NCBI RefSeq assembly: GCF_002355515.1
Contig: NZ_AP014809.1
Location: forward strand, 2,938,501 to 3,002,500
Length of the DNA stretch: 64,000 nt
DNA from: Methylorubrum populi
GTDB taxonomy: Bacteria; Pseudomonadota; Alphaproteobacteria; Rhizobiales; Beijerinckiaceae
Reading direction: 5' to 3'
Part shown: positions 1 through 64,000 of the stretch, in pieces
Position numbering within the stretch: the stretch's first letter is position 1
Layout of the letters: every line of letters starts with the position of its first letter
Translations under genes and position numbers: made by a program
Notes under the pieces: generated by a model
The model's input: the letters and a program-made list of their open reading frames with translations, nothing else
Told to the model about the DNA's origin: nothing
Database searches by the model: none

Positions 1-1174
<1,174 letters not shown>

Positions 1175-1382
1175 ACGTGTTCCACCGCTCCGGCCGTCTC
1201 GCGCGGCCCGAGCGGTTCCACGCACGAGACGCGTATCGTAAAGCGGCGGGGGGAACGCGACAGACGCGCCGGTCGCGTTCCCGCGGGGGCGAATGCCAGC
1301 GCCCTGATTGTCATCATCACAGAATAAGCAGCCGATCCCAGCCCGTCGCCGGGCTGAGCCGAGATCGTGCGGGAGGAGATTC

Positions 1383-1769
1383 ATGAGCACCATACAGACG
1401 ACGGGGCCATCCGCGACGTCGGACACCCGCTCGCTTCACGGGGCGGGCGCCCTCGACATGCCCGAGCCCGATCACCGGCTCGACCGCATCGCCGAGCACC
1501 CGATCTTCAAGACGCTGGTTCACGAGCGCACGCGCTTCGGGTGGATTCTCACCGGCCTGATGCTGGTCGTCTATTTCGGCTTCATCGGCCTCATCGCCTT
1601 CGACAAGGCGCTGCTCGCCACCAAGGTCGGGGGCACGGCCTCGCTCGGCTTCTACATGGGCATGTTCGTCATCGTCTTCGCCTTCGTGCTGACGGGCATC
1701 TACGTCGCCCGCGCCAACACCCGCTACGACCGGCTCTCGGCCGACCTCATCCGGAGCCTCGCCAAGTGA
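1383..1769 (+). CDS. DUF485 inner-membrane protein (YjcH-like)
   Basis: Protein of 128 residues with two transmembrane segments (around [21 protein letters not shown] and [20 protein letters not shown]), the layout of the DUF485 family. The ATG at 1383 was chosen because it follows a GGGAGGAGA ribosome site and fits the family length; an in-frame upstream ATG at 1308 has no such site. Its stop overlaps the actP start by one base (TGATG), which implies translational coupling. YjcH is normally co-transcribed with actP; its biochemical role is not established. Confidence 0.88.
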
Positions 1770-3451
1770 TGCGCCTCGTTCCCCTCCTCGGCGCCGGCCT
1801 TCTCGCCGCGACCCCGGCGCTTGCCGCCGGGCCGGATCTCGGCGCCGTCCAGCAGCAGGCCACGAACTGGCCCGCGATCTTCATGTTCCTGTTCTTCGTG
1901 CTGTTCACCCTCGGTATCACCTACCGGGCGGCGAAGGGCTCGAAGTCGGCCTCCGACTTCTACGCGGCAGGCGGCGGCATCTCGGCGCGCACCAACTCGC
2001 TGGCGATTGCCGGCGACTACATGTCGGCGGCCTCCTTCCTCGGCATCTCGGGGCTGGTCTATTCCTCGGGCTTCGACGGGCTGATCTACTCGACGGGCTT
2101 CCTCGTCGGCTGGCCGATCGTGCTGTTCCTGATCGCCGAGCGGCTGCGCAATCTCGGCAAGTTCACCTTCGCCGACGTGGCGAGCTTCCGACTCGACCAG
2201 ACCGCGATCCGCATCATCTCGGCCACCGGCACCCTCGTCGTGGTGGCGTTCTACCTGATCGCGCAGATGGTCGGCGCCGGAAAGCTGATCCAGCTCCTGT
2301 TCGGCCTGCCCTACCTCTACGCGGTGGTGATCGTCGGCGCGCTGATGATCATCTACGTGGCCTTCGGCGGCATGAAGGCGACGACCTGGGTGCAGGTCAT
2401 CAAGGCCTGCCTGCTTCTGGGCGGCGCGACCTTCATGGCCGGCGCCGTGCTCTACAAGTACGGCTTCAGCCCGGAGAAGCTGTTCGCCAGCGCCGTGCAG
2501 ACGCACCCGAACGGCGAGGCCATCATGGCGCCGGGCGGACTCGTTTCCAATCCGATCGACTCGCTCTCGCTCGGCGTCGGCCTGATGTTCGGCACCGCCG
2601 GTCTGCCGCACATCCTGATGCGCTTCTTCACGGTGTCGGACGCCCAGGCTGCGCGGAAGTCGGTGTTCTACGCCACCGGCCTGATCGGCTACTTCTACAT
2701 CCTCACCTTCATCATCGGCTTCGGCGGCATCGCCCTGCTGATGTCCGACCCGAGCTACTTCAAGCTCGGCGCGGACGGCACGACCTACAACAAGATCAAG
2801 GACATGATCGGCGGCACCAACATGGTCGCCGTGAACCTCGCCAACGCGGTGGGCGGGCCGTACTTCCTCGGCTTCATCTCGGCGGTGGCCTTCGCGACAA
2901 TCCTCGCGGTGGTGGCGGGCCTGACGCTCGCCGGCGCCTCGGCGATCAGCCACGACCTCTACGCGCAGGTTTTCGCCCGCGGGCGGACCACGGAGCGGGC
3001 GGAGGTGAACCTCTCCAAGGCTTCCGCCGTCGGCATCGGCATCGTGGCGATCTATCTCGGCTACGTATTCGAGAACCAGAACGTCGCCTTCATGGTCGGC
3101 CTCGCTTTCTCCGTGGCGGCGAGCTGCAACTTCCCCGTTCTGGCCATGTCGATCCTTTGGCGCGGCACCACGACCTGGGGTGCGCTCATCGGCGGCCTCG
3201 TCGGGCTCGTGGCGGCGGTGGTCATGGTGGTGCTGTCGGATGCGGTGTGGGTGAAGACCTTCGGTCATCCGGCGGCCCTGTTCCCCTACGCGAACCCGGC
3301 TCTGTTCTCGATGCCGCTGGCCTTCCTGACGATCTGGGCCGTCTCGAAGATGGACCGGACCCGTCGGGCCGCCCGCGAGCGTGCCGCCTTCGACGCTCAA
3401 TTCGTGCGCTCGGAGACCGGCATCGGAGCCTCGGGCGCGCACGCGCACTGA
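1769..3451 (+). CDS. actP: cation/acetate symporter
   Basis: Sodium:solute symporter (SSS) family permease that imports acetate with a cation across the inner membrane. It has 560 residues, starting with a signal-like stretch ([20 protein letters not shown]) followed by about 13 hydrophobic segments. ActP family stretches are recognisable, such as [35 protein letters not shown] and the [19 protein letters not shown] loop. The start codon overlaps the preceding stop. A strong hairpin with a T-run closes the unit 26 bp after the stop. Together with acs and the DUF485 gene it forms an acetate-assimilation unit. Confidence 0.95.
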
Positions 3452-3476
3452 GCCTCGAATACGAGCCGATCCTGGA

Positions 3477-3506
3477 GGGCGCAGCCGACGAGGCTGCGCC
3501 CTTTTT
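3477..3506 (+). terminator. Rho-independent terminator after actP
   Basis: A perfect 10-bp stem (GGGCGCAGCC at 3477-3486 with GGCTGCGCCC at 3492-3501), a 5-base loop and a run of five T. It ends the acs-DUF485-actP unit. Confidence 0.9.
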
Positions 3507-3697
3507 CCCGTCCGCCAGAACCTGGCTCGTTACAGGAGCCCAAATCCTGTCAACGACACGCCTTTTGCTGCGATTTACCTATTGGGCCGTTTCGAGGCAT
3601 GCGGTAACACAAGCGTGTACATGCGCCGAGCGCATGGAACGGGTCGAAGCCGGAGAACCGGACGCCCGCTCACGTGTGACCTGGAGGAACGACAGAG

Positions 3698-5434
3698 ATG
3701 GCTGGGGCAACCGCAGTAGCGCGGCCCGGGGAGGCAGTCAGGCCGATGACTGCCGGCGAGAAGAAGGTCATCATGGCCTCCTCGCTCGGGACCGTTTTCG
3801 AGTGGTACGATTTCTATCTTTACGGTTCGCTCGCGGCGATCATCGGCGCGCAGTTCTTCTCCGCCTATCCGGAGGCGACGCGCAACATCTTCGCCCTGCT
3901 CGCCTTCGCCGCCGGCTTCCTCGTGCGCCCGTTCGGCGCCCTGGTGTTCGGCCGGCTCGGTGACATGGTCGGGCGCAAGTACACCTTCCTCGTCACCATC
4001 CTGATCATGGGCATCTCGACCTTCATGGTCGGCCTGCTGCCCTCCTACTCGACACTCGCGGCCTACAATGTCGGCTGGATCGCGCCGGTGACGCTGCTGG
4101 CTTTGCGCATGCTCCAGGGCCTCGCCCTCGGCGGCGAGTACGGCGGTGCGGCCGTCTACGTGGCCGAGCACGCCCCGCCCGGACGCCGCGGCTTCTACAC
4201 CGCCTTCATCCAGACGACGGCGACGCTCGGCCTGCTGCTTTCGCTGATCATCATCCTGTCGACGCAGGGCTACGTGAACAGCGCCTACCCGGCCACCACG
4301 GTGACCAACGCGGACGGCACCACGACCACGCTGACCGCCTTCCAGGTCTGGGGCTGGCGCATTCCGTTCCTCGTCTCGGTGGTGCTGCTCGCCATCTCGG
4401 TCTGGATCCGACTGCAGATGCAGGAGAGCCCGGCCTTCAAGAAGATGAAGGAGGAGGGGACCCATTCCAAGGCGCCGCTCTCCGAAGCCTTCGGCCAGTG
4501 GAAGAACGCCAAGTGGGCGCTGCTCGCCCTCCTCGGCCTCACCGCCGGTCAGGCGGTGGTCTGGTACACCGGCCAGTTCTACGCGCTGTTCTTCCTGCAG
4601 AGCATCCTGAAGGTCGATCAGTTCACGGCCAACATCATGATCGCGTGGTCGCTGATCCTCGCCACCGGCGGCTTCCTGTTCTTTGGCAGCCTCTCGGACC
4701 GGATCGGCCGCAAGCCGATCATCCTCGGCGGATGCCTGATCGCGGCGCTCACCTACTTCCCGCTGTTCAACATGCTGACCGCCCAGGCCAACCCGGCCCT
4801 GCACGCGGCTCAGGCGAACGTGCCGGTGGTGGTGAAGACGAACAAGGACGAGTGCTCGTTCCAGTTCAATCCGGTCGGTACCGCCAAGTTCACCAAGGAG
4901 TGCGACGTCGCCAAGGCGCTGCTCGCCCGCTCCGCCGTGAACTACTCCACCGAGAACCAGCCGGCCGGCACGCCGACCGTGGTCAGCATCAACGGCAAGG
5001 ACTTCCCGGTCGCCGATCCGAACTTCGCCAAGGCGGTGCCGGCGGCGCTGACGGAAGCCGGCTACCCGTCCGCGTCGGCCAACCCGACGGTGATCAAGGC
5101 CTCGAACCCGATCGACATCTTCACGGGCCAGAAGCTCGCGGTCGTCGGCATCCTGACGATCCTCGTCCTCTACGTGACGATGGTCTACGGCCCGATCGCC
5201 GCCGCGCTGGTGGAGCTGTTCCCGACCCGGATCCGCTACACCTCGATGTCGCTGCCCTACCACATCGGCAACGGCTGGTTCGGCGGTCTTCTGCCCGCCA
5301 CCGCCTTCGCCATGGTGGCCCAGACCGGCGATATCTATTTCGGCCTCTGGTACCCGATCGTGATCGCGCTCTTCACCTTCGTGATCGGCCTGATCTTCAT
5401 TCCCGAGACCAAGGACCGGGACATCCTGGCCTGA
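3698..5434 (+). CDS. MFS transporter, metabolite:H+ symporter (MHS/ProP-like) family
   Basis: Inner-membrane carrier of 578 residues. The N-terminal motif SSLGTVFEWYDFYLYGSLA and the loop GRLGDMVGRK are typical of the MHS branch of the major facilitator superfamily (relatives carry proline/betaine, dicarboxylates or shikimate). A ~110-residue non-hydrophobic insertion (about residues 365-475, with two Cys) separates the last transmembrane helices; it is longer than in ProP and is probably extracytoplasmic. Substrate cannot be read from sequence, although the position next to the acetate genes makes an organic acid possible. A GGAGG site precedes the ATG, and a strong terminator follows. Confidence 0.85.
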   Translation: MAGATAVARPGEAVRPMTAGEKKVIMASSLGTVFEWYDFYLYGSLAAIIGAQFFSAYPEATRNIFALLAFAAGFLVRPFGALVFGRLGDMVGRKYTFLVTILIMGISTFMVGLLPSYSTLAAYNVGWIAPVTLLALRMLQGLALGGEYGGAAVYVAEHAPPGRRGFYTAFIQTTATLGLLLSLIIILSTQGYVNSAYPATTVTNADGTTTTLTAFQVWGWRIPFLVSVVLLAISVWIRLQMQESPAFKKMKEEGTHSKAPLSEAFGQWKNAKWALLALLGLTAGQAVVWYTGQFYALFFLQSILKVDQFTANIMIAWSLILATGGFLFFGSLSDRIGRKPIILGGCLIAALTYFPLFNMLTAQANPALHAAQANVPVVVKTNKDECSFQFNPVGTAKFTKECDVAKALLARSAVNYSTENQPAGTPTVVSINGKDFPVADPNFAKAVPAALTEAGYPSASANPTVIKASNPIDIFTGQKLAVVGILTILVLYVTMVYGPIAAALVELFPTRIRYTSMSLPYHIGNGWFGGLLPATAFAMVAQTGDIYFGLWYPIVIALFTFVIGLIFIPETKDRDILA

Positions 5435-5465
5435 TCGGACCCCGATCCGGCTCGCCAGATGAAGA

Positions 5466-5499
5466 AGGGCCCCGCCGCGAGGCGGGGCCCTTTCTTTTT
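5466..5499 (+). terminator. Rho-independent terminator after the MFS gene
   Basis: An 11-bp GC-rich stem (AGGGCCCCGCC / GGCGGGGCCCT) with a 4-base GCGA loop, followed by a TTTCTTTTT tract. It lies 31 bp after the MFS stop. Confidence 0.9.
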
Positions 5500-5676
5500 C
5501 GGCAAACATCGACGTTCCAGGGCATTTTCCGGTCGGCCCCGGCGGCCCGCCGCCACTGGCCGTGATCACCGCCTCATGTCGGCCGGCCGGTACCTTCGGG
5601 GGACGGATCAGGGCCCAGCTTGAGCGCCGGACCGTCCAGCCCCGGCGATCTTCGCTTCGATCAAGCGGAGACCGGA

Positions 5677-7275
5677 TCAGTGCCGGAAGTGGCGCACGCC
5701 CGTGAACACCATGGCGAGACCCGCCTCGTCGGCGGCGCGGATCACCTCGTCGTCGCGCATCGAGCCACCGGGCTGGATCACGGCGGTGGCGCCGGCCTCG
5801 GCCGCGGCGAGAAGGCCGTCGGCGAAGGGGAAGAAGGCGTCCGAGGCCACCGCCGAGCCCTTGGCGAGAGTCTCCGGCAGCCCGAGGCGTTCCGCCGCCT
5901 CCGCGGCCTTCCGCGCGGCGGTGATCGAGGAATCGACGCGCGACATCTGCCCGGCGCCGATGCCGACCGTGGCGCCGCCCTTGGCGTAGACGATGGCGTT
6001 CGACTTCACGTGCTTGGCCACGCGATAGGCGAAACGCATGTCGGCGAGTTCGCTCTCGCTCGGCGCGCGCCGGGTGACGACCTTCAGCTCCATGTCGTCC
6101 ACGCTCAGGGCATCCCGGCCCTGGACGAGAAATCCGCCGGCCACGGTGCGGATGGTCTCACCCCTCGCTCGCGGATCGGCGAGGCCGCCGGCGAGCAGGA
6201 GCCGCAGGTTCTTCTTGGCGCCGACGATGGCCCTGGCCTCCTCCGAGGCGTCGGGCGCGATGATGACTTCGGTGAAGATCTCCACGATCTTTCGCGCGGC
6301 CTCTGCGTCCAGAGGGCGATTGAGAGCGACGATGCCGCCGAAGGCCGAGGTCGGGTCGCAGGCCAGCGCCCGCTCGTAAGCCTCCAGCAGGCTGGCGCCC
6401 TCCGCGACGCCGCAGGGATTGGCGTGCTTGATGATCGCCACCGCCGCCGTACGGGCGGGATCGAACTCGGCGACGCATTCGTAGGCCGCGTCGGTGTCGT
6501 TGAGGTTGTTGTAGGACAACTCCTTGCCCTGGACCTGCCGGGCGGTGGCGATGCCGGGGCGCAGGGTGCCGGGCAGGCGGTAGAAGGCCGCCGACTGGTG
6601 CGGGTTCTCGCCGTAGCGCAGGCCCTGTGCGAGCGTGCCGCCCAGAGCCTTGAAGGTCGGAGCCTCGTCGCTGCTCTCGACCTCGGCGAGCCAGTTGGCG
6701 ATGGCCGCGTCGTAGGAGGCGGTGCGCGAAAACGCCTTCTGCGCCAGCCGGCGACGGGTCGCGGCGCCGAGCTGACCATCCTGAGCGGCGAGTTCGGCGA
6801 GGATGGTCTCGTAGTCCGAGACATCGACCACCACGGCGACGTCGGCGTGGTTCTTGGCCGCCGCACGGATCATGGCAGGGCCGCCGACGTCGATGTTCTC
6901 GACGCAGTCGTCGTAGGCCTTGCCGGCCTTCAGCGTCTCCTCGAACGGGTAGAGGTTCACGACGAGCAGGTCGATGGCGCCGATCCCGTGGGCCGCGAGC
7001 GCCGCCTGATGCTCGGGATTGTCGCGCACCGCGAGCAAGCCGCCATGGACCGCCGGATGGAGCGTCTTCACCCGACCATCCATCATCTCGGGAAAGCGCG
7101 TCAGCTCCGAGACTTCCCGGACCGCGAGCCCCGCCTCGGTCAAAGCCCGGTGGGTGCCGCCGGTCGAGACCAGTTCGACACCGCGCCGGCTCAACGCCGC
7201 GGCGAAGTCCGTGAGCCCGGTCTTGTCGGAGACGGAGAGAAGGGCGCGGGTGACCCGGATCTGGTCGCGCGGCAT
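5677..7275 (-). CDS. purH: bifunctional AICAR formyltransferase / IMP cyclohydrolase
   Basis: Catalyses the last two steps of de novo IMP synthesis in the cytosol. It is 532 residues, the expected family length. The N-terminal IMP cyclohydrolase domain opens with [16 protein letters not shown] and contains [10 protein letters not shown]. The C-terminal formyltransferase domain has RYGENPHQ and the catalytic IIKHANPCG motif (Lys-His). The open frame runs further upstream, but the ATG at 7275 ([15 protein letters not shown]) is the only sensible start for this family. The next gene upstream, also on the minus strand, is a heparinase-like gene 131 bp away. Confidence 0.97.
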
Positions 7276-7406
7276 GGGTATGGCCTGTGTCGTCAAACGA
7301 GGAATTCGCGCGCGCGGTAGCACGGAACCGACAGGGGCGGCCAGTTGAACCCGAGGGCGTCCGATGACGGAGGCGGCTGTTTCAAACGCAGTATCCGGCC
7401 AAGCGG

Positions 7407-9119
7407 TCAGATCTGCTCGATCCGCCAGCGCACCAGAGCATCCCCGTCCACCGACAGGTGCAGCACGATCTGCGCGGTCCGCCGCGCGCCGACGACGCCC
7501 GCGAAGTAGACGCTCTCCTCGATTGCCGGGGTCGCGCCCTCGGCGGTGAATCGCCAGCGCTCGCCGGTCGGCAGACCGAGAATGAGGCTGCCGTCCTCCT
7601 GTGGCTGGGCGGCGACGGCGGTATGGAGATGAAAACGCACCGCGACCGGCTGGGGACGCGAGCGGGCGCGCTTGCCCTCGCGAAGGAAGGCATCCTCGCC
7701 TTCGAGCCGCACCGGGCCGCTGGAGAGCCGCCAGCGGCGCTCGTGCAGGATACCGAATTCGGCGACGTAGCCGTCGTGGCGAGCGGCGAGGACGGCTGCC
7801 CCGTTCTCGGTACGCCGCTCGACCGCGACGGGGCCGGGGCCGCGTAGCACGACGGGGCCGCGGCGCGCGAGCAGCCAGCGCGCGGCGAGCCGGCCGATCC
7901 ACCAGTCTTCCGGCTGGTCGAGGAAGCGGCAGGAGGAGGTGTCGGCGACCGTCGCGGTCGAGTGTGCGGCGGTACTGCGCGCGGCCCGGCGCAACTCGCC
8001 GCCGCTCGCTGGGGTGCCGCAATTGACGACGATGCGCTGCGCCCCGCTCGTCAGCTCGAAGGAGAGGCATCCGGCGCCGGCCTCGCGTGATTGGTCCATC
8101 GGCGGCGGCGCGCCGACGTCGCAGACCATGACGATGCGGCCCGTTTCCATCCGGGCGTAGCCGGAATGGGAGGCGTACATCAGTGGCTCGGTACCGGACC
8201 CGTCATAGACCAGCAGGGTGGCGAGATGGTCGGCCGCCGTTACGCCCATGCCGTTGAAATGGCTGAGCGAAGCGTCACCGTGGCGGAGCAGGCGCAGGGC
8301 GGGCAGCATCCGGTCGACCGCGCGCAGGAGCGCTTCGGGGGGATCGACGCTACGGCTGAGGAAGCTCTGGCGAAGCGGCAGCAGGTCGAGCAGCAGCTCC
8401 ATCGCGAAGCGCGGATCGCGGGAGCGGTGGCCGCCATCGGGCAGGATCTGCGTGTCGAGCTCGCGTACGAGGATCCGGGTCGCCCGGCGCAGGATCGGCT
8501 CGATGCCCTCGCAGCACAGCCCGGCATAGGTCAGGGCCACGGCGGCGAGCAGGCGCGATTGCGGCGGCGCCGAGCGGCGAAGCGAGCGTTCCAGTTCCCG
8601 CGCGCCTTTGCCCACCGCCTTGAGGAAGGCCTGGTAGAAGGCGTGGTCGGCGCCCTCCAGCACCAGCGGCGACTGGCACAGGAACGAGATCAGCCGCCGC
8701 GAGGCCACCGGCACCGGGCTGGCGCGGGCGGCCTCGCCCCGTCCGTTCATGAAATCGGAGACGAAGGCGCGGGCGTTGGCGCGGGCGAGCGCCGTGTCGG
8801 CGGCGCGCAGGTGGCGCAGCCAGCCGAAGCCGTAGAGCGCATCCGCCCATTCGGGGGAGGGGGGATCGTAGTCGAAGGGAGAGCGCCCGCTCACGATTAG
8901 CGAGCGGCCGGCGAAGACGAACAGGCCGGAATAGATGTCGTCGGCGAGCGAGGCGTCGCTGGTGCGCAGGTCGTGCGGCGCGATCACGAGACCGGTCACC
9001 CGGGCGCGGGTGAGGATCTCGGGCCGCGCCGTGAGCCGCGCCGCCCGCTCGCGGACCGCGCGGACGATCTCGTGACCGAGCAGGCGGTAGAGCTGCCAGC
9101 GTTCGGGGCCCCTGCCCAA
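7407..9119 (-). CDS. heparinase II/III family protein
   Basis: Protein of about 570 residues similar to the heparinase II/III-like family found beside purH in methylobacteria and rhizobia. It has an N-terminal alpha-helical toroid part (for example [15 protein letters not shown], the GFGWLRHLR region) and a C-terminal beta-rich part with [16 protein letters not shown] and a His-containing GYARM segment. I chose the TTG at 9119 because a GGAGG site lies 7 nt upstream; an ATG at 9209 in the same frame lacks one and adds a low-complexity leader. No signal peptide is evident. The real substrate is unknown; polysaccharide lyase activity is only a family expectation. Confidence 0.8.
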
Positions 9120-9309
9120 GCCGTATCCTCCGAGCCTTCCAGACGGGCCGCACGATTTGCCGCTCGGACCCACGCGCGATCGGGCGCCCGGCAGCCGGCT
9201 TCGGGCCAAGCTTATGCGCGTCCTCTTAACCGCCCTTTAACGCTGTGTCGTCCTCTCGCGGGCCGGCATCCCCGAAATGCACGGGCCGGAAGAGAGGCGG
9301 TTCGATCGC

Positions 9310-10158
9310 TCAGGTGGGACCGGTTTCGACGGGGCGCGCGGGGTCGGCACCCCATTCCGACCACGAGCCGTCGTAGAGCGCCCGCGGCTCCTTGCCCAAC
9401 GTTTCGAGGGCCAGCGCCACGATGGCGGCGGTGACGCCGGAGCCGCAGGTGGTGATGACGGGACGGTCGAGATCCACCCCGGCCTCGGCGATCGCCGCGC
9501 GCAGCGAAGCCTCGTCCCGCAACCGGCCATTCGCCTGGAGAGCGGCGTAGTGCAGGTTCCGTGCGCCCGGCATGTGGCCGGGACGCACGCCGGGGCGCGG
9601 CTCCGCTTCCTCGCCGCGGAAACGCGGCCCGGACCGGGCATCGACCACCTGAGCCGAGCCGTTGGCGAGTGCCCGAGCGATATCGCTCGCATTCGCGACG
9701 GCGCCGTTGTCCAGCCGTGCGGTGAAGTGGCGACGGTCGCGCGGGCGACCCGAGCCGTCCTCTGTCGGATAGCCCGCCGCGATCCAGGCGGGCATCCCGC
9801 CCTCCAGAAGTTTCACGTCGCGCATGCCGAAGGTCTGGAGCATCCATCGCACCCGCGGCGCCGAGAACAGGCCCATCCCGTCGTAGACGACGACCTGCGC
9901 CCCGTCGCCGACGCCGAGCGCGCGCATCTTCGAGGAGAACACCTCGGGCCGCGGCAGCATGTGGGGAAGGGGCGAGTCCGTGTCGCTCATCGCGTCGAGA
10001 TCGAAGCGGATCGCGCCGGGGATATGAGCGGCCCGGTACTCGGCCTCGGCGTCGCGTCCCTGCGCCGGCAGGTACCAGGAAGCGTCCAGGACGACGATGT
10101 CCGGCGCGCTGAGGCGCTGGTGCAGCCAGTCCACCGTGACGAAGGGCGATGCGGTCAT
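9310..10158 (-). CDS. sseA: 3-mercaptopyruvate sulfurtransferase (tandem rhodanese)
   Basis: Transfers sulfane sulfur from 3-mercaptopyruvate to thiol acceptors. It has 282 residues in two rhodanese domains. The C-terminal domain carries the active loop CGSGVTA with Cys at about residue 238. CGSGV[TS]A is the signature that separates mercaptopyruvate sulfurtransferases from thiosulfate rhodaneses (CRKGVTA). The N-terminal domain has the usual substitution that leaves it non-catalytic. The ATG at 10158 is preceded by GAGGAC; an upstream in-frame ATG at 10254 gives a non-homologous leader. Confidence 0.93.
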   Translation of the reverse strand: MTASPFVTVDWLHQRLSAPDIVVLDASWYLPAQGRDAEAEYRAAHIPGAIRFDLDAMSDTDSPLPHMLPRPEVFSSKMRALGVGDGAQVVVYDGMGLFSAPRVRWMLQTFGMRDVKLLEGGMPAWIAAGYPTEDGSGRPRDRRHFTARLDNGAVANASDIARALANGSAQVVDARSGPRFRGEEAEPRPGVRPGHMPGARNLHYAALQANGRLRDEASLRAAIAEAGVDLDRPVITTCGSGVTAAIVALALETLGKEPRALYDGSWSEWGADPARPVETGPT

Positions 10159-10354
10159 GGATGTCCTCGCCTGTGCGCGTAACCGCGGGGAAGACACCAC
10201 ATCCGGCATTGGCGGGAATTCGGCAAGGCCGGGAAGCGGAAACCGCCGCGTCACCGGGTCCCGCCTCAGCGCCTTTCGCGGGCCTGCGGACGGCCCGATC
10301 TTCAGGTAAGCCGCGTGCCAGGGCCCACACGGACAGGCGAGGACACGAAACGAC

Positions 10355-10591
10355 GTGCGAGAGACCTATCACATCGAAGTGCTCGGCCCCGAGGAGGCCG
10401 ACGCGCCGGGGGGCGTCCAGCAACGGATCTCTGTGCGGACATCGAGCCGGGAGGGGGCCGAGGAGCGGGCGCGGCGCCTGTTCGCCCGTGCCCGCGTACC
10501 GCAGCGTTCCGGCACCGCCGCGGAAGCGGTGCGGGTGATCGACGGTGCCGGTGTGGAAGTGTTCCGGATGAGCCGGTTCGACGAGGGCTGA
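10355..10591 (+). CDS. small conserved-looking hypothetical protein, 78 aa
   Basis: Reads METYHIEVLGP-like from a GTG start at 10355, with GGCGAGGAC upstream as a plausible ribosome site. It is soluble and highly charged, with a predicted beta-alpha-beta pattern (YHIEVLGP, REGAEERARRLFARARV, VRVIDGAGVEVFRMSRF) and no signal peptide or membrane segment. It sits divergently from sseA and convergently with the RTX gene. I do not recognise the family. Confidence 0.55.
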   Translation: MRETYHIEVLGPEEADAPGGVQQRISVRTSSREGAEERARRLFARARVPQRSGTAAEAVRVIDGAGVEVFRMSRFDEG

Positions 10592-10702
10592 GGGCGTTTC
10601 GCACGAACGCCCCGGCGCGGAGCGCGCGCCGAGGCTTGGTCCGTCGGCAGCGACCGGGCGGATTATCGCCGGATCGCCCCGTTTCGCGCCGTGACGGGTT
10701 CG

Positions 10703-11788
10703 TCAGGCGAAGGTGCCGTCCCCGAAGGTCGAACGCCCTTCGACCGCGCCGTATTCGAGGTAGTGCTGCAACGGGTTGATGCCGGCCGCCGCCACGTCAC
10801 CGTAGGCCGCCAGATACTGTTTCGTGCTGAACTGAGCGGAAGGATCGCGGCCCTCCTTCCAGCCGTAGACCAGGTAGTGCTCGAGCGGATCGATGCCGGC
10901 CGCCGCCACGTCGGTATAGGCGGCGAGGTAACCCTTCGTGTCGAAGAAGGCATTCGGGTCGCGGCCCTCCCGCCAGCCGTAATTGCGAAAATGCTGGTCG
11001 GCGTCGTTGCCGTTGTTGAAGACGTCCTTGTACTGGCTCAGGTAGAACAGGTCGTCGACGAGGGCAAAGGCGTCGCCCTGCACGATGGAGCGGTCGGCGA
11101 ATGCGAACACTTCGGTGTTCTTGACCGTGTCCGTGGAGTACTGGGCGCCGATCACGGACAGGGTGCCGGCCGACGTGACATTGGCGGCGGCGAAGCTGAA
11201 GGCGAAGACGGCCGTGTCGGTGCCGAGCGCGCCGTCGAGGGTGTTGGTGCCCGAACCGCCCGACATCCGGTCGTCGCCGTAATCGCCGAAGACAACGTCG
11301 TTGCCTGCGTCGCCGAACAGGGCATCGTTGCCGAGGTCGCCGTCCACGAGGTCGTCGCCGTCGCCGCCCCTGACGGTATCGTTGTCGTCGCCGCCGGCGA
11401 CGAAGTCGTTGCCCTCGTCGCCGAAGACGAGATCGACGCCCGCCTCGCCGACCAGGAAGTCGTTTCCGAGGCCACCGTAGAGAGCGTCGTCACCAGGATT
11501 GCCGGCCGCGTAGTCGTCGCCATCCTGGCCGTAGATCGTGTCGTTGCCGGCCTCGCCGATGATCTGATCGAAGCCGGCCCCGCCGAAGATCGTGTCGATG
11601 CCGGGCCCGCCGGCGATGTAATCGAGGTCGCTGCCACCGGTAATGGTGTCGTTTCCGTCCTGGCCATCGATCCGGTTGAAGCCGCCCGGATCGGTGATGA
11701 CGTCGTTCCCGAGAAGGCCGAGAATGATGTCATCCTCCGGTGTGCCGGTCAGAATATTGTCTCCGTTCGTTCCAGAAATCGTCGCCAT
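10703..11788 (-). CDS. RTX (hemolysin-type) calcium-binding repeat protein
   Basis: Protein of 361 residues with no N-terminal signal peptide. Residues ~5-190 are tandem glycine/aspartate nonapeptides of the GGxGxDxhx type (for example GGAGFDQI, GEAGNDTIYGQDGDDYAAG) that fold into a calcium-loaded parallel beta-roll. The C-terminal ~105 residues contain three copies of a YLAAYxDVAAAGxxPLxHYLxYGxxEGR repeat, seen in other secreted RTX proteins. Such proteins normally leave by type I secretion; no secretion genes are in this window. The ATG at 11788 follows AGGAGATG. The upstream region is unusually AT-rich. Confidence 0.9.
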   Translation of the reverse strand: MATISGTNGDNILTGTPEDDIILGLLGNDVITDPGGFNRIDGQDGNDTITGGSDLDYIAGGPGIDTIFGGAGFDQIIGEAGNDTIYGQDGDDYAAGNPGDDALYGGLGNDFLVGEAGVDLVFGDEGNDFVAGGDDNDTVRGGDGDDLVDGDLGNDALFGDAGNDVVFGDYGDDRMSGGSGTNTLDGALGTDTAVFAFSFAAANVTSAGTLSVIGAQYSTDTVKNTEVFAFADRSIVQGDAFALVDDLFYLSQYKDVFNNGNDADQHFRNYGWREGRDPNAFFDTKGYLAAYTDVAAAGIDPLEHYLVYGWKEGRDPSAQFSTKQYLAAYGDVAAAGINPLQHYLEYGAVEGRSTFGDGTFA

Positions 11789-11839
11789 CGCACATCTCCT
11801 GCCCGAGCGGATTTCGAGCCGCCGTTCTGGCATCCAACG

Positions 11840-11995
11840 CAGGATTGATGATGTTCCTTCTCGTTGTAGATTTTTTATATGAGGAATATATCTCTATGAA
11901 TATTTCTTGTCCTATGTGAGCGCTTGGGTGATATTGTTGATTTTTGACGTAGATCATTTGTTTTAATCTATAAGAGTCATTTACGATCGTAGCGA
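11840..11995 (-). promoter_or_regulatory. AT-rich upstream region of the RTX gene
   Basis: A ~150-bp stretch rich in A/T (runs such as GATTTTTTATATGAGG and TTGTTGATTTTTGACG) in an otherwise very GC-rich sequence, directly upstream of the RTX gene on its coding side. It probably holds the promoter and may be bound by a nucleoid silencer of the MucR or H-NS type. No exact -35/-10 pair is assigned. The rest of the gap up to 12388 shows no gene I can support. Confidence 0.4.
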
Positions 11996-12388
11996 AACAT
12001 GCTCGCTGCGTAGCCTATGGTCGCAACTGACTGTCGATTCGAGATTGTGACCGTCCGGTAGGCCGGCGAGCTTCAGCAAGCTCCGTCGATGGTGCGTGAA
12101 CGGAGCGTGCCGCTTTGGTCGAATGCGAGAGGGCGTGCGGCTCTCGCATTGACTTCGCAGGTGCAACGTCGCATATCGCAGCTGCAGCGTCAGCGGCCAC
12201 ACGGGGTCGCTTGAGGGGGCTGCGTGACGGTTCGCGCCTTTCCCGGGTCGCGCCCCGGCCCCTCTCTTCAACGTGCATGCACCCTAGGCCGCCCCATCAC
12301 GCGGGCAGCCTCCCGGACCGACGGACCTCACTAATTCTCCGAGCGCGTGGCGCCGGATCGCGGGTTCCGCTGCCTTGAAAGTACCGAC

Positions 12389-13921
12389 TTGACCCAATTC
12401 ACTGATTTCGGCCTCGCTCAGCCCGTGCTCCGCGCGCTGGAAGAGGCCGGCTACGTCACGCCGACCCCAATCCAGGCGCAGGCGGTTCCGCCGGCGATGG
12501 AGGGCCGCGACCTCTGCGGCATCGCCCAGACCGGCACCGGCAAGACCGCCGCCTTCGCTCTGCCGATCCTGCATCGCCTGTCGCTCGAGAACCGCCGCGC
12601 CCCGCGCCGCGGCTGCCGCGTGCTGGTGCTCTCGCCGACCCGCGAACTCGCGAGCCAGATCGCCGAGAGCTTCTCCGACTACGGCCGGCATCTGCCCTAC
12701 ACCAACACCGTCGTCTTCGGCGGCGTGAACATCAACCGCCAGGAGCGGGCGATCGCGCCGGGCGTCGATATCCTCGTCGCCACGCCGGGCCGGCTCATCG
12801 ATCTCGTCGACCGCCGGGCGCTGACGCTGGACGGCGTCGAGATCCTCGTCCTCGACGAGGCCGACCAGATGCTCGACCTCGGCTTCATCCACGCGCTCAA
12901 GCGGATCGTGAAGATGCTGCCGGCGCGCCGCCAGAGCCTGTTCTTCTCGGCCACCATGCCGAAGAACATCGCCGGCCTCGCCGACCAGTACCTGACCAAT
13001 CCGGTGCAGGTGGCGGTGACCCCGGTGGCGACCACCGCCGAGCGCGTCGAGCAGCAGGTCATCTTCTGCCATACCGGCGCCAAGCAGGCCCTGCTCAACC
13101 ACATTCTGCGTGATCCGAAGATCGAGCGCGTGCTCGTCTTCACCCGCACCAAGCACGGCGCGGACCGGGTCGTGCGCGGCCTCGACAAGGCCGGCATCGT
13201 CGGCGCGGCGATCCACGGCAACAAGAGCCAACCGCAACGCGAGCGGGCGCTCGCCGCCTTCCGCGACGGCTCCTGCCGCGTGCTGGTGGCCACCGACATC
13301 GCCGCGCGCGGCATCGACGTCGAGGGTGTCACCCACGTCGTGAACTACGACCTGCCGAACGTGCCGGAGAGCTACGTCCACCGCATCGGCCGTACGGCCC
13401 GCGCCGGGGCGGAAGGTCAGGCGATCTCGTTCTGCAACGACGAGGAGCGCGCCTATCTCCGCGATATCGAGCGGACCACGCGCCAGAAGGTGCCGGTCGC
13501 CGGCTTCCCCGAGGGCTTCGTCCCGCCGAGCCGTCAGGAGGCGCAGGACACCGCCGCCGAGGAGGCGCGCCGCCCGCCGCGTCAGCCGCAGGGTCGCCCC
13601 GGTCATCGCCAGGGCCGTCCGGGCGGCGGTCGCGGCCAGGGTGGCGAGGGCCGTGGCGAGCCGCGCGGTCACGAGGCGCGCGGCGGCCGTCCCGGCGGTC
13701 AGCCGGGCCACCGTCAGGACCAGCGCTCCGGGGCCCCGCGCCCCGATGGTCAGCGGCAGGATCAGCGCCGCCCCGAGCGGGCGGGTGAGGTTCGCCCGCA
13801 GGGTGCGCGTCCTCAGGGCGCTCGTCCGAACGACGGCCGCCGCGACGGACGCCCCGCGCGCTCCGGCGGGGGCGAGGGCGGGCGGGCCATCGGCTGGCTC
13901 GACCGCGCGCCGCGCTCCTGA
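12389..13921 (+). CDS. DEAD-box ATP-dependent RNA helicase (RhlE-type)
   Basis: Unwinds RNA duplexes in the cytosol, usually in ribosome assembly or cold adaptation. It has 510 residues with the full motif set: Q-motif [14 protein letters not shown]...TPIQ, motif [15 protein letters not shown], motif [15 protein letters not shown], motif III FSATMP, and motifs IV-VI ending [10 protein letters not shown]. After residue ~400 it becomes a long Arg/Gly/Gln/Pro-rich tail, a typical disordered RNA-binding extension. The TTG at 12389 (LTQFTDFG...) places the start at the family's N-terminus; a GTG at 12347 is an in-frame alternative, and neither has a strong ribosome site. Confidence 0.93.
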
Positions 13922-13949
13922 TCGCGCGAAGGTCTGAGGCGATCCTTTC

Positions 13950-13976
13950 GGCGCGGGATGCGTTCTATCCCGCGCC
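13950..13976 (+). terminator. hairpin after the helicase gene
   Basis: Perfect 10-bp stem GGCGCGGGAT / ATCCCGCGCC with a 7-base loop, 29 bp after the helicase stop. No clean T-run follows, so intrinsic termination is possible but not certain. Confidence 0.45.
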
Positions 13977-14015
13977 GTGCTTGTTCGAAGCGCGGCCCGA
14001 CAGGAGACAGGCGGG

Positions 14016-14201
14016 ATGCGCTACGAACTTTATCGTGACGCGGGCGGGCAGTGGCGCTGGCGCCTGCGCGTCCAGAACGGCAACGTGATCGCCGATTCCG
14101 GCGAGGGCTACATGCGCCGCGAGGATTGCGAGCGCGGCATCGCGCTGGTGAAGAGCAGCGGAGAGGCCTCTATCGTCGACATGACGACGAAGATCGCCTG
14201 A
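14016..14201 (+). CDS. DUF1508 (YegP-like) small protein
   Basis: Protein of 61 residues with the single-repeat DUF1508 pattern: MRYELYRDAGGQWRWRLR, then an asparagine/glycine turn, SGEGY, and a helix with the conserved SREDCERGI-like part (MRREDCERGIALVKSS) ending in a beta strand. The family (COG3422) is widespread and its function is poorly defined. The ATG at 14016 follows AGGAGACAGG. Confidence 0.8.
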   Translation: MRYELYRDAGGQWRWRLRVQNGNVIADSGEGYMRREDCERGIALVKSSGEASIVDMTTKIA

Positions 14202-14327
14202 TACGCTTCGGCCGACCGCGCGGCGCGAATTTCCTGCGCAACCGTTCCCGACCTTCGTGCGTTCACGCTTCCGCGGCGCGCCGGCCTCGGCGCGTCCGAT
14301 CGCGTTTGCCGCAGAGGGAATGCCCAC

Positions 14328-14609
14328 TTGCTCAAGAAACTTCTCATCGCCGCGCTGATGGTCCTGGGCCTCGCCGCGGTCGCGCCGCAGGGTGCCTCGG
14401 CCGCTCCGGTCGGTCCGTCGGCCGCGCTGATGACCGAAACCGCTCCCGCCACCGTCGAGAAAGCGCAGTACTATCGCCGCGGCTGGGGTCCGCGTCCCTA
14501 TTACGGTCGCCGCTTCTACGGCCCGCGCCCGTTCTACCGTCGTCCGTACTATCGCCGCCCGTACTATGGCCCGCGTCGCTTCTACGGGCCGCGCCGCTTC
14601 TACTACTGA
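14328..14609 (+). CDS. secreted Tyr/Arg/Pro-rich small protein
   Basis: Protein of 93 residues starting with TTG at 14328. A clear signal peptide (LKKLLIAALMVLGLAAVAPQGASA) precedes a mature part. The last ~45 residues are an almost pure RRxYYGPRPFY-type repeat of Tyr, Arg, Pro, Gly and Phe. Proteins of this composition are common small exported proteins in methylobacteria and rhizobia; no function is known. It is followed 56 bp later by a strong bidirectional terminator. Confidence 0.7.
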   Translation: MLKKLLIAALMVLGLAAVAPQGASAAPVGPSAALMTETAPATVEKAQYYRRGWGPRPYYGRRFYGPRPFYRRPYYRRPYYGPRRFYGPRRFYY

Positions 14610-14664
14610 GGCGTAGAACCGCGCGGGGGCATCGGCCCCGGTCTTCCGCGTTCGACCATCTGAC

Positions 14665-14700
14665 GAAAAAGCCCGAAGCATCGCTGCTTCGGGCTTTTTC
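14665..14700 (+). terminator. bidirectional Rho-independent terminator
   Basis: A 16-bp perfect stem (GAAAAAGCCCGAAGCA / TGCTTCGGGCTTTTTC) with a TCGC loop. The A-run on the left and T-run on the right allow termination on both strands. Confidence 0.92.
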
Positions 14701-14802
14701 GTTTTTGTGCGTCGGCGGTCCCGCTCCTGTCCGGCGCTTTCCAGAACGCAGTTGTAGCGCCTACTCCGACGCTTGTGATTCGTGCCGAACCCGCGCGTCA
14801 TA

Positions 14803-14818
14803 CCAGACCTCGTTGAGC
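14803..14818 (+). repeat. IS630 left terminal inverted repeat
   Basis: CCAGACCTCGTTGAGC, next to target TA at 14801-14802; imperfect inverted match (12/16) to the right end. Confidence 0.8.
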
Positions 14819-14891
14819 GCGACTCACGACGGGTAGCGCCGCTGTCTCGGCCGTGATTCTGTCCTCGGGTTTGGGGCCTGAGGAGGATGCG

Positions 14892-15949
14892 ATGGCCGCT
14901 CCCGTACCGCTGCGGTCGGACTTCGATGCCGGATCCTTACGTGCCCTGGCCAAGGGTTCACGCGATCCGGCCCAGACCCGCCGCTTGCTGGCGCTGTCGG
15001 TGATCTCGGCGGGCGGCTCGCGCTCGGAGGCGGCCGAGATCGGCGGGGTCGGGCTGCAGACGGTGCGCGACTGGGTCCTGGCCTTCAACGCCGATGGCCC
15101 GGACGGGCTGATCGACGGCAAGGCCCCTGGGGCCCGTCCGCGCCTGAACGCCGATCAGCGGGACGTCCTCAAGGCGCTGGTCGAACAGGGGCCGGTTCCC
15201 GCCGCTCACGGCGTGGTACGCTGGCGGCTCTGCGATCTGGCCCAGATCCTGTCCGAGGATCACGGCGTGTCGGTTTCCGAGCAGACCCTGAGCCGGGTCT
15301 TGCGGGCGATGGGCTACCGCAAGCTCTCGGCCCGTCCGCGCCATCACGCCCAGGACCCGGAGGCCGCGGCCATTTTTAAAAAGACTTCCCCGACCGTCTG
15401 GCGGAGATCGCGCAAGCTGTCGGCGGCAAGCCGATAGAGGTCTGGTTCTGCGACGAGGCCCGTGTCGGCCAGAAGAACACGCTGACCCGGCGCTGGGCCA
15501 AGCGCGGGACACGCCCCTCAGCCCCAAAGGATCAGCGCACACAGTCGGCCTACATCTTCGGGGCGATCTGCCCGGCCCGGGGCGTCGGCGCGGGTTTGGT
15601 CATGCCCCGCTGCACCACCGAGGCGATGGCCCACCACCTCGAAGAGATCTCAGGGACCGTGGCTCCCGGTGCCCACGCCGTGCTCCTCCTCGATCAGGCC
15701 GGCTGGCACACGACCAAGAAGCTGCCGGTCCCCGACAACATCACCCTTCTGCCGCTGCCGGCGCGTAGTCCCGAACTCAACCCCGTCGAGAACCTGTGGC
15801 AGTTCCTTCGCGACAACTGGCTCGGCAACCGGATCTTCAAATCCTACGCCGATATCCTCGATCACTGCTGCGACGCCTGGAACAAGCTCATCGACCAGCC
15901 CTGGCGCATCATGTCCATCGGACTACGCCAATGGACACATGGGTTCTGA
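14892..15949 (+). CDS. IS630-family transposase, two frames joined by a -1 shift
   Basis: Tc1/mariner-like DDE transposase. The first frame (14892-15437, ATG after TGAGGAGG) encodes the N-terminal helix-turn-helix region (QTRRLLALSVISAGGSRSEA, GVGLQTVRDWVLAFNADGPDGL, winged-helix with HGVSVSEQTLSRVLRAMGYR). The second frame, to 15949, encodes the catalytic part: VWFCDEARVGQKN, VLLLDQAGWH and the final SPELNPVENLWQFL with the DDE glutamate. The switch is at 15373-15383, a T5A5G run, and continuing in the -1 frame gives a seamless FKKDFPDRL product of ~350 residues. This is either programmed frameshifting, transcriptional slippage on the homopolymers, or a decayed gene. Confidence 0.85.
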
Positions 15950-15963
15950 TCAATGAGGATTGG
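15948..15963 (-). repeat. IS630 right terminal inverted repeat
   Basis: Reads CCAATCCTCATTGATC on the minus strand, next to TA at 15964-15965. Confidence 0.8.
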
Positions 15964-16050
15964 TATCAGTCGGCCGGTGCATGCTGGCCAATGATCACAG
16001 TCGGCTAATGATGCTCGACCTCACAGCGGCATCCTCTAGAACGGGGTCTC

Positions 16051-16305
16051 ATGACGCCCGTGAGCCGCTGCCTGCACAAGGTCGATCATCTCTCTGCTGT
16101 TCCGGACAGTTCCGTTGCGGATCGGCTCGACACAGCCCTCAACGAGCTGGAAGGCGCCTATCGCAAGCCGAGCGAGCGCGTGGTCGCGCTGGAAGCTGTC
16201 CTGCAGGAGGTTTCCCGGGACAGTCGGAAAAGCGGAACGCCGTTCGGACGGCTCGTCCTGCGATCATTAGAACGCCGGCAAAGTAAAATTGCGCGGTCCT
16301 TCTGA
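16051..16305 (+). CDS. hypothetical small protein, 84 aa (weak)
   Basis: A short open frame from an ATG at 16051 with a central helical, charged segment (LDTALNELEGAYRKPSERVVALEAVLQEV). No clear ribosome site and no family recognised. The surrounding sequence is less GC-rich than the chromosome on either side. It may be a gene or a chance frame. Confidence 0.3.
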   Translation: MTPVSRCLHKVDHLSAVPDSSVADRLDTALNELEGAYRKPSERVVALEAVLQEVSRDSRKSGTPFGRLVLRSLERRQSKIARSF

Positions 16306-16432
16306 ATTTCACGTTGTATTACCTTCGTTTGATCTTTGTGTGTTGCGGTTGAGAGACAGATGTGGGACGCTGCATCTCGTATACAGAAAGCAGTTCCCTT
16401 CCCGAGACCAGGAACCACCTTGGGGCGCGCTC

Positions 16433-16472
16433 ATCGCAAGGATGACGCGCCCTTCCTTTTTTGGCGGGCGGC
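16433..16472 (+). terminator. Rho-independent terminator with bulged stem
   Basis: GGGCGCG-C-TCATC / GATGACGCGCCC stem (12 pairs, one bulged C), GCAAG loop, then TTCCTTTTTT. It lies 128 bp after the weak frame ending at 16305, so it marks the end of some transcript here, possibly a small RNA. Confidence 0.65.
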
Positions 16473-16713
16473 GCGCAACTCACTCGGGTGCGGCGTTGAA
16501 GGTCGACTCGTTCTTGTCGGCGCCAAACCGAAGCATGGCTTCGATCAAGTGCCGCCACCGTTCTCGGGCACCCGCTTCCCTGCACCGCGCTCGGTAGGCC
16601 TCGTCGCGCAATGGGTCGTGTCGAGAGCCCTGTTTCGAAAAGTGCCGGCCGGATGTAGGATCGTGCTCATGTGAGTGGGTCCGCGTGAGACGGTCCCCTC
16701 CGGAGGACGCCCC

Positions 16714-16857
16714 ATGATCGATCTCGTGACGCGGCAGCGGCGCGCGATTGCGACCGCCTGCTCTCTGTCCTGGCAGGACATTCCCCTGGAGCTGTTCGTC
16801 TGCGCCGCAGCGATCTTCCTCGCCGCCGGACTTGAGCTTCTCGGCCTGATGCCCTGA
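16714..16857 (+). CDS. small single-span membrane protein, 47 aa
   Basis: Reads MIDLVTRQRRAIATACSLSW and then a hydrophobic helix (LELFVCAAAIFLAAGLELLGLM). The ATG follows GGAGGACGCCCC, a good ribosome site, which is the main reason to accept it. No family recognised. Confidence 0.5.
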   Translation: MIDLVTRQRRAIATACSLSWQDIPLELFVCAAAIFLAAGLELLGLMP

Positions 16858-16945
16858 CGGAGCGGTTTCCGGCCTCTGGCGCGGGGGCGGTGGCCGTGCT
16901 TGGCTGTCGGCCGAAGCATCGTCGAATCGATGGCAGGGGGGATCG

Positions 16946-17350
16946 ATGACACAGGCGATCGATGTGGGCGGCGATCATCCGATCGGTGACCTGACGGTGC
17001 GGACCATCGCCATGCCCGCCGATACCAATGCCAACGGCGACATCTTCGGCGGCTGGGTGCTGTCGCAGATGGATCAGGCCGGCGGTATCGCCGGGGTCGA
17101 GCGGGCGCAGGGGCGGGTCGTGACCGTGGCCGTCGATGCGATGACCTTCATCCGGCCCGTGCGGGTCGGCGACGTGCTGTGCGTCTACACCCGGATCGGG
17201 CATGTCGGGCGCACCTCGATGAAGATCCATCTCGAGGCCTGGGCCCGACGCTTCCAGACGCAGATCCGCGAGAAAGTCACCGAGGCGACCTTCACCTTCG
17301 TTGCCATCGACGAGGTGGGTCGGCCGCGCCCGATCCCGGCCGAGGGCTGA
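16946..17350 (+). CDS. acyl-CoA thioesterase, hotdog fold (YciA-like)
   Basis: Hydrolyses acyl-CoA thioesters in the cytosol. It has 134 residues with the hotdog signature of the YciA/BACH group: TIAMPADTNANGDIFGGWVLSQMDQAGG, where Asn-x-Asn-Gly-Asp-Ile-Phe-Gly-Gly is the CoA/active-site region, then VVTVAVDAMTFIRPVRVGDVL and a C-terminal EATFTFVAID strand. Length is normal. It is followed 74 bp downstream by a metallo-hydrolase gene in the same direction; together they may be a small metabolite clean-up unit. Confidence 0.92.
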   Translation: MTQAIDVGGDHPIGDLTVRTIAMPADTNANGDIFGGWVLSQMDQAGGIAGVERAQGRVVTVAVDAMTFIRPVRVGDVLCVYTRIGHVGRTSMKIHLEAWARRFQTQIREKVTEATFTFVAIDEVGRPRPIPAEG

Positions 17351-17424
17351 AGGCGCCGCAGATTGGCGCTTCCCTCTGCGACGGTTTAAAACCGCACACG
17401 CCTGTCTCAACCTGTCGAGTCCGC

Positions 17425-18069
17425 ATGTCCGCCACGCCCCGCGCCGCGATCATCCCGGTCACTCCGTTCCAGCAGAACTGCACGCTGATCTGGGACGATG
17501 CCACGAAGGTCGGTGCCGTGGTCGACCCCGGCGGCGATCTGGAGCGGATCGAGGCGGCGATCCGCTCGCAGGGCGTGAAGGTCGAGAAGATCCTGCTCAC
17601 CCACGGTCATATCGACCATGCCGGCGGCGCTGCCGAACTCAAGGAGCGCCTCGGCGTCCCCGTTGAGGGCCCGCACGAGGCGGACAAGTTCCTGCTCGAC
17701 TCCCTGCCGGAAACCGGCGCGAATTACGGCCTCGAGGGCGCTCGCGCGGTCACGCCGGATCGCTGGCTCAACGAGAGCGACACCGTCACCGTAGGGGGGC
17801 TGACCTTCGATATCTGGCACGCCCCCGGCCATTCTCCCGGCAGCGTCGTGTTCATGAGCCGCGACGCCCGCTTCGCTCTGGTCGGAGACGTGGTGTTCCA
17901 GGGCTCGATCGGCCGCACCGATCTGCCCGGTGGCAATCACGAGCAACTGCTCCGGATGATCAAGGAGAAGGTCCTGCCGCTCGGTGACGACGTCGCCTTC
18001 ATTCCCGGACACGGGCCGACCGGGACGCTGGGGCAGGAGCGGATGACGAACCCGTTTTTGCAGGGCTGA
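17425..18069 (+). CDS. metallo-beta-lactamase fold hydrolase (glyoxalase II-like)
   Basis: Protein of 214 residues of the GloB/YcbL group. The metal-binding motif THGHIDHAGG (HxHxDH) is intact, followed by WHAPGHSPGS (third His), LVGDVVFQGSIGRTDLPGGN (bridging Asp) and FIPGHGPTGTLGQER (last His). The pattern GDxLFxxxIGRxDLPGG is typical of the YcbL-type small hydrolases; a thioester such as an acyl-glutathione is the likely kind of substrate. The ATG at 17425 was chosen for family length. Confidence 0.88.
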   Translation: MSATPRAAIIPVTPFQQNCTLIWDDATKVGAVVDPGGDLERIEAAIRSQGVKVEKILLTHGHIDHAGGAAELKERLGVPVEGPHEADKFLLDSLPETGANYGLEGARAVTPDRWLNESDTVTVGGLTFDIWHAPGHSPGSVVFMSRDARFALVGDVVFQGSIGRTDLPGGNHEQLLRMIKEKVLPLGDDVAFIPGHGPTGTLGQERMTNPFLQG

Positions 18070-18121
18070 GCGCGGTTCGGGCGAGCCGTCGACCCACTCG
18101 GTAGATTCTGCTCCGTGCCGT

Positions 18122-18149
18122 CCGGAGAGGCCTGCTCAGGCCTCTCCGG
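18122..18149 (+). terminator. strong palindromic hairpin between the hydrolase gene and gyrB
   Basis: Perfect 13-bp stem CCGGAGAGGCCTG / CAGGCCTCTCCGG with a 2-base centre, 53 bp after the hydrolase stop. No T-run follows, so it may be a Rho-assisted end or a protein-binding palindrome. Confidence 0.4.
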
Positions 18150-18344
18150 CGAAAGGCCCGATCTCATCGGTGCCTGCGGAACACAGAGTGTCTTGCGTTT
18201 CGCGTCCCCGCGGCAAGGGTTGGCGGTAGCCCTTACGCGGCGTTAACGCCGAGGGTCCACAAAGGGGGCAACCGGCGCTTTCCCGACGCGAAAAGCGATG
18301 CAAAATCAGGGGAGAACGCCTATATGGGATTGAGACGGAGATAG

Positions 18345-20855
<2,511 letters not shown>

Positions 20856-20872
20856 TCGTCGTCTGGGGGAAA

Positions 20873-20926
20873 GTGATTAGGCTGCCTTTCAAAGCGAATA
20901 GGCTGACCTATGAAAGCGATTAAGTG
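20873..20926. repeat. three-fold iterated motif, 21-22 bp period
   Basis: GTGATTAGGCTG (20873), GCGAATAGGCTG (20894) and GCGATTAAGTG (20916), the latter two preceded by AAA. Spacing of about two helical turns resembles the multiple terminal transposase-binding sites of IS21-family elements. No transposase is attached, so it may be a relic end at the gyrB/accessory boundary. Confidence 0.4.
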
Positions 20927-21509
20927 TTCTTCCCGGGCATCCTGGTGCGTTCAACAGGCAGCTGGCGTTCGAGACCGAGGGCGAAAAGGGCGCGCGCCAT
21001 CCGTGGCGCTCGTTATAGCACGGGACAGGCGCAAGTGCCTACTTCCGACGTGAAAGCCAACGCCAGCTTGAGTTTTCACTTGGTTCGGAAGATCCACGGA
21101 CAGTCGGCTGTCTTTGCTTAAAGGTAATCCGGCGCTTACGCGTAGGGAAAATAGCAAAGCTTGGTGAGTAACGGCGCGGCCGCGGCATCCCCCGGATGCA
21201 CCGCGCCCCGCCAACTACGCCCACCGGGAGGCACGTCGGCCGGAAATCGGCCTCTCGGCTTCACCCGTCGCCGAGCATTTCGCAACGAGCCAGGCTCGCT
21301 CTTGAACGGCGGGTCGCGCCCGTCCGTCGGATCGTTGATGATCCCGAAGTCCTCGCCAGGTTCATAGAACACTCGACCGCAATCGAGGTCAGGTGCAAAC
21401 GGCCTGCCTTCGGTCAGGAAGTACGCATCACCGTCGTGTCTGACGTAGAGGGGGACTCATCCCTCCGCTCCGTCACCATAAATACGCCCCTGCGGTTCCC
21501 GTGGCCGTT
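20927..21509. other. intergenic stretch without a supported gene
   Basis: About 580 bp between the iterated motif and the first minus-strand accessory gene. Short frames exist on both strands, but none has a good start, a recognisable domain or a typical composition. It probably contains relic DNA from the island junction. Confidence 0.5.
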
Positions 21510-21851
21510 TCAGGCGTAGAAGCTGCTCGTGTCCACCTTCAGCCGTAGGATGACCGGCCCCGCGGGGGAGAGGCTGCCCTCGAACCGTCCTGGAAAGGTC
21601 TCCGATACCGTAAGGCCGTCCGCGCCGTCCCCGTAATTCAGGGTGCAATGGACGTTGATCGGGCCCTCGAAGCTGCCGGCACGCACCTTGATCTCGTCGG
21701 CGAAGACCTCGACGGAGTCGACGTGCGTGTGCGCCGACAGCGCGCCCAGGTCCCCCCAGGCTTCGGTCCCGGTCAGGTCGATCTCTCGCACGGCCGTTGC
21801 GACGGCCTGGAGGACAGCCGCATCCGTGCTTGCTGCGTCAGGGCCCGGCAT
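21510..21851 (-). CDS. hypothetical protein, last gene of the PfkB/QueC/OGG operon
   Basis: Protein of 113 residues with no signal peptide. An N-terminal helix (AAVLQAVATAVREID) is followed by mostly beta strands (SVEVFADEIKVRAGSF, PINVHCTLNYGD, PVILRLKVDTSSFYA). It starts 9 bp after the FRG gene stop, so it should be co-translated. I do not recognise a family. It could be a small partner, for example an inhibitor, of the FRG protein. Confidence 0.65.
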   Translation of the reverse strand: MPGPDAASTDAAVLQAVATAVREIDLTGTEAWGDLGALSAHTHVDSVEVFADEIKVRAGSFEGPINVHCTLNYGDGADGLTVSETFPGRFEGSLSPAGPVILRLKVDTSSFYA

Positions 21852-21860
21852 GCAACCTCC

Positions 21861-22649
21861 TCAGAACACGGCGGCGCCAATGCCGAGACGCTGCCGATAC
21901 TGCCAGCTCAGCGAGAGACATACGCCCTCAAGGCTAGCCCAGATATGGGCCGCATCGATGCCGAGGCTGAAGAGCTTGCGCTGGAAGCGCGACCGGACCC
22001 CTCGCGGTATGACGAAGCTGTTTTCAGCCAGTCCGCTCGGCATCCAGGGTTCGCTGGGCCTGGGATGAACGGAGAACAACCCGCGCTGGCTCGCGATCCT
22101 CGGGGCCGTCGTGGTCGGGAGCAGGAACCCCACGCGGTCGATCTCGAACGGGCCCGGTCCGCCCTCCGGATTTATGACGAGCGTGTCGTCCACCGGATAG
22201 GCGTAGATCACGGCATCGGCGTCCAAGGGGTCGCTGGAGACCGCGAAGAAGCACGCGACGAGTGGGTTGGTCGTCCAGTCCAGGAGGCGCGTCGGCAGCC
22301 CGAAATGCTGCCCCAGGGCCAGCCAGTCCCAATCGGTCGCCCCCGGCAGCGAGACGTGCAACCGTGCCTCGCGCTTGAAGGCGCGGAACAGGTGCTCCTC
22401 GAACAGCGGGTCGTGGTTCGGCGTGCGGCCCGCGCTCGGCACACATAGGAATTCGCGGGACGCGCAGCCCCGAAAGACCCAGCGCGAGTGCATGCGCCGG
22501 TCCAGGAAGTCCTGGAAGGATTGCCAGGTCTCCTGCGCCGACTTGAGACGCTCCACGGTGTCCGCGGCCGAAGCCGGGCCACGCGGCTGGACCGGCTCCG
22601 CCGAGACGCCACGGATCGGTTTGGGAGGGGGGCGGGTCGGAGGTCTCAT
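21861..22649 (-). CDS. FRG-domain protein
   Basis: Protein of 262 residues. The FRG domain is clear: the name motif in RWVFRGCAS, then LALGQHFGLPTRLLDWTTNPLVACFFAV, a stretch highly conserved in this family, followed by AVIYAY and a C-terminal SRFQRKLF. FRG domains are common in bacterial conflict loci and are suspected enzymes or sensors, but no reaction is established. The first ~30 residues are Pro/Arg-rich and may not all be translated. It begins 18 bp after the first PfkB-NDT gene in the same operon. Confidence 0.85.
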   Translation of the reverse strand: MRPPTRPPPKPIRGVSAEPVQPRGPASAADTVERLKSAQETWQSFQDFLDRRMHSRWVFRGCASREFLCVPSAGRTPNHDPLFEEHLFRAFKREARLHVSLPGATDWDWLALGQHFGLPTRLLDWTTNPLVACFFAVSSDPLDADAVIYAYPVDDTLVINPEGGPGPFEIDRVGFLLPTTTAPRIASQRGLFSVHPRPSEPWMPSGLAENSFVIPRGVRSRFQRKLFSLGIDAAHIWASLEGVCLSLSWQYRQRLGIGAAVF

Positions 22650-22667
22650 CGACGATGTCCGGTCGGG

Positions 22668-23849
22668 TCAGCGCATTCCGGCCAGGTGCGCGCGGTACAG
22701 GGCGGTCGTGAAGTCGCGGGCGATCTCGCACGACATGCCCGCGTGCACCGCGAGGTCCGTCGCAGCCACCGCTTCCGCCAGGACGACCACCGGAACCCCG
22801 ACGGCCCGGGCGTGCCCGATGACGGCGCTCGTTCCCGGGTCGCCGCCATCCGCAAGCGCGAGGACAGCCGTGCAGGCCCTCAGCCCGGCGAGCGCGGGAC
22901 CGGCGCTCGCGGCAAGCCGCTCGCCGTACTCATGGAACGGCGAGAACACCTCGCTCCCGAGATCAAGAAGCCACCACCGTGCCTGGTCGAGGAGCCAGCG
23001 TTGAGGCAGCGTCGCCGCCGGTCCCGAAAGAAAGACCCGCCCCCCATGCGCCGTGTCCGGCTGCGGCACGAGAGCGCTCAAGGCATGCGGCGCCGGGAGA
23101 GGCAGGCGATGACCGTCGTTGAAATGGGCGACGCTGCGCGATGCCAGGTCGGCGGCCTCGACGGGGTCGAACCGGCGCTCGCCCCAGTAGTGCGCGAAGG
23201 CGGCGCAGAACACGTCGCCGGAGCCGATCTTGAACCACGTGTCCGATATGTAGGCCGGAACCAGCCGCGGCTTCGTGTCACCGACATAGACGCTGGCGCC
23301 GCCGATGGCGTGGCGGGCGACGACGACCGAGGCGCCCTCATCGGCCATGATGCGTGTCGCCACATCCATCGCCTCCTGCGACGGATCCGCCGCAGCGAGC
23401 ATGTAGTCCCTCACCACGTATGCCAGCTCGCCCGCCCGCGATCCCGACGCCGAGAAGGCCGCCTCGGGACTGTCCGACTGCGGGTCGTGGACGGCCCGGC
23501 CGGCCACGACCGTGGCCGGCCCCTCCAGCATCCCGAAGCTCAGCACGACCTCCCCGGAGACCGTGATGCGGGGCAGACCGGCCGACGCCTTGGGCACGGG
23601 CTCCTTGCTCAGGGGATGGTAGTACTCGAAGACGAGTTCCTTCTCGATCTCGACCACTTCGGCACGGACGCCGAACGACGCCATGGTCGCGCGTACGTCC
23701 GCCGCCCAACCCGAGTAGGCGTAGGTGTGCAGCACGGAGCCCGGCGAGAGCCCGCTCACGGCCACGGCGGCCCGGCCACCGGAACCGTAAATTCGGTCCC
23801 ATTCCGGGTAAGCGCAGACCTCCCGGTAACTGCCGCCCACGATGATCAT
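22668..23849 (-). CDS. PfkB-type kinase fused to nucleoside 2-deoxyribosyltransferase-like domain, copy 1
   Basis: Protein of 393 residues. Residues ~1-250 resemble a PfkB/ribokinase: it starts MIIVGGSYREVCAYPEWDRIYGSGGRAAVA, and the anion-hole/catalytic motif WFKIGSGDVFCAAFAHYWGE (GSGD, Asp base kept) is near residue 220. Residues ~265-393 resemble a nucleoside 2-deoxyribosyltransferase: GGRVFLSGP, then VFSPFHEYGER, then a DGGDPGTSAVIGHARA motif. In active family members this last motif is DPGTxxExGxA with a nucleophilic Glu; here Val replaces it (copy 2 has Glu), so this domain is probably catalytically dead. The start overlaps the preceding gene by 4 bp (ATGA). Confidence 0.8.
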   Translation of the reverse strand: MIIVGGSYREVCAYPEWDRIYGSGGRAAVAVSGLSPGSVLHTYAYSGWAADVRATMASFGVRAEVVEIEKELVFEYYHPLSKEPVPKASAGLPRITVSGEVVLSFGMLEGPATVVAGRAVHDPQSDSPEAAFSASGSRAGELAYVVRDYMLAAADPSQEAMDVATRIMADEGASVVVARHAIGGASVYVGDTKPRLVPAYISDTWFKIGSGDVFCAAFAHYWGERRFDPVEAADLASRSVAHFNDGHRLPLPAPHALSALVPQPDTAHGGRVFLSGPAATLPQRWLLDQARWWLLDLGSEVFSPFHEYGERLAASAGPALAGLRACTAVLALADGGDPGTSAVIGHARAVGVPVVVLAEAVAATDLAVHAGMSCEIARDFTTALYRAHLAGMR

Positions 23850-24190
23850 GGGTCGGTCCTCGACACCGTCACCACGCACCGCGTCGACGAGACCTCCTCG
23901 ACATGGGCGACGAAGGGCACCTCCCGCGCGAGGCAGTCGAGAAGCCGCGTCAGACCCGGGAACGCGGCGAGGGCGCCCACCACGGCGCCCTCGCCGTTCC
24001 GGCAGATCGCGCCGACCGCGGCCCCCTCGTGGACAAGCTCGATCCGCAGGTCGTCGCCCGCGCGTACCCGGTCCGCCGCCTCACGACGCACCCCTATCAA
24101 GTCGACGGTGAGGTGGAGGTCGCAACCGTCGCCGGACTGCTGCAATCGCCGCGGAGCCCGCCCTCGCCGGCCCGGGGGTCCTCCCGACAT
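23846..24190 (-). CDS. small beta-rich protein, copy 1 (possibly HIRAN-like)
   Basis: Protein of 114 residues starting MSGG, with GGGAGG upstream. It is paralogous to the protein at 26007-26417. Shared pattern: C(D/N)L...DL.GVR..A..VR..D.L.(I/V).L, A(I/V)CR, VG.LA, GL..LL.CL, (F/Y).A.V.EV..TRC.V.V.R. The order of strands and the VG.LA/LL.CL helix are reminiscent of HIRAN domains, which bind DNA ends, but this is a tentative reading. Each copy sits immediately upstream of a PfkB-NDT gene and overlaps it, so each pair probably acts together. Confidence 0.6.
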   Translation of the reverse strand: MSGGPPGRRGRAPRRLQQSGDGCDLHLTVDLIGVRREAADRVRAGDDLRIELVHEGAAVGAICRNGEGAVVGALAAFPGLTRLLDCLAREVPFVAHVEEVSSTRCVVTVSRTDP

Positions 24191-24193
24191 GAC

Positions 24194-24826
24194 TCAACCT
24201 CCCGTCGCCGCGGACGCCCGGGCCGCGGTGCCGGCGCGGGCCCGGCCGCCATCGATGCGCGCCAGCGTTTCCTGGTGCTTCTCGCAGCCACGGCACCGAC
24301 CGCAGGCGTATTCCATGACATGGCAGGAGAAGGTGGCGCCCAGGAGTGAACGGGGGATCCCCGACCGCCTGACAAGCTCCAGGGCCGAAAGGTGGCGCGC
24401 GGGGGCCATGACCCGGACCCCTCCCTCCTGCAGGTGCATCAGCCGGTCGACGGTCCGCAGGAAGGGAGCGCGACCGTCGGCATGGACATCCGTCCTGATC
24501 GCCCCGAGCAGGATCTCGGTCAGTCCCTCGGCCACGAACCGCATGCCGGCGAGCGTCACCAGCATCTGGTTGCGGTAAGGCCACCACTCGGGCGCGCGCG
24601 CCAGATCCGAGGCCGCGCGCCCCGCGAGCGGGCCAAGGCCAAGGGCCGACAGGTCGACCCGCGCGACCTCGTGGCGAAGTCCGAGCTCGCGCGCGACCGA
24701 GGCCGCCGCGGCGATCTCGCCCTTGGCCGGCCTCTGTCCGTAATCGACCGTGAGGCAGACGTCCGGCCTCTGCCAGGCGGCGATGGCCGCCGAGTCGAGG
24801 CCGCCCGAGAGCAGGAGCGCCCTCAT
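24194..24826 (-). CDS. QueC-like PP-loop enzyme (7-cyano-7-deazaguanine synthase-like)
   Basis: Protein of 210 residues. The N-terminus MRALLLSGGLDSAAIAAW has the PP-loop ATP pyrophosphatase motif SGGxDS, followed by VCLTVDYGQRPAKGE as in QueC. The C-terminus has the QueC zinc site CHVMEYACGRCRGCEKH. It is about the length of QueC. QueC makes preQ0; QueC-like proteins also occur in defence systems (for example Qat), acting on other carboxylates or proteins. The absence of QueD, QueE and TGT genes nearby argues against ordinary queuosine synthesis. The ATG overlaps the preceding PfkB-NDT stop by 4 bp. Confidence 0.85.
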   Translation of the reverse strand: MRALLLSGGLDSAAIAAWQRPDVCLTVDYGQRPAKGEIAAAASVARELGLRHEVARVDLSALGLGPLAGRAASDLARAPEWWPYRNQMLVTLAGMRFVAEGLTEILLGAIRTDVHADGRAPFLRTVDRLMHLQEGGVRVMAPARHLSALELVRRSGIPRSLLGATFSCHVMEYACGRCRGCEKHQETLARIDGGRARAGTAARASAATGG

Positions 24827-26010
24827 TCCATGGCGGCCCAGGCCGCCTGGTAGAGCGCGGATGTGAGGTCGCGAGCGACCCGGCAGCCGGTGCCGACGAG
24901 CATCGTCAGGTTCGGGTCGTCGAGGCGCTCGGCAAGGACGACGACGGGCTTGCCCCGGGCGCGCGCGTACCCGACCTCGAACAGGGTGCCCGGATCGGCG
25001 CCGTCGAGCAGCGCGAGCAGCGCGGCGCAGCGGTCCAGGCCTTCGAGATCGGCGGCCGCGGTTTCCTGGGCCGGACGGCCCGTACCGACCTCGTGCAAGG
25101 GGGAGAACACCGGCGCGCCCAGTGCCTGGAGCCGTTCGAGCGCCTCCTCGACGAGCCAACGCTGCGCGAGATCGAAGAAGGGTCCCGCCAGGTAGACCAG
25201 GCCCGGACGCCGGCCAGCGGGCAGGGCGGACTGGGACGCGAGCTCGGCGGCGGGGGGCAGGGGCAGCGCGTGGTAGTCGACGAAGTGCGCGACGCTGCGT
25301 GAGGCCAGGTCCGCGGCGTCGACGGCGTCCAGCCCGCGCTCGCCCCAATGGTGCGCGAAGGCCGCGCTGAACACGTCGCCCGACCCGATCTTGAATACGC
25401 GCTCCGAGCGGTATGCCGGGATGTCGGCCGGCACGCCCCCGACCCGGAACACGCGCGCGCCCTCGCACCCGCGCTTGACCACGACGGTCTCGGCGTCGTG
25501 CGCGGCGAGAAGCGCGGCGCCCACGTCGTCGCCCGCCGCGCCGGTCGCGGCCTCCGCCTCGCCCTGGTTCAGCACGACGGCGAGCCGCTCGGCCCGGGAG
25601 CCGTTGGCGCGGAACGGGCTCGCCGCATGGCCGGTCTGCGGATCGTGGACGGCGCGCCGCGCGGAAACAACGGCGTCGCCTTCCACGAAACCGAACCGCA
25701 GCACCACGTCGCCGGACACGGTCAGGACAGGTTGCGCAGCGGGTACGGCCGGTTCGAGCAACGCTGGCGAGAGGGGATGGAAGTAGGAGAACGAGATTCT
25801 CTCGTCGATGGGTTGGACGGTCGCGCCCACACCGAACGCGTGCATCGAGCTCCGGACGTCCGAGACCCACCCCCGGTGGGCATAGGTATGGAGTTCGGTT
25901 CCGGGCGAGAGCCGGCCGACCGATGCGGCGGCCCGCCCTCCGGACCCGAAGAGGCGCCTCCAACGCGGGACGGCACAAATTTCGAGGTAGCAGCCGCCGG
26001 CGACGATCAA
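24823..26010 (-). CDS. PfkB-type kinase fused to nucleoside 2-deoxyribosyltransferase-like domain, copy 2
   Basis: Protein of 395 residues, a full-length paralogue of the fusion at 22668-23849. The start is a TTG at 26010 overlapping the upstream stop (TTGA), matching the ATGA overlap of copy 1; the encoded N-terminus (IVAGGCYLEICAVPRW) then aligns with copy 1. The kinase motif is FKIGSGDVFSAAFAHHWGE. The transferase part has VYLAGPFFDLAQRW, VFSPLHEVGTG and DGADPGTLFEVGYARARGKPVVVL with the expected catalytic Glu, so this copy should be active. A plausible reaction is phosphorylation plus cleavage or exchange of a nucleoside N-glycosidic bond; the substrate is unknown. Confidence 0.82.
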   Translation of the reverse strand: MIVAGGCYLEICAVPRWRRLFGSGGRAAASVGRLSPGTELHTYAHRGWVSDVRSSMHAFGVGATVQPIDERISFSYFHPLSPALLEPAVPAAQPVLTVSGDVVLRFGFVEGDAVVSARRAVHDPQTGHAASPFRANGSRAERLAVVLNQGEAEAATGAAGDDVGAALLAAHDAETVVVKRGCEGARVFRVGGVPADIPAYRSERVFKIGSGDVFSAAFAHHWGERGLDAVDAADLASRSVAHFVDYHALPLPPAAELASQSALPAGRRPGLVYLAGPFFDLAQRWLVEEALERLQALGAPVFSPLHEVGTGRPAQETAAADLEGLDRCAALLALLDGADPGTLFEVGYARARGKPVVVLAERLDDPNLTMLVGTGCRVARDLTSALYQAAWAAME

Positions 26011-26417
26011 CGCGTCACCCGCTCGACCAAGACGCGACAGCGGGTGCGATCGACCTCGATGACGCGGGCCTCGTACAGATGTCCGGCGCGCAGGCAGCCG
26101 AGGAGTTGGTCCAAGCCCTCCATGCCCGCGAGCGAGCCGACGATGTCGGCCGCGGGCCGCGTGCGGCACACGGCCGTCTCGAAGGGATCCTCCCGGTGCA
26201 AGGTCACGTCGAGGACATCCCGCTCGCGGACCGTCACCACCGCAGGGGCCCGCACCCCCGTCAGGTCGGTGTCGTAGCGCAGGTTGCAAGGGTCCGCGCC
26301 CCCACCGAGCCCTGCGCCACCGCCCTGGCCCTCCCGCCCCGAAGGCGACACGGGTGACGACGTACCCGGCCCCAGACGCGGGCCCCTGCGTGTGCTGGAC
26401 TTGCTACCGCCTGACAT
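26007..26417 (-). CDS. small beta-rich protein, copy 2 (possibly HIRAN-like)
   Basis: Protein of 136 residues, paralogue of the 114-residue protein at 23846-24190. The ATG at 26417 gives the same MSGG start as copy 1, then a Ser/Arg/Gly-rich linker about 25 residues longer, then the shared domain (NLRYDTDLTGVRAPAVVTVRERD ... TRCRVLVERVTR, in two parts). A second in-frame ATG at 26510 would overlap the OGG-like gene and is less likely. It overlaps the PfkB-NDT copy 2 start by 4 bp. Confidence 0.6.
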   Translation of the reverse strand: MSGGSKSSTRRGPRLGPGTSSPVSPSGREGQGGGAGLGGGADPCNLRYDTDLTGVRAPAVVTVRERDVLDVTLHREDPFETAVCRTRPAADIVGSLAGMEGLDQLLGCLRAGHLYEARVIEVDRTRCRVLVERVTR

Positions 26418-26470
26418 CGCGATCCCTGGGCGCGAACCTAGACGACAGTGGCCTCTTTTCCCGGCCGCCG

Positions 26471-27205
26471 TCAAACAGGGCCCCGGCCGATATTCCTCAT
26501 CGCCCGCCACATCACCGCGTCGAGCAGGGACGGCCTGGCGCCGAGCGCCCCGCAGAACTCCAGGAAGCGCCGCTCCAGCGCCTCGTAGTCGCGCGGCACC
26601 CGCATCGACCGGTCAAAGAGGCCGATCAGGAGACCGGCCCGGATGATGTGGATATCCAGGATCGCAACCTCGTCGCTGCCCAGCCAGTTGCGCGTGATCC
26701 AGGATGCGGTCTTCGGCCCGATGCCCGGAATCCGCATGAGGTGGCGCCGGAATGCCAAGGCGTCGTCGGTCGGCGGCGGGTCATCCTCGATCATCCCCAA
26801 CGCGACCGCGAGCCGGCGGGCCCGCTGGTGCGGGAAGCGGTAGCGGACCGGGCGGCCGCCGAGCAGGACCGGCTGCAGCAGGAGAGCTTCGAGATCCCCC
26901 TCGGCCGGGCGGCGTCCCGGCACGAACACGCCGGCCTCCATCAACCGGTCGTGAACCGCATGGTTGACCTCAGCCGTGATGCCGTAGCCGCCGAGCAGGC
27001 AAAACCCGACCTCCTCCTGCAGGGACCCGTCGCGGTTGACGAACCCGTCGGACTGCTCGCTGGCGCGGCTGACCATGTCCGCCCAGAACGCGGCACTCGG
27101 CACCCACTCGGGCCGCCCCCAGCGCACCCCGGGCACGATCTCGGCATCCGGATCAGGCGGCGAACGCCGTGCAGCCGTCGGGTGGCCGTCCGCTTCGAGC
27201 AGCAT
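26471..27205 (-). CDS. OGG-like helix-hairpin-helix DNA glycosylase-fold protein
   Basis: Protein of 244 residues, first gene of the operon. The C-terminal half has the HhH-GPD core: RIPGIGPKTASWITRNWLGS (hairpin with G-I-G) followed by DEVAILDIHIIRAGLL, where D-I-H matches the catalytic Asp region (the Lys of bifunctional glycosylases is less obvious). The N-terminal half (VPSAAFWADMVSRASEQ, EEVGFCLLGGYGITAEVNHAV) resembles 8-oxoguanine glycosylase relatives found in mobile conflict loci. The ATG at 27205 has AAGGGGAA upstream. It likely excises, or merely recognises, an altered base. Confidence 0.78.
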   Translation of the reverse strand: MLLEADGHPTAARRSPPDPDAEIVPGVRWGRPEWVPSAAFWADMVSRASEQSDGFVNRDGSLQEEVGFCLLGGYGITAEVNHAVHDRLMEAGVFVPGRRPAEGDLEALLLQPVLLGGRPVRYRFPHQRARRLAVALGMIEDDPPPTDDALAFRRHLMRIPGIGPKTASWITRNWLGSDEVAILDIHIIRAGLLIGLFDRSMRVPRDYEALERRFLEFCGALGARPSLLDAVMWRAMRNIGRGPV

Positions 27206-27233
27206 AGTCGTGATTCCCCTTGACGCCGTCCCC

Positions 27234-27251
27234 GAATATTCATTTTCATTC
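27234..27251. promoter_or_regulatory. 18-bp inverted-repeat half, probable operator between OGG and XRE genes
   Basis: GAATATTCATTTTCATTC lies in the 51-bp divergent gap, 6 bp before the XRE start. Its exact reverse complement recurs at 27571-27588. It contains the palindrome GAATATTC and is AT-rich against a GC-rich background, as expected for an XRE regulator site. Confidence 0.55.
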
Positions 27252-27256
27252 AAAGC

Positions 27257-27601
27257 ATGAGGGGACGCAAGATCGGATCAGGCGGCGAGCGCGCCGCCAT
27301 CGCGGCGGCGCTGGAACGAGCCCGGCGCGAGGACGGCCTGAGCCAGGAGGCGCTCGCCCGCACGCTGGGCTCCAGCCAGGCCAACATTTCCAAGCTCTTG
27401 CGCGGTCAGCAGAGGCCCCGCCCGGAACTGGAGGCGTCGATACGGTCCTATCTCGCCGCGCGGCCCGCGGGCGTCGCCCACCCTTCGGAAGCGTGGACGC
27501 GGCGTCTCCTCGCGGCCTGCGAACGCTCGCCAGCCTTCCGCGACGTGATCGACGCGGCGCTGATGCTTGTGAATGAAAATGAATATTCTGACCGAGCTTG
27601 A
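27257..27601 (+). CDS. XRE-family helix-turn-helix regulator
   Basis: Protein of 114 residues. The helix-turn-helix is at residues ~22-50: ARREDGLSQEALARTLGSSQ followed by ANISKLLRGQ and RPRPELEASI, a Cro/C1 type. The C-terminal ~50 residues (WTRRLLAACERSPAFRDVIDAALMLV) are helical and may dimerise. It is divergent from the eight-gene operon and shares its 51-bp promoter gap, so it probably represses the operon and itself. The last codons contain the second copy of the 18-bp repeat. Confidence 0.88.
   Translation: MRGRKIGSGGERAAIAAALERARREDGLSQEALARTLGSSQANISKLLRGQQRPRPELEASIRSYLAARPAGVAHPSEAWTRRLLAACERSPAFRDVIDAALMLVNENEYSDRA
27571..27588. repeat. second half of 18-bp perfect inverted repeat
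   Basis: GAATGAAAATGAATATTC, exact reverse complement of 27234-27251, inside the 3' end of the XRE gene. Confidence 0.85.
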
Positions 27602-28070
27602 CAGCGATCCAGGGCTTTTGGCGTTCACGACGGAGCACGCTCCAGGGTCGTCCAGTGCGGTCAACGGCCGTTTGCGGGCGGCCGTGCCTGGTCTGCAGCC
27701 GGGCGGCGAGCGCCGACGTGTCGGCCGCCGGCGCGGCTCCGAGCACGCGGCGTTACGCACCTATGCCGCCTCGGGAAAGCGGCGCCGGCCCGGCTGCTGA
27801 ACCGGCGTCGGGCCAGTGCGAGAGGAACGCCGCCAGAGCTTCGGCGCAGAGCCGTGCAGGCCGCGTTTCGGCGTCGGTCCCCGGCCCCCCCGGTCCACCG
27901 GGGCTCGCGGCCGGCACGAAGCCATACCCGGCCCCCACGCGGCCGACGACGTCCGCACGAACGGTCGCTTGCCGGGCCCGACCGCCGTCACGCCGGCGAC
28001 GGAAGCGCGCCGGCCACGCGGACGGAGCGGGCACTCAGGCCAGGCCCAGGAAGTCCGCGGGAACGACAAT
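27602..28070. other. stretch without a supported gene
   Basis: About 470 bp of very GC-rich DNA between the XRE gene and the copA relic. Open frames here have no recognised domain and no convincing start. It looks like decayed sequence leading into the gene fragments that follow. Confidence 0.45.
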
Positions 28071-28359
28071 CAACCGGCCCGTCGAGGGCATGAGATGCGC
28101 GTCCTGCGTCGGCCGTGTCGAACGGGCCCGAAGCAAGGTCGAGGGCATGACCTGCGCATCGCGCGTCGGACGCGTCGAGCGCGCTCCAGACGGTGCCATG
28201 CGCCACCGCGGCCACGGCGAAGGCCGCGACCGAGCAGGCAAGCGTGCGCGGCACGGCCAACCTGCACGCGCTCGCCGCAGCCGTCTCCGCGGCCGGCTAC
28301 AGCGCGCGTCCGATCGGCGCGGCCGCCTCCGTCGACGAGACCACGCAGCGCAAGGAGAC
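28071..28359 (+). pseudogene. relic of a copper P-type ATPase N-terminus (HMA domains)
   Basis: One frame reads VEGMRCASCVGRVERA and, directly after, VEGMTCASRVGRVERA, two copies of the heavy-metal-associated GMxCxxC motif (the second with Cys to Arg). A shift to another frame near 28190 continues TANLHALAAAVSAAGYSARPI, the end of a copper-binding domain as in CopA. Nothing of the ATPase core is present. It is a frameshifted, truncated remnant. Confidence 0.65.
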
Positions 28360-28360
28360 C

Positions 28361-28920
28361 ACGCGCTCGAATCTCATCGAGGAACTTCAAGAGCACCTTG
28401 AGCTCGGCCTTCACCCCGGGGAGCGTCACCGCTTCCCGGCCGTTCGCATGGACCGTTTGGACCTCGATCCCGAATTCCAGTGCGGCCCTCTGGATCTCTG
28501 CGGAACTGACGGCCGCGAGGATTCCGCTCCGGCCGATCAGCGTCACCTTCTTCCGGACCCAGGTATCCGCCATCGCGACGAAGACCTCCACGTCGACGAC
28601 GTGGATGCCATCAGTGCGCGCGAAGGCACGCAACTCCGGTACGGTCGCCTCGGCGAAGTAGGCGCTGAGGTCGAGCACCTGTCGGATGGCGTGGAAGCTG
28701 AGGAACCTCAGGCTGGTCCCGACGAGCATCGCGGCGAGCCGGTCGTCGAGGGTCAGGCCGACCTCGTCGACCCTCCGGTAGGTGTCTGCCGAATGCAGCA
28801 GGGTGAAGCCGGTCGGGGAAAATGACCCGGCGCCGGTTGAAGCTCTGGATCAGCACGACCCGCTCGCCGCCGTCGGTCCGGTAGCCCGCGAACAGCGCCC
28901 TGACGGCGTCGAACGCAGCC
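28361..28920 (-). pseudogene. truncated DUF4868 (KwaB-like) gene
   Basis: Read leftwards from 28920: LFAGYRTDGGERVVLIQSFN, RRRVIF, then after a one-base shift near 28815 TGFTLLHSADTYRRVDEVGL, TLDDRLAAML, FLSFHAIRQVLDLSAYFAEA, WVRKKVTLI, and VKAELKVLLKFLDEIR. This order (FNR..., GLxLDDRL, DLSxYFxEAT, LKFLDE) is how I remember DUF4868 proteins, the family of the Kiwa component KwaB. The N-terminal half is missing and a frameshift is present. Both edges abut other fragments (copA left, MFS right). Confidence 0.5.
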
Positions 28921-29452
28921 GGTGCTGCCGCGGGTCCTCGACCGGCTGGCCGACCGCGCCGTGATGATCCCTTCCTCCGCCCTGCTCGGCCTCGTGCTGA
29001 TCGGGTTCGCCGGGGAGTCGTGGGGCAACGGCATCGGCTGGGCCGCCCTGCTGGCGACGTGGCTCGTGCTCGGCATCGGCTACTCGGCGGCCCAGACCCC
29101 GACGGGCCGCCTGCTCCGGCGCTCCGCGTCCGCCGAGGACCGGCCGGCCGTATTCGCCGCGCAATTCGCGCTCTCCCACGCCGCCTGGCTCGTGACCTAT
29201 CCGCTGGCCGGCTGGCTAGGGGCGACGGTCGGGATGCCCGCCACGCTGGCCGCGCTCGGCGCCGTCACGCTGGCGGCGACCGCCGCTGCCGTGCTGCTCT
29301 GGCCCTCGGACGACCCCGAGGCGGTCGAGCACGCCCACCCCGAGCTCGATGCGGCCCACCCGCACCTGGCGGCGGCGCACGGTCGTCGCCATGCCCACGC
29401 CTACGTCATCGACGACCTCCACCACCATTGGCCGTCGGGGCGCCCGGGATGA
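28921..29452 (+). pseudogene. C-terminal fragment of an MFS transporter with His-rich tail
   Basis: Starts inside a protein: VLPRVLDRLADRAVMIPSSA, then transmembrane helices, the loop GYSAAQTPTGRLLRRS and FAAQFALSHAAWLVTYPLAG, ending in a His-rich tail (EHAHPELDAAHPHLAAAHGR). About 176 residues remain of an expected ~400, so it cannot transport. The full-length relatives I know of sit with metal-efflux genes, as here. It joins the KwaB-like remnant exactly at 28920/28921. Confidence 0.65.
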
Positions 29453-29557
29453 GCGCCCGTTCAGGCCCCGGTCATGGCCCCCCATGGCATCCGTGCTGCC
29501 ATGCCGCTTGGTCACGGCGCCCCGCGGATGCTAGGTTTCGCATTCGGAGACCGCTTG

Positions 29558-29995
29558 GTGAAACTGACGCCGACCCTGATGCGCCGGATCGCGACCAGCC
29601 TGATGCTGCTGGCGGTGATGGCGCTCGCGGTCAGCGTCGCGGCGGTGCCGGCGAATGCCTTCGGCGGTCCCGTCGAGCACCTGGAACACGCCGGGCCCGA
29701 GCACAGCCATATGCACGGCGACGGCACGGTACACTCGCACGTCGTTGCCAAGGTCGTCTCGGACGAGGCCGGCGCGTGGCCGGACTTCCCGCCGCTGGAC
29801 GACGCGCAGGACCACCAGCACAAAAAGGCGGATTGCTGCGGCCTGGCCCATCCGGTCGCGCTGCTCTCCGCCGACACCGTCGCCGCCGTGACCGGATCTC
29901 CGGGCGCGATCCTCCCGTCTCGGGAATCGACGCATCCCGTCGGGGTGGACCCGAACGGCCCAAGACGACCTCCCAGGTCCCTTCCGAACGCGTGA
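29558..29995 (+). CDS. His-rich periplasmic protein of metal-efflux locus
   Basis: Protein of 145 residues. The GTG at 29558 follows CGGAGA and gives a good signal peptide (LMRRIATSLMLLAVMALAVSV to NAFG); an earlier ATG at 29474 would add a poor leader. The mature part has many His (HLEHAGPEHSHMHGDGTVHSH, HQHKKADCC), suited to binding divalent metal in the periplasm. It precedes the CzcB-like gene by 55 bp and is probably co-transcribed with it. Confidence 0.7.
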   Translation: MKLTPTLMRRIATSLMLLAVMALAVSVAAVPANAFGGPVEHLEHAGPEHSHMHGDGTVHSHVVAKVVSDEAGAWPDFPPLDDAQDHQHKKADCCGLAHPVALLSADTVAAVTGSPGAILPSRESTHPVGVDPNGPRRPPRSLPNA

Positions 29996-30050
29996 GCGCG
30001 GCGTCCTGACGGGCGCCGCAAGGCCGTGCCCGTTCGACAGGACCCCGACC

Positions 30051-31772
30051 GTGATTCACTTCAAGAACGACGCCCCCGGGCGGCCGCGAGGCCGTGCCGC
30101 CGGGCTGGCCATGCTGATCCTGGCCACCTGCCTTGCCGTGCCCGCGCTCGCCGGCGGGGGCGACGACCACAGCCACGGACCGGCACCGGCCACCGTCGCC
30201 GCGCAGGGCACGCCCCGCGTCGCCATGCAATCCGACCTCTATCAGGTGGTCGGCACCCTCAAGGGCGACCGCCTGACGCTCCACGTCGACCGGTCCGAGG
30301 ACAACGAGCCGGTGACCGGCGCGACCGTGTCCGTGACCGTCGAGGGCGAGGCCTTGCCGGCCGCCCCGAACGCCGACGGGACCTACGCCGTCTCCTCGCC
30401 CCACCTCGCGGAGCCCGGCTCGAACGACCTCGTCGTCCAAGTCGCCGGCCCGGACGGCGAGGACCTGCTGATCGGGACCTTGGTGGTGGCCGAGCCGGCT
30501 CGCCCGGCGGCCGACGCGGGAGCGGGACACGCGCATGCCGGCCTGCCGTTCCTCACGCACCTCAAGGAGCGGTTCGGCCGGCCCGAGCCGGGTCGGGCCT
30601 GGGCGCTCGCCGTCTTCGCGGTCGGGTTGGCCGTCGGTCTAGCCCTGCGCAGCCGCCGGATGCGGCCGGCCGCCTTCGTGGCCGGCGCCGTCCTCGTCGT
30701 CGCCCTGACGGGCACCGCCTTCGCCCATGGCGGCGAGGACCACGACCACGACGCCCCCACCGCGACGCCGGGTTCGAACAACCCGCAGCGCCTGCCCGAC
30801 GGCTCGGTCTTCGTACCCAAGCCCTCGCAGCGCATCCTGGAGGTTCGCACCACGACCGCCCGGCCGAGCGAGGTCGCCGGCGCGACCCGCCTCATCGGCA
30901 AGGTCATTCCCGACCCGAACCGCGGCGGGCTGGTGCAGAGCATCGGCGGCGGCCGGGTCATCGCCCCGGAGGCCGGCATGCCCCGCCTCGGTCAGGCCGT
31001 GCGCAAGGGTGAGGTGCTCGCCCGGGTCGAGCGTCCGATCATCCAGGCCGACCAGGCCATCGTCGTCGAGAAGGTCGGCGAGATCGAGCAGCAGATCGGC
31101 CTGGCCGAGGCACGGCTGGCCCGGGCCCGGAAGCTCGTCGCCTCCGGCGCCGGCACGGCCATCTCGGTTTCCGACCTGGAGATCGAGCTTGAGGGCATGC
31201 GCCGGCGCCGTGCCGCCGTCAGCGACATCCGAACCACGCCGGAGACCCTGACGGCGCCGGCCGACGGCGTCATCGCCTCGACCCGGGTCGTCGCCGGCCA
31301 GGTCGTGCAGCCGCAGGACGTCCTGTTTCAGGTCGTCCATCCCGGCAGCCTCTGGGTCGAGGCGCTGTCCTACGAGGACGCACCGACAGGCGCGGGAGCG
31401 ACGGCGCTGACCGTCGACGGCGCCACCCTGAGGCTGGAGCACAAGGGCGTCAGCCGCGCCCTGCAACAGCAGGCGACCGTTCTCCAGTTCGCGGTGGTCG
31501 ATCCGCCCGGCAACCTGCGGGTGGGGCAGCCGGTGACGGTGCTAGCCGCGACCGGGACCAGCGCGACCGGCATCGTCCTACCGCGCAACGCCGTCGTGCG
31601 CGGGACCGGCGGGGAGGCCATGGTCTGGCGCCACGCCGCGCCCGAGCGGTTCGAGCCGCGCCAGGTCCGGGTCGAGCCGGTCGACGCCAACCGCGTCGTG
31701 GTGCGGGCCGGCGTGAAGGAGGGCGAGCGCGTCGTCGTGCGCGGCGCCGACTTGATCAACCAGATCCGGTGA
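30051..31772 (+). CDS. RND efflux membrane-fusion protein (CzcB/CusB-like) with extra N-terminal module
   Basis: Periplasmic adaptor of a heavy-metal RND pump, 573 residues. A signal peptide and a His stretch (GGGDDHSHG) come first, then a beta-sandwich module (YQVVGTLKGDRLTLHVDRSE ... DLLIGTLVVAEP), then two membrane helices (~185-205 and ~210-230) separated by RSRRMRP, and a second His motif (HGGEDHDHD). Only after residue ~245 comes the typical adaptor: barrel/lipoyl (GKVIPDPNRGGLVQSIGGG), coiled-coil (QIGLAEARLARARKLV) and membrane-proximal domains. This N-terminal extension is longer than in CzcB. The stop overlaps a GTG near the next start. Confidence 0.85.
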   Translation: MIHFKNDAPGRPRGRAAGLAMLILATCLAVPALAGGGDDHSHGPAPATVAAQGTPRVAMQSDLYQVVGTLKGDRLTLHVDRSEDNEPVTGATVSVTVEGEALPAAPNADGTYAVSSPHLAEPGSNDLVVQVAGPDGEDLLIGTLVVAEPARPAADAGAGHAHAGLPFLTHLKERFGRPEPGRAWALAVFAVGLAVGLALRSRRMRPAAFVAGAVLVVALTGTAFAHGGEDHDHDAPTATPGSNNPQRLPDGSVFVPKPSQRILEVRTTTARPSEVAGATRLIGKVIPDPNRGGLVQSIGGGRVIAPEAGMPRLGQAVRKGEVLARVERPIIQADQAIVVEKVGEIEQQIGLAEARLARARKLVASGAGTAISVSDLEIELEGMRRRRAAVSDIRTTPETLTAPADGVIASTRVVAGQVVQPQDVLFQVVHPGSLWVEALSYEDAPTGAGATALTVDGATLRLEHKGVSRALQQQATVLQFAVVDPPGNLRVGQPVTVLAATGTSATGIVLPRNAVVRGTGGEAMVWRHAAPERFEPRQVRVEPVDANRVVVRAGVKEGERVVVRGADLINQIR

Positions 31773-31780
31773 GGCGAACC

Positions 31781-34700
31781 ATGTTCGGCACCCTCGTCCG
31801 CGCCAGCCTGCGCAACCGGCTCTTCGTCCTCGCCGCCGCCGTGCTCCTCGTCGCCTACGGCGCCTTCGTGCTGCCGCGGCTGCCCGTCGACGTCCTGCCC
31901 GACCTCAACCGGCCGATGGTCACCCTCATGACCGAGGCCGAAGGCTTGGCGCCCCCGGAGGTCGAGCAGACCGTCACCTATCCCATCGAAGCCGCCATGA
32001 ACGGCATGCCGGGGGTGACCCGCGTCCGTTCGGTCTCCGGCGTCGGCCTGTCCATCGTCTACGTCGAGTTCGACTGGTCGACCGACGTGTACCGCAGCCG
32101 GCAGTTGGTAGCCGAGAAGCTCGCCGTCGTGCGCGAGACCCTCCCGCGCGGCGCGGTCCCCCACATGGGGCCGGTCACCTCGATCATGGGCGAGATCCTC
32201 CTGGTGGCCCTCACATCGGAGACGCTGCCGTCGATGGAGGTGCGCGAGCTCGCCGACTTCGTCATCCGGCCGCAACTCCTCAGCCTGTCCGGCGTCGCCC
32301 AGGTCATCCCCATCGGCGGCGAGGTCCGGCAGTACCGGGTCAGCCCGAACCCGGCCTCGATGCAGGCCCTCGACGTAACCCCGGAGCAGGTCGAGGCCGC
32401 GGTCTCCCGCTTCGGCACCAATTCCGGCGGGGGCTTCGTCGACCTTCACGGACGCGAGTATCTCATCCGCAACGTCGGCCTGACCAAGCGCCTCGACGAC
32501 CTGCGCGGCACCGTGGTGACCTACCGCGACGGCCAGCCGGTCCTCCTGCGCCAGGTCGCCGACGTCGCCTTCGCCCCAGCGGTCAAGCGCGGCGACGCCG
32601 GCTACAACGGTCGACCCGCCGTCATCGTCTCCATCCAGAAGCAACCCGGCGCCGACACCGTCGACCTGACGCGGCGCATCGAGGCGACGCTTGTTTCCAT
32701 CCAGAAGTCGCTGCCGGCAGGCGCGAAGGCCGACAACATCCAATTCCGTCAGGCGACCTTCATCGAGACCTCCATCGGCAACGTGAGGCGGGTGCTGCTG
32801 GAGGCCGCCGCCGTCGTCGCCGGGGTGCTGGTCCTGTTCCTGATGAACGTCCGGGCGACCCTGATATCGCTCACGGCGATCCCGGTTTCGGTGCTCGTCA
32901 CGGTCGTCGTCTTCCAGGCACTAGGCCTGACGGTGAACACCATGACGCTCGGGGGTCTGGCCATCGCCATCGGCGAGCTCGTCGACGACGCAGTGGTCGA
33001 TGTCGAGAACATCATCCGGCGGCTGCGCGAGAACCGGGAGCGGCCCGAGCCCCGGCCGGTGCTTGAGGTGGTCGCGGCGGCGAGCCAGGAGGTGCGCTCG
33101 GGCATCGTCTATGCGACCCTGATCGTCTGCCTCGTCTTCGTGCCACTCTTCGCGCTGTCGGGCATCGAGGGCCGCCTCTTCGCCCCGCTCGGCATCGCCT
33201 ACATCGTCTCGATCCTGGCGAGCCTCGTCGTCTCGGTCACCCTGACGCCGGTCCTGGCCTCCTACCTGCTTAGCCAGGACGGCGGCGGGCACCATGACGA
33301 CACCTGGCTGGTCCGGCTGCTCAAGCGCGGCAACGCCGCCCTCCTGGGATGGGCTTTCCGACATCGCTGGCTTGTGGTCGGGGTCACCGGCGCGGCGGTC
33401 GTCGTCGCGGGCGTGGCGGCCACCAACCTGCCGCGGGCGTTCCTGCCGCCCTTCAACGAGGGCAGCCTCGCGCTCGGCCTCGCCTACAACCCCGGCATCT
33501 CGCTCGCCGAGAGCCACCGCCTCGGCCTCGTCGCCGAACGCCTCATCCGCGAGGTGCCCGAGGTGACCTCGGTCGGACGCCGCACCGGCCGGGCCGAGAT
33601 GGACGAGCATGCCGAGGGCGTCCACTCGTCCGAGATCGACGTCGACCTGAAGCCCGGCCGGCCGAAGGAGGCCATCCTCGCCGACCTCCGCGAGCGCCTC
33701 GGCGTGCTGCCGGCGGTGCTGAACGTCGGCCAGCCGATCTCGCACCGGCTCGACCACATGCTGTCCGGCATCCGGGCCGAGGTCGCGGTCAAGATATACG
33801 GAGACGACCTCGACACCCTGCGGAGCCTTGCCGAGGACCTGCGCGACCGGCTCGCGAAGATCCCGGGCATGGCGGACCTCCAGGTCGAGAAGCAGGTGCG
33901 CATCCCGCAGCTCCGGGTCGACGTCGACCACGAACGGGCGGCCCTCTACGGCCTGACCCCGGCGGGGGTGACCGACGCCCTGGCGACGCTGAGCAACGGG
34001 CGCACCGTCTCGCAGATCGTCGAGGGCAATCGCCGCTTCGACGTGGTCATCCGGCTCGGGGACGAGGACCGCTCGACCACGGGCTTAAGCGACCTGCTCA
34101 TCGCCTCGCCGGCCGGGCGCATCCCGCTACGCCGGGTCGCCGAGGTCTCGGAGACCGACGGGCCGAACCAGGTCATGCGCGAGAACGCCCAGCGGCGGAT
34201 CGCGGTCTTCGGCAACACCGACAAGCGGCGCGACCTCGCCGCCGTGGTCGCCGACGTGCGGCGCGCCATCGACGAGACCCGCTGGCCGCCGGGCTATCGG
34301 GCCGGCCTGGAGGGCTCGTTCCAGGCGCAGGAGGAGGCCGCGACCCGCATCGGCCTGCTCTCGCTGGTGGCGCTCGCGCTGATCCTCACCGTTCTCTACG
34401 GCCGCTACCGCTCGCTCGCGCTCGCCGGCATCATCATGGCCAGCATCCCGCTCGCCCTGGTGGGTTCGGTGGCGGCCCTGTGGCTTGCCGAGCAGCCGCT
34501 CTCGGTCGCCTCGATGGTCGGCTTCGTGACGCTGGCCGGCATCACCGCCCGCAACGGCATCCTCAAGATCTCGCATTACCTCAACCTCGCCATCCACGAG
34601 GGCGAGGCGTTCGGGCCGGCGCTGGTCGTGCGCGGGTCGCTGGAGCGGCTGACGCCGGTGCTGATGACCGCGCTCTCGGCCGGGCTCGCCCTGCTGCCGC

Positions 34701-34894
34701 TGGTGCTCGGCGCCGGCGAGCCGGGTCGAGAGATCCTGCACCCCGTCGCGGTGACCATCCTGGGCGGCCTCGTCAGCGCCACGCTGCTCGACGCCGTCCT
34801 GACCCCGATCCTGTTCCTCGCCTTCGGTCGGCGCGCCCTTGAGCGGCTCCGGGCGGGACAGGTGGGCGGGCTCAAGCCCGCCGAACTCTACTGA
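31781..34894 (+). CDS. heavy-metal RND efflux pump inner-membrane protein (CzcA/CusA-like)
   Basis: Proton-driven tripartite efflux permease of 1037 residues. ATG at 31781 with GTGAGG upstream. It shows the RND layout: LPRLPVDVLPDLNRPMVTLM, transmembrane helices around 335-490 with GELVDDAVVDVENIIRRLRE in TM4 (proton relay acids), a second periplasmic loop (PFNEGSLALGLAYNPG, GQPISHRLDHMLSGIRAEVA), and a final helix set with VGFVTLAGITARNGILKISHY. HME-subfamily features (NPGISLAES, RAEVAVKIYG) point to a metal ion; the His-rich neighbours suggest Zn/Co/Cd/Ni or Cu. Confidence 0.93.
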   Translation: MFGTLVRASLRNRLFVLAAAVLLVAYGAFVLPRLPVDVLPDLNRPMVTLMTEAEGLAPPEVEQTVTYPIEAAMNGMPGVTRVRSVSGVGLSIVYVEFDWSTDVYRSRQLVAEKLAVVRETLPRGAVPHMGPVTSIMGEILLVALTSETLPSMEVRELADFVIRPQLLSLSGVAQVIPIGGEVRQYRVSPNPASMQALDVTPEQVEAAVSRFGTNSGGGFVDLHGREYLIRNVGLTKRLDDLRGTVVTYRDGQPVLLRQVADVAFAPAVKRGDAGYNGRPAVIVSIQKQPGADTVDLTRRIEATLVSIQKSLPAGAKADNIQFRQATFIETSIGNVRRVLLEAAAVVAGVLVLFLMNVRATLISLTAIPVSVLVTVVVFQALGLTVNTMTLGGLAIAIGELVDDAVVDVENIIRRLRENRERPEPRPVLEVVAAASQEVRSGIVYATLIVCLVFVPLFALSGIEGRLFAPLGIAYIVSILASLVVSVTLTPVLASYLLSQDGGGHHDDTWLVRLLKRGNAALLGWAFRHRWLVVGVTGAAVVVAGVAATNLPRAFLPPFNEGSLALGLAYNPGISLAESHRLGLVAERLIREVPEVTSVGRRTGRAEMDEHAEGVHSSEIDVDLKPGRPKEAILADLRERLGVLPAVLNVGQPISHRLDHMLSGIRAEVAVKIYGDDLDTLRSLAEDLRDRLAKIPGMADLQVEKQVRIPQLRVDVDHERAALYGLTPAGVTDALATLSNGRTVSQIVEGNRRFDVVIRLGDEDRSTTGLSDLLIASPAGRIPLRRVAEVSETDGPNQVMRENAQRRIAVFGNTDKRRDLAAVVADVRRAIDETRWPPGYRAGLEGSFQAQEEAATRIGLLSLVALALILTVLYGRYRSLALAGIIMASIPLALVGSVAALWLAEQPLSVASMVGFVTLAGITARNGILKISHYLNLAIHEGEAFGPALVVRGSLERLTPVLMTALSAGLALLPLVLGAGEPGREILHPVAVTILGGLVSATLLDAVLTPILFLAFGRRALERLRAGQVGGLKPAELY

Positions 34895-34910
34895 CCCCGA
34901 AGGAGACACC

Positions 34911-35288
34911 ATGAAGCCCAGCATCCTCGCGCTCGCCCTCGTCCTGGCGCTGCCGGTCGCCGCCAACGCGCAAGGGCATTCTCACAAGGGCCCGAACGGC
35001 GGCGAGCTCGTCGACGTCGCGGGCGGCCACGCCGAGTTCGTCGACACCCCGACCGAGATCGCGCTCCACCTCAGCGACGAGGACGGCAAGCCGGTTTCGG
35101 CAAAGGGGGCGACCGGCAAGGCCACCATCCTGTCGGGCGGCAAGACCGAGACGGTCGACCTCGCCCCGGCGGGCGGGGCCAAGCTCGCCGGCGCGCTGAC
35201 GAAGCCGCTCGCATCGGGCGACAAGGTGGTGGTCTCGGCACGTACCGCGGACGGGCGCAAGATCCAGGTGCGTCACGTTGAGCGCTGA
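34911..35288 (+). CDS. small periplasmic protein of the RND operon
   Basis: Protein of 125 residues, ATG after AAGGAG, 16 bp behind the pump gene. A signal peptide (MKPSILALALVLALPVAANA) is followed by a His motif (QGHSHKGPNGG) and a single beta-rich domain (HAEFVDTPTEIALHLSDEDG ... TADGRKIQVRHVE). The domain resembles the N-terminal module of the adaptor gene upstream, so it may be a metallochaperone-like accessory to the pump. Confidence 0.75.
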   Translation: MKPSILALALVLALPVAANAQGHSHKGPNGGELVDVAGGHAEFVDTPTEIALHLSDEDGKPVSAKGATGKATILSGGKTETVDLAPAGGAKLAGALTKPLASGDKVVVSARTADGRKIQVRHVER

Positions 35289-35327
35289 ACTACCGGCGCA
35301 CGCATCCAGGCGATCAGAGGGCCGGCC

Positions 35328-35537
35328 ATGAAAAAGGACGACCCCTGCATCGGGGTCTGCCAATGGGACGGACGAACCGGCTGGTGCCTGGGCTGCGGGC
35401 GCACCGTCCCCGAGATCCGCGCGTGGAGGAAGATGACGCCCTACCGGCGCACTGCCCTCGCGCGCGATCTTCCCCGTCGGATCGCGCAGCTGTCCGACAC
35501 ACGGGAACAGGCCCGATCCGACCTCGGGGACGCTTGA
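35328..35537 (+). CDS. DUF1289 small Cys-rich protein
   Basis: Protein of 69 residues with the DUF1289 signature DPCIGVCQWDGRTGWCLGCGRT followed by EIRAWRKMTPYRR: four Cys in a CxxxC...CxGCGRT pattern likely to bind a metal or Fe-S ion. It lies 39 bp after the preceding gene. Function unknown; members often sit as tag-alongs in unrelated operons. Confidence 0.88.
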   Translation: MKKDDPCIGVCQWDGRTGWCLGCGRTVPEIRAWRKMTPYRRTALARDLPRRIAQLSDTREQARSDLGDA

Positions 35538-35642
35538 CAGGGAGCGTGCCGGCGGGATGTATGGACCCATCGGGGAGCGATCCCCCGACGAGGCTTCGGC
35601 TGAAGAATCGCGTCCCGACTGCATTCGATGCAAGGACGCGTC

Positions 35643-36473
35643 ATGCCCGTGCCCAACACCATTACCGTCGAAAAACTCGCGCGCCTGATCGGCACCCCCG
35701 GCTGCCCGGCCGTCGTCGACGTGCGCACCTACGGGGAATTCCTCGTCGACCAGCGCCACGTGCCCGGCTCCATGCCACGGTCGGCGGAGAAGGTCGCCGA
35801 GTGGGCCCCGGCCCTGCGCGGCAGGTCCGTCGTGGTCGTCTGCGAGGACGGCCGTCGCAACAGCCATGGGGTCGCCGCCTGGCTGCGCAGCGCCGGCGTC
35901 GAGGCCGAGGCCCTCCAGGGCGGCATCGCGGACTGGGCGGCCGCCGAACTGCCCATGGTGCAAGCCCGCAAGATCCCCAACCGAGACGAGCAGGGCCGAA
36001 CCGTCTGGGTCACGCGGGCCCGGCCCAAGGTCGACCGCATCGCCTGCCCCTGGCTTATACGCCGCTTCGTCGATCCGGAGGCGGTGTTCCTGTTCGTGCC
36101 GCCCGGCGAGGTCACCGGCGTCGCCGAGAGGTTCGAGGCGGCGCCCTTCGACATCGACGACCCGAGCACCTTCTGGAGCCACCGAGGCGAGCTCTGCACC
36201 TTCGACGTCATGGTACGGGAACTCGGCCTCGCGACGCCGCCACTCCTGCATCTCGCGACCCTGGTGCGCGGGGCCGACACCGGTCGGCCGGATCTCGCCC
36301 CGGAAGCGGCAGGATTGCTCGCGGCCTCGCTGGGGCTCTCGCGCATCTACGGGGACGACCTCGCGCAACTCGACGCCGGCATGGTCCTCTACGACGCCTT
36401 CTATCGCTGGTGCCGGGACGCAACGGGTGAGCGCCATTCCTGGGACGGCGACCGCACCAAGGGGAAGGCGTGA
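35643..36473 (+). CDS. rhodanese domain fused to ChrB-type chromate-resistance domain
   Basis: Protein of 276 residues. Residues ~1-105 are a rhodanese-like domain (AVVDVRTYGEFLVDQRHVPG; active loop CEDGRRNS with Cys kept). Residues ~120-276 match the C-terminal ChrB domain: ARPKVDRIACPWLIRRFVDPEAVFLFVP, FDIDDPSTFWSHRGELCTFD. ChrB proteins sense or help detoxify chromate together with ChrA. The ATG at 35643 has AAGGAC upstream. It is followed, 2 bp after the stop, by the chrA-type gene, so the two are one unit. Confidence 0.85.
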   Translation: MPVPNTITVEKLARLIGTPGCPAVVDVRTYGEFLVDQRHVPGSMPRSAEKVAEWAPALRGRSVVVVCEDGRRNSHGVAAWLRSAGVEAEALQGGIADWAAAELPMVQARKIPNRDEQGRTVWVTRARPKVDRIACPWLIRRFVDPEAVFLFVPPGEVTGVAERFEAAPFDIDDPSTFWSHRGELCTFDVMVRELGLATPPLLHLATLVRGADTGRPDLAPEAAGLLAASLGLSRIYGDDLAQLDAGMVLYDAFYRWCRDATGERHSWDGDRTKGKA

Positions 36474-36475
36474 CC

Positions 36476-37885
36476 ATGGCCGCGACCGCAGGCATCCAGA
36501 CGGCGCCGGCTCCCGGTGCGGCCGCCCCGGGAGCGCCGCCGCCCGTGACCCTGGCCGAGGCCGTACCGGTCTGGACGCGCATCGCTGCGCTCTCCTTCGG
36601 CGGCCCGGCCGGGCAGATCGCGGTCATGCACCGCGTCCTCGTCGAGGAGAAGCGCTGGATCTCCGAGAACCGCTTCCTGCACGCCCTGAACTTCTGCACC
36701 CTGCTGCCGGGGCCGGAGGCGCAGCAGCTCGCCACCTACGTGGGCTGGCTGATGCACGGCACCCGCGGGGGTCTCGTCGCGGGCGGGCTGTTCGTCCTGC
36801 CGGGCGTCGCCGCCATCATGGGCTTGAGCTGGGTCTACGCGCTCTACGGCAACGTCGGCCTCGTCGCCGGCCTGTTCTTCGGGCTGAAGGCGGCGGTGCT
36901 CGCCATCGTGCTCCAGGCGGTGATCCGCATCGGCAAGCGGGCGCTCAAGGGCCCCGTCATGGTCGGGCTCGCGGCGGTCGCGTTCGTGGGCATCTTCTTC
37001 CTCGACGTGCCCTTCCCGGTGATCGTGCTGACGGCCGGCGTGATCGGCTACCTCGGCGGCCGGGCCGGGCTGCCGCAGTTCAAGGCAGGCGGCCACGGCG
37101 GCGCTGGTAAGGTCGTGGACGGTCCGTTCCTGCTCGACGACCACGAACTCCCTCGGGAACGGGCGGCAGCCGGGCACACACTGCGGATGCTGCTCGTCTG
37201 GGGCGCCATCTGGCTGGTGCCGGTCGCCGCAATCCTCCTCGTCGCCGGGCCTGACGACGTCTTCGCCCAGGTCGCGGTGTTCTTCTCGAAAATGGCGATG
37301 GTGACCTTCGGCGGCGCCTACGCGGTGCTGTCCTACGTCGCCCAGCAGGCGGTGGAGCACTACGGCTGGCTCCGGCCTGGCGAGATGCTGGACGGCCTCG
37401 GCATGGCCGAGACGACGCCTGGTCCGCTCATCATGGTCACGCAGTTCGTAGGATTCCTGGCGGCCTACCGCGCGCCGGGCTCGATGCACCCCTTGCTGGC
37501 GGGGACCCTGGGGGGTCTGCTCACCACCTGGGTCACCTTCGCGCCGTGCTTCCTCTGGATCTTCGTCGGCGCGCCGTACGTCGAGCGCCTGCGCGGCAAC
37601 CGGGCGCTCGCCGGCGCCCTGTCGGCCATCACCGCCGCTGTGGTGGGGGTGATCCTGAACCTCGCCGTCTGGTTCGCCCTGCACACCATCTTCGCCGAGA
37701 CGCGGCCGTTCTCGGCTGGGCCGCTCCGGTTCGACGTGCCCATTCCGGCGAGCCTCAGTCCTTGGGCGCTCACCCTGGCTGCCGCGGCGGTGCTGGCGGT
37801 GTTCCGGTTCAAGGTCGGCATGGTCCCGACGCTGGCAGCTTGCGCCGCCGCCGGCGTCGTCCTCCACTTCGCGGGGCTGGTGTGA
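36476..37885 (+). CDS. chrA: chromate transporter, CHR family, two-domain
   Basis: Inner-membrane chromate efflux protein of 469 residues. Two homologous halves each carry the CHR motifs: SFGGPAGQIAVMHRVLVEEK with LNFCTLLPGPEAQQLATYVG in the first, TFGGAYAVLSYVAQQAVEHY with TTPGPLIMVTQFVGF in the second. About ten hydrophobic helices. The ATG at 36476 has GGGGAAGG upstream and lies 2 bp after the ChrB stop; a GTG at 36470 is an alternative. The stop overlaps the next gene's GTG by 4 bp. Confidence 0.92.
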   Translation: MAATAGIQTAPAPGAAAPGAPPPVTLAEAVPVWTRIAALSFGGPAGQIAVMHRVLVEEKRWISENRFLHALNFCTLLPGPEAQQLATYVGWLMHGTRGGLVAGGLFVLPGVAAIMGLSWVYALYGNVGLVAGLFFGLKAAVLAIVLQAVIRIGKRALKGPVMVGLAAVAFVGIFFLDVPFPVIVLTAGVIGYLGGRAGLPQFKAGGHGGAGKVVDGPFLLDDHELPRERAAAGHTLRMLLVWGAIWLVPVAAILLVAGPDDVFAQVAVFFSKMAMVTFGGAYAVLSYVAQQAVEHYGWLRPGEMLDGLGMAETTPGPLIMVTQFVGFLAAYRAPGSMHPLLAGTLGGLLTTWVTFAPCFLWIFVGAPYVERLRGNRALAGALSAITAAVVGVILNLAVWFALHTIFAETRPFSAGPLRFDVPIPASLSPWALTLAAAAVLAVFRFKVGMVPTLAACAAAGVVLHFAGLV

Positions 37886-38529
37886 TCAGGCCGAAGCCAG
37901 TTCTCGCGCTGTTGGCGCTGCTGACTTACCTCGGCTCGACAGCGGCCTGGGCGGGCGCCATCGGCTATGCCGACGCCCCGCTCGGCACCATCCCCGTGGA
38001 GTTCGAGGCGGGACAGACTGGTCCGGGGGAGCCCGGCCGCTGGGAAGTCGTCTCCGACGCGGAGGCGGCCGGCGGGCGGGCCGTTGCCCAGTCGAGCCAG
38101 GATAGGACCGACGGGCGCTTCCCGCTCCTGATCCGTCGAGCGGCGGCCCCGGCGGACGTGGCGGTCTGGACGCGGATCAAGCCGGTGGCGGGCGAGGTCG
38201 ATCAAGCCGGAGGTCTCGCGATCCGGCTGCGCGACCCGGACAACTACTACCTCGTCCGCGCGAACGCCCTTGAGGGCAACGTGCGCTTCTACAAGGTCGT
38301 CGGCGGCCAGCGCGAGCAGTTGGCCGGTGCCGACCTACCGGTGAGCGCCGGCACTTGGCATGCGCTCCGGCTGGAGGCGCGGGGGGACCGGTTCACGGTC
38401 TCGTTCGACGGCCGGGAGCTCTTCACGGCGACCGATGCCGCGATCACGGCCCCCGGCAAGGTCGCGCTCTGGACCAAGGCCGACAGCGTCACGCGCTTCG
38501 ACGCCTTGAACGTGGAGCCGCCGCCATGA
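37882..38529 (+). CDS. secreted jelly-roll (3-keto-disaccharide hydrolase/LamG-like) domain protein
   Basis: Protein of 215 residues from a GTG overlapping the chrA stop (GTGA). A signal peptide (RPKPVLALLALLTYLGSTAAWA) is followed by a concanavalin-like beta sandwich: DVAVWTRIKPVAGEVDQAGG, LAIRLRDPDNYYLVRANALE, WHALRLEARGDRFTVSFDG, GKVALWTKADSVTRFDAL. This matches the DUF1080/LamG type. Its position in a chromate operon is typical of this gene set in methylobacteria-like genomes, but a role is unknown. Confidence 0.75.
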   Translation: MIRPKPVLALLALLTYLGSTAAWAGAIGYADAPLGTIPVEFEAGQTGPGEPGRWEVVSDAEAAGGRAVAQSSQDRTDGRFPLLIRRAAAPADVAVWTRIKPVAGEVDQAGGLAIRLRDPDNYYLVRANALEGNVRFYKVVGGQREQLAGADLPVSAGTWHALRLEARGDRFTVSFDGRELFTATDAAITAPGKVALWTKADSVTRFDALNVEPPP

Positions 38530-38918
38530 CCATCGCCTCAATCCGCGCCAGGCGCGGCGCAATCCCGGTCTGTCTCGCGATGTCCATCGGACTATCGATC
38601 ATGGGGGGCGTGGAGGCCGGCGAGCCGTTCCGCCGTCTCACCGGCGCCGAGATCACGGCCCGGCTCACGGGCAAGGAACTCACGGACGAGGTCCACTGGG
38701 CCTACGTGTTCGGGAAGGCCGGGCGCCTGACCTCGGTCTCCCTCGGCACCCGCGGCACGGGCACTTGGCACGTCCGTGACGACGAGCTTTGCCTCGACGG
38801 CGGCCCCGACGGGCGTCGCTGCCTTCAGGTCTGGAGCTCGGGCCAGCGCGTCGAGCTTCGGCGCGAGGGCGGCCTGCCCGACGAGGGCATCCTCCAGACG
38901 CCGCAAGCGCGCAGGTAG
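38526..38918 (+). CDS. small periplasmic hypothetical protein of the chromate operon
   Basis: Protein of 130 residues with a 4-bp overlap (ATGA) with the preceding gene. An N-terminal hydrophobic export signal (IPVCLAMSIGLSIMGGVEAG) precedes a compact beta domain with two Cys (ELCLDGGPDGRRCLQVW), which could form a disulfide, and GTRGTGTWHVRDDELC. It resembles short periplasmic proteins with a LTGAEI-RLTGKE-W-GTW pattern. No known function. Confidence 0.7.
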   Translation: MTIASIRARRGAIPVCLAMSIGLSIMGGVEAGEPFRRLTGAEITARLTGKELTDEVHWAYVFGKAGRLTSVSLGTRGTGTWHVRDDELCLDGGPDGRRCLQVWSSGQRVELRREGGLPDEGILQTPQARR

Positions 38919-38959
38919 CGGCACCATCATCCCGGGCCTCGGGCCCAACGGAGACGACC

Positions 38960-39922
38960 ATGAGCAAGCTCGCCTTCCTCGCCGGCCTCGGCCTCCTGGC
39001 CCTCGCCACCGGAGCGTCCGCCGCGGAGCCCTGGCAGGACGCAATCGCCACCGGGCTCGGCAAGCCCGGCACCGCGATGCCGGGCGGGGTCTACCGCGTC
39101 GGCCTGCCGCGGACCGACCTCAACGTCACCCTCGACGGCGTGCAGTTGAGGCCGTCCTTCGCCCTCGGCTCCTGGCTTGCTTTCGTGAAGCATGGCAGCG
39201 GCGACGAAGTCATGGTCATGGGCGACCTCGTGCTCACCGACGACGAGGTCAACCCGGTGATGAGGCGGCTGGTCGAGGGGGGGCTGGAGATCACGGCCCT
39301 GCACAATCACCTGCTGCGCAACACGCCGCACACCATGTACATGCACGTCGGCGGGCACGGGGATGCGGGCAAGCTCGCGACCACGCTTCGCGAGGCCCTC
39401 GGCGCGAGCAAGACCCCGTTCGGCGGTGCGACGGCGGGGGCTACGCCTCCGAAGGCGAGCGGCGCGGAACCCGCCTCGGCAGGGGAAGGGCCCGTGCCGG
39501 CGAAGGCGACGGCACCCGATCAGGCGCTCGACCTCGATACGGCGGCCATCGACGCGGCGCTCGGGCGCAAGGGCAAGGTCAACGGCGGCGTCTATGCCGT
39601 CAGCGTGCCGCGTGCGGAGACGCCGAAGGACCACGGCATGGAGGTGCCCGAGGCCATGGGCTCGGCCATCGCCATCAACTTCCAGCCGACCGGCGGCGGT
39701 AAGGCGGCCATCACCGGCGACTTCGTGCTGACCGCCGACGAGGTGAACCCGGTGATCAAGGCGCTGAGGGGCAACGGCATCGAGGTCACGGCCCTGCACA
39801 ACCACATGCTCGACGACGAGCCGCGGCTGTTCTTCATGCACTTCTGGGCGAACGACGACGCGGGCAAGCTGGCCAAGGGTCTGCGGGACGCCCTCGACCA
39901 GGTGAAGGTCGCGAAGGGCTGA
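38960..39922 (+). CDS. DUF1259 tandem-domain periplasmic protein
   Basis: Protein of 320 residues with signal peptide MSKLAFLAGLGLLALATGASA. Two DUF1259 repeats are evident: first GGVYRVGLPRTDLNVTLDGV ... GDLVLTDDEVNPVMRRLVEG, ITALHNHLLRNTPHTMYMHVGGHGD; second NGGVYAVSVPRAETPKDHGM ... GDFVLTADEVNPVIKALRGN, VTALHNHMLDDEPRLFFMHFWANDD. A Pro/Ala/Thr linker joins them. The repeated ALHNHM and MHxW/G His residues suggest metal binding. It is a regular neighbour of chromate and heavy-metal genes. Confidence 0.88.
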   Translation: MSKLAFLAGLGLLALATGASAAEPWQDAIATGLGKPGTAMPGGVYRVGLPRTDLNVTLDGVQLRPSFALGSWLAFVKHGSGDEVMVMGDLVLTDDEVNPVMRRLVEGGLEITALHNHLLRNTPHTMYMHVGGHGDAGKLATTLREALGASKTPFGGATAGATPPKASGAEPASAGEGPVPAKATAPDQALDLDTAAIDAALGRKGKVNGGVYAVSVPRAETPKDHGMEVPEAMGSAIAINFQPTGGGKAAITGDFVLTADEVNPVIKALRGNGIEVTALHNHMLDDEPRLFFMHFWANDDAGKLAKGLRDALDQVKVAKG

Positions 39923-39927
39923 CGCCG

Positions 39928-40971
39928 ATGTCCGGCTCCTCTCCCCTCAAGGTCGCGATGGTCTGGCGGGGCGATGCGCGGGCCCGCGCCGAGGCACGCC
40001 CGGAGAGCAGCCGGTTCGCGGCGGTGTTCGCCGCCCTGGACCGGCATCGCCTCGCCGGCGAGCCCGCCGTCTGGGTCGACGGGGAGGCCGACGTCCTAAG
40101 GGCCCAGCTCATGGCGATGGACGCGGTGCTGGTCTGGGTGAACCCGGTTGCGGAGGACACCGGCGATGGCCGCGGAGCCCTGGACGCGGTGCTGCGGGAA
40201 GTGGCCGCGGCCGGCATCCTCGTCAGTGGCCACCCGGACGTCATCGACCGGATGGGCACGAAGGAGGTGCTGGTCCGGACGCGGGATATGGGCTGGGGGA
40301 CGGACACCCACCTCTACGCGAGCCACGCGGCGCTCGCGTCGGAATTTCCTGGGCGGGTGGCAGAGGGGCCGCGGGTGTTGAAGCGCAGCCGCGGCAACGG
40401 CGGCATCGGCGTCTGGAAGGTCGAGCGCGCCGCTGGACCGGACGTCCTGGTGCAGGAGGCGCGCGACAGGAGCCTGCGCACCGTGCCACTCGACGTGTTC
40501 CTGGCCGAGCGCGCCGCCGACTTCGCGGTTGGAGGCACCCTTGTCGATCAACCGTTCCAGTCTCGGCACCTGGAGGGAATGATCCGCTGCTACGTGAGCG
40601 GCACGCGTGTCGCGGGATTCGGTGCCCAGCACGTGACCGCGCTGGCTCCGCCCGAGCACGGGCGCGCGCCGCCGCGCCTCTACTCGGGGCCGGAGGACGA
40701 ACGCTTCCAGCGCCTGCGCGGCCTGATGGAAGCGAAGTGGATACCCGAGATGGCGTCACGGCTCGGGTTGGGGCTGGACGACCTGCCGGTCGTCTGGGAC
40801 GCCGACTTCCTGCTCGGGCCGAAGGATGCCGCCGGCGAGGACACCTACGTGCTCTGCGAGATCAACGCGAGCTCGGTGTACCCCATCCCCGACGAGGCGC
40901 ACGGCGCCCTCGCCGCGACGACGCTGCGACGGTTGACTGAAGCCCGCGCCTACCCGCCGGAGCGTGCCTGA
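39928..40971 (+). CDS. Cj0069 family protein (ATP-grasp-like)
   Basis: Protein of 347 residues, 5 bp after the DUF1259 gene. It has ATP-grasp features: GHPDVIDRMGTKEVLVRTRD (lid helix region), GPRVLKRSRGNGGIGVWKVE (phosphate-binding Lys/Gly loop), and near the end VVWDADFLLGPKD plus YVLCEINASSVYPIPDEA (Asp, Glu and Asn metal ligands). This matches the Cj0069 group. It is probably a carboxylate-amine ligase with unknown substrate, carried as the last gene of the chromate/metal unit. Confidence 0.85.
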   Translation: MSGSSPLKVAMVWRGDARARAEARPESSRFAAVFAALDRHRLAGEPAVWVDGEADVLRAQLMAMDAVLVWVNPVAEDTGDGRGALDAVLREVAAAGILVSGHPDVIDRMGTKEVLVRTRDMGWGTDTHLYASHAALASEFPGRVAEGPRVLKRSRGNGGIGVWKVERAAGPDVLVQEARDRSLRTVPLDVFLAERAADFAVGGTLVDQPFQSRHLEGMIRCYVSGTRVAGFGAQHVTALAPPEHGRAPPRLYSGPEDERFQRLRGLMEAKWIPEMASRLGLGLDDLPVVWDADFLLGPKDAAGEDTYVLCEINASSVYPIPDEAHGALAATTLRRLTEARAYPPERA

Positions 40972-41030
40972 CGACGCCCGCTCAACGCCCGTTCGGGCAA
41001 GCGGCGGGCGTCCTGGCCTCACCGATGCCC

Positions 41031-41261
41031 TCAGTACCCGTGGTGGTGATGGTGGTGGTCCCGGTCGAAGGGGACGGGCCGGTCGTAGCCATAACGGTGG
41101 TGCCGCTCGTAGCCGTGGCGGTGGCCGTAGCCATGACCGTAGCCATGGTGACCGTCGTGATGGTGGTGGTGGCGCGGCCCGCGCTCGTACCACTGCGCGG
41201 ACGCGGCGCCGGGGAGTAGCACGACGGCGGCGGCGACTAGACCTGCGATGCGGAGCTTCAT
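41031..41261 (-). CDS. small secreted His/Gly/Tyr-rich protein
   Basis: Protein of 76 residues, ATG at 41261 with GAGAAGG upstream. Signal peptide MKLRIAGLVAAAVVLLPGAASA, then a mature part dominated by His, Gly, Tyr and Arg (RGPRHHHHHDGHHGYGHGYG ... DRDHHHHHHGY). Probably a periplasmic metal-binding or structural small protein. It faces the chromate unit tail to tail. Confidence 0.75.
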   Translation of the reverse strand: MKLRIAGLVAAAVVLLPGAASAQWYERGPRHHHHHDGHHGYGHGYGHRHGYERHHRYGYDRPVPFDRDHHHHHHGY

Positions 41262-41598
41262 GGGAGGACCCTTCTCGATGGAGATAGCCCACGCTGCGGG
41301 TGCGACGTTGAACCGGTTCTGAGGCCGCCGCGCAACTTCCATTCAGCGGCGATGCTTCGATGGCGGGCAGCGTCAGGTGCCTTGCCCTGCGACCGTTGGC
41401 GCGTTGGGCGGCGTAGGCAGGTTGCGACGCTTCGCGTACGAGGCCCTGCATCCTGCTTGTGCCTGCGATCCGACCCGCGAACCGAGGGCCGCCTTGCCTG
41501 TTACCGACGGCGCCGTGCTTGGTGTCGGTTGCTCGATGCGCTGCTAAGCTTCCTCCTGTGCGTTCGCCCGATTCACCAGCCAGAAGCAGCACCGGCAC
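41262..41598. other. intergenic region before the ABC-3C unit
   Basis: About 340 bp without a supported gene, between the divergent His-rich gene and the three-gene conflict unit. It should carry both promoters, but I cannot assign -35/-10 boxes with confidence. Confidence 0.4.
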
Positions 41599-42543
41599 AT
41601 GCCCATCCCCGCAGACAAGCAAGGCGACTGGCACGACGCTCTCGAACTGAAGCTCTACCGGACCCACGGTGAGGAATTCGAGAACTTCTTCGCGACGATG
41701 ATGGAGATGCGTCACGGCGAGGAGTTCGAGCGCGTGGCCGCCTCCGGACGCGCCGGCGACCGCAAGTGCGACGGGTTCCTGCACACCACGGCCGAGGTCT
41801 TCCAGTGCTACGGGGCGGCGAAGGGCGGCGAGAACCGCAAGGCGGTCAACAAGACCCTCACGAAGAAGATGGAGACCGACTACCGGGGGGCGGCGCGCCA
41901 TTGGAAGCGGATGACCCGCTGGCACATGGTCCACAACTTCGTGGACGGTCCCACCGCCGAACCCCTGGCCAAGATCGAGGAGCTGCGGTCGGCGAATCCG
42001 CAGCACCAGCTGCACCTCTTCGGGAAGATGAGCTTCAAGAAGGTGATCTTCTCGCTTGAGGAGCCGGATGTCGTCCGCCTCATCGGGCGTGCCGCGACGC
42101 TGGCCGATTTCGAGAACCTTCAGCCGCCCGAGGTCGTGGCCGTCCTGCATGCCGTCGTGAAGGCCACCTCGGACGACCTGCCGGAGGACGACGAGCCCGC
42201 GCCGGTGCCCCGGGACAAGCTGCGCTACAACGCCATTACCGGGGCCGTGGCCCGCAAGATCGCGATGGGGCAGACGAACGCGGACATCGTCCGGGCGCAC
42301 ATCGTCAACGACCCGAACCCGCTCCTGGGCATCACCCTCGCGAACGAGTTCCGCCGCCGCTACAAGGACCTCGACCTGCAGGACCTCACCTCCAACGAGG
42401 TCATGCTCGGGCTGTACGACGGCATCGTCGGGACCGGGAACCCGACCCAGGAGCGCGACGTCGCCGCGTGGAGCCTCCTGGCCTACCTCTTCACCGCCTG
42501 CACGGTCTTCAGGGACCGGCCGCCCATAGAGGTGGCCGCGTGA
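41599..42543 (+). CDS. ABC-3C system effector-like component
   Basis: Protein of 314 residues, first gene of a three-gene operon. The N-terminal ~130 residues look like a restriction-endonuclease-related fold: LELKLYRTHGEEFENFFATM, then GRAGDRKCDGFLHTTAEVFQ, CYGAAKGG, where D-x-K-x-D-G and the Q residue sit as in a PD-(D/E)xK core. The C-terminal part (KLRYNAITGAVARKIAMGQ, ELRRRYKDLDLQ-like) is the family's shared C-terminal domain. In ABC-3C systems this component is the predicted effector. No strong ribosome site precedes the ATG. Confidence 0.7.
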   Translation: MPIPADKQGDWHDALELKLYRTHGEEFENFFATMMEMRHGEEFERVAASGRAGDRKCDGFLHTTAEVFQCYGAAKGGENRKAVNKTLTKKMETDYRGAARHWKRMTRWHMVHNFVDGPTAEPLAKIEELRSANPQHQLHLFGKMSFKKVIFSLEEPDVVRLIGRAATLADFENLQPPEVVAVLHAVVKATSDDLPEDDEPAPVPRDKLRYNAITGAVARKIAMGQTNADIVRAHIVNDPNPLLGITLANEFRRRYKDLDLQDLTSNEVMLGLYDGIVGTGNPTQERDVAAWSLLAYLFTACTVFRDRPPIEVAA

Positions 42544-42794
42544 TCCTGCCGGCCAAGCACCTGCGCCACGACAGGGCGCTGATCGGCGTCGGGGCCGACG
42601 TCCTGGCCGTGCTCGACGGCCCAAGCAGCGTCTCCGCCGTGTGGGACGCGGTCCGCGCGGCCCGCGCCCGGCGACCGGACGCCTCGCCCCTGTCGTTCGA
42701 CTGGTTCGTCCTGGCGCTCTGCTTCCTGAATGCGGTTTCCGCCATCGAGCTCGTCGAGGGGGGGCTCATCGCCCCGTGCGGTGGGCCGCGATGA
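42540..42794 (+). CDS. ABC-3C system middle component
   Basis: Protein of 84 residues from a GTG overlapping the previous stop by 4 bp. The sequence PAKHLRHDRALIGVGADVLAVL, LSFDWFVLALCFLNAVSAIE and LVEGGLI matches the short middle component of ABC-3C loci, whose conserved core is P.KH...D.alIGvga..L..L with a late FllaLdlLyalgkIe-like helix. It overlaps the ATPase gene by 4 bp, so all three are translationally coupled. Confidence 0.75.
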   Translation: MILPAKHLRHDRALIGVGADVLAVLDGPSSVSAVWDAVRAARARRPDASPLSFDWFVLALCFLNAVSAIELVEGGLIAPCGGPR

Positions 42795-44569
42795 TCCTCG
42801 GCATCTCCAGCGACCTTCCGAGCTTCAAGGCGCTCGCCTTCCACGAGGGCCTCAACGTCCTCGTGGCGGACCGGACGGAGGACTCGACCGAGAGGCAGAC
42901 CCGCAACAGCGCGGGGAAGACCAGCGCCATCGAGGTCATCCATTTCCTGCTGGGCTCGGATGCCGGCAAGGGCTCCATGTTCCAGGTCCCTGAGCTGTCG
43001 GCCTACGCCTTTCACGGCACGTTCCGGCTAGGCGTCCACGAGGTGTCGGTGTCCCGTCGGGGGGACAACGCGAACCAGATCCTGCTCGACCCGGACGACG
43101 CCGCCCTCCTCGGCGTCGACCTGTCCCACGACAAGAAGGCCAACCGGCCGTACCTGCCGGTCAAGAGGTGGCGCGAGCTCCTCGGCCACCATTGGTTCGG
43201 GCTCCCGAACGATCCCAAGGGCACCGAGCTCGGCGCTTCGTTCAGCCCGAGCTTTCGCTCGATGGTCAGCTACTTCGTCCGGCGCAACAAGGTCGGCGGC
43301 TTCCAGTCGCCCGAGCGTCAGGGCGACAAGCAGCAGCCCAGCGACTGGCAGATCAACCTCTCGTACCTCATCGGCCTCGACTGGCGCGTGCCGCGCGACA
43401 TCGAGGAGCTCCGGCTTCGCGAGGCGAGCCTGCGCGAGCTGAAGAAGGCCATCCGCGAGGGCGCTTTCGGCCGGATGTTCGGGTCCGTGGCCGAGATCCG
43501 GCCGGAGCTCAACCGGATCGAGGACAGGATGGCCCGCCTGCGCGAGCAGACGGCGAACTTCGAGGTGCTGGAGGAGTACCGCACCTTCGCCCGCGAGGCC
43601 GCCGACGCGCGCCGTCGCATCAAGGCCATCGGGCACGAGCTCGTGCAGGCGCGGCAGACCATCGAGCACCTGCAGCGCGTCTCCGAGGTCGAGCGCCCGC
43701 CGGAATACGCGGTGCTGGAGCGGATCTACAAGTCGGCGGGCGTCGAGCTGCCCGGCGTCGTCCTGCGGCGGTTCGACGACGTCAAGTCGTTCCAGCTCTC
43801 GGTGGTCGAGAACCGCAAGGCGCACCTGGCCGAGCAGGTCGCGGAGACGCATGCCAGGATCGCGGCGCTCGAAGCCGAGATGGAGGCCCTCGACGGCCGG
43901 CAATCGCAGATCATGCAGGTCCTGGCCGGGAAGGGCGCGCTCGACGACTTCACCAGGATGGGCGAGGAACTCGCCACCCTGGAGATGCAGGCGACCCTGC
44001 TCCGGGAGAAGCTGCGCAACGCGGAGATCCTGGAGGGCAAGAAGAACCAGGCGCAGATCGAGCGCCTGACCCTCCACGAGCGGCTTCAGGCCGACCACCG
44101 GCAGCGCGAGGGCGTCCTCCGAACCGCCATGCGGCGCATCGATGCCGCGATCTCGGGCCTCTACGACGACCGCCGGGGCAACTTGATCGTCGACGCGACG
44201 AGCAAGGGACCGGAGTTCCGCATCACCATCCAGGGTGACGGCAACCGCGGCGGCATCGACCACATGGAGATCTTCTGCTTCGACCTGATGCTCTATCAGG
44301 CTGCGCGGGAGCGCTTCGCCGGCGGCCCCGGCTTCCTCGTCCACGACAGCCACCTCTTCGACGGCGTCGATCCGCGGCAGGTCCGCTCGGCCCTGCTCCT
44401 CGGCAAGTCCGTCATCGGCGACCTCGGGGGGCAGTACATCGTCACCCTGAACTCCGAGACCCTCCCGTTGCTCGGACTGGACGTCGAGATCGCGGATGAC
44501 ATCCTGGACCCGCGCCTGTCCGACGACGAGGGAGGAGGCCTGTTCGGCATCCGCTTCGAGCTCAAGTGA
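42791..44569 (+). CDS. ABC-3C system SMC-like ATPase, DUF2326 type
   Basis: Protein of 592 residues. N-terminal ATPase half: FHEGLNVLVADRTEDSTERQ, TRNSAGKTSAIEVIHFLLGS (Walker A region), then a plain insertion. A long coiled coil fills ~215-470 with two heptad-rich arms. The C-terminal DUF2326 half has FCFDLMLYQAARERFAGGPG, FLVHDSHLFDGVDPRQVRSA (Walker B-like) and YIVTLNSETLP. This is the ATPase of ABC three-component conflict systems, expected to sense nucleoprotein structures and switch on the effector. Stop at 44569. Confidence 0.85.
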   Translation: MILGISSDLPSFKALAFHEGLNVLVADRTEDSTERQTRNSAGKTSAIEVIHFLLGSDAGKGSMFQVPELSAYAFHGTFRLGVHEVSVSRRGDNANQILLDPDDAALLGVDLSHDKKANRPYLPVKRWRELLGHHWFGLPNDPKGTELGASFSPSFRSMVSYFVRRNKVGGFQSPERQGDKQQPSDWQINLSYLIGLDWRVPRDIEELRLREASLRELKKAIREGAFGRMFGSVAEIRPELNRIEDRMARLREQTANFEVLEEYRTFAREAADARRRIKAIGHELVQARQTIEHLQRVSEVERPPEYAVLERIYKSAGVELPGVVLRRFDDVKSFQLSVVENRKAHLAEQVAETHARIAALEAEMEALDGRQSQIMQVLAGKGALDDFTRMGEELATLEMQATLLREKLRNAEILEGKKNQAQIERLTLHERLQADHRQREGVLRTAMRRIDAAISGLYDDRRGNLIVDATSKGPEFRITIQGDGNRGGIDHMEIFCFDLMLYQAARERFAGGPGFLVHDSHLFDGVDPRQVRSALLLGKSVIGDLGGQYIVTLNSETLPLLGLDVEIADDILDPRLSDDEGGGLFGIRFELK

Positions 44570-44761
44570 GCAGGGTCGGCGCCTCGGACGCAACCCTCCG
44601 CGACGTCGGCCTGCGACCGTTCGCGAGGCCGTGACGGTGCGCTGGCCCGGGCCCCCCGGGAACGTCCGCGACCCGGCGTAGGATCTGTGGACCGGGTCGG
44701 CTCGCCGCTTGCCAGCCACCTCCGACCAGGCGATCACGTCTCTTCCCCTAGGGAACCTTCA
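44570..44761. other. short spacer before the trxB fragment
   Basis: No gene supported. The trxB homology breaks off a little inside the following feature, near 44820, so a recombination junction lies here. Confidence 0.4.
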
Positions 44762-45124
44762 TCATGAAACGCACGGCCAAGCACCCGACCGATTGACCGC
44801 CGGAGTGCCGCCGCGTGTGTCGCCGCCGTCGCCCTGCGCCACGAAGGGCCGCTTCGACAGATCGACCGACACGATGGTGTCGAGGATGATCTGCGTGCCG
44901 ACGTGCTCGGCCTGGGCCCGCATCTGCTCCATCAGGTCGGGTCCTTGGACCGCCGTCGCGAAGCCCGGGTAGTTCTCGACGTCCGTGGTGATGGTCAGTT
45001 GGCCGCCGGGCTGGATGCCAGTGACGAGGATGGGCTTCATGTTGGCGCGCGCGGCGTAGATGCCCGCGGTGTAGCCGGCCGGCCCGGCCCCGATGATGAG
45101 GACCTTCGTCTTGTGCGTGGTCAT
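44762..45124 (-). pseudogene. trxB: truncated thioredoxin reductase (N-terminal FAD part only)
   Basis: Reads MTTHKTKVLIIGAGPAGYTA (GxGxxG FAD-binding motif), GIYAARANMKPILVTGIQPG, GQLTITTDVENYPGFATAVQ, GPDLMEQMRAQAEHVGTQII, then after SKRPFVAQGDGGDT the homology ends and unrelated residues run to the stop. About 100 of ~320 residues are genuine, and the redox CxxC and NADPH domain are absent. This is a fragment of a core gene picked up or left by recombination; the intact trxB must be elsewhere. Confidence 0.85.
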
Positions 45125-45521
45125 GGCGAACTTGGAGTTGGGGGAGACGGGGATGCCTTGAAGGTGCTCTACGCTGCAGCTTCCAGGGCAGCCGTCGGAA
45201 GGTCGTCGTTCGCAGCGGGTGCATTCGAATACACACGCATCCGGGGCTCCCCTGGTTCAGAGAAGGTCTCGTTCCGGTCCGGGAAACGCGCCCGCGCCTC
45301 GGTGGGCCGTGGCCGGCTCGCGCCCTGGCCACACGGCCATGCTCGCACGCGGCCACCATGCCTTGCGGCCCGCCGCGCGCTGCCATGGGGCGATTGACGC
45401 TGGACCTCGGTCCGGCGACCAGGGGTGGCGGCGTCCACCTCAGCGCAAGGCCGGTTCCATGGATAGGGCCCGGCAACTCGCGAGGCGCATCAGCCTCTAA
45501 CGCGGGAGCACGCGGGCCGGA
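45125..45521. other. intergenic stretch
   Basis: About 400 bp with no recognised gene, between the trxB fragment and the end of the nucleotidyltransferase gene. Confidence 0.4.
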
Positions 45522-46367
45522 TCAGGATGATCCGGGACACCTCAACCGCCCCGGCGCCGGCCACGGAACATGGGAACGGTCGGGGCGGCCATGCCGGTTC
45601 GCCCAATCCCGCTCGCCCCGCCCGGGCGCCTCACCACCCGCACCCGGGTGCCGCGCGGCGGCCGTGGCTCCCAGGCCGTCGGGCAGCGGGCGCAGGCCTG
45701 CGAGGATGCGTGACAGGCGTGATGCGAGGTCCCCATCGAGGCAGCCCGCGTGCCCCTTGGCCATCCTGCGGAGATACCTCTCCAAGCCGGGCCCGACGGC
45801 CTGCCGATGTTCGAGGAGGATCCGTAACGCGCGGGCCACGACCCCGTGCGGGTTCGGGTTCTCCTCCAGGTTGGTGTCGACGATGGCGTCGCGCAGCCAG
45901 GCGGTGAAACGCGGTCCGTGGTGAACCCGGCGGGAGCCGCACAGGTAAAGCACGGCGTCGCAGTCGAAGAAGGTGGTGTGCACCAGGTCGGTCAGGTGGG
46001 CGGCCTGCACGTGCCCGGACTGGACCGCCCAGGTGGAGGGTAGGGCCCAGACGTCGTACGAGTGGCGGCGCCCGGCGATGCGGTAGCCGCCGAAGCGGTT
46101 CCGAACGGCCGCGCCGTCCCGCATCAGCTCCGCCAAGCGCTCCGGCGGCGCGTGCACGACCAGGTCCACGTCCGATGCGAAGGCCGCAGCCCCGCCCCGG
46201 GCGATATCCCGGGCCATGCCGCCGAAGATCGCAACCTCGCCCACCTGCCCGAGATGGCCGATCAGATCCGCGATCTCGGGGCCCCCGCGAGCCTCGTCCG
46301 CCAGGAACGCCTGCATCCGCCGGCACAGCTCAGCGCCGTCGCGGACGGGGGAGCCAAGGTCAGCCAT
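45522..46367 (-). CDS. pol-beta superfamily nucleotidyltransferase
   Basis: Protein of 281 residues. The NTase core is clear: VGEVAIFGGMARDIARGGAA followed by FASDVDLVVHAPP, i.e. GG...D(V)D(L) metal-binding acids, and a third acid in SYDVWALPSTWA. A helical C-terminal part (GVVARALRILLEHRQAVG) resembles tRNA-nucleotidyltransferase-like substrate domains. The last ~50 residues are low-complexity. Its start overlaps the dNTPase stop by 8 bp, so the two genes form a unit. It may transfer a nucleotide to RNA, a protein or a small molecule. Confidence 0.75.
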   Translation of the reverse strand: MADLGSPVRDGAELCRRMQAFLADEARGGPEIADLIGHLGQVGEVAIFGGMARDIARGGAAAFASDVDLVVHAPPERLAELMRDGAAVRNRFGGYRIAGRRHSYDVWALPSTWAVQSGHVQAAHLTDLVHTTFFDCDAVLYLCGSRRVHHGPRFTAWLRDAIVDTNLEENPNPHGVVARALRILLEHRQAVGPGLERYLRRMAKGHAGCLDGDLASRLSRILAGLRPLPDGLGATAAARHPGAGGEAPGRGERDWANRHGRPDRSHVPWPAPGRLRCPGSS

Positions 46368-47805
46368 GGTGCCGCCTCAAGTCGTCGCGCAGGGACACCG
46401 CGAACGTGTCGGTCATACCCGAGATCATGTCGGTGACGAGCTGCAGTTCGCGGTAGCGCATCGGCATCGCGTTCCCGGGCGACTCGGCCACGCGCCGGTA
46501 GTTCTCCGAGATCCGGGAATACACGTAGGCCGGCAACGCCTCGCGGTCGGAGCGCAGGTCGTCCGGATCCTTGCGCTCGATGATGGCCTTCCAGAACATG
46601 TCCATGAGCTCGTGAACGGTCCGGTGCCCGTCGAGCTCGACTTCGAGGACGCTGCGGTGGCGGTAGACGTGAAACTTGGCGAAGCGCTTCAACGAGGTCC
46701 ACAGCACGACCGCCTCGGAGGCCGCCATCAGCTCCCTGTCGAACGCGCCGGCCATGATGGCATCCCGGTTCGCCACGAACGCCCCAACCGCGGCCCGCAC
46801 CATCTTCCCGATGGCGTCCACGCGGAACATCTGCATCGAGATGTCGTCGAGTTCCCCGGGCGACAATCCCGCGTCCCGGAACTCGGCGTGGCTGCGCTCG
46901 GCCCGCTCGCAGACGTCGAGCGTCAACTCGTCGTCGCACGCGTCGTGACGCAGCCAAGCCATGAGCACGTTGAAGTTGATCAGCTTCTTCTTGGCCGCGT
47001 CCTCGACGTCCACCACCGAGTAGGCGATGTCGTCGCAAGCCTCCATCACGAAGGTCAGGGGATGGCGGACGCCCTCTCGCAAGCCGGTCTCGGCCCAGAC
47101 CTCGGCGGCGATCTCGGCCTCCGACTGGAAGAAGTTGAACTTCTTCCTTGCCTGGGAGGTCTTGTCGACCGCGTCCGACGGCACGGGATACTTCATCAGG
47201 GCCGCCAGGAAGGCATAGGTCATGTTCAGGCCGAAGTCGTCGTTCAGGATCTGCAATCGCGTCAGCAGCCTGAACGCCTGCGCGTTGCCCTCGAATTTCA
47301 GGAAATCACGGCGCATCGGCTCGCTCAGGTCCGGCGCGTCGAAGATGTCGAACGAGGCCGGGTCATCCTGGCGCGGCGCGGAGTGCCGCTTCACCCAGGT
47401 TTGGATCGCGGTCTCGCCCTGATGTCCGAACGGCGGATTGCCGAGGTCGTGGGCGAGCCCGATGGCCTCCAGGAGGGCGGGCACGTTGCGCAGGGGCTCG
47501 ACCTCCCCGGGGAAACCCAGCGCCCCGCCGTGCACGAAGGCGAGGGTGGTTCCCATGCTCCGCGCCATGTTCGCCACCTCGTGGCTGTGGGTTAGCCGGG
47601 TGCGGACGCTGTCGTTGCGTTCCAACGGGAAGACCTGCGTCTTGTCCTGGAGGCGCCGCACCGGGGTCGAGAACAGGATACGGTCGTGGTCACGTTCGTG
47701 CTCGGTCCGGTCCTCGCCCAGCCGCGCCGTGTAGGCTCTGCCCGCGGCCTTTCCCTTGCGCCGCTGCGCGTTGAGGAGGCGTCTCCAGTCGAGTTGATCG
47801 GCCAT
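46360..47805 (-). CDS. dGTPase-family dNTP triphosphohydrolase (HD domain)
   Basis: Hydrolyses deoxynucleoside triphosphates to nucleoside plus triphosphate. It has 481 residues. The family start (RTEHERDHDRILFSTPVRRLQDKTQV) and the HD metal ligands are present: RLTHSHEVANMARS (His), IGLAHDLGNPPFGHQGE (His-Asp) and MEACDDIAYSVVDVEDA (Asp). ATG at 47805. dGTPases are known anti-phage enzymes that drain dNTP pools. The tight coupling to a nucleotidyltransferase in a defence-rich region suggests such a role here rather than housekeeping. Confidence 0.9.
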   Translation of the reverse strand: MADQLDWRRLLNAQRRKGKAAGRAYTARLGEDRTEHERDHDRILFSTPVRRLQDKTQVFPLERNDSVRTRLTHSHEVANMARSMGTTLAFVHGGALGFPGEVEPLRNVPALLEAIGLAHDLGNPPFGHQGETAIQTWVKRHSAPRQDDPASFDIFDAPDLSEPMRRDFLKFEGNAQAFRLLTRLQILNDDFGLNMTYAFLAALMKYPVPSDAVDKTSQARKKFNFFQSEAEIAAEVWAETGLREGVRHPLTFVMEACDDIAYSVVDVEDAAKKKLINFNVLMAWLRHDACDDELTLDVCERAERSHAEFRDAGLSPGELDDISMQMFRVDAIGKMVRAAVGAFVANRDAIMAGAFDRELMAASEAVVLWTSLKRFAKFHVYRHRSVLEVELDGHRTVHELMDMFWKAIIERKDPDDLRSDREALPAYVYSRISENYRRVAESPGNAMPMRYRELQLVTDMISGMTDTFAVSLRDDLRRHHG

Positions 47806-48280
47806 CCTTCGATCCCGTTGCGGCGAGGACGCCCGGTCCATCGCCCACCCACAACACCGTGCGCCCCGGTCTACGTTCCGGCCCTCCGACGCGTCACGCC
47901 AGGATCCCGCGGTTGTCCACGGATTCCGTTCGGGACGGTGCCGCTCGCGCCAGCAAGACACTAGGGCAGGCGCTCCAAGATTGGAACATAGAGAGAACGA
48001 AATCGGTGTTGGCCGGCCCATCCGGAGGTCCCTGCCTCGCCCCGTCCCCACCGAACCCGGAGGGGCGGCTCATGCCGGAGATCTGCCCGACCGGCGTGCC
48101 CTGCTCAAAGCCCTGGGCCGTCCCGTACCGGAAGCGGCGCGCGGTCGCGCGTCGCTTGCATCGCCAGCTGTGGCCCGCCGGCGGTCACTCCCGGCGCGCG
48201 GATACAGCGGCCCCCGCCCCGGCGGCACATGGCGGGCCGGGCGAGGGGGCACGAGCGGGCCGGGCGAGCCGCCGTGGCCC
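47806..48280. other. intergenic stretch
   Basis: About 475 bp with no supported gene; likely contains the promoter of the dNTPase-NTase unit on the minus strand and decayed DNA. Confidence 0.4.
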
Positions 48281-48802
48281 TCACGCTGGTCCCGGGCGTT
48301 CCTGTGCCTCGGGATCCGGGCCTTCCGCGCCCGGCGCCGTCACAGCTACGGCGACCGCAGCACCGACGATGGCGCCTCCCAGAGCCGCCGCCGCCAATGC
48401 CGCAGGTGCCGGCGGCCGACCCTTGACCGCCTCAGCCAGGATGGACTTCGCCTCGGCCTCGCTCTCACGCACGGCGAGCATCAGCTTGGGACCGAACTTG
48501 AGGACCGATCCGGCACCCTCGTGGTGGATGGCGGGGCTCGGCGGCTCGACCTCGCGGACGCGTTCGGCGCTGACCATCATCTCGATGGCGCCCTCGGGAG
48601 GGGTCAGCCGAGCCATGGCGGCCCCGGCTGCGGCGAACTTCGCGGCAAGGGACGCCACCGTTTCCACGGAATAGATCCGGTCACCCGTGATGCGGAGCAT
48701 CACCGCATCCTTGAACTCGTGGTCAAAGGCCTGCCGCATCCAGAGCAGCTCGTCCGGAGCGATAGACTCGACATCGCCACCCGGCATCCTGACGATCACC
48801 AT
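48281..48802 (-). CDS. hypothetical protein with C-terminal hydrophobic segment
   Basis: Protein of 173 residues. The ATG at 48802 follows AGGGGGAG; an in-frame ATG at 48820 lacks a site. The N-terminal half is soluble (DVESIAPDELLWMRQAFDHE, RITGDRIYSVETVASLAAKF), the middle basic-acidic, and near the C-terminus an Ala/Val/Gly stretch (APAALAAAALGGAIVGAAVAVAV) could span a membrane. No family recognised. A tail-anchored or membrane-inserting protein is possible. Confidence 0.6.
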   Translation of the reverse strand: MVIVRMPGGDVESIAPDELLWMRQAFDHEFKDAVMLRITGDRIYSVETVASLAAKFAAAGAAMARLTPPEGAIEMMVSAERVREVEPPSPAIHHEGAGSVLKFGPKLMLAVRESEAEAKSILAEAVKGRPPAPAALAAAALGGAIVGAAVAVAVTAPGAEGPDPEAQERPGPA

Positions 48803-48828
48803 GTCGGCTCCCCCTGGCATCTAAGCTC

Positions 48829-49345
48829 GACAACACCTTAACATCTCCCCCGCCGTGGACGACGGGGATTTTCGGGAACCGCGAGGTCCCTTCCAGTCGA
48901 CAGCGCGCTTGGCTCCCGCGGCTCCTCGCATCCACGACGCTGCACGCGGCGCATGTCCGGCTCGTGAACCGAGCCGGAACGGTCGCGACCTGACCGCCTC
49001 TCTCCTCAATCTTGTAGCTCAGGATCGTCGCGAACTGATGCCAGCGCGCGTTCAGCATGGCGCCGTTCAGCCCTGCCTTCTGCCGGACGTTGCGGCCCGG
49101 CTCCTCAGCCGACGCCGAAGCGGCGGGCGACGCCCAGGGCCTCGCGATGGTGGAAGTCGCGCCGGATGCGGGCCTGCCGCGCCTGCAGGCGCGCGACGCG
49201 AACTTGGGCCCGGCGGCGTCGGTTCGAGCCGCGCTTGCGACGCGAAACGACCTTCTGCGCCTTCCGCTTCCGCGCCTCGATCCGCCCCAGGCTCTCGGAC
49301 AGCGTCGTTCGCTGGCCGGTCGAGAGCGCGAGCGTGGTGGTGGCA
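48829..49345 (-). pseudogene. decayed tnpB (IS200/IS605-type accessory nuclease)
   Basis: Read on the minus strand across several frames: LALSTGQRTTLSESLGRIEA, KRGSNRRRRAQVRVARLQAR, then NVRQKAGLNGAMLNARWHQF, ATILSYKIEERGGQVATVPA and FTSRTCAACSVVDARSRGSQ. These align by eye with the intact TnpB at 56967-58199 (LSTGERLPNV..., KGSNRRRKVKARLARQ, NVSQKRGMNRSILDAGWGKL, QFVRYKAERAGGELICVDAR). Frames are broken and the zinc-finger end is degenerate, so it is a relic of a related element. Confidence 0.7.
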
Positions 49346-49354
49346 CCACGCCGC

Positions 49355-50743
49355 TCAGGGCAGGGGGCCGGTTCCCGGGTCGGGCACGGCCGACCGCGTC
49401 ATGAAGAACCGCTCCTTTCCCTCCGCCCACGCGAAGCCGACGCGCGCCAGTTCGGCAACCGGTGGGCCACCGTCGTCCGCGGCGAACCTCAGGGTCACCC
49501 CCAACGCGTCTGCGGTCTCGACGAGCCAGTCCGAGAATTCTTCCGGAAGCCGGCCACCGGCGCGGCAGGCGATCACGAGCTGGTCCTCCGCATAGGCATC
49601 GAGCACGAAGCCGTCGCCACCGTCCCGTTGCAGGATGCGGCGCATCAGGCGGAAGGAGGCGGTGTCGAGTTCCGGCGGAACATGGGCGTCGAGACACGCG
49701 TCCACCTCGGCCCAGGCGGGCTGGTCGACCCGGTGGCCCGGTCCGACGAGATCCTCCGCCCTGTGCCGCATCGAGCCGACCTGAAGGTCGAAGCAGGTGG
49801 CGACCGCAAACCGGACCCCGTGCCGCGTCAGGACCGCCCGAGCCCGCCCGCACAGGTCGCCGCTGCGGTCGACGGCGACCTCCGTGACCTCCAGCCCGGG
49901 ATGGCGCCGCAGCACGGTTTCCAGCGCCGCTCCGAAGCCGCCCCAGATATCGCCCTGCAGCCCGTCGAGCAGGCGACGGCGCCAGGGTGGCCCCGCCAAG
50001 CCCCGCTTCCTCGGACCGCCGACCGGGGGTGACCGCAGGACCGGCGCGGCTCGGGCGAACGCGGCGCTCCGGACCGCTCCGAGCTCCGCCTCGAAGACGG
50101 CGTCCGCCAGGCGCAGCACGAGGGGCGCGAGCGCCTTCCTCGCCGCTTTGCGGAACTCATGGGCGGCCGACCGCACCTGACGGGCACGCGTGTCGTCGCG
50201 TGCGCCCGAATTGTACCCGACCGCTCGCGAGCGGCCCGCACCCTGGGCGAAGGTCCGGGCTTCGAGGGCCTCGACCGCGCGCATCAGGATCGGGAGCGCT
50301 TCCAGGAAGCGGACGGCGCCGTCGAGGTGCTCCCGCGCCGTGGTGTGCTCCGGGACCTCGCCCGCGATCTGTCTCACCGCCGCGAGGAGGCCGGAGACGT
50401 CCCGTGGGTCCCGCAGTTGCGGCAGTGCGGAGAAGGCGGCGCGATGGAGTGGGTTGCGCGTCCTCGCGAGCGGCACGACGATCCCGTCGAGCCACGTTTG
50501 CCTGAGGTGCTTGCGCAACCCGACATCCAGACCGTGCAGCTTGGACCGCAGGATGCCTCCCGCTCGGCTGGCGGTGAGAAGGTTGTCCAGCAACACGTTC
50601 AGGATCATGCCCGATTCGGGCGGACAAACCGCGACGATGGCCCGCATCGCCCGCCGGATTTCCCCTTCCGGGACGGAGGGCATGCCGGCGGCAGAAGCGT
50701 CGGGCGCGTTCGAGGCATACGGGACGTGGCCGGAAGGAGACAT
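49355..50743 (-). CDS. large hypothetical protein, 462 aa
   Basis: From the ATG at 50743 (MSPSGHVPYAS). The first ~250 residues are mostly helical, with LDNLLTASRAGGILRSKLHG, LRDPRDVSGLLAAVRQIAGE and a basic patch (RKRGLAGPPWRRRLLDGLQG). The C-terminal ~180 residues alternate strands and helices (VTEVAVDRSGDLCGRARAVL, VRFAVATCFDLQVGSMRHRA). No membrane segment and no known motif recognised. It is flanked by a tnpB relic and gene-poor DNA, typical of accessory cargo. Confidence 0.6.
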   Translation of the reverse strand: MSPSGHVPYASNAPDASAAGMPSVPEGEIRRAMRAIVAVCPPESGMILNVLLDNLLTASRAGGILRSKLHGLDVGLRKHLRQTWLDGIVVPLARTRNPLHRAAFSALPQLRDPRDVSGLLAAVRQIAGEVPEHTTAREHLDGAVRFLEALPILMRAVEALEARTFAQGAGRSRAVGYNSGARDDTRARQVRSAAHEFRKAARKALAPLVLRLADAVFEAELGAVRSAAFARAAPVLRSPPVGGPRKRGLAGPPWRRRLLDGLQGDIWGGFGAALETVLRRHPGLEVTEVAVDRSGDLCGRARAVLTRHGVRFAVATCFDLQVGSMRHRAEDLVGPGHRVDQPAWAEVDACLDAHVPPELDTASFRLMRRILQRDGGDGFVLDAYAEDQLVIACRAGGRLPEEFSDWLVETADALGVTLRFAADDGGPPVAELARVGFAWAEGKERFFMTRSAVPDPGTGPLP

Positions 50744-51845
50744 GCGAGCACCGGAGGGTTGGGACGGAGCCGCGCCGCCGGGGATCGGGCACCCCAGCGG
50801 GGCCCGCCGGGACCGCCGCTCGCGAGTGGCGCCGGCCCGAATCGACAGAGTGCTGCTCCGCCCGGGAGCACGCGTTGATCGTCCGGGCGGTCGTGAAAGG
50901 GACAAGCTGCGACCTGCCACCCCGATCTTCGGCCAGGAGTCCGCGAGGGGAGAGGCGCGTGCCAAGCCAGACCTGGCCCGGGCAGCCACAGGATTGCGCA
51001 GCTCTCAGGCCCAGCCCCAGTCCGGCGAAGCTCGGGGAGGGCGGTGACGTGGACCGGGAGTCGACCGGGGTCTGAACCCTCCGCGTGTCTCACGGCCGCC
51101 CGGAACCCGCGACCTGTATCGGGGCTCTGCTTGGGGGGGAGCCCACGGTCGAGCATGGCGCGGCGCCCGGCGGGTTCGTCGGCCAGCTGGCCCTCCGAAG
51201 CACGCACCGGTCGGCCACCGGCCCGCGCCTCCTCCTTGTCGGGCGAGCGGAAGCCGGCGGGTCCTTCCGGGCCCGCGGCGTAAGCGGGGAGGGAACCTGG
51301 GCCGGAGGCTGGGTGGCGGATTGCGCGGGCCGGCTCGCGCCGACTTGGTCGGAGGGGCCCGAGCCGCGACCGATGTTGACCGGACCCGTACCCCGCCTGG
51401 CGGAGGTGTCATGGCTCGGCGAGGGCGCCCAGGTCACGGACCGTGACCCGTGCCCGGGCCGCCCGAGGCGGGCACGTGCATCTCGACGAGCAGACGAGGC
51501 GCCGGGCGTTTCGCATCATCGACCGGCCGGGGGCTGGGACGGGCCCGGCGGGGCCGCGGTCGCGCCGGTGGCGGGCGGTGCATCGCTGCCACGAGGAGGG
51601 CGACGCTCGTGCACGCCTTCTCACGGCCCTGGTTTTCTCGACATTGACGCCTTCAGGCAGCTCGCCGGTTGCGTCATGCGAGCGGCCTGCCCCCGACGGC
51701 CGGCGCCCCGAGGCGAGGGCATGCCGCGGCCCCGTATCCGGGGGCCGCGGAGCAGGGACACCGGCCCCTGAATCGGGGGCGCTTGGCTCTCCGGGTCGGA
51801 CGCTCGGGCCCGACGGGCGCCGGCGGGCCCAGGGCCCCGCCGGGC
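50744..51845. other. 1.1-kb stretch without a supported gene
   Basis: Very GC-rich. Open frames occur on both strands, but they are rich in Pro, Arg, Gly and Ala and have no ribosome site or domain. I see no repeat array or RNA gene. Confidence 0.45.
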
Positions 51846-52580
51846 CTAGCGACGGCCGGCCGCCATCCGGCCAACCAGGTTCCGGCCGGCCTTGCCCCGC
51901 AACGTCCAGGCGTGAGCCCGTGACGCTCCCGGCGGGACGGCGGGCGGCGCGGTCCGCACCGCGTCCACGTCACGACCGCGCGGGGACGTGTAGCAGGCGG
52001 CGATCCAGGCATGCACCGCGCCGACGAGCGCCGCCATGGTGACGGCGCTTCGCCCCTGACCGTCGCGACAGGAACCGGACCGGCCCAACAGGGCGTTGAG
52101 GTGCGCTTGTCCCGGCAGTGCACGTGCGGGCCGGTGCAGGACCTGGATCCCCATCCGCCACGCGGCCTCGTGGAAGCCCGTGTCATGGTACCCGACGGCG
52201 TGGTCCACCACGATGACTTCCGGCACGCCAAGGCACGGCCAGACGGCACCGAGCCCGCCTGCCGTGCCCGAGCCGTCACCGAACAGCCCGAGGACATCGA
52301 CCGGCCGGCGCCGCGCCGCGTCGAGGGCCGCGGCGACGACCAGGCCCGTGCTCTCGTCGCGGGCCAGCGTCATGTGGACGACATCGAGGCCGAGGTCCGC
52401 GACGCGAACGGCGAGGGCTGCCTGGCTGATGCCTACGCACGCCAGCGCACGCGGGGAGGGGGCGCTCACGGGCACGCACCGGCCGTGCGCGTCCGGCGGC
52501 ACCTGGCGGCACGATGCTGCCCGGGCGGCATCGTCGAGGGAAGGGGAGGAGGTGGTCGTTTCCTGGTCACGGATCTTCAT
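51846..52580 (-). CDS. hypothetical protein, 244 aa
   Basis: ATG at 52580 with GGAG upstream; a longer frame to 52952 has Pro/Thr/Ser-rich shadow composition. The protein has regular alternating strands and helices: AVRVADLGLDVVHMTLARDE, GLVVAAALDAARRRPVDVLG, LGVPEVIVVDHAVGYHDTGF. The spacing suggests a Rossmann-like or RNase H-like alpha/beta fold. I do not recognise the family. Confidence 0.5.
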   Translation of the reverse strand: MKIRDQETTTSSPSLDDAARAASCRQVPPDAHGRCVPVSAPSPRALACVGISQAALAVRVADLGLDVVHMTLARDESTGLVVAAALDAARRRPVDVLGLFGDGSGTAGGLGAVWPCLGVPEVIVVDHAVGYHDTGFHEAAWRMGIQVLHRPARALPGQAHLNALLGRSGSCRDGQGRSAVTMAALVGAVHAWIAACYTSPRGRDVDAVRTAPPAVPPGASRAHAWTLRGKAGRNLVGRMAAGRR

Positions 52581-52680
52581 CGGGGAACTCCGGCATGACG
52601 GCCGCAGGGGCGGCCCGTCGCTGGACAGGGGGCTCCCCCGGCCGGGGCCGAGGGAGGGGAGCGCACCGCGGTGCGGACGC

Positions 52681-52854
52681 TCAGCGGTCGGCGTCGTCGG
52701 CGTCGGAGGGGCCCCGCCCGTCGAAGTCGGCGGCCCGGCGGCCCAGGGCACGCGCGACGTCGCCGTCCCACCGGTCGAAGTCGGGGTCGAGGAAGGCGGC
52801 GGAGACGGGGTCGTCGTCGGCGCCGGTGAGGCCACCGAAATCCAGGTCGTCCAT
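52681..52854 (-). CDS. very acidic small protein, 57 aa
   Basis: A short frame that begins MDDLDFGGLTGADDDPVSAA and ends in SDADDADR before a TGA at 52681. A GAGAGGAC site precedes the ATG at 52854. Of 57 residues, about a quarter are Asp, and a central WDGDVARALGRR part is amphipathic. The composition recalls DNA-mimic or charge-neutralising proteins, though nothing further can be read. It lies 100 bp upstream of the 244-residue gene in the same direction and may be in one transcript with it. Confidence 0.5.
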   Translation of the reverse strand: MDDLDFGGLTGADDDPVSAAFLDPDFDRWDGDVARALGRRAADFDGRGPSDADDADR

Positions 52855-53122
52855 GGGTCTTGTCCTCTCGCAGGCGAAGGGACCGGGCCCGCCTGCCGTG
52901 AGGGCGGCGGGTCCTCGGCGATGGTCGCCAACGGGATCCAGGACGGGCGCAACGAGACGCTTGCGCAGGCGCGCAGGTGCGGCTAGGGTACGACTGTCGA
53001 TCCGAGGGGCCTGGCAGCCTCCCGGAGGAACCCGTTGGCCTTGGCTGGCCGATCCCGAACCCTAGGGTGCGGGATGCCTGACACTCGCGGCAGCTGCGAC
53101 ACTGAGAGGCGAGTTCAGGGTA

Positions 53123-53156
53123 AAGCGCGCGGCCCATGGGCCGCGCGTTTCTTTTT
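53123..53156 (+). terminator. palindromic Rho-independent terminator
   Basis: Stem CGCGCGGCCC / GGGCCGCGCG (centre AT) extended by AAAG/TTT, followed by TTTCTTTTT. No coding frame ends upstream on the plus strand, so it may end a small RNA transcribed from about 52,990-53,120. Confidence 0.7.
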
Positions 53157-53392
53157 GCCCGTCCGAGACCTGGTGTCCCGGGTCGGCCCGAACCAAGGGC
53201 GGGCCGCGAGCGCGCCCCTGCCTGACCGGGCGGTCAGCCGACGGAGCGTTCGGGCAACGGGTCCAGGCCTGCTTGCGGTGATCGGCCGCCATGCGCGCCT
53301 CCATCATCCATGGCGAATGGTACCATGTTCCGGCAAGTTTTTACACCCGCGGTGTAGGTTGCCTGGACTGACTTTGCCGGGTTGGTTAAGGT
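53157..53392. other. spacer between the terminator and the coiled-coil gene
   Basis: About 240 bp without a supported gene. Confidence 0.4.
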
Positions 53393-53893
53393 TCAGGCAC
53401 CCGCCGGCCCTGATGTCTCCGACCGCCGTCGTCTTGCGCCTACTTCCGCCCGGGGCAGCGGGTACCATCGGCGAGCGAGCTCGTCGTGGCGGACCAGGCC
53501 GAGGCGCTTCAAACGCGTTTTCGCCTTCTCGGACGCGTCCTTGCTCATCTGGGCGTCTCGGACGGCATCGTTCAGCTCGGTTCCGGACAGGCCGGCCTCG
53601 CCGGCCCGCTCCAGCGCCTCCACGATGACCGTGGCCGCGCGACCGAGGACCACGGAGGACGCTCCCGCGCGCTCGGGCCTCCCTGGCGGGGGCGGGGATG
53701 CCGGCGCCGCGGGCAGGGGCATCGGGACGGTCTCGGTCTCCGCCTTTGCCAGAAGCTCCTCCATGCGCTCCTTCTGGAGGTAGAGGAGCGCCAGCCGCGA
53801 CGCGGTGGCGCGCAGGGACCTGTTCTGCTCCTCGACGAGCTTCTCGATCTCCTCCTCGATGCGCCTGACCGCGGAGCGAAGGTCGTTGAACAT
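53393..53893 (-). CDS. coiled-coil plus winged-helix-like protein, 166 aa
   Basis: ATG at 53893 with AGGGGAG upstream. Residues 1-50 are a charged coiled coil (VRRIEEEIEKLVEEQNRSLR), then a Pro/Ala linker (~58-75), then a C-terminal domain of about 70 residues with a winged-helix pattern: IVEALERAGEAGLSGTELND, DASEKAKTRLKRLGLVRHDE, LARRWYPL. It may be a small DNA-binding regulator or part of a silencing protein. Family not recognised. Confidence 0.65.
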   Translation of the reverse strand: MFNDLRSAVRRIEEEIEKLVEEQNRSLRATASRLALLYLQKERMEELLAKAETETVPMPLPAAPASPPPPGRPERAGASSVVLGRAATVIVEALERAGEAGLSGTELNDAVRDAQMSKDASEKAKTRLKRLGLVRHDELARRWYPLPRAEVGARRRRSETSGPAGA

Positions 53894-54592
53894 GTGAGCT
53901 CCCCTTGCCCGCAGCGCAGCAGCCCCGGACGAAGCTACCGGCCAGGGCTTCCATGGCCGTGGCCATACCTACGGCACCTGGCGGCCGACGGCAAGCATTT
54001 CTGGCCATGGCCGCCCGGGGAACGCCGGTAAGGTTAAGAAAGCCTTTCGCCCGGTGCCTGTCCCCCATCGGACTGCCCCGGCCGCGGCTCGCCGCACTGC
54101 CCGGACGGATCCCGGGGCCGACACTTTCCCGGTCTCCGGGGCAGGGCCGCCGAAGTCCAGGGCCAGGCGCCGGGGGCGGGGCTTCCGCGATGCCCTCCGC
54201 CGTTGGCGACACCTGGTCGAACGGGAGAAACGGCGCCGGTTATTCCGGCATGGCCATGGCACGGGCCACCCATGGCCATGCCGCGCCGATCCTCGTCCGA
54301 CGCCGAGAGATCCTGCGGACCCGCACCGTCGGCGCAACCGCAAGGCTCGCCGGCGGGCCGGAGCCGCGCGGGCCCGGCCGCGGCTCCCGCAAGTCGCGCC
54401 TCGCGATGCCTACAAGCGAGGCCGGGCCAGGGGTGCGCCCCGGCCCGCGCGCGGCGTGCCGGCGACCGGCCCAGGGCCAGTGCAGCGGACGGTCGCGCCG
54501 GGATGCCGACCTCGGAACGCCCCGTAGGCATGCCTTAACGGTTCACCTCGATACGTTCGTCCGAACGGCGGCGCAGCGAGCCGCCCCTCCCG
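53894..54592. other. 0.7-kb stretch without a supported gene
   Basis: GC-rich, with CATGGCC-type words repeated several times (for example around 53950-54010 and 54247-54275), but no array with regular spacing. No convincing frame. Confidence 0.4.
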
Positions 54593-56912
54593 ATGACGGC
54601 CGCTCGGAACGGCCGGGCAGTGGACGCGCGCATGATCCCGCCTGCCGATCACGAGGCCGAACGCCTGACGGCCCTGCGCAGCCTCGGCATCCTCGGCTCG
54701 CCGCCCGACCCCGATCTCGACGCCCTCTGCCGCCTCGCCGCCGAGCTGCTCGGCACGCCGACCGTGGCCGTCTCCCTCGTCGACGCAGAACGGCAGTGGT
54801 TCGTGGCGGGCGTCGGCACCTTCGCGGTCAGCACGCCCCGGGATGCCGCCTTTTGCAACCACGCCATCCGGTCGGACGAGATCCTCGTGGTCGAGGATGC
54901 CGGGCTGGACCGGCGCTTCGCGCGCAACCCGCTCGTCACCGGGGCGCCCGGCATCCGGTTCTACGCCGGCGCGCCCCTCAGCCTCAGGCACGGCGTGCGG
55001 CTCGGCACCCTCTGCCTGATCGACACGCAACCGCGGGCGCTGGACGACGGGGGGAGGCGCCGGCTCCGCGACTTCGCCGCACTCGCCGTCTCGCACCTGC
55101 GCTTGCAGGAGACGGAAGTCGCCTTGCAGGCGCGCGAGAACGAGCTGCGCCGGGCCAACCGCGACCTCGGCATGGCGGAGCGCTGGGCCAAGGTCGGCCA
55201 TTGGCGCATCGCGTTCCCCGACGAGCGCATCACGTGGTCGGACGGGATGTACCCCATCTTCGGCCGTCCCCCCGAGGCCGGGGCGCCGACCAAGCAGGCG
55301 GTGCTCGACACGTTCCATCCCGAGGACCGCGAGGACGTGCGCGTCCGCCTTGAGCGGACCGCCATGGGGGGTGAGGACTACGAGCATCGGCCGCGCTTCA
55401 TCCGCACGGAAGGCGAGTCCGTGTCGCGCTGGCCCACGCGGTCGCCGAGCGCGACGCCACGGGCGAGGTCGTCGGCCTCTTCGGTGTCTGCATGGACGTG
55501 ACCGACCTCGTCCGGGTCGAGGAAGACTTGCGCGCGACCTCGGCGCTGCTCCGCGCGACCTTGGAGCACATGGACCAGGGCCTTCTCATGGTGGACGCGG
55601 CACGGCGCGTCCGCGTGCACAACCGGCGCGCGCTGGAGCTTCTTGACCTGCCGGCGGAGCTGCTGCGCGGCGAGCCGAGTTCCGAGGCGGTGCGGCGCCA
55701 CCAGGTCGCCCGCGGCGAGACGGCGGAGCTGGCTGACGCGCCGCGTCCTCCGGGACCCGCGCAAGGAAGGGAGGCCGACAGCCGGATCCACGAGCGGGAG
55801 CGCCCGGAGGGAACCGTCCTTGAGATCCGCACGGTGCCGCTCGACGGCGGCGGGATGGTGCGCACCTACACGGACATCACCGCGCGCAAGCGGGCCGAGG
55901 CCCAGATGCCCACCACGACCCCCTGACCGGCCTCGCGAACCGGGCCCGCTTCCGCGAGTGCCTCAACCGACGGCTGGCGGAGGTCGGTCACCAGGGCGCG
56001 ACGTGCGCGGTGCTCTGCCTGGACCTCGACCGCTTCAAGGCGGTGAACGACACGCTCGGCCAACCGGCCGGCGACGCGCTGCTGCGGGGCGTCGCCGCCC
56101 GGATGCGCGGCCGCCTGCGGAAGCAGGACATCCTGGCGCGGCTCGGCGGGGACGAGTTCGCCGTCCTGACCGCGCCCGTCGCCCACCCGGCGCAGGCCGC
56201 CGCCGTGGCCGCACGCCTGGTCGGGGCCCTGCACGCGCCGTTCCGCATCGAGGGGCACGAGATCACGGTCGGGACCAGCATCGGGATCGCGCTCGCGCCG
56301 GAGCATGGCCGGGACGGCGACACGCTGTTCAAGAACGCCGATCTCGCGCTCTACGCGGCCAAGGATTCGGGCCGTGACGGGTACCGGTTCTATACCCCCG
56401 CGATGGGCGAGGCCGCCAGCGGCCGGCAGCGGCAGGAGCTCGACCTGCGCGGCGCGCTCGCGCGGGACCAGTTCGAGCTGCACTACCAACCCGTGGTGGA
56501 CACGCGCTCGTTCGCGGTCGCCGGGTTCGAGGCGCTGATCCGCTGGACGCACCCGACCCGAGGCCGCGTCCCCCCGGACGCCTTCATACCGGTGGCCGAG
56601 GAAACCGGGCTTATCGTGCCGGTCGGCGACTGGGTGCTCCGCAAGGCCTGCGAAGACGCGGTCCGGTGGCCGGGGGACGTACGCCTGGCCGTCAACGTCT
56701 CGGCCGTCCAGCTGATGCGGCCCGGCCTGGTCGAGGGCGTCGTCGCGACGTTGGCCGCGGGTCGCCTGGAGTTGGAGATCACCGAGACCGCGCTCCTGCG
56801 GGACAGCCCACCGGTCCTGCCCTGCCTGCACGCGTTGCGAGGCCTCGGCGTGCGCGTGGCGCTCGACGACTTCGGCACGGGGTATTCCTCGCTGAGCTAC
56901 CTGCGGAAGTTC

Positions 56913-57060
56913 GGTCATTCGTCATTTGGGGTTGCTGGCCCCATCTGACCTTCTCCAGCGCCGCCCTCAGGCGGCGAGGAGCGTCCCGGGACGACGCACG
57001 GCCCGACGGCCCACGTTGGCGTCCCCGAGGGGCTGACCCCCCTCGCTCGCGGCCTTGACC
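56913..57060 (-). ncRNA. predicted omega RNA region of the tnpB element
   Basis: In IS200/IS605 elements the guide RNA overlaps the tnpB 3' end and runs to the right end, with the guide read from flanking DNA. Here that region has the CGCCGCC/GGCGGCG hairpin over the stop codon, and the guide would be the minus-strand copy of the EAL gene just below 56913. The 5' limit is a guess from family knowledge. Confidence 0.4.
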
Positions 57061-58199
57061 GCGAGACCTCGGTCGCGGATCACCCCGGCCGAATTCACGT
57101 CCCGATGCTCGTCCAGCCCGCACGGGCAGACGTGCCGGCGCAGGGACAGCGGCTTCGCCGCCACCGCCCCGCACTGCCGGCACTCCTGCGACGTCGCCCT
57201 AGCGTCGACGCAGATCAACTCGCCACCGGCTCTCTCGGCCTTGTAGCGGACGAACTGCACGAGCTTGCCCCATCCCGCATCCAGGATGGACCTGTTCATT
57301 CCCCTCTTCTGAGAGACGTTCGCTCCCGGCTCATCGACCGTGCCGACCGCCGAGCGGGTCATGTTCCGGATGCGCAGGTCCTCCAGCACGACGAGCGGGT
57401 GCTCGCGCGTCAGCCGCGCCGAGACGCGGTGGAGATGCTGGTCGCGAGTGTTGGCTACGGCGCGAAGCTGCCGCGCCAGTCGCGCCTTGACCTTTCTTCG
57501 CCGGTTCGAGCCCTTGCGGCATCGGGCAAGGGCCCGGCGGGAGACGCGGATCTCGCGCTGGCGGCGAGAGGCGGGACGGACGTTCGGGAGACGCTCGCCG
57601 GTGGACAGCGTCAGCAGCGCCTCCACGCCCAGGTCGCCGCCCACCGCCTCGCCGAGCGGCGGCGTGGCCGCCACGACCTCGGTCGTCTCGATGGTGAAGC
57701 CCACGTACCAGTGCCGGCCCTTGCGCGTGAACGTCACGCCCAGGATCTTGGCGTCGGACGGAAGCGCCCGGTCGTGGTTGAGGCGGATCGGCCGGCCGAA
57801 GCCCTTGAGCCGGATGCGGTCACCCTCGTGTCGCAGGCCGGTGGCCTCCAGCAGGCCGAAGGTGCTCCAGCGCGAGGCGGGCTTGAACCGCGGGAAGCCG
57901 GGCTTCAGCCCCCGCTTCACCCGTCCGAAGAATCCGGTGAAGCCGTCCTCGACGCGCTTGAGCGTCCAGCGGCCCATGGTGACCGGATCGGCGCCGTGGC
58001 CCTTCGGGTCGTCGGTGCGGATGACGGTGAGGCTCTTCTGCTGGTCGAAGCGGGTGATGGCCTTGCGCCCGAGCCGCCAGGCGTCGCGGCGCTCCTGCAG
58101 GGCGGCGTTGTAGAGCAGGCGCTGGCGCTCCAGCGCCTCGGCGAGGAGGCGGTGCTGGGCGGCGGTAGGCCTGAGCTTCTGCTGGTAGGTCAGGATCAC
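56967..58199 (-). CDS. TnpB RNA-guided endonuclease (IS200/IS605 OrfB)
   Basis: Protein of 410 residues, GTG start at 58199. It has the N-terminal helix-turn-helix/WED region (MILTYQQKLRPTAAQHRLLA), RuvC-I GGDLGVEALLTLSTGE, RuvC-II VVLEDLRIRNMTRSA, zinc finger SQECRQCGAVA...HVCPCG and RuvC-III DEHRDVNSAGVI. The three acids (Asp, Glu, Asp) are in place, so it should be an active RNA-guided nuclease, ancestral to Cas12. The guide RNA is expected from the gene's 3' end and the right end of the element. Confidence 0.93.
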   Translation of the reverse strand: MILTYQQKLRPTAAQHRLLAEALERQRLLYNAALQERRDAWRLGRKAITRFDQQKSLTVIRTDDPKGHGADPVTMGRWTLKRVEDGFTGFFGRVKRGLKPGFPRFKPASRWSTFGLLEATGLRHEGDRIRLKGFGRPIRLNHDRALPSDAKILGVTFTRKGRHWYVGFTIETTEVVAATPPLGEAVGGDLGVEALLTLSTGERLPNVRPASRRQREIRVSRRALARCRKGSNRRRKVKARLARQLRAVANTRDQHLHRVSARLTREHPLVVLEDLRIRNMTRSAVGTVDEPGANVSQKRGMNRSILDAGWGKLVQFVRYKAERAGGELICVDARATSQECRQCGAVAAKPLSLRRHVCPCGLDEHRDVNSAGVIRDRGLAVKAASEGGQPLGDANVGRRAVRRPGTLLAA

Positions 58200-58803
58200 G
58201 CGACCAGGGTAGAACGAGGTGTGAACAGGTCAACCCCGACCGAAGGTTGATCAATCCCAAACGACGAAGAACCGGAAATTCCCGCTCGACCGGATCAAGA
58301 TCGACCGCTCCTTCGTCGAGGCGGTGGACGAGCCGGGCACGGCGGCCATCGTTGGGGCCATCGCCGGCCTGGGGGCCTCCCTCGGCGCCGCGGTCACGGC
58401 CGAGGGCGTCGAGACGGAGCGGCAGCTCGGGGCGCTGCGGCTGTCCGGCTGCGGCGAGGCGCAGGGCTACCTGTTCGGCAAGCCCGCGCCCGCGGCCGAG
58501 GCCGCCGCGTTCCTGCGCCGGGGGGCCGGAACGAGGGCCGCATGACCCGGGCAGCCCCTTCGGGCCGCGGCGAGCGGCACAGGGCGGGAAGCGGGCCGCC
58601 CTAGCCCGCGCCGCGGGCGATCCGGCGGACGCCGCGCCGCGACCTTGGCGGTAGGCGACACGGCCGCTTAAGATTCCCCGCGGTACGCTCGATTCGGCGA
58701 ACGTCCGTCACGTTCGCCGCCGCCGTCGCAGGGCCGGATACCCGCGCGGCGCATCGCGGTTACCGAGACGGCGGAGCCGCGCCGGAGGCGGTCGGAGGCG
58801 CCC

Positions 58804-60150
58804 ATGGAGGCTTGGTCGACCACGGCGTTCGACGAGACCTCGCAGGCGGACCTGTTCGCGGCCTCGCCGGTCGCGGGCGGCCGCCCGCCGGTGGTGCGGT
58901 GCTGGCTGGCCTTCGACCGGGGCGGCGACGACGTCGGCGTCGCGCTGACCCTGTCCGACCGCCGCCACCTCATAGCGGATGCGTCGACCGGGTACGCCAT
59001 CGTCGGCGACGACGATTTGGTCCTGCTGCCGGATCGGTCGCGCGACGAGCTGATCTGCCTCGGGCCACCCTGGCTGCTGCCCGCGCTGCCCACCGGCTTC
59101 CGGGCCCGCGGCCTCGCCCACTGGTCCAAGCTTCTGCGGGACACGTCGCTGGCGACGTTCCGCCCGTCGCCGGAGGCCAACGCCTGCATCGCGTTCGATA
59201 TCAGGCCCGGTCCGCCGCTCGGTTGGTCGGCGCTGCACGGCGACCTGCGCGACGGGACCTTGGGCCGCCACCCGGATCGACCGGCCCCCGACGGCGTGGC
59301 CTTCCGAGGCGCGCGGGACGCGCGGCTCGTCGACGGCCTGCTTCACTTCGAGCGCGGCCGGCAGCTTGCGGAGGCGGGGAACGGCTCCGAGGCGCGCCTG
59401 GAGCGGGCGAAACGGCATCTCCGGCGCGCCGCGCAGCATTTCGCCGCCGGGCGGCAGCTCGGATGGGGCGAGGTGGCCGAACGATACCTGTCCCTGTTGG
59501 AAAGCCAGCTCTTCCGCATGAGGCAGATGGATCTGCCCGCCCTGCTTCCGCCGCGGCAAGCCGATGCGCTGTGCCTGCCGCGCCTCGGCCTGGGCGTTCA
59601 CCGCCTGATGGCCGTTCCGCTGCCGCCGTTGGCGCTGACGCGGGGGGCCGTTCCCGCGGCGGCCGGGCGGGGCGCGCGCGAGCGCCGCGAGGCGCTCTGC
59701 TTCGTCCCGCTGCATCGGCCGACGCTCCGGCGTCTCCTGCCGGGTACGCGACCCGACGCCCTGCGCGGTCAGGTCGTCTTCGGGCCGCCGGCCACGGGGA
59801 CGGCGACGACCGCCGTGCGGCTCGGCAAGGGGGCGAGCGTCGCCGTCTCGGCCATCCTCGACGGCGAGGTCCACCAGCTCCTGGGCATCGCGAGCCGTGA
59901 GCGCGCTGCCGAGACGGTGACCGTGTTCGCCGATGGCAACGGCGTCGTGGTCTCGCCCGGGGTCAAGCAGGGCAGGGTAGGGCACCCGCTGACCTTCAAG
60001 GCGACCGCTCGGGAAGGCGGGAGGCACGCGCTTCGATTCACGTTCTTGACTCGCGACCGCATCGTTTCGAAGATCCAGAGAACGGTCGAGGTTTACGAGG
60101 ACAACGGTCAGGATGGCTCGTCGGCATGGCGGTCGCCGAAAGCGGGATGA
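58804..60150 (+). CDS. hypothetical protein, first gene of the CHAT/bL21/gasdermin-like locus
   Basis: Protein of 448 residues, ATG at 58804 with CGGAGGC upstream. Three parts: a mostly beta N-terminus (VVRCWLAFDRGGDDVGVALT, VLLPDRSRDELICLGPP), a basic helical middle (RLERAKRHLRRAAQHFAAGR) and a C-terminal beta-sandwich-like part (KGASVAVSAILDGEVHQLLG, PLTFKATAREGGRHALRFTF). No family recognised. The next gene's start lies 38 bp inside it, so the two are co-translated. A carrier, scaffold or sensor for the CHAT protease is possible. Confidence 0.7.
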   Translation: MEAWSTTAFDETSQADLFAASPVAGGRPPVVRCWLAFDRGGDDVGVALTLSDRRHLIADASTGYAIVGDDDLVLLPDRSRDELICLGPPWLLPALPTGFRARGLAHWSKLLRDTSLATFRPSPEANACIAFDIRPGPPLGWSALHGDLRDGTLGRHPDRPAPDGVAFRGARDARLVDGLLHFERGRQLAEAGNGSEARLERAKRHLRRAAQHFAAGRQLGWGEVAERYLSLLESQLFRMRQMDLPALLPPRQADALCLPRLGLGVHRLMAVPLPPLALTRGAVPAAAGRGARERREALCFVPLHRPTLRRLLPGTRPDALRGQVVFGPPATGTATTAVRLGKGASVAVSAILDGEVHQLLGIASRERAAETVTVFADGNGVVVSPGVKQGRVGHPLTFKATAREGGRHALRFTFLTRDRIVSKIQRTVEVYEDNGQDGSSAWRSPKAG

Positions 60151-61366
60151 GATCGCAGCCGGCGCGTTCCGAATGCGCATCGCCACGTCCACGAGCGACC
60201 ACTCGCCCGCGAGGACCGAGGTCAGCGTCTTCGGGGCGGGGCAGCTCGACAGCCTGCGCTTCCACGGAGGCCCGCTGCGCGGTGCGCTGGCCGACGCCGT
60301 CCGCGCGTTCGCCGAGGGCCTGGCCGAGTTCGCCGGGCGCACCTGGGCACCCGAGGCCCAGGACCCGGCGTCGGCAGCGAGGCTGCAATCCTTCCAGAAC
60401 GCCGCCGTGAGCCTCTTCGGCAACCTCTTCCGCCACACGGATCCCGAGAAGGGGGCCAAGGTCCGTGCCGACCTGGACTTCTACCTCGATCACCCGAACC
60501 TCAGGTCGATCACGTTCGACAGCGACCTGGCCGGGATCCCGCTCGACGCCCTGCACTACGGGCGCGCGGGCTCGGGGTTCGACGTCGAGCGCTTCCTCGG
60601 CAGCCGGGCCCCGCTGATCCACGCGCCGAGGCCTGACAAGGAAGAGAGGGAGGCGGACGACGCCGCGCCATCCGTCGGCCTGCTCGGGTCCACGCGCGTC
60701 ACCTCCGTGTCCCGACGCGACGAGGCCAGCATCTTCGCCGTCTTCGAGGACCTCGGCGCCGCCTGCACGACGCGGGAGGACACGCCCCTGCTCGGCCTGG
60801 ACAGGGAGCCGATGGCCGTGGCCGACCTCGCGTCCCTGTTCCGCGCGCTGGGCCAGCTCAGGTCGGTCTGGCACGTCACCAGCCACATGGAAAGCTTCGC
60901 GGGCCAGCACTACTTCGTGCTCGACAACGGGCTGGAGGTCCGGCCCGACTTCTTCAGCCCGCACCAGAAGGAGGCCCGTCCCTTGGTCGGGGAGCCCCTC
61001 GTGTTCCTGAACATCTGCGCATCGGCGGCCCCCGGGGTCATCGCCGACAGCAACTTCCCGGACAACCTGCACCTCATGCAGGCGGGCGGCGTGATCGCGA
61101 CCCACTGCCTCGTCAACGAACGCTTCGCCACCGAATTCGCGCGCCGGTTCTACCGGCACGCATTCTCCCGCGCGCCCGGGATGCGCGGCGAGCGCCTGAC
61201 GGTCGCGGAGAGCCTGCATCAAGCGCGACGCGACAGCCTCCACCGGGACGGGTCCGTCGCCAGCCTCTGCTATTCCTTCCATGCCCTGGACGATTTCGCC
61301 CTGCCCGGGGCCATCGAGGGCGAGGTCGCCACGGCGCGCGGGGAAGCTCTGCATGGAGCGGCATAA
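60113..61366 (+). CDS. CHAT-domain (caspase-like) protease
   Basis: Protein of 417 residues. The C-terminal half is a caspase/separase-like CHAT domain: PLDALHYG, RSVWHVTSHMESFAGQ with catalytic His258, then PLVFLNICASAAPG with nucleophile Cys302, i.e. a His-Cys spacing of ~44, as in characterised CHAT proteases, and MQAGGVIATHCLVNE after it. The N-terminal half is a beta/alpha domain (VSVFGAGQLDSLRFHGGPLR, VRADLDFYLDHPN) typical of the region before CHAT. The ATG at 60113 has GAGG 12 nt upstream; an ATG at 60173 is an alternative. It overlaps the bL21-fusion gene by 14 bp. Confidence 0.82.
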   Translation: MARRHGGRRKRDEIAAGAFRMRIATSTSDHSPARTEVSVFGAGQLDSLRFHGGPLRGALADAVRAFAEGLAEFAGRTWAPEAQDPASAARLQSFQNAAVSLFGNLFRHTDPEKGAKVRADLDFYLDHPNLRSITFDSDLAGIPLDALHYGRAGSGFDVERFLGSRAPLIHAPRPDKEEREADDAAPSVGLLGSTRVTSVSRRDEASIFAVFEDLGAACTTREDTPLLGLDREPMAVADLASLFRALGQLRSVWHVTSHMESFAGQHYFVLDNGLEVRPDFFSPHQKEARPLVGEPLVFLNICASAAPGVIADSNFPDNLHLMQAGGVIATHCLVNERFATEFARRFYRHAFSRAPGMRGERLTVAESLHQARRDSLHRDGSVASLCYSFHALDDFALPGAIEGEVATARGEALHGAA

Positions 61367-62570
61367 GAGGGGCGGCACCGAGACGGCGGCAGCCGAGCCC
61401 GCGGTGTGGGCCGTCCTGCGGACCGGCGGGAAGCAGTACGTCGTCCGCACCGGCGACCGGCTGAACGTCGCCCGCTCGGACTACCTGGCGGCCACGGTCC
61501 GCGACGCGGACGGACGCCGCTTCCACGCGTTCGACGACATCCTCATGCTCGGCTCGGGCGAGGGCACCGTCGTCGGCAGCCCGAACGTGCCGAACGCGCG
61601 GGTCATCGCGGAACTGCTGCCCGAGAAGCGGGGACCGAAGACAGTCTCGTTCAAGAAGCGGCGGCGCCAGAACTCCCGGCGGATGCGGGGCCACCGCCAG
61701 GTCCTGCAGCCCGTGCTGATCGTCTCGGTGGAGCCAGGCGACGGGCCCTTCGGCGAGATGGCTTGGCGGAGCGTCGACCGGTCCGGACCGGCGGAGCGTG
61801 GCAGGTTGGCGGGTGCCGCCGTTCCCGACCTCCTCGCGAGCCTCCGGTGGGGTGGGCCCGGGCAGGCCGTCGAGACGCTGCGGGAGGTGGCGACAAGGTC
61901 CTGGTCCGACGTGGCGGAACGGGAGCGCCGGGAAGTGGAGAGGTCCCTCGAACCGCTCCTGACCGCACCGGACGCACGTCTGCGCGCCGCCTCGGCGCTC
62001 GCCCTGGCGACCGTCACGGGCGTCCCGGCGGGCGGGGCCACGCCGGATGCCGTGGCCGATGCCTTGACCCGGTATTTCGCGCGCACCGGACGTCGCCACT
62101 TCGCCGAGGTGGCCCTTCGGGCCGACGCCGCACGCGGCACCGGCCCGGACGGCCTCGCGCATTACCGAGCGACGGTTTCCCTGAGGGACCGGCTCGACCT
62201 GCCGTCCGGCAACGCGACGGTGCGGCTCGGGCAGGGCATCCCGGTCGCGGCGCATGTCGAGGTCAACGTCTCCGGTCCAGGGATCGACCCCGGGTCGCGG
62301 CGCGTGATCGCCCGCGGCGAGAAGCCGGCGGGAACGGTGCGCGAGGCGGTCGTCTGTTTCGGGAACGACCACAGCGTCGGGGACAGCGCGATCCTCGACG
62401 TCGTGGTGGACGGTCGGCGGATCGAGCGCCGCTTCCTTTCTCTGTCGCGGCTCGCCATCACGCGCGACCCGCCCGCCCTGCCCGGGTCCGCGAGCTGGCC
62501 GGCGGCCTACGCCGGCGGCCTGATCCCGATGCCCAACCCTCCGGCCCAGGGGTCGGCCAGCAGCCTGTAA
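61353..62570 (+). CDS. ribosomal protein bL21-like domain fused to unknown C-terminal domains
   Basis: Protein of 405 residues, ATG at 61353 with GGGGAAG upstream. Residues ~18-128 read like bL21: VWAVLRTGGKQYVVRTGDRL, ILMLGSGEGTVVGSPNVPNA, RVIAELLPEKRGPKTVSFKK and RRRQNSRRMRGHRQVLQPVL, the basic signature (K/R-rich, GHRQ) by which bL21 binds 23S rRNA. The rest is a helical region (~150-240) and a beta-sandwich-like C-terminus (RLGQGIPVAAHVEVNVSGPG). Ribosomal bL21 is ~100 residues and stands alone; this is a paralogue, not the housekeeping rplU. Confidence 0.8.
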   Translation: MERHKRGGTETAAAEPAVWAVLRTGGKQYVVRTGDRLNVARSDYLAATVRDADGRRFHAFDDILMLGSGEGTVVGSPNVPNARVIAELLPEKRGPKTVSFKKRRRQNSRRMRGHRQVLQPVLIVSVEPGDGPFGEMAWRSVDRSGPAERGRLAGAAVPDLLASLRWGGPGQAVETLREVATRSWSDVAERERREVERSLEPLLTAPDARLRAASALALATVTGVPAGGATPDAVADALTRYFARTGRRHFAEVALRADAARGTGPDGLAHYRATVSLRDRLDLPSGNATVRLGQGIPVAAHVEVNVSGPGIDPGSRRVIARGEKPAGTVREAVVCFGNDHSVGDSAILDVVVDGRRIERRFLSLSRLAITRDPPALPGSASWPAAYAGGLIPMPNPPAQGSASSL

Positions 62571-63367
62571 TCCCGCGCATCCGCCTCGGCGGTGCCGCCG
62601 TCCCGCGGCCCGCCGCCGAGGACGTCGATCCTGGTATGGGCGAGGCGCAGCCGCAACCCGGGTCCGTCGTCGCGGCGCACGAGCTCCATCAGGCGGACGC
62701 CGAAGGCCAGGGCCGTGTCCCCGGCCACCTTGACCAGCCCGCCCGCCTCCTTGCGCACCTTGTGGCCCAGGCCGAGCTTGGCCGCCTCCGCCACCACCGC
62801 CTCGGCGTCGATCACGCGGCCCTTGTCGTCCGTCCAGGACATCTCGATCTCCGGGCAGCGGTACACGTCCACGACGGCGAAGATCCGCACGGCCTCGGCG
62901 CCTTCGACGAAGGAAAGGTCCGGGGCGTTCGGCCCCAGCGCCCGGCCGAGCGCGGCGAAGTCGATGCCGTCGCGCGTGGCCTTGGAGAACCGCAGGAACA
63001 ACTTGCGCCCGCCGCTCGCCTCCGCCTTGGCCGAGATGCTCGGCAGGGTCGCGCCGGGCCAGAACCGCTCCAGGAAGGACGCGAAGATACCCCCCTCGAC
63101 CCGGCCCTCCTGGCTGTCCGAGAACGTGGCGTCGACGTCCGCGAGGCGCGCGTCGCGCGCCACCTCCGGAAGAACCAGGCCAGGCACGAGGTTGTGGAGC
63201 GCGACGGGCCCGAACGCGTCCGGCACCGCACCGCTCCCCGCCAGCAGGAGCGCTTGGCCGGGCTGCAGGTCCTCCCGTGGCACCTTGAGCAGGTTGATCC
63301 GGTGCTTGTCGAACAGCAGCCGCAGCAGCGCATCCTGGATGTCGGGTCGGAAGACCGGATCGGTCAT
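62507..63367 (-). CDS. bacterial gasdermin-like pore-forming protein (probable)
   Basis: Protein of 286 residues, ATG at 63367. The beta-alpha pattern follows bacterial gasdermins as I know them: HRINLLKVPREDLQPGQALL, LVPGLVLPEVARDARLADVD, then EGGIFASFLERFWPG and a strand/helix LFLRFSKATRDGIDFAALGR, AVRIFAVVDVYRCPEIEMSW, and LAFGVRLMEL near the end. A C-terminal tail of ~45 residues would be the autoinhibitory peptide cut by a protease. There is no Cys near the N-terminus (lipidated in some members). The CHAT protease next door matches the known protease-gasdermin pairing. The assignment rests on pattern, not a search. Confidence 0.6.
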   Translation of the reverse strand: MTDPVFRPDIQDALLRLLFDKHRINLLKVPREDLQPGQALLLAGSGAVPDAFGPVALHNLVPGLVLPEVARDARLADVDATFSDSQEGRVEGGIFASFLERFWPGATLPSISAKAEASGGRKLFLRFSKATRDGIDFAALGRALGPNAPDLSFVEGAEAVRIFAVVDVYRCPEIEMSWTDDKGRVIDAEAVVAEAAKLGLGHKVRKEAGGLVKVAGDTALAFGVRLMELVRRDDGPGLRLRLAHTRIDVLGGGPRDGGTAEADARDYRLLADPWAGGLGIGIRPPA

Positions 63368-63749
63368 GGCTGGGTCCTGTCTCGTCTTGGTCGACCGGCC
63401 GGACCCTATCACGCGGCGCCGACCCGGACAGCGCCGCGCACGCCCCGGGCCGAATCCGGGACGCGCGACATAGCGCCCCCGCACGGGTCCGGTACCTGCG
63501 TCCCGCCCGCTCGGGCGCCGGAGCCACGCGCTCGCCCGCCCCGCGAGCCGCCCGTCCCGCCCGCGCGGACAAGGAGACCCATGGCGGACGCCCGCATCCG
63601 AGGCGTCCGCGGCGGCAGCCGACGGGATCGACCCTGCGCAAGCGTCCATCGACGCACCGGGACCTGCAGCCGGGGCCCCGCGTCGCGCTCCGGTGCGGAT
63701 CGCCCCTCAACCCCGTGGCGCTCGATGCGCCGGCCCGGACCGGCCGCCG
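63368..63749. other. intergenic stretch upstream of the gasdermin-like gene
   Basis: About 380 bp of GC-rich DNA; should hold the promoter of the gasdermin-like gene. No frame is supported. Confidence 0.4.
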
Positions 63750-63971
63750 CTACGGCCCCGGGGTACCGCGTGGGCCTTGATCGCCCATGTAACGGCCCGT
63801 CGAGGCCGTGGAGGTCAGGATCTGCCTGCCGACGACGCCGCACGCCCCCGCGACCGCGATGGCCACCAGGATGCGCAGGAACGTTCTCCGCGCGGCCGCC
63901 CGAACCCCTGGCCGGACGCGGCGCCTTCGTCCCGCGTTCCTGGATGTCCAGGCATGGCGTTCCGCGCGCAT
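63750..63971 (-). CDS. small basic protein with one transmembrane segment
   Basis: Protein of 73 residues, ATG at 63971 with GGAGAG upstream. A strongly basic N-terminus (RNAGRRRRVRPGVRAAARRT) is followed by one hydrophobic helix (FLRILVAIAVAGACGVVGR) and a Gly/Pro/Thr-rich tail. It looks like a single-pass inner-membrane protein with the N-terminus in the cytosol. No family recognised. Confidence 0.5.
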   Translation of the reverse strand: MRAERHAWTSRNAGRRRRVRPGVRAAARRTFLRILVAIAVAGACGVVGRQILTSTASTGRYMGDQGPRGTPGP

Positions 63972-64000
63972 GCGAACTCTCCGGTCTCGCGGATACACGC

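Follow-up and report, generated by a model that had tools for sequence, protein, structure and literature searches.

A gasdermin homologue, a CHAT-type protease and a bL21 fusion in one locus of Methylorubrum populi: a possible death module with a putative ribosome-linked regulator

Four genes at positions 58,804 to 63,367 of the window (the whole 64,000-nucleotide stretch of contig NZ_AP014809.1 that was analysed) encode a protein without family matches (gene A), a divergent CHAT-type protease (B), a fusion protein with a bL21 ribosomal-protein domain (C) and a bacterial gasdermin homologue (D). We propose, with somewhat less than even confidence, that the locus is a gasdermin-CHAT suicide module in which the gene C product is a regulator that would dock on 23S rRNA or the 50S subunit and trigger upon ribosome disturbance. 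The pore-and-protease half of this reading is likely, while sensing of the ribosome by the locus is what we infer. CHAT proteases beside gasdermins are already in print (PMC9612521; this and the other papers are cited for the passages available of them), whereas no description of the bL21 fusion was found in the openly licensed PMC literature.

58804..60150, + strand: gene A, 448 aa, family without any match
60113..61366, + strand: gene B, putative CHAT-type cysteine protease, start at 60113 (417 aa) or 60173 (397 aa)
61353..62570, + strand: gene C, bL21-domain fusion, 405 aa from the family start (429 aa from the ORF start at 61281)
62507..63367, - strand: gene D, predicted bacterial gasdermin homologue, 286 aa, convergent with gene C

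Gene models and protein identities

An ORF check recovered all four reading frames where the sequence-only reading had placed them. Codon-position GC was gene-like (GC3 0.89-0.91, GC2 0.51-0.59; gene D computed on its longer 380-aa frame). Genes A, B and C are in operon-like order and, as that reading had it, converge on the gasdermin gene, which lies outside the operon and overlaps gene C by 64 nt. Overlap of the plus-strand genes end to start held for B and C (14 nt); between A and B there is a 38-nt overlap or a 22-nt gap, depending on the start of gene B. Start 60113 is favoured for gene B because P0009 has an N-terminal extension similar to that of the window's protein; P0006 and P0007 have the equivalent of 60173 (397 aa) and P0008 starts later. 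The three gene C relatives P0001-P0003 are all 405-409 aa, so the start of gene C was set at 61353, from which the 14-nt overlap with gene B follows. A search of the locus for a promoter-like site found none, and its three terminator-like sites were no clear excess over the shuffle mean of 1.8.

Gene D had been described as gasdermin-like, and profile searches bore this out. It matched the PADLOC bGSDM model (PDLC02986) at E 2.2e-22 over residues 11-246, covering the pore-forming domain, and NCBIfam prok_gasdermin (NF051890) at E 4.3e-15 over model positions 3-203 of 203, with 56 bits, under the curated cut-off of 100. Gasdermins in the PDB were also matched (7n50, E 1e-3; 8sl0, E 0.01). Judged by these matches, gene D is a bacterial gasdermin homologue. 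The N-terminal cysteine for palmitoylation is absent, C171 being the sole cysteine; most, not all, bGSDMs are palmitoylated at that residue (PMC9612521). Two features of its C-terminus are of interest.

62510..62629, - strand: candidate autoinhibitory C-terminal tail, residues 247-286, 40 residues past the end of the PADLOC match (residue 246)
62573..62575, - strand: Arg265, candidate cleavage site 21 residues from the C-terminus, with R268, L269 and L270 as alternatives

The role of the tail is suggested by the bGSDM literature (PMC9612521, PMC10989679). In published bGSDMs the cut follows a Leu or Arg some 20 residues before the C-terminal end (PMC9612521), and cleavage in the Arg265 region is a guess from spacing. 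The protease gene expected close to the gasdermin at bGSDM loci is supplied by gene B, 1.1 kb from gene D with gene C in between.

Against Pfam CHAT (PF12770), gene B scored 17.2 bits (E 0.0036) and P0009 19.5 bits, both under the cut-off of 24. P0010, linked to gene B at E 1.9e-5 (5.8-billion database; the BLASTP alignment covers 23% of the query), scored 39.9 bits, over the cut-off. The His258/Cys302 pair named in the sequence-only reading was invariant in all five sequences of alignment A1, window included, and we take these residues to be the catalytic ones of CHAT proteases.

60884..60886, + strand: predicted catalytic His, H258 of 417 aa (H238 of 397 aa)
61016..61018, + strand: predicted catalytic Cys, C302 of 417 aa (C282 of 397 aa)

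With this transitive support through P0010, gene B is, as far as its sequence tells, a divergent CHAT protease. The Pfam CHAT search of its own genome, which gave nothing at E <= 0.001, is in line with such divergence. Profile or sequence searches of gene B and P0010 against solved structures returned no match.

Gene A had no Pfam, PADLOC, NCBIfam or PHROG match and was represented by two protein clusters among the candidates scored. Structure prediction, which had been suggested as a check, was run on genes A and C and gave low confidence for both. For gene A (AF2, three sequences) mean pLDDT was 36.9, and the layout that may be read from the model, a beta-rich N-terminus, a helical middle (~171-241) and a beta-rich C-terminus (~320-433), is for this reason a hint only. 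Its six matches to solved structures were weak and unconvincing. Homology between genes A and C was considered and is not supported (0.4% probability in a profile comparison).

The bL21 domain of gene C

The proposed bL21-like fusion was confirmed. Gene C matched PF00829 at E 1.2e-19 with 70.8 bits (cut-off 27), and on this match it carries a true bL21 domain.

61404..61736, + strand: bL21 domain, residues 18-128, with Pfam, NCBIfam and PDB matches
61653..61700, + strand: bL21 basic loop, residues 101-116, a motif found in the window, P0002, P0003 and the host's own bL21
61818..62090, + strand: predicted helical, possibly HEAT-like region, residues 156-246, AF2 ten-residue blocks at pLDDT 54-84
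62091..62462, + strand: predicted beta-rich region, residues 247-370, AF2 strands at pLDDT below 50

The loop is presumably the part that contacts 23S rRNA. Compared with P0003, the bL21 domain is the best-conserved part of the protein (96 of 111 residues identical, against 53/91 in the helical region, 90/124 in the beta region, 15/27 in the linker and 20/34 in the tail). A separate native bL21 is also encoded in the genome. Gene C is ~40% identical to it, carries an 8-residue insertion and runs on for about 275 further residues at the C-terminus, and unlike an ordinary bL21 it sits among predicted death genes; what it shares with the family (PF00829) is the over-cut-off domain, the conserved loop and the TGGKQY motif. 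In the 17-column loop segment, picked after viewing the alignment, gene C and the host's own bL21 are identical at 16 of 17 positions, and the TGGKQY motif agrees at 6 of 6, against 22 of 87 in the rest. With four non-alphaproteobacterial bL21s the loop agreed at 8-9 of 17 positions and the rest was about equally distant (27-30%). Among native bL21s of alphaproteobacteria, too, agreement is higher in the loop (15/17) than in the remainder (48-51%), so part of the loop's conservation is a trait of bL21s at large. Eighteen of the 23 columns invariant in eight native bL21s are kept in all three fusions compared; the other five, one being the natives' start Met, are changed in at least one fusion. 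The loop of gene C thus matches the bL21 of the host's clade, which fits binding of the host's own 23S rRNA.

Ordinary bL21 occupies a surface position on the large subunit, and in chloroplasts it has long extensions (PMC5071890); NCBIfam holds bL21 models of 216-223 positions. In the AF2 model of gene C (four sequences, pLDDT 42.4) only residues ~151-246 were reasonable. Matches there were weak: HEAT_2 at E 0.069, and HEAT/armadillo-type folds in a Foldseek search of the model, none at E <= 0.001. No profile or solved-structure match was obtained for the beta-rich region, nor did profile or sequence searches against solved structures return anything for the protein beyond bL21.

Proposed mechanism, distribution and alternatives

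The identities of the gasdermin, the bL21 domain and (transitively) the CHAT protease, the adjacency of the genes and the conservation of the loop are supported by sequence. From these we infer a self-killing module resembling abortive infection. The gasdermin of gene D would be held inactive by its C-terminal tail until the CHAT cysteine protease of gene B cuts that tail, whereupon the gasdermin would form pores in the membrane. Genes A and C would be the sensing and control part: the bL21 domain may dock on 23S rRNA, whether exposed or within a 50S subunit that is complete or still being assembled, and the helical and beta regions of gene C may hold the protease together with protein A, in an A-B-C complex. 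If the ribosome or its rRNA were disturbed, as might happen during phage takeover, the protease would become active, leading to gasdermin cleavage and cell death, with a putative anti-phage role. PMC10914614 describes a phage protein whose target, early in infection, is the 50S subunit. That the locus is a gasdermin death switch with a captured ribosomal-protein sensor at the bL21 site, guarding large-subunit or rRNA integrity, we hold to be doubtful.

Gene C could also act in the opposite sense: seated on intact ribosomes or rRNA it would keep the protease off, and loss of ribosomes or of gene C itself would release the protease. This would be an antitoxin-like arrangement, and translation arrest is an example of such loss. 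The 14-nt overlap of genes B and C suggests coupled synthesis. A restraining host protein has likewise been offered to explain autoactive bGSDM-protease pairs (PMC9612521). However, an inhibitor and an activator are indistinguishable from sequence, and no antitoxin-like family was matched in Pfam, PADLOC or NCBIfam. We regard this arrangement as unlikely.

The distribution of the locus bears on whether its genes belong together. It is very rare, being found in 4 of 111 genus genomes. All four genes are complete in three of these; in the other one, gene C is truncated by the end of the contig. The four genomes are ~99% identical across the locus, and co-occurrence of the four genes is therefore nearly one observation. 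Recurrence of the group, which the sequence-only reading had left to a neighbourhood search, was thus seen in part: the four genes together in this one near-identical group, and genes A and C also in diverged form, with relatives of A (P0005) and C (P0003) on one 5.58-Mb contig (5,583,865 bases). No counterpart of gene B or D was observed next to those relatives. The locus might be two separate systems sharing an end, gene B having another substrate and gene D being a passenger or served by another protease. The convergent orientation of gene D agrees with this, as does its link with A-B-C resting on one near-identical group. The flanks too are common to the locus-bearing genomes at ~97-99% identity, so the whole region was inherited or transferred together. 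But strong gasdermin matches are very rare (one of 397 order genomes and one of 394 phylum genomes, the window's own each time), which makes chance adjacency to a CHAT protease unlikely, and bacterial gasdermins often adjoin proteases (PMC9612521). On balance, separate systems seem improbable.

Weak bGSDM matches in the order (G528, G699 and G715; E 1.4e-4 to 8.7e-4) were dropped as comparisons. The N-termini of those proteins look like those of signal-peptide or lipoprotein precursors, and by eye their neighbours look ordinary metabolic, with no protease recognised among them. PADLOC on ten flanking proteins of the locus gave a TnpB match to Cas12 models and PDC-M68A/B (a dGTPase match), the latter ~11-17 kb away with no clear link. 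A plasmid collection (72,556 records) held no match for gene A, B or D; gene C matched 12 records, each over at most 30% of the query and all within the bL21 part. IMG/VR viral contigs were scanned with A3, P0009, gene D and the C-terminal part of gene C, and none was confirmed. The system was therefore not found as phage or plasmid cargo in those collections.

In a further alternative the bL21 domain is bait: a phage or toxin protein directed at bL21 or its rRNA site would strike the domain of gene C and so directly trigger the protease, with no ribosome docking needed. The loop, kept in host-bL21 form while the rest diverged, is what bait would require, and there are phage proteins with binding sites on the 50S subunit. 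The one described in PMC10914614, however, binds at 5S rRNA according to the passages cited, and among the papers listed by a search of the openly licensed PMC literature no bL21-targeting phage protein was found. Binding of rRNA explains preservation of the loop equally well. We consider bait quite improbable. Least probable by far is a chance cluster in which gene C has no tie to death and serves translation, as a regulator or as a specialised ribosomal protein: it has a true, over-cut-off bL21 domain and the genome a native bL21 as well, but it overlaps the protease gene and adjoins the gasdermin, and its part beyond bL21 occurs in one of 297 order genomes, the window's own.

Relation to known systems and meaning

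Protease plus gasdermin is, as had been noted, a known death design in bacteria and fungi (PMC9612521, PMC10989679), and proteases including CHAT are known partners adjoining bacterial gasdermins (PMC9612521). In the gasdermin-protease operons of Runella and others (PMC9612521) the gasdermin lies near a caspase-like or CHAT protease, as here, and the cuttable C-terminal tail and expected pore-forming death are predicted for this locus as well. As far as the cited passages describe those operons, the present locus differs by its lack of the N-terminal cysteine, its convergent gasdermin gene, and the additional gene A and bL21 fusion. The CARD-NLR gasdermin systems of Lysobacter enzymogenes (PMC13236601) combine a gasdermin, a dedicated protease and sensor proteins, as is predicted here; a CHAT protease and a bL21 domain are present here instead, and no NLR-like ATPase or trypsin-like protease was matched in the four proteins or (Pfam) the ten flanking proteins. 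In the fungal HET-Q1/HET-Q2 pairs the gasdermin is cut by a clustered protease, and ~17% of HET-Q2-like proteins carry CHAT; those pairs serve fungal allorecognition, and a ribosomal-protein domain is not mentioned in the passages cited (PMC10989679). Craspase (TPR-CHAT, type III-E CRISPR), as partly described, resembles this locus in having a CHAT protease with an RNA-binding partner. Here no Cas7-11/gRAMP or TPR was matched, and the putative RNA-binding part is a ribosomal-protein domain.

That genes A and C are not known parts of gasdermin loci was upheld in the openly licensed PMC literature, where no description of the bL21 fusion or gene A beside gasdermins was found. Searches there for ribosomal protein L21 with gasdermin returned only papers unrelated by title and abstract, and for gasdermin with Methylobacterium, among the matches listed, nothing on such a locus by title.

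According to passages of a 2022 review, it is still unknown which cue switches on the Lysobacter gasdermin system when phages infect, and diverse activation mechanisms are expected (PMC9612521). A ribosomal-protein domain in a gasdermin-protease locus suggests the ribosome or its rRNA as a definite cue that can be tested, and the bL21 loop of gene C is a precise place to do so. If true, the proposed module would tie bacterial ribosome surveillance to a pyroptosis-like death.

Gene content of the locus

The four open reading frames of the sequence-only reading were all present, with a codon-position GC pattern typical of the genes of this genome.

Gene A, 58804-60150, plus strand: no family profile match
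Gene B, 60113 or 60173 to 61366, plus strand: predicted divergent CHAT protease
Gene C, 61353-62570, plus strand: bL21 domain, then a predicted helical region, then a predicted beta-rich region of low confidence
Gene D, 62507-63367, minus strand: gasdermin homologue by profile

Gene D, earlier described as gasdermin-like, matched the PADLOC bGSDM model (E 2.2e-22, residues 11-246) and nearly the whole NCBIfam gasdermin model (E 4.3e-15, yet under the 100-bit cut-off). Gasdermins in the PDB matched it at E 1e-3 and 0.01. By these matches gene D is a gasdermin homologue. According to passages of PMC9612521, most bGSDMs carry their palmitoylation on an N-terminal cysteine, whereas the only cysteine of gene D is C171, with none near the N-terminus. 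About 40 residues extend past the profile match at the C-terminal side. In the same passages, the cut in published bGSDMs follows a Leu or Arg that lies about 20 residues before the C-terminus; R265 of gene D, 21 residues from the end, is a candidate cleavage site as a prediction only. Three further genomes from the order also gave weak gasdermin-profile matches, at L023 8351-9142, L024 8145-8936 and L025 8179-8910 (minus strand). These proteins begin like secreted or lipoprotein precursors, have by eye no obvious protease close by and possibly form a separate gasdermin-like group.

The Pfam CHAT match to gene B was below the cut-off of 24 (17.2 bits, E 0.0036). A protein search with gene B gave five clusters at E <= 0.001, including the window's own. 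In the most distant relative, P0010 (E 1.9e-5 among 5.8 billion sequences; local alignment spanning 23% of the query), the CHAT profile scored 39.9 bits, and the predicted His and Cys were invariant in 5/5 aligned sequences, window included. These results bear out the proposed His/Cys CHAT protease, in a divergent form. Two relatives, P0006 and P0007, start at the Met of 60173; the start may also be at 60113, because another, P0009, has an N-terminal extension similar to that of the window's gene B.

Gene A had no match in four profile libraries (Pfam, PADLOC, NCBIfam, PHROG), and its predicted structure was uninformative (pLDDT 36.9). Within 58200-64000, no promoter-like sites were found, and three terminator-like sites were not clearly above shuffled sequences.

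The bL21 domain of gene C

The bL21-like fusion was recovered with PF00829 (bL21) at 70.8 bits (cut-off 27); the native bL21 gene sits elsewhere on the 5.7-Mb contig (G000:C1:5144335-5144637). In the gene C model, ten-residue blocks of the helical region were at pLDDT 54-84 and the beta-rich region was low-confidence. A HEAT-like label is a lead only, since HEAT_2 matched at E 0.069 and Foldseek returned HEAT/armadillo-type folds with none at E <= 0.001. Identity of the window protein to its relatives P0002 and P0003, respectively, was 102/111 and 96/111 in the bL21 domain, 18/27 and 15/27 in the linker, 73/91 and 53/91 in the helical region, 100/124 and 90/124 in the beta region, and 22/35 and 20/34 in the tail.

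Against the host's own bL21, gene C was identical at 16/17 columns of the basic-loop segment, 6/6 of TGGKQY and 22/87 of the rest (loop versus rest, Fisher p 1.1e-7, the segment having been picked after the alignment was viewed). Its loop agreed at 15/17 with Shinella, Rhizobium and Sinorhizobium bL21s and at 8-9/17 with those of two Fusobacterium, one Neisseria and one Paenibacillus. Outside loop and motif, identity to all eight natives (the host's own and 7 of 12 plasmid-collection matches) was 25-30%. In this alignment the loop of the fusion follows the host's clade despite divergence elsewhere in the domain. The host's own bL21 agreed with the three alphaproteobacterial natives at 15/17 in the loop and 48-51% elsewhere, and with the others at 8-10/17 and 32-44%. 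As the natives also agree most in the loop, its conservation is partly a general bL21 property, and its form could reflect plain alphaproteobacterial ancestry. The striking point is that the loop was kept in the fusion while the remaining bL21 dropped to about a quarter identity.

Five of the 23 columns invariant in the natives were altered in at least one of three fusions (one is the natives' start Met and one differs in P0003 alone), and the domain has an 8-residue insertion; these features argue against an ordinary ribosomal role. The domain looks functional, and its basic loop presumably contacts rRNA. A C-terminal fusion to bL21 is sterically plausible. In the chloroplast ribosome, according to a section of PMC5071890, bL21 lies on the large-subunit surface and has the longest extension (97 residues).

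Distribution and neighbourhood

The region is about 97-99% identical in Methylorubrum rhodesianum, Methylobacterium symbioticum and Methylorubrum zatmanii. Gene B was found in 4/99 genus and 2/298 family genomes, gene A (query P0005, its relative) in 4/111 genus genomes, the same four, gene D in 2/397 family genomes, and gene C without its bL21 part in 1/297 order genomes. The bGSDM model matched in 4/397 order genomes (three of the four weakly) and 1/394 phylum genomes. Every count includes the window's own genome, and the samples overlap and, except for the 111 genus genomes, were drawn from larger groups. A scan of named genomes gave three loci out of 63 pattern matches, the assemblies of three of the four locus-bearing genus genomes. 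The window, L005 and L006 each hold the full set of four intact genes; in the remaining copy, L007, the contig ends inside gene C, which is therefore truncated, and gene D was not observed. Between the window and L005 or L006 there are 3-13 base differences per gene, so they represent one recent lineage. Protein searches placed gene C in three clusters and gene A in two, window's own included; as only about 8,000 candidates with most words in common were scored, rarity may be overstated. P0003 (a gene C relative, 65-69% identical) and P0005 (a gene A relative, 71-74%) lie on one 5,583,865-base contig.

Several neighbouring features were observed. A two-gene ABC-3C-type candidate defence system lies at 41599-44569 (plus strand; PADLOC PDC-M68A E 3.4e-13, PDC-M68B E 3.9e-133; Pfam CTD10 and DUF2326). 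The HD-domain protein at 46360-48051 (minus strand; PADLOC dGTPase E 9e-75) may be an ordinary housekeeping dGTPase. A TnpB/IS605 OrfB gene (56967-58199, minus strand) sits between two pieces of a GGDEF/EAL gene, 56010-56948 and ~58324-58545 (plus strand); the EAL match ends at 167/236 and the second piece was recognised by eye. About 2.4 kb (~54547-56911), most of the GAF/PAS-GGDEF-EAL region, is absent there in L005, L006 and L007; outside this stretch, all three align collinearly with the window at about 97-98%. Just past the window end (L014 ~13392-18000), P-type ATPase-like, MerR-like and Tat-signal proteins were read by eye as metal resistance, probably copper; the one protein scanned from this cluster (455 aa) had no match in PADLOC and Pfam.

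Proposed function

The combination of CHAT and gasdermin has been described before. A figure legend of PMC9612521 places caspase-like proteases, CHAT among them, next to bGSDMs, and about 17% of HET-Q2-like proteins in fungal gasdermin-protease pairs carry CHAT (portions of PMC10989679). On this precedent, gene B would cut the tail of gene D, which, once cut, would form pores. The bL21 fusion and protein A had not been recognised as parts of described gasdermin loci; correspondingly, neither a gasdermin locus containing a bL21-domain protein nor protein A itself turned up in searches of openly licensed PMC papers.

Genes A and C would sense and control, with gene C either bound at the bL21 site or imitating it. 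A kept loop with a diverged rest is the pattern expected if the domain binds there to the host's own 23S rRNA. The same pattern would be given equally by a bL21 domain serving as bait for something that reads bL21. Gene C may also be a safety catch rather than an activator, a direction not readable from sequence.

Early in infection, a known phage protein attaches to the 50S subunit, its site being 5S rRNA, not bL21 (part of PMC10914614), which makes it plausible that the ribosome is guarded. The most economical reading is that the locus would be a gasdermin suicide module, with gene C at, or mimicking, the bL21 site.
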